Source: Streptomyces sp. NBC_01689 (lineage in GTDB: Bacteria; Actinomycetota; Actinomycetes; Streptomycetales; Streptomycetaceae). From it: a DNA stretch of 64,000 nucleotides. This document shows positions 1 through 64,000 of this stretch, in pieces; position 1 is the stretch's first letter, and every line of letters starts with the position of its first letter. The stretch is from positions 62,001 through 126,000 of the forward strand of contig NZ_CP109592.1 of the NCBI RefSeq assembly GCF_036250675.1. The letters run 5' to 3'. The notes beneath the pieces were generated by a model, which made no database searches, had not been told where the DNA came from, and worked only from the letters and a program-made list of their open reading frames with translations. A program made the translations under genes and the position numbers.

Positions 1-492
1 GAGGTATCCCGCGCCGTCGACGATGCTGTGGTTGATCGAGACGCCGAGGACCGAGCCGCCGCCGCGCATATGGGTGACCCGCACGGTCAGCAGCGGGGTG
101 TCGTGCCCGACGATCCGGAAGGCGCTGGCCTTGTGGAGGTAGGAGCCGATGTCGTCCTTGGCCGAACGGCCCAAGCCGTACTCGGGCATGGGCCGGTCGC
201 TGTGGCTCTCGGTGAACGGGACGCCCGCGTCGTCGCAGACGACGCTGAGCCCGCGGTCGTCGTCACGGACCAGCCGTCCGGTCAGCAGCGGGTAGTGCGG
301 CAGGGTCGCGGCCAGTGAGGCGCGCAGCGCCGCGGCGTCCAGCGTCCGGCGGTAGTAGAAGGTGCGCGGGGTCGCGAACGTGCCGGTCATGAGGTCGTAG
401 ACGCTCAGGCGCACGCGCTCCGCGGTCGCTTCGCCGGCCCGGACGGTGACGGTGTGGTGCCGTGTCCGGGACGCAGCTGAAGTGTTGTTCAT
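1..492 (-). CDS. BAHD-like acyltransferase, 3' part cut off by window edge
   Basis: About 164 codons of the N-terminal half are visible; the gene runs off the left edge. It starts at ATG 492 (protein begins MNNTSAASRT). The translation ends in ...INHSIVDGAGYL, carrying the HxxxD (HSIVD) acyl-transfer motif of the BAHD/transferase family (PF02458 type). It is clearly paralogous to the complete protein at 12145-13704: both share a run of the form SAFR(I/V)V..DTPLL followed by RGGGSVLGV just before the HxxxD. BAHD enzymes move acyl groups from CoA thioesters to hydroxyls or amines and are best known from plants and fungi. Here the likely substrate is a sugar or macrolide hydroxyl (inference). 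It is transcribed divergently from the sugar 3-dehydratase. The C-terminal half, with the DFGWG-like motif, is outside the window. Confidence 0.75.
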   Translation of the reverse strand, partial: MNNTSAASRTRHHTVTVRAGEATAERVRLSVYDLMTGTFATPRTFYYRRTLDAAALRASLAATLPHYPLLTGRLVRDDDRGLSVVCDDAGVPFTESHSDRPMPEYGLGRSAKDDIGSYLHKASAFRIVGHDTPLLTVRVTHMRGGGSVLGVSINHSIVDGAGYL

Positions 493-559
493 CGAGCCTC
501 ACTGGAATCGGCCTGCGGGCGTGCCTGTTGACCTGACACTCCAGCGTTCCGCGGACCGG

Positions 560-575
560 GCGAGGAAATCACTAG
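560..575 (-). promoter_or_regulatory. Candidate PAS-LuxR (PimM-like) operator
   Basis: The + strand reads GCGAGGAAATCACTAG. It matches 12 of 16 positions of the PimM consensus CTVGGGAWWTCCCBAG as I remember it, and the right half ATCACTAG differs at one base. It lies 68 bases upstream of the acyltransferase start at 492. This is the weaker of the two elements in the gap. Confidence 0.35.
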
Positions 576-637
576 TCCTCGTCCGCGGGTCTTCCCCGTG
601 GCTGCTCAGGCCACCAACGGCCGTGCGCGGGCCGGGT

Positions 638-653
638 TTTGGTTGTTCCCTAG
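638..653 (+). promoter_or_regulatory. Candidate PAS-LuxR (PimM-like) operator, half-site
   Basis: TTTGGTTGTTCCCTAG: the right half TTCCCTAG fits WTCCCBAG perfectly, while the left half is degenerate (11 of 16 overall). It sits about 150 bases upstream of the 3-dehydratase start and is followed by ACTTGTC. Confidence 0.4.
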
Positions 654-805
654 ACTTGTCCGGCAGCGCTGGGCAGGCCGGTGCGCCGTGTGTTGGGCTG
701 GGCTTCCCGGACGGCACAAGCCCGGCCCGGGGACCCCGCTCGCACTTCCTGCCGTCGAGGCCACGGCTCCGTCCCCGCCGGCAGCCACAGGGAGGCCACC
801 AGCCG

Positions 806-2107
806 ATGGGCAACGACAAGACAGAGATCCTCGACCTGGTACGCGAGTACCACCGCTCCAACGCGTCCTCGGGATTCGTGCCCGGGATCACGTCCGTCAT
901 GGCCTCCGGTGCCGTCCTCGACGAGGACGACCGGGTCGCGCTGGTCGAGGCGGCCCTGGACATGCGGATCGCGGCCGGGCCGAGCTCGCGCAAGCTGGAA
1001 CGGGCGCTGGCCAAGTACTTCGGTCTGCGCAAGGCGCATCTGACGAACTCCGGTTCGTCGGCGAACCTGCTGGCGCTCAGCTCGCTCACCTCACCGCAGC
1101 TGGAGGACAGCCGTCTGGTGCCGGGCGACGAGGTGGTCACCGTGGCGGCCGGGTTCCCGACGACCGTCAACCCGATCATCCAGAACGGTCTGGTGCCGGT
1201 CTTCACCGACATCGAGATCGGCACGTACAACCCGACGCCGGAGCGGATCGAGCAGGCCATCGGTCCGCGGACGCGGGCCATCATGGTGGCGCACGCGCTC
1301 GGCAACCCGTACGCCGTGGAGGAGATCGCGCAGATCGCCGACGACCACGGCCTGTTCCTCATCGAGGACAACTGCGACGCGCTGGGCAGCACCTACAACG
1401 GCCGTCTCACCGGCACGTTCGGTGATCTGGCGACCGAGAGTTTCTACCCGGCGCACCACATCACGATGGGTGAGGGCGGGGTGGTCCTGACGGACAACCT
1501 GGCGCTGGCGCGCATCGTGGAGTCCATGCGCGACTGGGGCCGGGACTGCTGGTGCGAGCCGGCCGAGGACAACCGCTGCTTCAAGCGGTTCGAGCACCAG
1601 ATGGGGACGCTGCCGGCCGGCTACGACCACAAATACATCTTCTCGCACGTGGGTTACAACCTGAAGTCGACCGACGTGCAGGCGGCGCTGGGTCTGCAGC
1701 AGCTGACGCACATCGACGAGTTCGGCAAGGCCCGGCGTCACAACTGGGCGCGGCTGCGGGAGGGGTTGGACGGTCTTCCGCACCTGGTGCTGCCGGAGGC
1801 GACCCCGGGCAGCGATCCGAGCTGGTTCGGTTTCGCCATCACCGTGGTGCCGGGGGCGCCGTTCGCGCCGGGCGCGCTCATCGACCACCTGGAGTACAGC
1901 AAGGTGGCCACCCGGCGTTTCTTCGCGGGCAACCTCACCCGCCACCCGGCCTACGAGGGGCAGAAGTTCCGGGTCAGCGGTCCGCTGACCAACAGTGACA
2001 TCACCACCGAGCGCACGTTCTGGATCGGTGTGTTCCCCGGTCTGACGGACGAGATGATCGACTACAGCATCTCGACCATCAGCGAGTTCGTCACGCTGCC
2101 CCACTGA
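806..2107 (+). CDS. rfbH: NDP-4-keto-6-deoxyhexose 3-dehydratase, E1/SpnQ type
   Basis: 433 residues; DegT/DnrJ/EryC1/StrS fold. Enzymes of this subgroup remove the C3 hydroxyl of an NDP-4-keto-6-deoxysugar using PMP and a [2Fe-2S] cluster. The usual PLP-binding Lys is replaced by His in SFYPAHHITMGEGG (His 217/218), the hallmark of E1 and ColD-like dehydratases. Cluster ligands are visible as Cys248, Cys250 and Cys258 (CWCEPAEDNRC) plus Cys190 (DNCDALG), as in E1 (C-x-C-x7-C plus one upstream Cys). Start ATG 806 is chosen because GGAGG lies at 791-795 and the protein begins where family members do; upstream codons in this frame are intergenic. The 3' end overlaps the convergent glycosyltransferase by 17 bases. 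Electrons could come from one of the two ferredoxins in the window, as no E3-type reductase is visible (inference). Product: a 3,6-dideoxy or 2,3,6-trideoxy sugar. Confidence 0.9.
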   Translation: MGNDKTEILDLVREYHRSNASSGFVPGITSVMASGAVLDEDDRVALVEAALDMRIAAGPSSRKLERALAKYFGLRKAHLTNSGSSANLLALSSLTSPQLEDSRLVPGDEVVTVAAGFPTTVNPIIQNGLVPVFTDIEIGTYNPTPERIEQAIGPRTRAIMVAHALGNPYAVEEIAQIADDHGLFLIEDNCDALGSTYNGRLTGTFGDLATESFYPAHHITMGEGGVVLTDNLALARIVESMRDWGRDCWCEPAEDNRCFKRFEHQMGTLPAGYDHKYIFSHVGYNLKSTDVQAALGLQQLTHIDEFGKARRHNWARLREGLDGLPHLVLPEATPGSDPSWFGFAITVVPGAPFAPGALIDHLEYSKVATRRFFAGNLTRHPAYEGQKFRVSGPLTNSDITTERTFWIGVFPGLTDEMIDYSISTISEFVTLPH

Positions 2108-3338
2108 TGCCGGCCGGCCCGCCCGTGCGGTGCCGGCGGTGCCGCGCCGCCCAGCCCTGAAGGGTGTCGGCGGCGCGGACGGCACCGCCGGCGCCGCGGA
2201 CGGCTTCGCGCATCCGCCGCAGGGCGCCGGGGGTGCGCGGGTCGGCCAGCAGCCCGTTCACGGTGCGGGCGAGGACCTGGGCGTCGAGGCCGGTCCGTGA
2301 CAGGGTGCGGCCGACCCCGCACTGCTCCAGCCGCTCGGCGCTGAGGCCGAGTTCGTGGGCGCGCGGGATGGCCACCACGGGGGTGGCGAAGTACAGGGCC
2401 TCCATGAGGCTGCCCATGCCGGCGTGGCAGACGAGGACGTCGGCGTGCGGCAGCACGGCGGGGTGCGGCAGCCAGTCGTGGATCTCCACGTGCGGGGGCA
2501 GCGGCCCCAGTTGTGCGTGGTCGGCGCCGTGTCCGAGGGTCATCACGACGTGCCAGGAGGCCGGGTCGAAGGCCTGGGCGCAGGTGCGGAAGAAGTCGCC
2601 GCGGTCGCCGGACTCGGTGCCCAGGGACACCAGCGCGGTGCGCCGGCCGTCCGCCGGCGGCGACCAGAGGCCGGCCGGGGCTTCGGTGACCATGGGGCCC
2701 ACGAACGCGAAGCGGTCGTCGAAGGTGTCGCCCTCGATCTGGAAGTCCCGCGGCAGGAAGACGAGGTTGTGCTCGTCCCACTCGGTGCCGTAGCGGCTCA
2801 TCTCGTCCAGGCCGATGCCGTGTTCGCCCATGAACTCGATGAGGACGCCGGCGCCCTTGGCCATGACCGGGTCGGCCCGGTCCCACATCTGGGCGCGCAG
2901 GGAGAAGGTCTCGTTCGCCGCGTGGCTGGGGAACATCTGCACCGGCAGGGCGCCGAGGACCCGGGCGGCGACGCGTCCGGCGGCCACGTTCTCGAAGTCG
3001 TAGAGGACGGCGTCCGGGGGGTCCTGGGCGAGGGCGGTCAGGGCGGCGGGGAACACGGTCTCGATGGTGTCCACCAGCAACGCGTAGCCCTCGGCGGCCA
3101 GTTGGCCGGGGGCCGGGTCGGCGGCGCGGTAGAACTCGCCGCGTGCGGAGGTGTAGGTGACGGCGCGGGCGCCCGCTTCCTCGACCAGGGAGGCGTACCG
3201 CTCGTCCACGACGTAGGTCACCCGGTGGCCGCCGGCGACGAGCGCGCGGGCGACGCCGAGGCTCGGTGCGACGTGCCCGAAGTCCGCGAAGGGCAGGACG
3301 GCGCAGTGGAGCGGGCGGGGGTCGGCGGGGTGCGGCAT
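2091..3338 (-). CDS. Macrolide glycosyltransferase, OleD/MGT-like (GT1)
   Basis: 415 residues from ATG 3338, which is preceded by AAGGA at a good distance; the frame upstream of this is not conserved. The N-terminal acceptor-side motif GHVAPSLGVARALVAGGHR is typical of OleD/OleI/MGT enzymes, in which this His is the catalytic base. The C-terminal nucleotide-sugar site is CHAGMGSLMEAL. It would transfer a sugar from an NDP-sugar to the macrolactone. OleD-like members often glucosylate finished macrolides for self-resistance, so either a structural or a protective role is possible. It lies 86 bases downstream of the co-directional epimerase and overlaps the convergent 3-dehydratase by 17 bases. 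Confidence 0.88.
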   Translation of the reverse strand: MPHPADPRPLHCAVLPFADFGHVAPSLGVARALVAGGHRVTYVVDERYASLVEEAGARAVTYTSARGEFYRAADPAPGQLAAEGYALLVDTIETVFPAALTALAQDPPDAVLYDFENVAAGRVAARVLGALPVQMFPSHAANETFSLRAQMWDRADPVMAKGAGVLIEFMGEHGIGLDEMSRYGTEWDEHNLVFLPRDFQIEGDTFDDRFAFVGPMVTEAPAGLWSPPADGRRTALVSLGTESGDRGDFFRTCAQAFDPASWHVVMTLGHGADHAQLGPLPPHVEIHDWLPHPAVLPHADVLVCHAGMGSLMEALYFATPVVAIPRAHELGLSAERLEQCGVGRTLSRTGLDAQVLARTVNGLLADPRTPGALRRMREAVRGAGGAVRAADTLQGWAARHRRHRTGGPAGISGAA

Positions 3339-3424
3339 CGGCTGTTCCTTCGGTACGGCGGCGGCCTCGGACGGTGTGCCGGCGGCCGCCGGGGAGGGGG
3401 GCGGGTCCGCTGCCGGGCGGCCGG

Positions 3425-4027
3425 TCACGTGCCGCGCAGTGCCGCGTAGTGGTCGAGGCAGTCCTCGTAGCGCGGCAGCAGGCCGGTGCGGCGGGCGGTG
3501 GCGACGGAGACGGCCCGGGAGTCCTTGGCCGACATCAGCGGGGTCTCCGACAGCTGCCACGGTAAGTCGAGTTCGGCGTCGAGGGGGTCGATGTCGATCT
3601 GGGTGCCGGGGACGAACTCGGTGGAGCACAGGTAGGAGACGCAGGTGTCGTCGGTGAGGGCGAGGAAGCCGTGCACGAGGCCTTCGGAGACGAAGACGCT
3701 GTCGCCGGACTCGGCGGTCATCCAGTTCGCCTCGTGCGCGCCGAAGGTGGGCGAGCCGAGGCGCACGTCGACGACGATGTCGAGGATCGCGCCGCGGACG
3801 ACGCACACGACCTTCGCCTGGCCGGGTGGCAGGAGGGTGCCGTGGAGTCCGCGCAGGGTGCTCTTGCGGGACACCGAGTAGTTCACCTGCACCAGGGGCA
3901 CCGGTCTGCCGATCTCCTCGGCCAGCCTGTCGTGGCGGAACGACTCGTAGAAGTTCCCGCGCACGTCGCCGATCTTGTGCGGTGTGATGTGGTATGCGTC
4001 CGGCACAGCCATCTCTCGAACCTTCAT
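3425..4027 (-). CDS. dTDP-4-keto-6-deoxyhexose 3,5- (or 5-) epimerase, RmlC family
   Basis: 200 residues, the normal RmlC length. It aligns along its length with M. tuberculosis RmlC as I remember that sequence, including the start (MKVREMAVPDAYHITP) and the LLPRYE region near the C terminus, so ATG 4027 is preferred over the internal ATG 4012. Catalytic residues are visible: His62 in RGLHG, Lys72 in QAKVV, Asp83 and Tyr132 in SYLCSTEF. It inverts C5 (and C3) of the 4-keto sugar, giving the L series. Leu155 is encoded by TTA (3563-3565 on the + strand reads taa), the only in-frame TTA I found in the window, which suggests dependence on the bldA tRNA. It probably forms an operon with the downstream glycosyltransferase and is divergent from the 4-ketoreductase. 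Confidence 0.88.
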   Translation of the reverse strand: MKVREMAVPDAYHITPHKIGDVRGNFYESFRHDRLAEEIGRPVPLVQVNYSVSRKSTLRGLHGTLLPPGQAKVVCVVRGAILDIVVDVRLGSPTFGAHEANWMTAESGDSVFVSEGLVHGFLALTDDTCVSYLCSTEFVPGTQIDIDPLDAELDLPWQLSETPLMSAKDSRAVSVATARRTGLLPRYEDCLDHYAALRGT

Positions 4028-4219
4028 GGTGTCAGCACCATAGGGCGGGCCGGTAGAGGACCGTTGAAGGGCCGCACAGGGCATGGTCGAGTCGAACGGT
4101 CCTGGAGGGGTCCTCGATCGCCGGGTGCGACAGTGACCGCACAAATCCGACGTCCGCCGCCGTGGCGCACCGGGACGACGTACGGGTGCGGGGGCGACCC
4201 GGCCCAAAAGGAGAACGGC

Positions 4220-5203
4220 ATGACGCTGGTCGGTACGCAGTCAGTGCCCGGAGCGCCGGACGGATCCCCGGGCCGGGTGGTCGTCCTCGGCGCGACCGGC
4301 TTCGTCGGCCGGCACGCGGGCGCGGCCCTGGAGGCGGCCGGTCACGAGGTCATCGCCGTCGCGCGGCAGGCCGCGAAGATGCCGGCCTCGTGGCAGTTCT
4401 GCCCGATGGACCTGGTCAAGGACGGGCCGGACGCGCTGACGAGGCTGATCGAGGCGGAGCATCCGGTGGCGGTCGTCAACGCGGCCGGGGTGGCCTGGTC
4501 GTCGTCGGTCGGCGTCATGCGGCAGGGCAACCAGCTGCTCGTGGATCAGCTGCTGGCGGCGCTGGACGCCGCCTCGTGGCGGCCGCGTCTGGTGCATCTG
4601 GGCTCGGTGCACGAGTACACGCCGCAGCCCGCGGGTGTCCTGCTCGCCGAGGACTCCCCCACTCGCCCGGCGACGGACTACGGGCAGTCGAAACTGCTCG
4701 GCAGCCAGGCCGTCCTGCGCTCCGTCGAAGAAGGCCGGACGAACGCGGTGGTGCTGCGGCTGTCGAACCTGATCGGCGCCGGGACCCCGCCCGGCAGCCT
4801 GCTGGGCCGTGTGGCGCAGCAGTTGCTCGCCCGGCCGGAGCCGGGCGGGGCCGTCACGGTGCAGCTGTCCCCGTTGCGCAGCAGCCGGGACTTCGTCGAC
4901 GCCAAGGACGCGTCCGAGGCGGTCGTGGCCGCGACGCGGGCACCGGGGGCGCGGGGCAGGGTGGTGAACATCGGCAGCGGCACCTCGCTGCATGTGCGTG
5001 CCGTGGTGGAGCGGCTGATCGCGGCGAGCGGCAGACGGGTGCGGCTGGTCGAGGACACCGGCGGTACGGTGCGGCCGGCCACGGACGCGGACTGGATGTG
5101 CGTGGACGTCACCGCGGCGCGCGAGCTGCTGGGCTGGTCGCCCCGCCGCGGGCCCGAGGAGGCCGTACGGGACCTGTGGAAGGCGGCGAAACGTTCCGTC
5201 TGA
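4220..5203 (+). CDS. NDP-4-keto-6-deoxyhexose 4-ketoreductase (extended SDR)
   Basis: 327 residues. The N-terminal nucleotide site is VVLGATGFVGRH. The catalytic residues are Ser in LGSVHEY and Tyr/Lys in YGQSK, and the C-terminal part carries VNIGSG and LGWSP, as in TylCIV/EryBIV/OleU-type reductases. It would perform the final NAD(P)H reduction at C4 of the deoxysugar. ATG 4220 follows AAAGGAGA at the right distance. It is divergent from the epimerase across 192 bases (4028-4219), which must hold both promoters; I see no clear operator there, only an imperfect ctggaggggtcctcgatc-like element near 4110. Assignment to 4-keto rather than 3-keto reduction is by family resemblance only. Confidence 0.8.
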   Translation: MTLVGTQSVPGAPDGSPGRVVVLGATGFVGRHAGAALEAAGHEVIAVARQAAKMPASWQFCPMDLVKDGPDALTRLIEAEHPVAVVNAAGVAWSSSVGVMRQGNQLLVDQLLAALDAASWRPRLVHLGSVHEYTPQPAGVLLAEDSPTRPATDYGQSKLLGSQAVLRSVEEGRTNAVVLRLSNLIGAGTPPGSLLGRVAQQLLARPEPGGAVTVQLSPLRSSRDFVDAKDASEAVVAATRAPGARGRVVNIGSGTSLHVRAVVERLIAASGRRVRLVEDTGGTVRPATDADWMCVDVTAARELLGWSPRRGPEEAVRDLWKAAKRSV

Positions 5204-5518
5204 GCCGGGGGCGGGGTGCGCGTGCGGGTCGGCGTCCGCACGCGTGCGGACGCCGCCGGCCGGTCGGCGACCCGTCGGCGCAGGGCCGCAGGGCCGCAGG
5301 GCGCACCGACCGGACCCAAGGCCTCCACGCGCAGAGCCGAGGACAGCAGAGCCAGGACATGGGGGCCTCCGCGTACGGCGCGGGTACACGAACGCGGGCC
5401 GCGCGCACACCACTCGATGCAGAGTCAGGGACGCGGGGACCGGACACGGACGCGAGGCAGCAGACGCACTGGCGCGAAGGCAAGGACCGGGCACGGGGAT
5501 GCGGGGCAACGGACGCGG

Positions 5519-5538
5519 GCGCGGGGCCGTGCCCGCGC
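5519..5538. terminator. Possible bidirectional terminator hairpin
   Basis: Arms GCGCGGG and CCCGCGC (7 bp) flank the 6-base loop GCCGTG, between two convergent genes. There is no U-tract, as is common in Streptomyces. Confidence 0.35.
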
Positions 5539-5600
5539 TGGCGCGGGCGCAAGGGCGTGGACGTACGGGCCGAGCGCAGGGCCTCGGGGGGCGCGGCGCG

Positions 5601-5712
5601 GGCGCGCGAACGTGGGAGAGCCGGCGCAGGCGCTCCGGCATGGGAGGGCCGGCGCGGGCGCGCGAACGTGGGAGAGCCGGGGCGGGCGCGCGGGCGTGGG
5701 AGGGCCGGGGCG
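5601..5712. repeat. 28-base tandem repeat, four copies
   Basis: Four head-to-tail units start at 5601, 5629, 5657 and 5685. The core GTGGGAGAGCC / GTGGGAGGGCC recurs at exact 28-base steps (5612, 5640, 5668, 5696). Unit 2 is the most diverged. The array lies just downstream of the SARP stop codon. Confidence 0.75.
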
Positions 5713-5740
5713 GGTGTGGGCCCGTCCGGCGGCTCCCCGG

Positions 5741-6529
5741 TCAGCCCGGCAGCAGGCTGAGGTCGGCGGTGGTGACGCGGTCCAGGAGGACGTGCTGGCG
5801 GATCTGCTGCAGTCCCGCGGAGGGTTCCAGGCCCAGTTCGTCGCGGAGGAGCCGGCGCAGCCGCTGGTAGACCTGGAGGGCCTCGCTGCTGCGGCCGCAG
5901 CGCTGGAGCGCGATGATCAGGCCGCCCTGGAACCATTCGTGGAGCGGGTAGGTGCTGGCCAGTTCCTTGAGTTCCGGGACGAGTTCGCGGTGCAGGCCGA
6001 GGCCGAGGCCCGCGGTGATGCGCAGCTCCAGCGCGTGCATGTGGAGCTCCTCCAGGCGCAGCGCGTACGCCTGGAGGCAGGGGCCCTGGCCGATGTCGGC
6101 GAACGGCTGCCCCGACCACCAGGCCAGTGCGGCCTGGAGGCGTTCGGTGGCCGTGTGCGCGTCACCGGCCTCGATCGCGGACCGTGCCTGGACGGTGAGC
6201 CGTTCGAACTCCTCGGCGTCGTAGTCGCCGGGGGCCACCCGCAGGATGTAGCCGGTGGCCCGGGTGACGAGCGGTCCCGTTCCCTCGGTCGTCTCGCTGT
6301 CGCTCTGCAGGAGTTTGCGCAGCTGGTAGACGTACGTCTGGACGGTGGCGGTGGCGCTGCGCGGCGGGGTGCGCTCCCACAGTTCCCCGGCGATCGCGGA
6401 GATCGACACCAGGGTGTTGCGGCGGGCCAGCAGCAGCGCCAGCATCTGGCGGACCTTGGGGGCGGTGGGTGTCACGGGCCGTCCGTCCCGGGTCACCTCC
6501 AGCAGTCCCAGGGTGCGGAAGGTCAGCAT
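5741..6529 (-). CDS. SARP-family pathway activator
   Basis: 262 residues, the length of small SARPs such as ActII-ORF4. Residues about 1-95 are an OmpR-like winged helix (LGLLEVTRDGRPV, then AGELWE and TVQTYVYQLRKLL). Residues about 100-250 are the bacterial transcriptional activation domain (FERLTVQARSAIEAGD ... LGLEPSAGLQQIRQHVLL). SARPs activate antibiotic clusters by binding direct heptameric repeats near -35 regions. Start ATG 6529 overlaps the last 7 bases of the upstream 4,6-dehydratase gene (ATGCTGA arrangement), so translation is probably coupled. No ATPase or sensor domain is attached. Confidence 0.9.
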   Translation of the reverse strand: MLTFRTLGLLEVTRDGRPVTPTAPKVRQMLALLLARRNTLVSISAIAGELWERTPPRSATATVQTYVYQLRKLLQSDSETTEGTGPLVTRATGYILRVAPGDYDAEEFERLTVQARSAIEAGDAHTATERLQAALAWWSGQPFADIGQGPCLQAYALRLEELHMHALELRITAGLGLGLHRELVPELKELASTYPLHEWFQGGLIIALQRCGRSSEALQVYQRLRRLLRDELGLEPSAGLQQIRQHVLLDRVTTADLSLLPG

Positions 6530-7533
6530 GCGGGGGTCCCTGTCGCCGCCTCGCCGGTCCCGGCGAGGGCGGGCTCCCACCAGTCGCGGTTGTCGCGGTA
6601 CCAGGCGACGGTCTCGGCGAGGCCCTCGGTGAAGTCCTTCTGCGGCTTGTAGCCCAGCTCGGTGTGGGCCTTGGTCCAGTCGACGGAGTAGCGGCGGTCG
6701 TGTCCCTTGCGGTCGGTGACGTACTCGACCTGGTCCCAGGTGGCGCCGCACGCCTCCAGGAGCCGTTCGGTGAGCCGGCGGTTGTCGAGTTCGGTGCCGC
6801 CGCCGATGTTGTAGATCTCGCCGGCCCGGCCCCGGGTGCGGACCAGTTCGATGCCGCGGACGTGGTCGTCGATGTGGAGCCAGTCGCGCACGTTCATGCC
6901 GTCGCCGTACAGCGGGACCTTCTTGCCCTGCAGGAGGAGGCTGACGAAGAGCGGGATGATCTTCTCGGGGTACTGGTGGTGGCCGTAGTTGTTGGAGCAG
7001 CGGGTCACCCGTACGTCCAGGTCGTGGGAGCGGTGGTAGACCAGGGCGAGCAGGTCGCTGGCCGCCTTGGAGGCGGCGTAGGGCGAGTTGGGGTTCACGG
7101 ACTGCTCCTCGGAGCAGGAGCCGGCCGGGATGGAGCCGTAGACCTCGTCGGTGGAGACGTGCACGAAGGTGCCGATGCCGTGCTGCAGGGCGGCGTCCAG
7201 GAGCACCTGGGTGCCCATGACGTTGGTGCGCACGAACTCGGCGGAGCTGGAGAGCGACCGGTCGACGTGCGACTCGGCGGCGAAGTGCACGACCTGGTCG
7301 TGTTCGGCCATGAGGAGGCCGACGACGTCCGGGTCGCAGATGTCGCCGACGACCAGCCGGAAGCGGTCGGAGTCGTGGACTTCGTCGAGGCTGGCTCGTT
7401 TGGCCGCGTAGGTGAAGGCGTCCAGCACGGTCACCGAGACGTCGCCGGGGCCGAGGGGACCGAGGAGGGTGCGGACGTAGTGGGAACCGATGAAGCCGGC
7501 ACCGCCGGTCACCAGGATGCGTGTCTGACTCAT
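6523..7533 (-). CDS. rfbB: dTDP-glucose 4,6-dehydratase
   Basis: 336 residues, the usual RmlB size. The NAD site is TGGAGFIGSHYVR. Catalytic residues lie in VSTDEVYG and YAASK, with further RmlB signatures SNNYGHHQYPEKIIPLF and DWLHIDDH. It converts NDP-glucose to NDP-4-keto-6-deoxyglucose, the common precursor for the deoxysugar enzymes encoded at 806-5203. It ends inside the start of the SARP gene. A 184-base gap (7534-7717) separates it from the upstream co-directional glycosyltransferase. The matching NDP-glucose synthase (RmlA) is not in this window. Confidence 0.95.
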   Translation of the reverse strand: MSQTRILVTGGAGFIGSHYVRTLLGPLGPGDVSVTVLDAFTYAAKRASLDEVHDSDRFRLVVGDICDPDVVGLLMAEHDQVVHFAAESHVDRSLSSSAEFVRTNVMGTQVLLDAALQHGIGTFVHVSTDEVYGSIPAGSCSEEQSVNPNSPYAASKAASDLLALVYHRSHDLDVRVTRCSNNYGHHQYPEKIIPLFVSLLLQGKKVPLYGDGMNVRDWLHIDDHVRGIELVRTRGRAGEIYNIGGGTELDNRRLTERLLEACGATWDQVEYVTDRKGHDRRYSVDWTKAHTELGYKPQKDFTEGLAETVAWYRDNRDWWEPALAGTGEAATGTPAC

Positions 7534-7663
7534 CGGGATTGCGGCGCCAGGTACCCCGTCGGGGTCGCGGTTGACGCCGTCCTCCTTCCTCGTGTGTGCG
7601 GTGTGGTGCGCGAATCCGGCCGGTGGGCCGGTCTGTCCGGGGCAGGGTGCTCGGGGCGGTGCG

Positions 7664-7710
7664 TTCGGGCGGGTGTGTGCGGACCGTGCGCTTCGGGCGG
7701 GTGTGTGCGG
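7664..7710. repeat. 19-base direct repeat at a 28-base step
   Basis: TTCGGGCGGGTGTGTGCGG occurs at 7664-7682 and again at 7692-7710, upstream of the 4,6-dehydratase gene and just past the glycosyltransferase stop. The function is unknown; the step equals that of the array at 5601. Confidence 0.6.
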
Positions 7711-7717
7711 GGCGGTG

Positions 7718-8971
7718 TCAGCGGTCGGCGACCAGTTGTTCCAGTCGGCCGACCAGGGCGTGCGGGCTGGGGAGGGCCGCGGACTCGTCCCGCAGCCGTC
7801 CCGCGGCGGCCGCGAACGACGGCTCCTCCACGAGCATGCGGGTGTGCACGAGGACCTGGCCGGCGTCGACGTCGCTGTGGTGGACGAAGATCCCGGCGCC
7901 GGCCTTCTGCACCGCGCGTCCGCGCAGTTCCTGGTCGGCGACGTTCGTCGACAGGGCGAGCTGCGGGACGCCGTTGACGAGGGCGGTGGCGAAGGAGCCC
8001 CAGCCGCCGTGGTGGATGACGGCGGAGCAGGTGGGCAGCAGCGTGTTCAGGGCGATCCCGCTGACGGCGCGCACGTTGGGGGGCAGGTCGCCGAGCTGTT
8101 CGGCCTGCTCGGGCATGAGCGCGGCGACGACGTCGACGTCGAGTGCGCCCAGGGATCTGAGGATGTCGTAGAGGGGGACGTAGTCGCCGCCGTAGGCCTC
8201 GCTGTTGGTGCGGCCGAGGGTGACGCACACCCGGGGCGACTTGGGCCGCTCGCGCAGCCAGTCCCACTGCACGGCGGGGCCGTTGTAGGGGATGTAGCGC
8301 ATGGGCAGCTGGTGCAGTTCGCTCGGCGGCCGCAGGCTCGGGGGCAGGGTGTCGATCGTGAACTGGCCGTTGAGGAGTTCCTCGTCGCAGGACACGCCGT
8401 AGGCGCGGCCGCGTTCGTCGATCCACTCGGCGAGCGGGTCGGTGCGTTCGGCCTCGGGGACGTCGCGGGCGAGGTCGACGAAGGTGCGGCGGGCCTGCCC
8501 GTACACGTCGGCGCACCACAGCAGGCGGGCGTGGGCGGCGCCGCAGGCGCGTGCGGCGACCGCGCCCGCGTAGGCGATGGGGTCGCGGATGACGAGGTCG
8601 GGCCGCCAGTCGCGGGCGAGGGCCACCATGTCGTCCATGACGGGATCGTTGTAGCGGGCGAAGCCCCAGGGCACGCTGATCTCGTAGCGTTCGCGCAGGG
8701 TGGCCCAGTCGACCTGGCCGGGGCCGAGGTGGCTCCAGTTGGCGACGTCGGCGTCCTGGGACTCGCGGGCGAGGGCCATGTCCGCGTGCAGCAGGGTGTG
8801 GTCGTCGGTGCCCACGGGGGCGGCCACCAGGCCTACCCCGGTGATGGAGGGGGTCAGCGACGGCGAGTTGGCCATCAGCACGTCGTGGCCGGCCGTGACG
8901 AAGGCCCAGGCGAGCGGCACCATGGTGTTCAGGTGCGACTTCTCCGACAGGCCGGCGAACAGAACGCGCAT
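7718..8971 (-). CDS. Macrolide deoxysugar glycosyltransferase (GT1)
   Basis: 417 residues from ATG 8971 (MRVLFAGLSEKSHLNTMVPL), with GAGAGG 5-6 bases upstream. The N-terminal half binds the acceptor; the C-terminal half has the nucleotide-sugar motif IHHGGWGSFATAL and VADQELRGRAV. It resembles the EryCIII/DesVII/TylM2 class that attaches deoxysugars to macrolactones. Several of those need a P450-like activator lacking the heme Cys. Both P450s in this window keep their Cys, so no obvious activator is present. It follows the ferredoxin gene after 102 bases and probably shares its transcript. Confidence 0.88.
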   Translation of the reverse strand: MRVLFAGLSEKSHLNTMVPLAWAFVTAGHDVLMANSPSLTPSITGVGLVAAPVGTDDHTLLHADMALARESQDADVANWSHLGPGQVDWATLRERYEISVPWGFARYNDPVMDDMVALARDWRPDLVIRDPIAYAGAVAARACGAAHARLLWCADVYGQARRTFVDLARDVPEAERTDPLAEWIDERGRAYGVSCDEELLNGQFTIDTLPPSLRPPSELHQLPMRYIPYNGPAVQWDWLRERPKSPRVCVTLGRTNSEAYGGDYVPLYDILRSLGALDVDVVAALMPEQAEQLGDLPPNVRAVSGIALNTLLPTCSAVIHHGGWGSFATALVNGVPQLALSTNVADQELRGRAVQKAGAGIFVHHSDVDAGQVLVHTRMLVEEPSFAAAAGRLRDESAALPSPHALVGRLEQLVADR

Positions 8972-9074
8972 GGCATCCTCTCGTTCGTAGAAGGTCTGCG
9001 GCCGGGCCGCGGGACATCGGAGCGGGTCCGGCAGAAGGCGGGCCGGGCGCCGCCGTCCGGCCTGCCGGAGCCGC

Positions 9075-9272
9075 TCAGTCCCCGTCGAGGGTGATGGCAC
9101 CCAGCGGGCAGGATTCGTGCGCTTCGCGGATCGCCTCGTGGTGGTCGCTCCCCGGCCGTTCGATCAGGAGCAGGGCACGTCCGTCGGTCTCGTCCTGGTC
9201 GAAGACCTCGGGTGCGATCAGTACGCACTGACCCGCTCCCATGCACTTGTCGTGGTCGATCGCGATGTCCAT
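9075..9272 (-). CDS. Small [3Fe-4S]-type ferredoxin
   Basis: 65 residues, starting at ATG 9272 (MDIAIDHDKCMGAGQC) after GGAAGG. The cluster motif is CMGAGQC followed by SCPLGAI near the C terminus, the pattern of Streptomyces P450 ferredoxins. It is divergent from the P450 at 9592, sharing a 319-base promoter region, so it is the likely electron donor for that P450 or for its neighbour. It could also feed the iron-sulfur 3-dehydratase. Confidence 0.88.
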   Translation of the reverse strand: MDIAIDHDKCMGAGQCVLIAPEVFDQDETDGRALLLIERPGSDHHEAIREAHESCPLGAITLDGD

Positions 9273-9373
9273 GCCGGCCTTCCGCGTCGGGCGGTACGGG
9301 GTGGCGCCCCGCTGCCGGGGCGTGCCCATCTTGGGCCGCGGGCAGGCCCGTTGCCGCCGTGGGCGGGCACTGT

Positions 9374-9389
9374 CTGGGATTTCCTCCAG
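9374..9389 (-). promoter_or_regulatory. Candidate PAS-LuxR (PimM-like) operator
   Basis: CTGGGATTTCCTCCAG on the + strand; 12 of 16 against CTVGGGAWWTCCCBAG on either strand, with both outer CTGG/CCAG ends intact. It lies 102 bases upstream of the ferredoxin start. Confidence 0.4.
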
Positions 9390-9438
9390 AGATTGCGGCC
9401 GCCGCCCGGCCTCCCGGGCGAGGGCCCGGCGGGCGGTA

Positions 9439-9454
9439 CTCGGTGAATCCCTAG
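9439..9454 (+). promoter_or_regulatory. Candidate PAS-LuxR (PimM-like) operator
   Basis: CTCGGTGAATCCCTAG; 14 of 16 against the PimM consensus, with a perfect right half. It lies 137 bases upstream of the P450 start at 9592. Confidence 0.5.
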
Positions 9455-9591
9455 ACTGCGCGGCCGTTCCTGGCCCCGGTCCGGCGCCGCGTGCTGGAGT
9501 GACGCGAGAGCCGGGCCCGTCGGGCGCCGGCCGGACCGGGCACGTCGCGGGCCGCGATCGCGACCGGGCCGCACGAGAGGGGGAACCACTG

Positions 9592-10839
9592 GTGGCGGAG
9601 GAAGGCACCCCGGACGTCGGTGTGACGCGGGCAGGGGCGGATGCGGCGCCCGGCGCGGCGCCGGGGCCCGGCGTCGGCAGGGCTCCCTCGGTGGAGCCGG
9701 ACGGCGGGGCGACGCTGCTCGCCTGGCTCGCGCGGATGCGTGAACAGTGCCCCGTCTGGCGTGACGAGGCGGGCCAGGTGCATCTGTTCCGGTACGAGGA
9801 CGTGCAGCGGGTCCTCACCGACCCGGCGACCTTCTCGTCCGACACCGTGGGCCGCCTGTCGGGCGGTGAACGCCAGGCCCCGCGCGGCACCCTCCTGCTG
9901 CTGGACCCGCCGCTGCACGGCAAGATGCGGCGTCTGGTCAGCCGTGCCTTCACACCGGGGCTGATCTCCGGTCTCGAACCGTGGATCACCGATCTGACGG
10001 CCGAGTTGCTGGCCGCGGCCGGCTCCGACCGCTTCGACCTGGTGGACGTGCTCGCCAACCCGCTGCCGGTGACGGTGATCGCGCGGATGCTCGGCGTGCC
10101 GACGGCCGACCGGGACCTGTTCCAGGGGTGGGCGGACCAGCTGCTGTCGACGGACCCGGAGGATCCCGGGAGCGTGCAGCGGATGGAGGAGACCGGCGCC
10201 GTCATCTCGGCGTACCTGCAGGGCTTCATCGACGAGCGGCGCCGCGAGCGGCAGGACGACCTGCTGGGCACCCTGGTGCACGCGGAGCTCGACGGTGAGC
10301 GCCTCGACGACGAGGACATCGCGAGTTTCGCGACGCTGCTGCTGCTCGCGGGGCATGTCACCACCTCGGTGCTGCTGGGCAACACGCTGATGTGTCTGGA
10401 CGGGGAGCCGGAACTGTTCGAACGGGTCCGTGAGGACCGGTCGTTGGTGCCGGCCGTGATCGAGGAGACCCTGCGGCTGCGTCCGCCGTTCACGCGGATC
10501 GAGCGCGTCACCACGGTGGAGACCGAGTTCCACGGGACGAGCCTCGCCCCCGACACCCTGGTGCATCTGTGGCTGTTGTCGGCCAACCTGGACGAGGAGG
10601 TCTTCGAGGACGCGGCCGCCTTCCGTCCGGACCGCTCCAACTCCCGTCAGGCCGCCTTCGGTCACGGTATCCACTACTGCATCGGGGCGCCGCTGGCCCG
10701 GCTGGAGGGGCGGGTCGCGCTGAACGCGCTCCTCGACCGGTTCGCCCGGATCGAGGTCGACCCCGACGCACGGCTGACCTACCACGGCACCAACGTCTAT
10801 GGCGCCCGGCATCTGCCGCTGGCCGTCAAGCGTGCCTGA
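9592..10839 (+). CDS. Cytochrome P450 monooxygenase (first of pair)
   Basis: 415 residues from GTG 9592, which follows GAGAGGGGG by about 8 bases. The heme-binding loop is FGHGIHYCIGAPLARLE with Cys363, and the ExxR motif is EETLRLR. The I-helix reads LLLAGHVTTS: the acid that normally precedes the conserved Thr (AGHETT) is Val here, which may alter proton delivery. Its likely role is regio-specific oxidation of the polyketide or its sugar. It starts a three-gene operon with the next P450 and the acyltransferase, and is divergent from a ferredoxin gene. Confidence 0.9.
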   Translation: MAEEGTPDVGVTRAGADAAPGAAPGPGVGRAPSVEPDGGATLLAWLARMREQCPVWRDEAGQVHLFRYEDVQRVLTDPATFSSDTVGRLSGGERQAPRGTLLLLDPPLHGKMRRLVSRAFTPGLISGLEPWITDLTAELLAAAGSDRFDLVDVLANPLPVTVIARMLGVPTADRDLFQGWADQLLSTDPEDPGSVQRMEETGAVISAYLQGFIDERRRERQDDLLGTLVHAELDGERLDDEDIASFATLLLLAGHVTTSVLLGNTLMCLDGEPELFERVREDRSLVPAVIEETLRLRPPFTRIERVTTVETEFHGTSLAPDTLVHLWLLSANLDEEVFEDAAAFRPDRSNSRQAAFGHGIHYCIGAPLARLEGRVALNALLDRFARIEVDPDARLTYHGTNVYGARHLPLAVKRA

Positions 10840-10902
10840 CCCCTCCACCCGCTCCCGCCCCACGACACCCGACGGCGCAGCCGGCACACCAACGGAGTGA
10901 CC

Positions 10903-12123
10903 ATGAAGACACGGCCCGACGCACCCGTCATCCCGGCGGACCGGGGCACATGCCCGTTCGATCCGCCGGCGGCCTACGCCCGCCTGCGTGCGGAGAACCC
11001 GGTCAGCCCCATCACCTTCCAGGTGGCCCCGGCGGACACCTCGGGCTGGCTGGTCACCCGGCACGACCTGGTGCGGCAGATCCTGGCCGACAACCGCTTC
11101 AGCCACCGCAACGAACTGCTGGCCCATGTCGTCGCGCCGCCGTTCCCGATGGACGAGTACAAGCCCCAGCCCTCGCCGCCCGGTTCGTTCGCGAAGACGG
11201 ACGCGCCCGAGCACTCCAAGTACCGCCGGCTGCTGGCCGGGCACTTCACGGTCCGCCGGATCCAGCAGTTCGAGCCGGAGCTGACCCGCATCATCGGCGA
11301 GACCCTGGACGAGATGGCCGCGCAGGGCTCGCAGGCCGATCTGCTGACGTCGTTCGCCGAGGTGGTGAGCGTGCGCACGGTGCAGTCCCTGATGGGGGCC
11401 TCCGCCGAGCTGATGGCGGTCATCTCGAAGCACTTCTCGGCGATGATGACGCTGACGTACACGCTGGAGGAGTTCATCCACCACGTCGAGTCCATGGACG
11501 CGGCGCTGCGGCCCATGGTCCGCGAGCGGATGAAGGAACGGGGCGACGACTTCTTCGGGCAGCTGGCGTCCACCGGGGAGCTGACCGAGGAGGAGATGGT
11601 CAACCTCGCCGTCCTCACCCTGGGCGGCTCCCTCGACACGACGCCCAACATGCTGGCCCTGAGCACGTTCGCGCTGCTGGAGCAGCCGGAGCAGCTGGCC
11701 CTGCTGCGCAGCCGCCCGGAGCTGTACGAGGCGGGTGCCGTCGACGAGTTGATGCGCTATCTGACCATCTCACAGATGGGGTCGAGCCGTTGCGCGCTGG
11801 AGGACGTCGAGATCGAGGGCGTCACCATCAAGGCCGGGCAGACCGTCGTCCTGTCGCTGCCCGCCGCCAACCGTGATCCCTCGGTCTTCACCGACCCCGA
11901 CGCCCTCGACGTCACCCGTATCCCGCGCAAGCACCTGGCGCTCGGGTTCGGGGCGCATCAGTGCCTGGGCCAGCACCTGGCCCGCGCCACCCTCAGGATC
12001 GGTCTGCGCACCCTGTTCGAGCGTTTCCCGAAGCTGCGGCTGGCGACGCCCGCGGACGAGGTGCCGCTGCGCGACCGCGCCGTGCACTACGGGGTCGACA
12101 GCCTGCTCGTCGCCTGGGACTGA
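10903..12123 (+). CDS. Cytochrome P450 monooxygenase (second of pair)
   Basis: 406 residues. ATG 10903 is preferred to the GTG at 10897, because that GTG overlaps the GGAG ribosome site. The heme loop is LGFGAHQCLGQHLAR with Cys354, the I-helix is LGGSLDTTP with the acid/alcohol pair intact (Asp-Thr-Thr), and ExxR is ELMR. Motifs place it in the same broad bacterial CYP class as macrolide hydroxylases (CYP105/107-like; subfamily not assigned). It lies 63 bases after the first P450 and 21 bases before the acyltransferase start, so the three are co-transcribed. Confidence 0.9.
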   Translation: MKTRPDAPVIPADRGTCPFDPPAAYARLRAENPVSPITFQVAPADTSGWLVTRHDLVRQILADNRFSHRNELLAHVVAPPFPMDEYKPQPSPPGSFAKTDAPEHSKYRRLLAGHFTVRRIQQFEPELTRIIGETLDEMAAQGSQADLLTSFAEVVSVRTVQSLMGASAELMAVISKHFSAMMTLTYTLEEFIHHVESMDAALRPMVRERMKERGDDFFGQLASTGELTEEEMVNLAVLTLGGSLDTTPNMLALSTFALLEQPEQLALLRSRPELYEAGAVDELMRYLTISQMGSSRCALEDVEIEGVTIKAGQTVVLSLPAANRDPSVFTDPDALDVTRIPRKHLALGFGAHQCLGQHLARATLRIGLRTLFERFPKLRLATPADEVPLRDRAVHYGVDSLLVAWD

Positions 12124-12144
12124 TCGGCCGCGAGGAGGACATCC

Positions 12145-13704
12145 GTGACAGCGAACACGACCAACCCGAAGGACACGCCCGACCCGGGCACGACGAGTAC
12201 GGCGAGCACGACGGACGGGACGCCTGCGACCGGCGGCGCGGGCTGGACCCGCAGGACGGGCCGCGCGGGCCGCACGGGCGGCCCGAGGGGCGGGAAGGGC
12301 CGGAAGGGCAAGGCGCCCGTGCCGGCGTTCCGCCACGCCGTGGAGAGCCGGGAGGAGCGGTCCTTCCTGGTCCGCGCCGGCACGGCCGGCACCACCCGGG
12401 TCCGGCTCAGCGGTTACGACCTGCTGACCGGTCCCTGGTACACACCGCTGACGTTCTTCTACCGCGAGACGCTGGACGGCGCGGAGCTGCGCGCGTCCCT
12501 GGCGCGCACGCTGCGCCACTTCCCGCTGCTGGCGGGCCGTCTCACCCGGGACGGGGACGGCGGGCTGAGTGTGCTCTGCAACGACGCCGGGGTCCGCTTC
12601 ACCGAGGCGGTGTCGCCGGAGCCGCTGCGGGAGTACGGGCCCTCGCTGCGTACCGAGCCGGTGATCGGCAACCTGCTGCGCGAGGTCAGCGCGTTCCGTG
12701 TCGTCGACCGGGACACCCCGCTGCTGAAGATCCGGCTGACCCGGATGCGCGGCGGCGGTTCGGTCCTCGGCGTGATGATCAACCACAGTCTCGCGGACGG
12801 CGGGAACACCGTCGCGTTCCTGGAGAGCTGGTCGCGCGAGCACCACGGGCTGGACTCTCCCGGGGAGCCGTTCCACGACCGGACCGTCCTCGACGCGCTG
12901 GGCCGGACGTCCACGGACCCCGCGACGGTGGCCTCGCGCGCGTTCACCGGTGTCTCACGCGCACGGCTGCTGGCGACGAACATCAAGGTCGGCCTGCACA
13001 AGCTCGCGACCGTCGCCACCCGCTTCGAAGCCGCCGAACTCGCCGCGATGAAGCGGTCCGCGCAGCGGCAGCTGACCGGCGAGGGCTCCTGGGTCTCCAC
13101 CAACGACGTCCTGACCGCGCACATCTGGCAGGTGCTCGGCGCCCTGCGCGGCCGGCCCGACGACGCGGCCGAATGGCTCGGCATGATCGTCAGCGCGCAG
13201 TCCCGGCTCGGTGAGGCGCTGCCCGCCGGGTACTGGGGCAACTGTGTCAGCAACAGCTGGACCGGTACCTCGGCGGCGGCGCTGCGCGAGAGCCCGCTGG
13301 GCCAGGTCGCCCAGGACGTCCGGGCCTGTCTGGACTCCAACACCGCCGACAAGATCCGCGACGAGATCGCCTTCCTCAACTCCTATCGCGGGGCGGGTGT
13401 GTCACGGCACGTCATGTCGGTGCGGGCGCCGGACGTCTTCGACACGGCGCTGACCGTCAACAACTGGTCGCAGTTCCCGCTGTACCGCATCGACCTGGGT
13501 GCGGGGCGGCCGTTCTGGTACGAGTTCCCGGACCTTCCGGTGCCGACGGTGCACATCGCGCCGACGCCCGCCGAGGACGGGGGCCGGGACGTGTACCTGT
13601 GTCTGGCCCAGGAGCACGCGGCCGAGGTACGGGAGCCGGCCTGGCTGGAGCGTCTGCACGCGCACGCGCGGACCGGCGGGGGTGGCGTACCCGAGGAGAA
13701 GTGA
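12145..13704 (+). CDS. BAHD-like acyltransferase (complete paralogue)
   Basis: 519 residues from GTG 12145, with AGGAGG 7 bases upstream. Residues 1-60 are a Thr/Gly/Arg/Lys-rich, probably disordered leader. The core is a two-lobed transferase: HxxxD at residues 214-218 (NHSLADGG) and, late in the protein, IDLGAGRPFWYEFPD at the place of the DFGWG structural motif. Such enzymes acylate hydroxyls from acyl-CoA. The candidate target is a deoxysugar or macrolactone hydroxyl (inference). It is the last gene of the P450 operon, followed immediately by a strong hairpin. A paralogue lies at 1-492. Confidence 0.82.
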   Translation: MTANTTNPKDTPDPGTTSTASTTDGTPATGGAGWTRRTGRAGRTGGPRGGKGRKGKAPVPAFRHAVESREERSFLVRAGTAGTTRVRLSGYDLLTGPWYTPLTFFYRETLDGAELRASLARTLRHFPLLAGRLTRDGDGGLSVLCNDAGVRFTEAVSPEPLREYGPSLRTEPVIGNLLREVSAFRVVDRDTPLLKIRLTRMRGGGSVLGVMINHSLADGGNTVAFLESWSREHHGLDSPGEPFHDRTVLDALGRTSTDPATVASRAFTGVSRARLLATNIKVGLHKLATVATRFEAAELAAMKRSAQRQLTGEGSWVSTNDVLTAHIWQVLGALRGRPDDAAEWLGMIVSAQSRLGEALPAGYWGNCVSNSWTGTSAAALRESPLGQVAQDVRACLDSNTADKIRDEIAFLNSYRGAGVSRHVMSVRAPDVFDTALTVNNWSQFPLYRIDLGAGRPFWYEFPDLPVPTVHIAPTPAEDGGRDVYLCLAQEHAAEVREPAWLERLHAHARTGGGGVPEEK

Positions 13705-13711
13705 CGCGGGT

Positions 13712-13750
13712 GGGCCGGTGGCCCCGGTTCTCACCGGGGGCCACCGGCCC
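13712..13750 (+). terminator. Strong terminator hairpin
   Basis: A 5' arm at 13712-13727 pairs with 13734-13750 across a 6-base loop (ttctca): about 16 bp, GC-rich, one bulged C. It starts 8 bases after the acyltransferase stop. Confidence 0.75.
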
Positions 13751-14032
13751 GCCCGTGTCCGTTCCTCCGCGGTCCGCCGACACGGATCGTGGAAGGACTC
13801 CCGGCCGGCAGCCGCCGGCTGGGGACGGGTGGACGCGGGCCGCCGGTCACCGGTTCCGCACCGCCCAAGGGCACACTGCCCAAGGCGCACCGGCCGGGGC
13901 CGCTCCGCGGGCCCGGAGCGAGAGTGTAGAAGTTCGCCTAGCCGGGGCGGCTCCGGGAAATCCCGTCCGCCGTCGTGCCCCATGCTCGTCGTGATTGTGT
14001 CGGCCACGACGAGGCGAGGTGGCGTGAGGTCG
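13751..14032. other. Intergenic stretch upstream of KAS III gene
   Basis: No gene seen in these 282 bases. It must hold the promoter for the KAS III gene. A weak TTCGCCTAG half-site near 13935-13942 is the only operator-like element, and I do not rely on it. Confidence 0.4.
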
Positions 14033-15193
14033 ATGAAGAGTGGGTCGAACGGCACGTACGAGCAGGGGACTTCGCGGCCGGAGCCGCGGCCCGGGCCGCT
14101 CGTCCCCCCGGTGCCGGGTCTCGCCGGGCCGCGGTCGGCGGTCGTGGCCGGGCTGGGCGGTTCGGTGCCCGCCACGGTGGTCTCCAACGACGATCTGGCC
14201 GCGGTCCTCGACACCGACGACGAGTGGATCCGCCGCCGTACCGGTATCGGGCACCGGCGGGTGATCGCGCCCGGCCAGTCCACGGGTGACCTCGCCGTCG
14301 AGGCGGCACGCAACGCGCTGGCGTCGGCGGGCCTGGAGCGAGCGGGGGCCGTCGTCCTGGCGACGAGCACCCCGGACCGGCTCTGTCCGGCGACCGCGCC
14401 GCACGTGGCGAGCCGTCTCGGGCTGGGCCCGGTGCCCGCGTTCGACGTGCAGGCCGTGTGCACCGGATTCGTGTACGCGCTGGCCGCCGGCGCCGGGCTG
14501 GTGTCGCTGGGGGTCGCCGACAGTGTGCTGGTGATCGGCGCCGACACGTTCTCGACGATCCTCGATCCCGCGGACCGGGCGACCCGGGTGGTGTTCGGCG
14601 ACGGGGCGGGCGCGGTCGTGCTGCGCGCGGGCGACGCCGCGGAGCCGGGCGCGCTGCTGGGGTTCAGCCTGGGCAGCGACGGCGGCGAGGCCGATCTCAT
14701 CGAGATCCCCGCGGGCGGATCCAGGCAGCGTTCCACCGGTCTGCCGACGAAGACCGAGGACACCTTCTTCACGATGCGGGGCCAGGCGGTCTTCGCTCAG
14801 GCGGTACGCCGGATGGCCCAGTCGGTGGAGGAGATCGCCGCGCTCGCGGGATGGCCGCCGGGGGAGATCGACTCCTTCGTGCTCCATCAGGCCAACGCCC
14901 GCATCCTGACGTCCGTCGCCAGGCGTCTGGGCCTGCCCGCCGGTCGGTTCGCGTCCAACATCGCCGCGCTGGGCAACACGGTCGCCGCGTCGATCCCCCT
15001 CGCGCTCACCGACTGCGCCGCCTCCGGTGCGCTGCGGCCCGGTCAGAGGGTGGTGCTGACCGGGTTCGGCGGTGGCCTCACCTGGGGTTCCACGGCCCTG
15101 GTCTGGCCCGGACTGCGTCCGCTGCGTACAGAACTGCCGGGGTCAAGCGCTGAACCGCCCCTGACGTCAGGTGCCGGAGCCGTTCCCCGCTGA
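14033..15193 (+). CDS. 3-oxoacyl-ACP synthase III (FabH-like), catalytically complete
   Basis: 386 residues from ATG 14033; the start is uncertain because GAGG lies only 3-4 bases upstream, and GTG 13991 is also in frame. Residues about 1-38 precede the KAS III fold (RSAVVAGLGGSVP). The triad is intact: Cys143 (VCTGF), His285 (LHQANARI) and Asn315 (LGNTVAASIP), plus GDGAGAVVL. It should condense an acyl-CoA with malonyl-ACP, or act as an acyltransferase, to make a starter or side-chain acyl group, possibly the donor for the BAHD enzymes (inference). It stands alone between a terminator and the convergent PKS. Confidence 0.85.
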   Translation: MKSGSNGTYEQGTSRPEPRPGPLVPPVPGLAGPRSAVVAGLGGSVPATVVSNDDLAAVLDTDDEWIRRRTGIGHRRVIAPGQSTGDLAVEAARNALASAGLERAGAVVLATSTPDRLCPATAPHVASRLGLGPVPAFDVQAVCTGFVYALAAGAGLVSLGVADSVLVIGADTFSTILDPADRATRVVFGDGAGAVVLRAGDAAEPGALLGFSLGSDGGEADLIEIPAGGSRQRSTGLPTKTEDTFFTMRGQAVFAQAVRRMAQSVEEIAALAGWPPGEIDSFVLHQANARILTSVARRLGLPAGRFASNIAALGNTVAASIPLALTDCAASGALRPGQRVVLTGFGGGLTWGSTALVWPGLRPLRTELPGSSAEPPLTSGAGAVPR

Positions 15194-15270
15194 CGCGGTC
15201 GTCACCGTCCTGGCCGGGCCGCGGGCGCGGACCGGCCGGGGGTGAGGGGCCGCGCGGCCGCGTCCCACCG

Positions 15271-15297
15271 CCCGGGGAACCGTGTTCGTCCCCCGGG
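15271..15297. terminator. Hairpin between convergent KAS III and PKS genes
   Basis: CCCGGGG (15271-15277) pairs with CCCCGGG (15291-15297) over a 13-base loop. A 12-base perfect palindrome GGCCGCGCGGCC sits at 15247-15258. Both lie in the 118-base gap between converging genes. Confidence 0.45.
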
Positions 15298-15311
15298 GCC
15301 CGGCCGTGGTC

Positions 15312-24641
<9,330 letters not shown>

Positions 24642-24702
24642 ACTCAGCTCCACTGTTCTTGCATCGGGCTTCGGCGGGCGGGGTGGGCGGCGGGCTGCAC
24701 GG

Positions 24703-34662
<9,960 letters not shown>

Positions 34663-34810
34663 GGATCGGTTCCCTTCGGCAGCGGGGCCCGGTGGTGTCG
34701 CCGGTGGTGGGTCGGTGGCGCGGGCGGTGGCGGTCCCGGACGGGTGGGGGCGGCCTGGGGCCGATTATGCGGAGGGCCGGGGGTGGCTTCCGGACCTGCG
34801 GTGACCGGCT

Positions 34811-34826
34811 CTAAGAGATCCCCTAG
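34811..34826 (-). promoter_or_regulatory. Candidate PAS-LuxR (PimM-like) operator upstream of PKS
   Basis: CTAAGAGATCCCCTAG on the + strand (reverse CTAGGGGATCTCTTAG), 12 of 16 to the PimM consensus. It lies 149 bases upstream of the PKS start at 34662, in the 191-base gap after mqnD. It suggests that the PKS pair has its own promoter. Confidence 0.4.
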
Positions 34827-34853
34827 CGTTGGCCGGGCCGGGCACCGGGGGGC

Positions 34854-35705
34854 CTAGGGGAAGTCGAGGGCGCCGTCGGGTACGGCGGGCAGCAGGCCGA
34901 GGTCGGCGCTGCGGCCGAGGAGTTCGCGTACGGCGGCGTGGCCTTCGTCGCCGAGTTCCGCGGTGAAGGAGTTGACGTAGAGCTCGATGTGCTGGTCGAC
35001 GACGTCCGTGGCCAGTTCCTGGGCGTGCTCCAGGACGTAGGGGCGGGAGGCGGCGGGGGTGTCCCAGGCGGCGCGGACGGAGGCGCGGACGGCGTCGGCG
35101 AGGGCGGTGAGGCGGGTGGCGCCGAGGGTGCGGCGGGCGATGATGGCGCCGAGCGGGACGGGCAGGGTCGTCTCCTTCTCCCACTCCTCGCCCAGGTCGG
35201 CGACGCTGTGCAGGCCGTAGTGGCGGTAGGTGAAGCGGGCCTCGTGGATGACGAGGCCGGCGTCGACGAGGCCGTCGCGGACGGCGGGCATGATCTCGTG
35301 GAAGGGCAGGACGACGATCTCGCCGACGCCGCCGGGGACGGCGCGGGCCGCCCAGAGGCGGAAGAGGAGGTAGGCCGTGGAACTGGTGCTGGGTACGGCG
35401 ACGCGGGCGCCGCTGAGACCGGCGGCCGGGCCGGCCTGCCGGCGCAGGACGAGGGGTCCGCAGCCGCGGCCGACGGCGCCGCCGCACGGCAGCAGGGCGT
35501 AGGTGTCGAGTACGTGCGGCAGGACGCCGTAGGACACCTTGAGGACGTCCAGTTCGCCGCGTTCGGCGAGCCCGTTGGTGACGTCGATGTCGGCCAGGCG
35601 CACGTCGGTCTCGGGGGCGCCGGGGAGCAGGCCGTGGGTCAGCGCGTGGAAGACGAACGTGTCGTTGGGGCACGGGGAGTGCGCCAGGGTCAGTCGTGAC
35701 GTCAT
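34854..35705 (-). CDS. mqnD: 1,4-dihydroxy-6-naphthoate synthase (MqnD)
   Basis: 283 residues, the usual MqnD length. It starts MTSRLTLAHSPCPNDTFVFHALTHG, the diagnostic MqnD N terminus, and the conserved catalytic His is His154 (LVIHEARFTY). It has a periplasmic-binding-protein-like fold but is cytosolic, with no signal peptide. In the futalosine pathway MqnD cleaves cyclic dehypoxanthinyl futalosine to 1,4-dihydroxy-6-naphthoate. ATG 35705 follows a GAGG. It lies between the PKS operon (same strand) and divergent mqnE, inside a polyketide cluster, which is not where the housekeeping Streptomyces copy normally sits. It may therefore be a dedicated paralogue supplying a starter acid (inference). 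Confidence 0.92.
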   Translation of the reverse strand: MTSRLTLAHSPCPNDTFVFHALTHGLLPGAPETDVRLADIDVTNGLAERGELDVLKVSYGVLPHVLDTYALLPCGGAVGRGCGPLVLRRQAGPAAGLSGARVAVPSTSSTAYLLFRLWAARAVPGGVGEIVVLPFHEIMPAVRDGLVDAGLVIHEARFTYRHYGLHSVADLGEEWEKETTLPVPLGAIIARRTLGATRLTALADAVRASVRAAWDTPAASRPYVLEHAQELATDVVDQHIELYVNSFTAELGDEGHAAVRELLGRSADLGLLPAVPDGALDFP

Positions 35706-36104
35706 GCGGCCCGCCTCATTCTCTGCCGTGAGTGATCCGGTGGCGGCGCTCTCGCGCGCCCCCTCCAGGAAAGCCGGAGTGGGTGTGGGGTTTTCCCCAG
35801 ACTGTCCTCCGCGAAGATGAGGGAGCCTCATCCGACGTGGCCGGATCCCCTGTGTTCCGGTCGGGGAGCGGTCCATGTGCCGTTGTCTCCAGGAGGGTTC
35901 GGGTCCGTCCGTGAAGGGCGGTCCGGCCGGCCTGGGTCGGGTGGCGCGGCTCCGTACCAGTTCCGCCCTGCCGGATCCACGGCGGTGCGAGCCGTCCGCG
36001 AAGACGGGTGGCTCGGCCGGGGCCCGCAGACGAGTTACGTGCCATCCGCGTACTCGCACTCACTACGTGTGCCGCCAGGCACTGACCGAGGAGGTTCCCC
36101 GGTA
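35706..36104. promoter_or_regulatory. Divergent promoter region, mqnD / mqnE
   Basis: 399 bases without a gene. One of the best PimM-like palindromes lies at 35785-35800, 80 bases from the mqnD start. A GAGGAGG ribosome site at 36089-36095 belongs to mqnE. Confidence 0.55.
35785..35800. promoter_or_regulatory. Candidate PAS-LuxR (PimM-like) operator, near-perfect palindrome
   Basis: GTGGGGTTTTCCCCAG: 14 of 16 to CTVGGGAWWTCCCBAG, with a perfect right half. It could serve mqnD (80 bases away) or the mqnE operon (about 305 bases). Confidence 0.5.
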
Positions 36105-37268
36105 ATGGACGCAGGGCTCAAGCGTGAGCTGGAGGAGAAGGTCTACTCCGGTGAACGGCTGTCCCGCGAGGACGGCATCGCGTTGTACGAGTCGGACGAG
36201 CTGGCCTGGCTGGGCGAGCTCGCGCACCATGCGCGCACGGTCAAGAACGGTGACGTGGTCCACTTCAACGTCAACCGTCACCTCAACATGACGAACGTGT
36301 GCACCGCGTCGTGCGCCTACTGCTCGTTCCAGCGCAAGCCGGGCGAGATGGACGCGTACACGATGCGCATCGAGGAGGCGGTCCGTCTCGCCAAGACGAT
36401 GGAGAGCGAGCATCTCTCGGAGCTGCACATCGTCAACGGGCTGCACCCGACGCTTCCTTGGCGTTACTACCCGCGTTCGCTGCGGGAGCTGAAGAAGGCG
36501 CTGCCGAACGTGTCGATCAAGGCGTTCACGGCGACGGAGATCCATCACTTCGAGACGATCTCCGGGCTGCCCGCCTCGGAGGTCCTGGACGAGCTGATCG
36601 ACGCCGGTCTGGAGTCGCTGACCGGTGGCGGCGCGGAGATCTTCGACTGGGAGGTGCGTCAGCACATCGTCGACCACCGCACCCACTGGGAGGACTGGTC
36701 GCGCATCCACCGTCTGGCGCACTCCAAGGGCCTCAAGACGCCGTGCACCATGCTGTACGGGCACATCGAGGAGCCCCGCCACCGGGTCGACCACGTCCTG
36801 AGGCTGCGTGAGCTGCAGGACGAGACCGGCGGTTTCCAGGTCTTCATCCCGCTGCGCTACCAGCACGACTTCGTGGACATGAAGGACGGCAAGGTCCGCA
36901 ACAAGCTGCAGGCGCGCACCCAGATGGCGACCGGCACCGAGGCGCTGAAGATCTTCGCGGTCTCCCGGCTGCTGTTCGACAACGTCCCGCACGTCAAGGT
37001 CTTCTGGGTCATGCACGGTCTGCACACCGCGCAGCTCGCCCTGCAGCACGGCGCGGACGACATGGACGGCTCGGTCGTCGAGTACAAGATCACGCACGAC
37101 GCGGACAACTACGGCACCCCGAACAAGCTGACCCGCGAGGACCTGCTCGACCTGATCCGCGACGCCGGCTTCCGTCCCGTGGAGCGCAACACCCGCTACG
37201 AGATCATCCGCGAGTACGACGGTCCGGACCGCACCCGCCGCGACGAGCCGCAGCCGATGCGTGTCTGA
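36105..37268 (+). CDS. mqnE: Aminodeoxyfutalosine synthase (MqnE), radical SAM
   Basis: 387 residues, the usual length. The radical-SAM cluster motif CxxxCxxC is Cys66-Cys70-Cys73 (VCTASCAYCSF). Further MqnE hallmarks are FNVNRHLNMTNVC, LTGGGAEIFD, QVFIPLRYQHDF and DNYGTPNKLTREDLL. It joins S-adenosylmethionine to 3-[(1-carboxyvinyl)oxy]benzoate (the MqnA product) to give aminodeoxyfutalosine. ATG 36105 lies about 10 bases after GAGGAGG. It heads a plus-strand series (ferredoxin, type II TE, mqnA, mqnC, exporter, loading protein) that is probably one or two transcripts, and is divergent from mqnD. Confidence 0.94.
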   Translation: MDAGLKRELEEKVYSGERLSREDGIALYESDELAWLGELAHHARTVKNGDVVHFNVNRHLNMTNVCTASCAYCSFQRKPGEMDAYTMRIEEAVRLAKTMESEHLSELHIVNGLHPTLPWRYYPRSLRELKKALPNVSIKAFTATEIHHFETISGLPASEVLDELIDAGLESLTGGGAEIFDWEVRQHIVDHRTHWEDWSRIHRLAHSKGLKTPCTMLYGHIEEPRHRVDHVLRLRELQDETGGFQVFIPLRYQHDFVDMKDGKVRNKLQARTQMATGTEALKIFAVSRLLFDNVPHVKVFWVMHGLHTAQLALQHGADDMDGSVVEYKITHDADNYGTPNKLTREDLLDLIRDAGFRPVERNTRYEIIREYDGPDRTRRDEPQPMRV

Positions 37269-37375
37269 CGCGCCGGGCCGTGGCGGACGGTGTGTCCCGT
37301 CCCGGCCTTCCCTCCCCCCTTCACCCCGCGTGCCCCGGTGCGCGGTCTCACGACACGATCGGCAGGCAGGTGGAC

Positions 37376-37678
37376 ATGTCCGAGCAGACGACCGGCGAGC
37401 AGGCCTTCGAGGTCTGGATCGACCATGAGCTGTGCACCGGTGACGGTATCTGTGCCCAGTACGCGCCCGAGGTGTTCGAACTGGACGTGGACGGCATCGC
37501 CTATGTGAAAGACGAGGACGACGAGCTCCTGCAGGAACCGCGTGCCACCACGCGGATCCCCCTGGAGCTTCTGCCGGACGTCGCCGACTCCGCCAAGGAG
37601 TGCCCCGGCGAGTGCATCCATGTGCGCCGTGTCGCCGACTCCGTCGAGGTGTGGGGTCCGGAGGCGGAGAGCGCCTGA
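37376..37678 (+). CDS. Ferredoxin, [3Fe-4S] type, within mqn block
   Basis: 100 residues from ATG 37376, with a weak CAGGTGG upstream. The cluster motif is CTGDGIC plus ECPGECIHV, as in Streptomyces cluster-borne ferredoxins; the acidic linker between (DEDDELLQEP) is longer than in the 65-residue ferredoxin at 9075. Its position 107 bases after mqnE and before the type II TE suggests it serves enzymes of this block (the radical-SAM enzymes need reducing equivalents) or a P450. This is inference from location only. Confidence 0.85.
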   Translation: MSEQTTGEQAFEVWIDHELCTGDGICAQYAPEVFELDVDGIAYVKDEDDELLQEPRATTRIPLELLPDVADSAKECPGECIHVRRVADSVEVWGPEAESA

Positions 37679-37764
37679 GGCTCCGCCGCCCCGCAGCCAG
37701 TTCCGCACCGCCCACCGGCCCCTGTGCCGGGTGCGCCGATTTCCCGGAAGGACATCCGCGTCTC

Positions 37765-39590
<1,826 letters not shown>

Positions 39591-39642
39591 CACCCCCGCC
39601 ATGACCAGGAAGACCATCCACAGCCCCGGAAAGGCCGGCACC

Positions 39643-40848
39643 ATGCCCCGACCTACCCCGTCCCCGTTGCAGTCCGTCCTCGACCGTGCCGCCGAAGGCG
39701 GGCGCATCACCCCGGAAGAGGCCCTCGACCTCTACCGTGACGCTCCGCTGCACGCGCTGGGCGCCGCCGCCGACGCCGTACGCCGCCGCAAGTACGCCGG
39801 TACCGAGCACATCGCGACGTACATCATCGAGCGGAACATCAACTACACCAACGTGTGCGTCACGGCGTGCAAGTTCTGCGCCTTCTACGCCGCGCCGAAG
39901 GACACCGCCAAGGGCTGGACCCGCGACCTCGACGACATCCTGCGCCGCTGCGCGGAGACCGTCGAACTCGGCGGCACCCAGATCATGTTCCAGGGCGGCC
40001 ACCACCCCGACTACGGCGTCGAGTACTACGAGAAGCACTTCTCCGCGATCAAGGAGAACTTCCCCCAGCTGGTCATCCACTCGCTGGGCGCCTCCGAGGT
40101 CGAGCACATGGCCCGGATCTCCAAGGTCGGCGTGGAGGAGGCCATCACCCGCATCCACCAGGCGGGCCTGGACTCCTTCGCGGGCGCCGGCGCCGAACTG
40201 CTGCCCGCCCGCCCGCGCAAGGCCATCGCCCCGCTCAAGGAGTCCGGCGAACGCTGGCTGGAGATCATGGAGATCGCGCACGGCCTGGGCGTCGAATCCA
40301 CCTCCACCATGCTCATGGGCACCGGCGAGACCAACGCCGAGCGCATCGAGCACATGCGCATGATCCGCGACGTACAGGACCGCACCGGCGGTTTCCGCGC
40401 CTTCATCCCGTACACCTACCAGCCCGAGAACAACCACCTCAAGGGCCGCACGCAGGCCACACTCTTCGAGTACGTACGGATGATCGCCGTCGCGCGCCTG
40501 TTCCTCGACAACGTCCGTCACATCCAGGGCTCCTGGCTGACCACCGGCAAGGAGGCGGGCCAGCTGACCCTGCACTACGGCGCGGACGACCTCGGCTCGG
40601 TGATGCTGGAGGAGAACGTCGTCTCCTCGGCCGGCGCCAAGCACCGCTCCAACCTGGTGGAGCTGCTCACGCTGATCCGCGGTGCCGGGCGGGTGCCCGC
40701 GCAGCGCTCCACGACGTACGAGCACCTCAAGGTCAACGACGACCCGGCGAACGACCCGGTCGACGAGCGGGTCGTCTCCCACATCTCGTCCACCGCGATC
40801 GCGGGCGGCACCGCCCACCCCGAGCTGAAGCTGATCTCCGCGAACTGA
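39643..40848 (+). CDS. mqnC: Cyclic dehypoxanthinyl futalosine synthase (MqnC), radical SAM
   Basis: 401 residues from ATG 39643, chosen because GGAAAGG lies 8 bases before it; ATG 39601 in the same frame lacks such a site. The radical-SAM triad is Cys72-Cys76-Cys79 (VCVTACKFCAFY), with IIERNINYTN before it and FQGGHHPDYGVEYYE after it, all typical of MqnC. It cyclises dehypoxanthinyl futalosine to the spiro compound that MqnD splits. The exporter ATPase gene starts 38 bases downstream, so the transport and starter genes are probably co-transcribed. Confidence 0.94.
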   Translation: MPRPTPSPLQSVLDRAAEGGRITPEEALDLYRDAPLHALGAAADAVRRRKYAGTEHIATYIIERNINYTNVCVTACKFCAFYAAPKDTAKGWTRDLDDILRRCAETVELGGTQIMFQGGHHPDYGVEYYEKHFSAIKENFPQLVIHSLGASEVEHMARISKVGVEEAITRIHQAGLDSFAGAGAELLPARPRKAIAPLKESGERWLEIMEIAHGLGVESTSTMLMGTGETNAERIEHMRMIRDVQDRTGGFRAFIPYTYQPENNHLKGRTQATLFEYVRMIAVARLFLDNVRHIQGSWLTTGKEAGQLTLHYGADDLGSVMLEENVVSSAGAKHRSNLVELLTLIRGAGRVPAQRSTTYEHLKVNDDPANDPVDERVVSHISSTAIAGGTAHPELKLISAN

Positions 40849-40886
40849 CGAAGTCCCACCGAACGCAGAAACAGGACGGAGAAGCC

Positions 40887-41879
40887 ATGCCGGGCGCCAT
40901 CCACGCTGAGGGCCTCGTCAAGACCTTCGGGAAGATCCGGGCTCTCGACGGAGTCAGTCTCACGGTCCCGGAGGGCACCGTGCTGGGTCTGCTGGGCCCC
41001 AACGGGGCGGGCAAGACCACCGCGGTCCGGGTGCTCACCACCCTGCTGCGCCCCGACGCGGGCACCGCCACGGTCGCGGGCCACGACGTGGTCCGCGCCC
41101 CGGACCTGGTACGCCGGTCGATCGGGCTGTCCGGTCAGTTCGCGGCCGTCGACGACCGGCTGACGGGCCGTGAGAACCTGCGCATGATCGGCGAGTTGTA
41201 CGGCATGCGGAGCGGCGCGGCCCGGCGGCGGGGTGAGGAGCTGCTCGCGCAGTTCGAGCTGACCGGGGCCGCCGACCGGGTGTCCACCACGTACTCGGGC
41301 GGCATGCGCCGCCGGCTCGATCTGGCGTGCGCGCTGGTGGTGCGGCCGTCGGTGATGTTCCTCGACGAGCCGTCGGTGGGCCTCGACCCCACCAGCCGCC
41401 TGCTGCTGTGGGAGGCCATCGACCGGCTGGTCGACGCGGGCACCACCCTGCTGCTGACCACGCAGTACCTGGAGGAGGCCGACCGCCTCGCCCGGGACAT
41501 CGCCGTCGTCGACCAGGGCCGGATCATCGCCCAGGGCACACCGCGCGAGCTCAAGACCCGCACCAGCCGGCAGCAGATCGAGATCGTCGTGGAGCGCGCC
41601 GAGCAGATCGCGGGCGCCGCCGCGCTGCTGGGCCGCTTCAGCACCCGCGCACCCGACGTGGACCGGGCCAGGTCACTGGTCTCCGCGCCGGTGGACGGCG
41701 GCGTGCACCTGCTGACCGAGGTCATCGGCGCCCTGGCCGGCGCCGGGATCGAGATCAGTGACATCAGCCTGCGCCAGCCCACCCTCGACGAGGTGTTCCT
41801 GGCCCTGACGGACCCGCCCCGCGGTGACCGGTCCGAGCCCGTGATGGCCTCGGCCGGCGCGTCGAACGAGAAGGAGTGA
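40887..41879 (+). CDS. ABC exporter ATP-binding subunit, DrrA type
   Basis: 330 residues. Walker A is GPNGAGKTT, the signature is YSGGMRRRLDLA, and Walker B is VMFLDEPSVGLD. It has the extended C-terminal region seen in DrrA-type drug exporters. It forms a two-component transporter with the next gene, whose start overlaps the stop (TGATG). It would export the finished compound and give self-resistance. ATG 40887 follows GGACGGAGAAG. Confidence 0.93.
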   Translation: MPGAIHAEGLVKTFGKIRALDGVSLTVPEGTVLGLLGPNGAGKTTAVRVLTTLLRPDAGTATVAGHDVVRAPDLVRRSIGLSGQFAAVDDRLTGRENLRMIGELYGMRSGAARRRGEELLAQFELTGAADRVSTTYSGGMRRRLDLACALVVRPSVMFLDEPSVGLDPTSRLLLWEAIDRLVDAGTTLLLTTQYLEEADRLARDIAVVDQGRIIAQGTPRELKTRTSRQQIEIVVERAEQIAGAAALLGRFSTRAPDVDRARSLVSAPVDGGVHLLTEVIGALAGAGIEISDISLRQPTLDEVFLALTDPPRGDRSEPVMASAGASNEKE

Positions 41880-42736
41880 TGACCGTGGCATGGGCGGTAC
41901 AGTCCCGCGACGGGGACGCCCTGCGCCCCGCGTCCGCGGCGAAGGCGATCCACGACGTGGTCGTGATCACCCGGCGCAACATGATCAGGATGATCCGCAT
42001 CCCCGAGGTGCTGGTCCTCAGCCTCGTGCAGCCGATCGTGTTCGTCCTGCTCTTCGCCTACCTCTTCGCGGGCTCCTTCGCGCTGCCCGGCGCGGGCGGC
42101 CCGGAGGCCTACCGCGAGTACATGATGCCCGGCTTCTTCGCGCAGACCATCGCCTTCGCGACCGCCAGCAACAGCAGCGTGGGCATGGCCAACGACCTCA
42201 AGAGCGGCATGGTCGACCGGTTCCGCTCACTGCCCATGGCCCGCAGCGCGCTGCTGACCGGCCGCGCGGTGGCCGACCTGGTGCAGAACTCCGCCGTGAT
42301 CGTGGTGATGGTGGGCTGCGCCCTGATCGTCGGCTGGCGCATCCACCACGGATTCCTGCACGCGGCCGCGGCGTTCGGGCTGCTGCTCCTGCTCGGCTAC
42401 GCCCTGTCGTGGGTGGGTGTGCTCATCGGTCTGTCGGTCCGCGCGCCGGAGGCCGCCGCGACCGGCAACTTCCTGTGGCTGTTCCCGCTGACCTTCCTGT
42501 CCAACGCGTTCGTCGCACCGTCCACGCTCCCGGCCCCGCTGCGTTTCGCGGCGGAGTGGAACCCGCTCACGGCCACCGTCCAGGCGGCCCGTGACCTGTT
42601 CGGCAACCCGGGGCTGCACGCGACGACGGGCTGGCCCGCCGAGCACGCCGTGGTGGTGTCCGTGGGCTGGTCGGTCGTCATCGCCCTGGTGTGCCGGACG
42701 CTCGCGGTGCGCCGCTACCGCTCGTCCGCCGCCTGA
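41879..42736 (+). CDS. ABC-2 type exporter permease, DrrB type
   Basis: 285 residues if ATG 41879 (overlapping the previous stop) is used; GTG 41885 is better spaced from AAGGAG and could be the true start. There are about six hydrophobic membrane segments, for example VLVLSLVQPIVFVLLFAYLF, AVIVVMVGCALIVGW and FGLLLLLGYALSWVGVLIG. The ABC-2 permease signature surrounds NDLKSGMVDRFRSLPM. It is the membrane partner of the preceding ATPase. Confidence 0.92.
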   Translation: MTVAWAVQSRDGDALRPASAAKAIHDVVVITRRNMIRMIRIPEVLVLSLVQPIVFVLLFAYLFAGSFALPGAGGPEAYREYMMPGFFAQTIAFATASNSSVGMANDLKSGMVDRFRSLPMARSALLTGRAVADLVQNSAVIVVMVGCALIVGWRIHHGFLHAAAAFGLLLLLGYALSWVGVLIGLSVRAPEAAATGNFLWLFPLTFLSNAFVAPSTLPAPLRFAAEWNPLTATVQAARDLFGNPGLHATTGWPAEHAVVVSVGWSVVIALVCRTLAVRRYRSSAA

Positions 42737-42765
42737 CCGCAGGGAGTCCGAGGAGCGTGAGTGAC

Positions 42766-45700
42766 ATGTTCCGTGCCGATCTCGTCCGGCCGCTGCACGA
42801 GCTGCTCGCCGAACACGCCGAGCGGCGGCCGCGGCAGCCCGCGTTCCGTGACGCGCACCGTTCGGTGACGTACGCCGAACTCGCCCTGCGTACCGCCCGG
42901 GTGGCCGGTCACCTCGCCGAACTGGGTCTGCAGCGCGGGGCGCGGGCCGTGATCTATCTGCCCAACCGGGTGGAGACGGTGGAGAGTTACCTGGCGATCA
43001 CGCGGGCGAGCGCGGTCGGTGTGCCGCTCAACCCGCAGTCCACCGACGCCGAGCTGTCCTTCCTGCTGGACGACTGCGCGGCCCGCATGGTGATCACCGG
43101 GGTGGCCCAACTGCCGCAGGTGCGGCGGGTCCTGGTCGACCGTCCGGGGGTCGCGGTGGTGGTCGTCCCGGATCCCTCGGGCCCCGGCGAGGACCACGGC
43201 CTGCCGCGTTACGAGACGCTGGCGACGACCTGGTCGATACGTCATCCCCCGCGCGACGACCTGGGTCTGGACGAGCCGGCGTGGATGCTCTACACGTCCG
43301 GCACCACGGGCCGTCCCAAGGGCGTGGTCTCCACCCAGCGGTCGTCGCTGTGGGCGACCGGCGCCTGCACCGCCCCGGTCCTCGGGCTGTCGCCCGAGGA
43401 CCGGGTGCTGTGGCCGATGCCGCTGTTCCACGCCGTCGCGCACAACGTGTGCGTGCTCGGGGTGGTGGCGGTCGGCGCGACGGCCCGGATCACCGACGGG
43501 CTGGCCGCGGACGAGATCCTGCGCACGGCCCGGGAGGAGCGCTCCACGTTCCTCGTCGGGGTGCCCACGATGTACCACCACATGGTCGAACAGGCCCGGT
43601 CCGACGGCTTCGACGCCCTGGCGGACCTCCGGCTGTGCATGGTCGCGGGCTCCTCCTGCCCGGTGTCGCTGCACGAGTCGTTCCGCGCCGCGTTCGGCCT
43701 GCCCCTGCTGGACAGTTACGGCAGCACCGAGACCGGCGGCGCGATCACCACCAACCTCCCCCAGGGCCCGTACGTGCCGGGCTCCTGCGGGCTGCCCGTG
43801 CCGGGGCTGACACTGCGCCTGACGGACCCCCGCACCGGGGAGGAGGTGCCCGGCGGCGCGGAGGGCGAGGTGTGGGTCTCCAGCCCCGCGCTGATGCTCG
43901 GCTACCACCGCCAGGAGGAGGCGACGGCCTCCGTGCTGAGCGACGGCTGGTACCGCACCGGCGACATCGCCTGGCAGGACGGGGCCGGATACGTCACGAT
44001 CAGCGGCCGGCTGAAGGAACTCATCATCCGCGGCGGCGAGAACATCCACCCGGGCGAGATCGAGAAGGTGCTGGGCCGGGTGGAGGGCGTCGCGGACGCG
44101 GCCGTGGGCGCACTGCCGCACGACACGCTCGGCGAGGTGCCGGTGGCGTACCTGGTGCGCGGCCCGGGCGGCATCGACACGGAGACGGTCCTGGCCGCGT
44201 GCCGCGCGGAGCTGTCGGCGTTCAAGCTGCCCGAGGAGCTGTACGAGGTCGACGAGATCCCCCGCAACCCCGCCGGGAAGATCGCCCGCAAGCGGCTGGC
44301 CGGGCTGCCCGGCCGGCTGCTGTGGCGCCGGGCCCAGACGGCGGAGCGGTCCTCGCGGGTCTACGAAGGGGCCCTGGAACTCGGCCTGGTGGACGGTGCG
44401 CACCCGCTGCTGCAGGCCGCGATCGAGCTGCCCGGCGGGGACGGCGTGCTGTTCGCGGGCCGGCTCGAGGGCGGCGGGAACACGGTGCCGGCCTCGCGCA
44501 CGGTGGCCGGCCGGGCCGTCGTGGCGCCCGCGGTCCTCACCGAACTGGTGCTGCACGCCGGGGAGCACGTCGGCTGCGGGCATCTGGTGGAACTGAGCAC
44601 CGGGGAACCGCTGGTGCTGCCCGAGCGGGACGGCGTCCAGCTGCGGGTGAGTGTCGGGGCCGCCGGTGACGAGGGCCTGCGTCCCGTGACCGTGCACGCC
44701 CGGCGGGACGGCGAGGGCGCGGCCGGACGGCCCTGGACCCGGCACGCGTCCGGCACCCTCGCGCCCGGCCTGCCCGGCCCCGACGACCCGGGTGAGCCGG
44801 CCGTGTGGCCGCCCGCGGGGTCCCGGCGCGTCCCCTTCGAGGAGCTGCCGTCCGATCCCGGCGACGGCGTGCCGCGGGAGCTGCGGACGGTGTGGCGGCG
44901 CGACGGTGAGCTGTTCGCCGAGGTCGCGCTCCCCGACGACAGCCGGGAGCAGGGCGCCCTGTTCGGACTGCACCCGGCCCTGCTGGACGCGGTGGTACGG
45001 CCCCTGCTCCTGCACACCCGAGTGGATCCGTCGGTCCAGGCGCCCGCGCCGGACGCCGACGGCCTGTGGTGGCCGGACTCCTGGCACGGGGTGACGCTGT
45101 ACGCCTCCGGGGCGTCGGTGCTGCGGGTACGGGTTCGGCCGCGCCCCGACGGCGGGTTCGGCATCGAGGCCGCCGACGCGGCCGGGGATCCCGTACTGAG
45201 CGTGGAGTCGGTGGCCTCCGGGGGGCTGGCCCGCTCCGCCCCGGCCCGGGCCTCGGCCCTTCAGCAGGACGGCCTGTTCACCCAGGTGTGGGACGACGTG
45301 CGGCTCACGCCGGCCGCGCGGCACGGGGACGAGCGGTGGGCGGTGGTCGGGGACGATCCGTTGCGGGTCCGTGCCGGCCTGATGGCCGCCGGGCGCTACT
45401 CGGAGACCTATCCGGACCTCGGCACCCTCGCGAAGGCCGTCTCGGACGGCGGCGCGCCGCCGCACGTCGTGGTCGTCTCCCCCGCCCCGGGCGCCGGGAG
45501 CGGGGCGGAGGCCGCGGACGCGGTGCGCGGCGCCGTGCGCGAAGGCCTGGAGTGGGCGCGCCGGTGGGGTGATCCGCTGTTCGCGGACAGCCGTCTGGTC
45601 GTGGTGACCCGCGGCGCGGTGCCCGCCGGGGAGGACGCCGCGGTGCCGGATCTGCCGGCCGCCGCCCTGTGGGGGCTGGTCGGCGCGGCGCAGGACCGGG

Positions 45701-46827
45701 CCCCCGGCCGTTTCGTCCTGGTCGACACGGACGCCTCCAAGCGGGCCTGGCGCGTCCTGCCGGACGCGGTGGCCTCGGGCGAGCCCCGGCTGGCGCTGCG
45801 CGGCCGTACGGTGCGGGTGCCGCGCCTCGCCCGCGTCGGGCCCGGGACCGGCTCGCCGGTGCCCGCCCCGCGCGGCACGGGCCCGCTGCTGGTGGTGCGG
45901 GCCGGGGCGGCCGCACCGGTCGGACGCCTGTCGGCCGGACTCGGCTCGCGTGAGGTGCTGCTGGCCGACACCGCGGGACCGGAGGCCGCCGCGGGGGCAG
46001 AGGTGCCGGGCGCGTCCGTGGCCGGGTGGGACGCGGCGGACCCGGTGGCGTCCGTGCGCCCGCTGCGGGCGGCCGGTCCTTCGGCCGTGCTGTTCGCGGC
46101 GGCCGTGCACCTCGCCTCCGAGGGCCCCGACGGCGATGTCGACGCGGTGCTGCGGCCGGTCGTCGACACCGCGCTCGCGCTCGGTGACGGGCTCGCGGCC
46201 GGGGACGTGGACACGTTCGTGCTCAGCTCCCCCGGCCCCTCGCCGGCCGCCCCCGGGCTGGTCGCCGAGGCCGCCGGCGCGTTCCTCGACGCGTGGGCGG
46301 TGCGGCTGCGGGCCGCCGGTGTGCCGGCCGTGTCGGTGCGCGGTGCCGATCTCGCCTCGGGTGAGGCCCTCGACCTCTTCGACGCGGCGCGCTCGCTGGG
46401 GCTGCCCGCGGTCGTCGCCGCGCGCACCCCGCTGGGCGGCACCGGTTCGCCCGGCCCGCTCACCGGCTCGGCCGCGCTGCGGCGCGGTCTGGTGCGCGGT
46501 GCGGGCCGCCGGGTGGCCCGTGACGCGGTGACGGACCCGTCCGGGCTGCGGCACCGGCTGGCGGCCCTGTCGGACGCGGAGCAGGAGCAGTCCCTCATCG
46601 ACCTGGTGTGCGGGCACTTCGCCGCCTCCCTCGGACTCTCCGGCGGCGCCCAGGTGCCGCCGGACGGCGAGACCCGGGAGCTCGGCTTCGACTCGCTGAC
46701 GGCGCTCACCGCGCGCAACGCGCTGGTCGAGGCGACCGGGCTGCCGCTGTCGGCGGCCGTGGTGTTCGACTTCGCCACGCCGGCCGGGCTCGCCCGCCAT
46801 CTGAAGAAGGAGCTGCTCGCCCGCTGA
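42766..46827 (+). CDS. Stand-alone PKS loading protein: acyl-CoA ligase - dead DH - dead KR - ACP
   Basis: 1353 residues from ATG 42766 (AGGAG 10 bases upstream; GTG 42757 also possible). Residues 1-520 are an adenylate-forming domain: YTSGTTGRPKGVV (about 176), YGSTETGG (about 320), WYRTGD (about 393) and NPAGKIARK (about 502). Residues about 545-820 resemble a PKS dehydratase, but the catalytic His is Arg (RTVAGRAVVAP); only the second-site HPALLDA remains. Residues about 835-1225 resemble a KR, but the GGTG site and the Ser/Tyr of the active site are gone. ACP: GFDSL, Ser about 1310. There is no KS or AT, and the protein ends right after the ACP without a docking tail. CoA-ligase loading modules activate free acids in rapamycin- and candicidin-type lines. 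Here the mqn genes next door suggest an aromatic acid. Confidence 0.88.
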   Translation: MFRADLVRPLHELLAEHAERRPRQPAFRDAHRSVTYAELALRTARVAGHLAELGLQRGARAVIYLPNRVETVESYLAITRASAVGVPLNPQSTDAELSFLLDDCAARMVITGVAQLPQVRRVLVDRPGVAVVVVPDPSGPGEDHGLPRYETLATTWSIRHPPRDDLGLDEPAWMLYTSGTTGRPKGVVSTQRSSLWATGACTAPVLGLSPEDRVLWPMPLFHAVAHNVCVLGVVAVGATARITDGLAADEILRTAREERSTFLVGVPTMYHHMVEQARSDGFDALADLRLCMVAGSSCPVSLHESFRAAFGLPLLDSYGSTETGGAITTNLPQGPYVPGSCGLPVPGLTLRLTDPRTGEEVPGGAEGEVWVSSPALMLGYHRQEEATASVLSDGWYRTGDIAWQDGAGYVTISGRLKELIIRGGENIHPGEIEKVLGRVEGVADAAVGALPHDTLGEVPVAYLVRGPGGIDTETVLAACRAELSAFKLPEELYEVDEIPRNPAGKIARKRLAGLPGRLLWRRAQTAERSSRVYEGALELGLVDGAHPLLQAAIELPGGDGVLFAGRLEGGGNTVPASRTVAGRAVVAPAVLTELVLHAGEHVGCGHLVELSTGEPLVLPERDGVQLRVSVGAAGDEGLRPVTVHARRDGEGAAGRPWTRHASGTLAPGLPGPDDPGEPAVWPPAGSRRVPFEELPSDPGDGVPRELRTVWRRDGELFAEVALPDDSREQGALFGLHPALLDAVVRPLLLHTRVDPSVQAPAPDADGLWWPDSWHGVTLYASGASVLRVRVRPRPDGGFGIEAADAAGDPVLSVESVASGGLARSAPARASALQQDGLFTQVWDDVRLTPAARHGDERWAVVGDDPLRVRAGLMAAGRYSETYPDLGTLAKAVSDGGAPPHVVVVSPAPGAGSGAEAADAVRGAVREGLEWARRWGDPLFADSRLVVVTRGAVPAGEDAAVPDLPAAALWGLVGAAQDRAPGRFVLVDTDASKRAWRVLPDAVASGEPRLALRGRTVRVPRLARVGPGTGSPVPAPRGTGPLLVVRAGAAAPVGRLSAGLGSREVLLADTAGPEAAAGAEVPGASVAGWDAADPVASVRPLRAAGPSAVLFAAAVHLASEGPDGDVDAVLRPVVDTALALGDGLAAGDVDTFVLSSPGPSPAAPGLVAEAAGAFLDAWAVRLRAAGVPAVSVRGADLASGEALDLFDAARSLGLPAVVAARTPLGGTGSPGPLTGSAALRRGLVRGAGRRVARDAVTDPSGLRHRLAALSDAEQEQSLIDLVCGHFAASLGLSGGAQVPPDGETRELGFDSLTALTARNALVEATGLPLSAAVVFDFATPAGLARHLKKELLAR

Positions 46828-46991
46828 ACCAGGCGGTCCGACAGGCCCGTTGAGGCGGGATCCCCCAGGCCGGGCGGTGCGGCACCCGACGGTGGTGCCG
46901 CGCCGCCCGGCGCCGTCGTGACGCGGGAGGTCCGCCGTCATGACGCCGCATGACAGACAACGCCCCAAGGCGGAAGAGGAGAAGAAGGCAG

Positions 46992-48023
46992 ATGAGGGTC
47001 GAGAACGTGCACATCGAATCGCTGGGCGTCGTGCTGCCCGAGTGGGCCGACGCCCTGCAGGCCGTGGCCGAAGGGAGGCTGGACGGCGAGATCCAGGCGG
47101 CGAACGGGCTGACGGGCACGCATGTCGCCGGTGACGTGCCGGCCATGGACATGGTCGTGGCGGCGGCGCGGACCACGCTGGGGCGCTCGAAGACCGACCC
47201 CGAGGACCTCGGGGCGTACATCCACAGCGCCGTCCACTACCAGGGCCCCGACGGCGCCTACCCGCCCGGCTACATCCTGCGGGAGCTGGGGCTGGGCAAC
47301 ATTCCCGCGCTCTACCTGCAGCAGGGCTGCGACGGCATGCTCAGCGCCCTGGAGGTGGCGATCGGCAAGCTCACCGGGGCCGCCGGGGCGGGCTCGGTGC
47401 TGCTGACGACGGGCGAGAACTTCTCCTCGCCGCAGATGGACCGCTGGAAGGGCTTCGGCCAGGCGTACATCCTCGGCGACGGCGCGGCCGCGGTGCTGGT
47501 GAGCGACGAGGGGGGCTTCGCCGAGGTGCGCTCCCTCAACTCGGGGGTGCTGCACGAGCTGGAGTCGTGGCACCGCGGGGACGGGCCGCTGCTGCTGCGC
47601 GAGGACACCGGGACGGTGGCCGGCATGGTCGAGCGGGCCGAGCAGTTCAGCGAGCGGATGCCGCTGTCGGAGACGATGGAGAAGCTGACCCTGTTCGGCC
47701 TGGACATGATCCACCGGTCGCTGGTCGACGCCGGTCTGAACGCGTCCGACCTCACCAAGGTGGTGCCGATCAACATGGACGGCCGGATGATCGAGTACTC
47801 GATCATGCTGCCGCTCGGGCTGACCATGGCGGAGTGCAGCTGGGACTTCGGCAGAACGGTCGGGCACGTGGGCGGCGCCGACGTGTTCATCTCCCTGGAG
47901 CACCTGGTGCGCACGCGCGAGGTGGGCCCGGGCGACAACGTCCTGCTGTTCTCCCAGGGTCCGGGATGGCTGTGCAGCGCGGCCGTGCTCACCATCACCG
48001 ACACGCCGCACTGGGCGGTCTGA
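46992..48023 (+). CDS. KAS III-like protein with atypical active site
   Basis: 343 residues from ATG 46992, which has AGGAGAAGAAGG directly upstream (ATG 46950 in frame is less likely). It has a thiolase fold with nucleophile Cys113 (QQGCDGMLSALEVAIG) and the GDGAAAVLV loop. The usual HQAN is replaced by PINMDG (residues 259-264), and the Asn position reads GHVGG (His292). It is therefore unlikely to be a decarboxylating condensing enzyme. Acyltransferase activity of the kind known from CerJ-like KAS III proteins is more plausible. It is placed directly after the loading protein, which has no docking tail, so it may pass the starter on, or modify it (inference). Confidence 0.8.
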   Translation: MRVENVHIESLGVVLPEWADALQAVAEGRLDGEIQAANGLTGTHVAGDVPAMDMVVAAARTTLGRSKTDPEDLGAYIHSAVHYQGPDGAYPPGYILRELGLGNIPALYLQQGCDGMLSALEVAIGKLTGAAGAGSVLLTTGENFSSPQMDRWKGFGQAYILGDGAAAVLVSDEGGFAEVRSLNSGVLHELESWHRGDGPLLLREDTGTVAGMVERAEQFSERMPLSETMEKLTLFGLDMIHRSLVDAGLNASDLTKVVPINMDGRMIEYSIMLPLGLTMAECSWDFGRTVGHVGGADVFISLEHLVRTREVGPGDNVLLFSQGPGWLCSAAVLTITDTPHWAV

Positions 48024-48069
48024 ACACCATCGCCTCCCCTTCCACTGCCACTTCCACTGCCCCTGCCAC

Positions 48070-48115
48070 CACGCACGATGCCCCCCGGGTCCCGACCCGG
48101 GGGGCATCGTGCGTG
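48070..48115. terminator. Bidirectional terminator, perfect 21-bp hairpin
   Basis: The arms 48070-48090 and 48095-48115 are perfectly complementary with a 4-base loop (cccg). It lies between the convergent KAS III-like gene and the TE-bearing PKS gene. Confidence 0.85.
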
Positions 48116-48128
48116 GGCACGCGGTGGG

Positions 48129-59120
<10,992 letters not shown>

Positions 59121-59185
59121 GCGTGTTCACCCGTTCCCCAGTCCCGTGTCGCGTGTCGTCGCCCTGGCCGGCCGTCGCGGCGGCC

Positions 59186-62100
59186 TCAGGAGATTCCAAG
59201 ATCGTTCTCGATGAAGTCGAAGATCTCGTCCGCCGCTGCGGAGTTGATCCGGTCGCTGACGTCGTCGGTCGCCGGTGCCGTGAGGACCGGGCCGCGGTCC
59301 GGGCCGTCCCAGCGGGCCAGCAGGGAGCGCAGCCGGGCGCCGATCCGGTCCCGTCGCGTGTCGTCGTCCGCGAGGTCCGTCAACGCGGTCTCCAGGCGGT
59401 CGAGTTCGGCGAGCGCCCGGCCCGCGCCGTCCATGCCCTCGGTGAGCCGGCCGCGCAGGTATCCGGCGAGGGCCGTCGCGTTGGGCTGGTCGAACAGGAG
59501 CGTGGCGGGCAGGGCCAGGCCGGTGGCGGTGCCGAGCCGGTTGCGCAGTTCGACGGCGGTCAGGGAGTCGAAGCCGAGGGCGTTGAACGCCTGGGCGGCG
59601 CCGACCTTGTCGGTGGAGGCGTGGCCGAGGACGCCGGCGGCCTGGCCGCGGACCAGGGCCAGGAGCGTGCGCTCCTGCTCGGCGGCGGACTGCTCGGCCA
59701 GCCGGGCGCGCAGGGTGGTGGCGGCGGCGTCCCCGCCCGGGGCCGCCGGGCGGGCGGCCGCGAGGTCGCGGAGCTCCGGCAGGTCGGACAGGAGCGGGCT
59801 GCGCCGGGCCGAGGTGAAGCCGGGCGCGAAACGTGTCCAATGGACGTCGGCGACGGTCACGGCCGCGTCCGGGCGGGCCACGGCCCGGCCCAGGGCGGCC
59901 GGGGCGTGCTCCGGGTCCAGCGGGTTCATGCCGCTGCGCCGCATGCGTTCCTCGGCCCCGGTGTTCTGCGCGGCCATGCCGCCGCCGGCCCACGGCCCCC
60001 AGGCCAGCGAGGTGCCGGGCAGTCCCGCGGCGCGGCGCTGCTGCGCGAGGGTGTCCAGACAGGCGTTGGCGGCGGCGTAGTTGGCCTGGCCGAGGGTGCC
60101 GAGGGTGCCGGAGACGGACGAGTACAGCACGAAGGCGGACAGGTCCCGGTCGCGGGTGAGGTCGTGCAGGTTGCGGGCGGCGGCCAGCTTGGGGCGCAGC
60201 ACGGTCTCCAGGCTCTCGGGCGACAGGGTGTCGATGAGCCGGTCGTCGAGGACGCCCGCGGTGTGGATCACGGCGTCCACGGGGTGCCGGGCCAGGAGCG
60301 CGGCGAGCGCGTCGCGGTCGGCGACGTCGCAGGCGGCGATCTCCAGTTCGGTGCCGGTGCCCTCCAGCGCGGCCTTCAGCCGGGCCGCGCCCTCGGCGCC
60401 GGCGCCGGAGCGGCTGACGGCGAGTATCCGTGCGGCGCCCTGCGCGGCGAGCCACGCGGCGGTGTGCACGCCGAGGGCGCCGGTGGCGCCGGTCAGCAGG
60501 ACGGTGCCGTGCCAGGCGGGGGCGGCGGCGGGTTCGGAGCCGGCCGGGATCCGCTCCAGCCGGCGCAGAAAGGTGCCGGAGCCGCGGACCGCGACCTGGT
60601 CCTCCCCGTCGCGGCCGGTCAGGACGGCGCTCAGCCGGCGGCCGATGTCCTCGGCGATCGGGGTGCCGGTGGTGCCGGGGAGGTCGACGAGTCCGCCCCA
60701 GCTCTGCGGGTGTTCGAGGGCCGCGGTGCGGCCGAGGCCCCAGACGGCGGCCTGTTCGGGCGCTTCAGGTGCTTCCTGGGCGTGGATGCCGACGGCGCCG
60801 GCGGTCAGGCACCACAGGGGTGCGGTGCCCGCGCCGTCCGGGCCGTCCAGGGTGTCGGAACTGTCGGAGAATGCCTGGACGAGCGCGGCGGTGGCGGCGA
60901 GGCCGCTCGGGGTGGAGGGGTGGTCCGGCAGCGGCCGGGTGTCGGCGGCGAGCAGGGACAGGACGCCGCCGAGGCTCCCGCCGTCCGTCGTCGCGAGGGC
61001 GTCGCTCAGCCGGGCGGCCAGGGTGACGCGGTCGGCGGACGCGCAGTCGACGGGCACGCTCACCACGTGGGCGCCGTGCGCGCCGAGCGCGGCGGCGACC
61101 GAGGCGGCCCAGGCGCCGTCCGCGTGGCCGGCGGGGACGGGCAGCAGCCAGGTGCCGGTGAGGGCGGCGGCCTCCTCGACGGCCGGCTTCCACACGACGC
61201 GGTGCTCCCAGCCCTGTGCCCGGGACGTCTGCCGGCGCTCGCGGCGCAGGGAGGAGATCGCGGGCAGGACCGCGCTGAGCGGTGCGTCGGTGTCCAGGCC
61301 GAGGCGGTCGGCGAGGTCCTGCGGGCCGGCCTGTTCGACGAAGTCCCAGAACCGGCTCTCCTCACCGGAGTCGGCCGGTTCGGCGGCCCCGGCGGGCTGC
61401 GCGGAGGACTGGAGCCAGTAGCGCTCGCGCTGGAAGGCGTAGGTGGGCAGTTCGCCGCGGAGCGCGTCGGGGTCGTGCAGCGCGGCCGGGTCCAGCTCGG
61501 CGCCGCGGGCGTGCAGCAGGCCCGCGGCGAGCAGGGCGGCGCGGCGCTCGTCGCCCTCGCGGCGCATCAGCGGTGCGGCGGCGGCCGTCGTGGGGTCGGT
61601 GACGCTGTCGAGGGCCATCGTGGTCAGCGTGGCGTCGGGGCCCAGTTCGAGGTACGTGGTGACGCCGAGGGCCTCCAGGGCGCGCGCGCCGTCGCAGAAG
61701 CGGACCGCGTCGCGCACATGCCGGCGCCAGTAGGCCGCGGTGCGCAGGTCGTCGCCCTCGGCGAGGCGTCCGGTGACGTTGGAGACCACGGGCAGGGCGG
61801 GCGGGCCGTAGGTGACGCGTGCGGCGACCTGTTCGAACTCGTCGAGCATGGCGTCCATGCGGGCGGAGTGGAAGGCGTGGCTGACCCGCAGGCGCCGGGT
61901 GCGGCGTCCGCGCCCGGCGAGGACGGCGGCGATCCGCTCCACCTCGTCCTCGTCGCCGGAGAGCACGACCGAGGCGGGGCCGTTGAGCGCGGCGATGCCG
62001 GCGCGGCCTCCGTTCTGGTCGCTCCGGTCGTTCTGGTCGAGGAGTTGGCGTACCTCTTCCTCGGTGGCTTCGACGGCGGTCATCGCGCCGCCCTCGGGCA

Positions 62101-64000
62101 GTGCCTGCATCAGCCGGCCGCGGGCGGCCACCAGGGCGCAGGCGTCGGCGAGGGTGAGGACGCCCGCGGCGTGCGCGGCCGTCAGTTCGCCGACGGAGTG
62201 GCCCATCAGGGCGTCGGGGCGGGCGCCCCAGGAGTGGACCAGGGCGTGGGCGGCGGTGCCGACGGCGAACAGCGCGGCCTGGGTGTAGGCGGTCCGGCCG
62301 AGCAGGTCGGCCTCGGGCGAGCCCTCCTCGCAGAAGACGACCGAGCGCAGCGGCGGGCCGTCGAGGTGGCGGTCGAGTTCGGCGCAGACGGTGTCGAAGG
62401 TCTCCGCGTACACGGGGTGGGCCCGGTAGAGGTCCTGGCCCATGCCGGGGCGCTGGGCGCCCTGGCCGCTGAAGAGGAACGCGGTCCCGCCGCCGGTGCC
62501 GGCGGTGCCGGTGGCGACGTCGGGGCTGTGGGTGCCCTGTGCGGTGGCGGCGAGGGCGGTGAGCAGTTCCGTGTGGTCGCCGGCGACGGCGACGGCGCGG
62601 TGGCCGAGGGTGTGCCGGGCGGCGGTCAGGGTGTGCGCGAGGTCGCGCAGGTCGGTGCCGGGGTGGGCGAGGAGGTGGCTGCGCAGCCGGGCGGCCTGGG
62701 CGCGCAGGGCGTCCGGGGTGTGTCCGGAGACGGTGAACGCGCGGGGCCGGGCGGCCGGTTCGGGGCGGCCGGGGGCGGGCAGCGGCGCGGGCGGTTCCTC
62801 CAGGATGACGTGCGCGTTGCTGCCGCTGATGCCGAAGGAGGAGACGCCGGCGCGGCGGGGCCGTGCGGTGTCGGCCGGCCAGGTGCGGGGCTCGGTGAGC
62901 AGTTCGACGGCGCCGCTGGACCAGTCGATGTGCTCGGAGGGCTCGTCGACGTGGAGGGTGCGGGGCAGTTCGCCGTGGCGCATGGCCATGACCATCTTGA
63001 TGACTCCGGCGGCGCCGGCGGCGGCCTGGGTGTGGCCGAAGTTGGACTTGGCGGAGCCGAGCAGCAGGGGCCGGCCGTCCTCGCGGTCCTGTCCGTAGGT
63101 GGCGAACAGGGCGCGTGCCTCGATGGGGTCGCCGAGGGTGGTGCCGGTGCCGTGCGCCTCGACGGCGTCCACCTCGCGCGCGGTGAGGCCGGCGGCGGCG
63201 AGGGCCTGGCGGATGACGCGTTCCTGGGAGGGGCCGTTGGGGGCGGTCAGTCCGTTGGAGGCGCCGTCCTGGTTGGTCGCCGAGCCGCGGACCACGGCGA
63301 GGACGGGGTGGTGGTTGCGGCGGGCGTCGGAGAGCCGTTCCAGGAGCAGGACTCCGACGCCCTCGGAGAAGCTGGTGCCGTCGGCGGACGCGGCGAACGC
63401 CTTGCAGCGGCCGTCCGCGGCGAGTCCGTTCTGCGCGGTGAACTCGGTGTAGGTGCCGGGGGTGGCCATCACGGTGACGCCGCCGGCCAGGGCCATGCCG
63501 CACTCGCCGGTGCGCAGCGCGTGCGCGGCCAGGTGCAGGGAGACCAGTGCCGAGGAGCAGGCCGTGTCGATGGTCATGGTGGGGCCTTCGAGGCCGAAGG
63601 TGTAGGCGACGCGGCCGGAGATGACGCTGCCGGAGACGCCGAGGCCGATGTAGCCCTCCATGCCCTCGGGGATGTCGGCGAGGCCGGAGGCGTATCCGGA
63701 GCCCATCGCGCCCACGAACACGCCGGTGCGGCTGCCGCGCAGGGACAGCGGGTCGATGCCGGCCCGTTCGAAGACCTCCCAGGAGGACTCCAGCAGCAGG
63801 CGCTGCTGGGGGTCCATGGCGAGGGCCTCGCGGGGGGAGATCCCGAACAGGGAGGCGTCGAAGTGGGTGGCCCCGTAGAGGAATCCGGCCTGGAGTCCGG
63901 GCAGGCGTTCCAGGTCCCAGCCGCGGTCGGAGGGGAACGCGGAGATCGCGTCGCCGCCCTCGGCGACGAAGCGCCACAGCTCTTCGGGGGAGGTGACGCC
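59186..64000 (-). CDS. Type I PKS module KS-AT-KR-ACP, 5' end beyond window
   Basis: The frame is open from 64000 to the stop at 59186 (about 1604 residues seen). The visible protein begins inside the KS ([20 protein letters not shown]), so the start and any earlier modules lie outside. KS: Cys in [12 protein letters not shown] near 63560. AT: GHSVGE near 62190 and HAFHSA, malonyl type. KR: GATG near 60480, LDD ([11 protein letters not shown]), catalytic Tyr in [10 protein letters not shown] near 60080, B-type. ACP: GFDSL near 59560. The C-terminal docking tail contains [17 protein letters not shown]. There is no DH or ER. It is co-transcribed with the TE-bearing PKS downstream and probably hands its chain to it. 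Confidence 0.93.

What the first reader, a model, noticed from the sequence alone, without database searches (positions are those of the whole stretch)
34854..48023. Futalosine (menaquinone) enzymes built into a polyketide cluster beside a CoA-ligase loading protein: possible naphthoate or carboxyvinyloxybenzoate starter unit
Seen: MqnD, MqnE, MqnA and MqnC homologues with intact radical-SAM and catalytic motifs, interleaved with a type II TE, a ferredoxin, an exporter and a loading protein whose first domain activates a carboxylic acid. Known: these enzymes make 1,4-dihydroxy-6-naphthoate from chorismate, and Streptomyces housekeeping copies are scattered, not grouped in PKS clusters. Inference: this set is a dedicated paralogue that supplies an aromatic starter acid. 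I do not know a described PKS primed this way. Alternatives: the extra copies give resistance to a product that hits the menaquinone pathway, or they are the organism's only copies.
Basis: partly seen in the sequence, partly recalled or inferred. Interest (0 to 1): 0.9.

Follow-up and report, generated by a model that had tools for sequence, protein, structure and literature searches.

The report
Vitamin-K enzymes making an antibiotic's naphthoquinone
A soil bacterium appears to use a spare set of vitamin-K-making enzymes to build a naphthoquinone cap for a large sugar-decorated antibiotic; this trick was published in 2016 for a sister compound, but this version carries a more complete enzyme set and seems to use simpler attachment machinery.

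Summary
Observation confirmed: MqnD, MqnE, ferredoxin, type II TE, MqnA, MqnC, an ABC exporter pair, a CoA-ligase/ACP protein and a KSIII-like protein lie together at 34854-48023 inside a macrolide PKS cluster. They are not the sole copies: housekeeping MqnA-E lie elsewhere, and the cluster copies of MqnA and MqnD group apart from housekeeping ones. A dedicated mqnB lies 30 kb beyond the window. The main PKS is not primed by naphthoate: its loading domain is a KSQ. Its 18 extension modules and TE fit a 32-membered polyol macrolactone. The same idea is published for PM100117/118 (gon cluster, 2016), where the acid becomes a naphthoquinone on a sugar. Best reading: a langkolide-like relative in which 1,4-dihydroxy-6-naphthoate is loaded by the CoA-ligase protein onto its own ACP and moved to a deoxysugar by a ChlB3/CerJ-type KSIII acyltransferase. 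New against gon: mqnB in the cluster, a SAM synthetase/nucleosidase pair at the cluster edge, and no naphthoate-primed side PKS (GonP8); no methyltransferase was found either. New variant of a known kind; product, ligase substrate and attachment point are inferred.

The parts
34854..35705 (-). MqnD-type 1,4-dihydroxy-6-naphthoate synthase, cluster paralogue
   Evidence: PF02621; 69% to housekeeping copy L002; cluster rows apart, branch 100/99
36105..37268 (+). MqnE aminofutalosine synthase (radical SAM)
   Evidence: TIGR03700 over cut-off; CxxxCxxC present; 92% to housekeeping L026
37370..37678 (+). 4Fe-4S ferredoxin, possible reductant of the radical SAM enzymes
   Evidence: PF13459
37600..38529 (+). 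type II thioesterase (start uncertain; the ORF as listed overlaps the ferredoxin gene)
   Evidence: PF00975 201 bits
38691..39590 (+). MqnA chorismate dehydratase, cluster paralogue
   Evidence: PF02621; 69% to housekeeping L001; cluster rows apart, branch 100/99
39643..40848 (+). MqnC cyclic dehypoxanthinyl futalosine synthase (radical SAM)
   Evidence: TIGR03699 over cut-off; 92% to housekeeping L021
40887..41879 (+). ABC exporter ATPase (DrrA-like)
   Evidence: PF00005, PF13732
41879..42736 (+). ABC-2 permease
   Evidence: PF01061
42766..46827 (+). CoA ligase - DH - relic KR - ACP protein (GonSL-like): proposed to load the naphthoate on its own ACP
   Evidence: PF00501, PF13193, PF21089, PF22953, PF00550; KR Tyr and NADPH motif absent
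46992..48023 (+). KSIII-like acyltransferase (ChlB3/CerJ type), proposed to move the naphthoyl group to a sugar OH
   Evidence: nearest solved structure ChlB3, then 7vyu, 9z38, CerJ, DpsC; Cys-His-Asp as in ChlB3; the FabH HQAN stretch reads INMD (PMC9573744 passages)
48129..59120 (-). last two PKS modules and TE (GonP7-like)
   Evidence: Pfam, domain map
59186..64000 (-). PKS, two modules, runs beyond the window to chromosome 131532
24703..34662 (-). PKS, two modules (probably modules 6-7, by analogy with gon)
15312..24641 (-). PKS, two modules (probably modules 8-9, by analogy with gon)
14024..15193 (+). FabH-type KSIII (Cys-His-Asn kept), role unclear
   Evidence: PF08545/PF08541; nearest solved structure FabH 2x3e; no hit in the mapped stretches of G253, G013, G392, G169
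12319..13704 (+). PF02458-type (BAHD-like) acyltransferase with HSLADG, candidate for an acetyl or malonyl ester on the macrolactone
   Evidence: PF02458; motif
1..492 (-). part of a second PF02458 acyltransferase (chromosome 61128-62492)
9691..10839 (+). cytochrome P450
   Evidence: PF00067
10903..12123 (+). cytochrome P450
   Evidence: PF00067
7718..8971 (-). glycosyltransferase
   Evidence: PF21036, PF06722
2091..3338 (-). glycosyltransferase
   Evidence: PF06722
6523..7533 (-). NDP-glucose 4,6-dehydratase
   Evidence: PF16363
806..2107 (+). DegT-family protein, probable NDP-hexose 3,4-dehydratase (433 aa, same length as GonD3)
   Evidence: PF01041; RfbH model NF011936 645.7 bits against a cut-off of 423; GonD3 length
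3425..4012 (-). dTDP-sugar 3,5-epimerase
   Evidence: PF00908
4220..5203 (+). NDP-4-ketohexose reductase candidate
   Evidence: PF01370
5741..6529 (-). SARP regulator
   Evidence: PF03704, PF00486

Best explanation
This is the naphthoquinone (NQ) sub-cluster of an 18-module glycosylated macrolactone cluster, a relative of the PM100117/118 and langkolide kind. MqnA, MqnE, MqnB, MqnC and MqnD (all five dedicated copies in one cluster, mqnB outside the window) convert chorismate and SAM to 1,4-dihydroxy-6-naphthoate; the ferredoxin may serve the radical SAM steps. The CoA-ligase domain of the 1353-aa protein adenylates the acid and puts it on the ACP of the same protein, whose KR part is a relic. 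The ChlB3/CerJ-type KSIII then moves the naphthoyl group to a hydroxyl of the deoxysugar chain that two glycosyltransferases build on a KSQ-primed macrolactone of predicted 32-membered ring size. Shown: gene content, separate grouping of MqnA and MqnD, KSQ, module count, relic KR, acyltransferase triad. Inferred: substrate of the ligase, point of attachment, product. A SAM synthetase and nucleosidase at the cluster edge may supply SAM to MqnE and MqnC and remove adenosyl by-products (inferred).
For: Second copies of MqnA/D, MqnC/E and MqnB in the same genome. Trees: cluster MqnA (11 rows against 16 housekeeping) and MqnD (12 against 17) lie on one side of a 100/99 branch; 9 of 10 cluster MqnB group at 100/99. 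Loading KS with Gln for Cys, also in G253 and G392 (the loading KS of G013 lay outside the fetched stretch). 18 extension modules plus TE; as in gon, YASH-type AT in the loading unit and modules 1-4, a module with DH but no KR in the five-module protein followed by a module whose AT lacks HAFH, and a YASH AT in the penultimate module (against PMC4763440 section 7). Notonesomycin, a 32-membered relative, also has 18 modules and an aromatic acid with two deoxysugars at C-37 (PMC7081687 section 7); langkolide is 32-membered with a disaccharide and NQ at C-37 (PMC10669366 passages). KSIII triad as in ChlB3. In gon, loss of gonM4, gonSL, gonS1 or gonS2 gives NQ-free macrolide, with traces of product left in the gonM4 mutant. 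In the survey 11 distinct genomes besides the window's have extra mqnA/D, and 9 of these 11 a second mqnB; 7 genomes with a KSIII homologue but only housekeeping mqnA/D have one mqnB each.
Against: The strain was not identified and no product is known to me. Gon has GonP8 and GonMT, both needed there; neither was found here, so the NQ unit may differ or be finished by genes elsewhere. The FabH-type KSIII at 14024-15193 is unexplained. Ligase specificity was not tested; its nearest solved structures are malonyl-CoA, fatty-acyl-CoA and feruloyl-CoA ligases. KSIII identity alone does not mark NQ clusters: G171 (59% over 275 residues) and G180 (56%) have no extra mqnA/D, while G155 (59%) has. The MqnB of G155 groups with housekeeping rows; G239 and G253 have no second mqnB. 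The penultimate AT did not match my GHSxG pattern.
Confidence: 0.82

Rival explanations
1. Naphthoate primes the macrolide PKS itself: the CoA-ligase protein is the loading module of the assembly line.
For: The CoA-ligase protein has the parts of a loading protein; a CoA-ligase-ACP-primed side PKS is proposed in gon and seen in G013 and G169.
Against: The main line has its own KSQ-AT-ACP loading module. The CoA-ligase protein has no KS or AT. In G013 and G169 the side PKS is a protein apart from the main line.
Confidence: 0.04
2. The naphthoate is first extended by one propionate unit as in gon, with the FabH-type KSIII (14024-15193) and a borrowed methylmalonyl-ACP replacing GonP8, and only then transferred.
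For: The FabH-type KSIII keeps Cys-His-Asn; the NQ units of PM100117/118 and cyphomycin carry a three-carbon link (PMC5103430 and PMC6355912 passages).
Against: G253 lacks both the side PKS and this KSIII in 180 kb mapped, G392 in 140 kb (the G392 stretch lacks the sugar-gene end, so its absence is weaker). The KR Tyr of the CoA-ligase protein is missing in all 27 aligned rows. No AT outside a module was seen in the mapped 204 kb.
Confidence: 0.15
3. The extra Mqn copies give self-resistance to a product that inhibits the menaquinone pathway.
For: MqnC and MqnE are 92% identical to the housekeeping copies, as resistance duplicates can be; an exporter lies beside them.
Against: All steps A to E are duplicated, not one target; the genes are linked to a CoA-ligase/ACP protein and an acyltransferase; deletion of gonM4 in the sister cluster lowers the product and gives NQ-free macrolide.
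Confidence: 0.03

Closest known systems
gon cluster of PM100117/PM100118, Streptomyces caniferus GUA-06-05-006A (PMC4763440)
   Same: mqnA, mqnC, mqnD, mqnE homologues with ferredoxin and thioesterase; CoA-ligase-DH-KR-ACP protein (GonSL) with degenerate KR and DH; KSIII proteins; KSQ-primed macrolactone PKS; deoxysugar genes and P450; ABC transporter genes.
   Different: Here 18 instead of 20 extension modules, mqnB in the cluster (external in gon), no GonP8 found, no methyltransferase found, two rather than four glycosyltransferases found, SAM synthetase/nucleosidase pair and two PF02458 acyltransferases present (not in the gon table).
Langkolide (32-membered, disaccharide, 1,4-naphthoquinone at C-37, acetyl at C-23; PMC10669366 passages)
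   Same: Predicted ring size, two glycosyltransferases, NQ genes, acyltransferase candidates for an acetyl ester.
   Different: No langkolide gene cluster turned up in searches, so identity cannot be tested; the exact NQ substitution of langkolide was not seen.
Notonesomycin nbc cluster (PMC7081687, section 7)
   Same: 18 PKS modules, 32-membered ring, aromatic acid plus two deoxysugars at C-37, two glycosyltransferases, P450s, an acyltransferase, SARP.
   Different: The acid is 4-amino-3-hydroxybenzoate; notonesomycin A is sulfated; three P450s.
ChlB3 / CerJ KSIII-like acyltransferases (PMC9573744, passages)
   Same: Cys-His-Asp triad with the same spacing, full-length similarity.
   Different: Donor and acceptor here are inferred; ChlB3 moves 6-methylsalicylate to an ACP, CerJ malonyl to a sugar hydroxyl.

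Membership tests
gon-type (PM100117/118) cluster in the strict sense | mqnA/C/D/E paralogues beside housekeeping copies | tested here: met
gon-type (PM100117/118) cluster in the strict sense | GonSL-like CoA-ligase-DH-KR-ACP protein | tested here: met
   compared by architecture, GonSL's own sequence was not at hand
gon-type (PM100117/118) cluster in the strict sense | KSQ-primed multimodular PKS with terminal TE and 20 extension modules | tested here: not met
   KSQ and TE present, but 18 extension modules
gon-type (PM100117/118) cluster in the strict sense | GonP8-like side PKS primed by the naphthoate | tested here: not met
   next full-length ligase-domain hits in the genome are 37% or less; the 18 extension modules are accounted for by the main line. 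So this is a relative, not filed as a gon cluster
gon-type (PM100117/118) cluster in the strict sense | GonMT-like C-methyltransferase | tested here: inconclusive
   no methyltransferase family among the called genes scanned, but GonMT's own sequence was not at hand and four PKS proteins were mapped mostly by domain comparison
Naphthoquinone macrolactone clusters (broad) | product carries a naphthoquinone on a sugar | not testable with these tools
   needs chemistry
ChlB3/CerJ KSIII-like acyltransferase | Cys-His-Asp triad, FabH HQAN lost | tested here: met
   triad from PMC9573744
ChlB3/CerJ KSIII-like acyltransferase | acyl transfer without condensation | not testable with these tools
   needs an assay
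Futalosine pathway enzymes | MqnC, MqnE and MqnB equivalog models over cut-off | tested here: met
   MqnA and MqnD only by PF02621, no NCBIfam model hit

The most novel reading that the evidence does not exclude
A self-contained, SAM-fed futalosine branch for an antibiotic: all five mqn steps plus a dedicated SAM synthetase and nucleosidase that supply SAM to the radical SAM enzymes and clear their adenosyl by-products, with unextended naphthoate passed straight from the CoA-ligase's ACP to a sugar. The family then forms a series with zero (here, G253, G392), one (gon) or two (G013, G169) naphthoate-primed extension modules between ligase and acyltransferase.
Probability: 0.45. Interest if true: 0.55.

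Novelty: new variant of a known kind. Interest (0 to 1): 0.42.

Why it matters
It shows how a primary respiratory-quinone pathway is duplicated whole and tied to an acyl-loading and acyl-transfer unit on a shared macrolactone scaffold. The predicted difference from gon (no chain extension, no ring methyl) can be tested by mass alone. The apparent series of 0, 1 and 2 extension modules offers a natural set for engineering the quinone cap, whose loss weakens PM100117/118. The edge-located SAM synthetase/nucleosidase pair makes it testable whether SAM supply limits radical-SAM-built chromophores.

Tried and rejected
Starter-unit reading: rejected for the main PKS because of the KSQ loading domain. 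Sole-copy reading: rejected. Resistance: kept at 0.03. FabH-type KSIII as the general extension enzyme: weakened because G253 (and less firmly G392) lacks it in the mapped stretches. The left-flank operon (A domain, carrier protein, PigA/RedW-like dehydrogenase, cupin, transglutaminase-like) was considered as part of the cluster; those genes gave no hit in the fetched stretches beyond the nucleosidase in G393, G169, G226, G110 and G013 (about 2 to 20 kb each), so only nucleosidase and SAM synthetase were kept. The ligase's nearest solved structures did not decide its substrate. No structure prediction was run.

Limits: the survey took 392 genomes of the genus drawn from a larger group. G239 and G394 appear to be one genome (same contig numbers and positions). 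G013, G226, G110 and G393 look closely related, so counts are not independent events. L044 could not be searched as a genome. G164's third PF02621 match was not followed. The Mqn trees used sequences that passed identity and length filters (45, 40 and 35% for A, D and B), minus L046 and two duplicate own-genome rows; row L211 (G155) was labelled cluster because it is that genome's extra copy, its neighbours were not seen. MqnC and MqnE trees were not built. Alignment A1 holds the window protein and 26 relatives picked from the 120 listed. All genome searches (12 of 12) were used, so the nucleosidase's frequency in the genus at large was not measured.


Full report
What is there. The window is positions 62001-126000 of a 9,909,705-base contig. 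The finding's ten genes are present. The cluster extends beyond the window on both sides, roughly chromosome 58-189 kb, and lies in a terminal inverted repeat: 140,000 bases compared between the two arms are 99.996% identical, and mirrored hits run out to about 277 kb. So the genome holds two copies.

Dedicated copies. PF02621 finds MqnA/MqnD at six places: a pair in each cluster copy, and one each at 4,521,050 and 5,492,362. MqnC/MqnE have further copies at 4,517,045 and 4,527,797. MqnB has a copy at 5,493,239 and one at 156,146 in the repeat, next to a sugar nucleotidyltransferase and between PKS genes. Identities of cluster to housekeeping copies: A 69, D 69, B 65, C 92, E 92%. In unrooted trees the cluster MqnA (11 rows) and MqnD (12 rows) separate from housekeeping rows (16 and 17) on a branch with support 100/99; 9 of 10 cluster MqnB group at 100/99, the tenth (G155) falls with the housekeeping rows.

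The PKS. Domain mapping gives a loading KS-AT-ACP and 18 extension modules over seven proteins, the last ending in a TE. The loading KS has Gln in place of Cys, so the chain starts from a decarboxylated extender. AT motifs: YASH in the loading unit and modules 1-4, HAFH with a DH in module 5; the five-module protein has a module with DH but no KR, followed by a module with neither motif matched; the penultimate module has YASH although its GHSxG was not matched (that YASH means methylmalonyl is stated in PMC4763440). The gon paper lists the same pattern. The order of modules 6-9 is inferred from gon. With 18 extensions and a propionate start the chain has 39 carbons, the start carbonyl becomes C-37 and the module-4 ketoreductase makes the C-31 hydroxyl, which gives a 32-membered lactone with C-37 free for sugars (my calculation). 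Notonesomycin (18 modules, 32-membered, acid and two sugars at C-37; PMC7081687 section 7) and langkolide (32-membered, disaccharide and NQ at C-37, acetyl at C-23; PMC10669366 passages) fit this.

The loading protein. It is CoA ligase - DH - KR-like - ACP. In all 27 rows aligned the KR active-site Tyr is missing; the NADPH motif is also gone in the window's subgroup, while a few rows (P0033, P0034, P0039, P0041) still have it. So it most likely works as a ligase with its own ACP. Besides the mirror copy, the next full-length ligase-domain hits in the genome are 37% or less. In G013 and G169 a separate protein (4174 and 4115 aa) with CoA ligase-ACP and two KS-AT-DH-KR-ACP modules lies beside the KSIII, and there no ACP was detected on the GonSL-like protein; in G253 and G392, as here, no side PKS is seen and the ACP is kept. 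One search shows no ACP on that protein in G226, G110, G393 and G302 either, each with a PKS ACP beside the KSIII, and an ACP in G239. L044 and L045 have both an ACP on the first protein and a second CoA-ligase protein, so the pattern is not strict.

The transfer enzyme. The KSIII at 46992-48023 is nearest to ChlB3, then 7vyu, 9z38, CerJ and DpsC. It keeps the Cys and has a GHVGGAD stretch that lines up with ChlB3's His and Asp (Cys113, His296, Asp301; PMC9573744 passages), while the FabH HQAN stretch reads INMD. CerJ moves a malonyl unit to a sugar hydroxyl (same passages). I infer that this protein moves naphthoyl to a sugar. In four more distant homologues (G117, G014, G125, G350) the Cys is Ser.

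Distribution. 27 of 392 genus genomes, the window's included, have this KSIII at E 1e-60 or better. Of 19 genomes examined for mqn (18 distinct), 11 distinct ones have extra PF02621 copies and 7 have two only; the other 11 of the 27 show one or two, G164 three. KSIII identity does not separate the groups sharply: G171 (59% over 275 residues) and G180 (56%) lack extra copies, G155 (59%) has them. Counting the window's genome, a second mqnB is present in 10 of 12 distinct NQ-type genomes, absent in G239 and G253; the seven others have one each.

SAM genes. Next to the left acyltransferase gene lie a SAM synthetase (59021-60232) and a nucleosidase (58283-58981; model NF004168, 226.9 bits against a cut-off of 129). 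The nucleosidase is found in 7 of 19 genomes searched, all NQ-type (own, G013, G226, G110, G302, G169, G393), missing in five NQ-type genomes (G253, G239, G392, G155, G395) and in all seven genomes with housekeeping mqn only. In five of the seven (G013, G226, G110, G302, G393) the match is listed with one stop inside it, which I did not follow. In all seven it lies beside a SAM synthetase, and in six beside the same acyltransferase gene (in G302 the contig ends at the synthetase). A second SAM synthetase alone is not specific: several genomes without the nucleosidase also have two or three. MqnE builds the adenosyl part of SAM into its product and MqnC uses SAM as radical source (recalled), so this pair may feed and clean up the pathway. 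Solved relatives of the nucleosidase are MTA/SAH nucleosidases (best E 1.3e-12), with aminodeoxyfutalosine nucleosidases weaker, about 1e-6.

What is known. The gon paper (outline and abstract, passages, sections 6 and 14, part 1 of section 7) describes the same idea in 2016, with knockouts. A second gon-like cluster has its futalosine hydrolase far away (PMC6746918 passages). Cyphomycin's NQ is an ester on a sugar (PMC6355912 passages). I found no paper on a cluster with mqnB inside or on a langkolide gene cluster in searches, which cover only the open library and of which I saw listings.

Verdict. Real, dedicated and functional-looking, but a variant of a described kind with new details. Interest 0.42.

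Noticed in passing
chromosome C1:58283-60232, about 2-4 kb left of the window: SAM synthetase and PRK05634-type nucleosidase pair at the cluster edge; nucleosidase in 7 of 12 NQ-type genomes and 0 of 7 genomes with only housekeeping mqn.
   Followed up: yes
chromosome C1:53540-57600, left of the window: Operon with adenylation domain, carrier protein, PigA/RedW-like acyl dehydrogenase, ectoine-synthase-like cupin and transglutaminase-like protein; looks like a separate pathway for a carrier-bound amino acid. A TrpB-like gene lies at 49885.
   Followed up: partly
window 14024-15193: FabH-type KSIII with intact Cys-His-Asn inside the cluster, not found in the mapped stretches of relatives; role unknown.
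   Followed up: partly
L142, L143, L144, L145 (G014, G117, G125, G350): KSIII homologues about 47% identical in which the catalytic Cys is Ser while the His-Asp pair is kept, in genomes without extra mqnA/D.
   Followed up: no
L161 and L232 (G013), L236 (G169): Side PKS of CoA ligase-ACP and two KS-AT-DH-KR-ACP modules beside the KSIII, one module more than the GonP8 of the gon paper.
   Followed up: partly
whole window: The window lies in a terminal inverted repeat with mirrored hits out to about 277 kb, so the cluster is duplicated; knockouts must hit both copies.
   Followed up: partly
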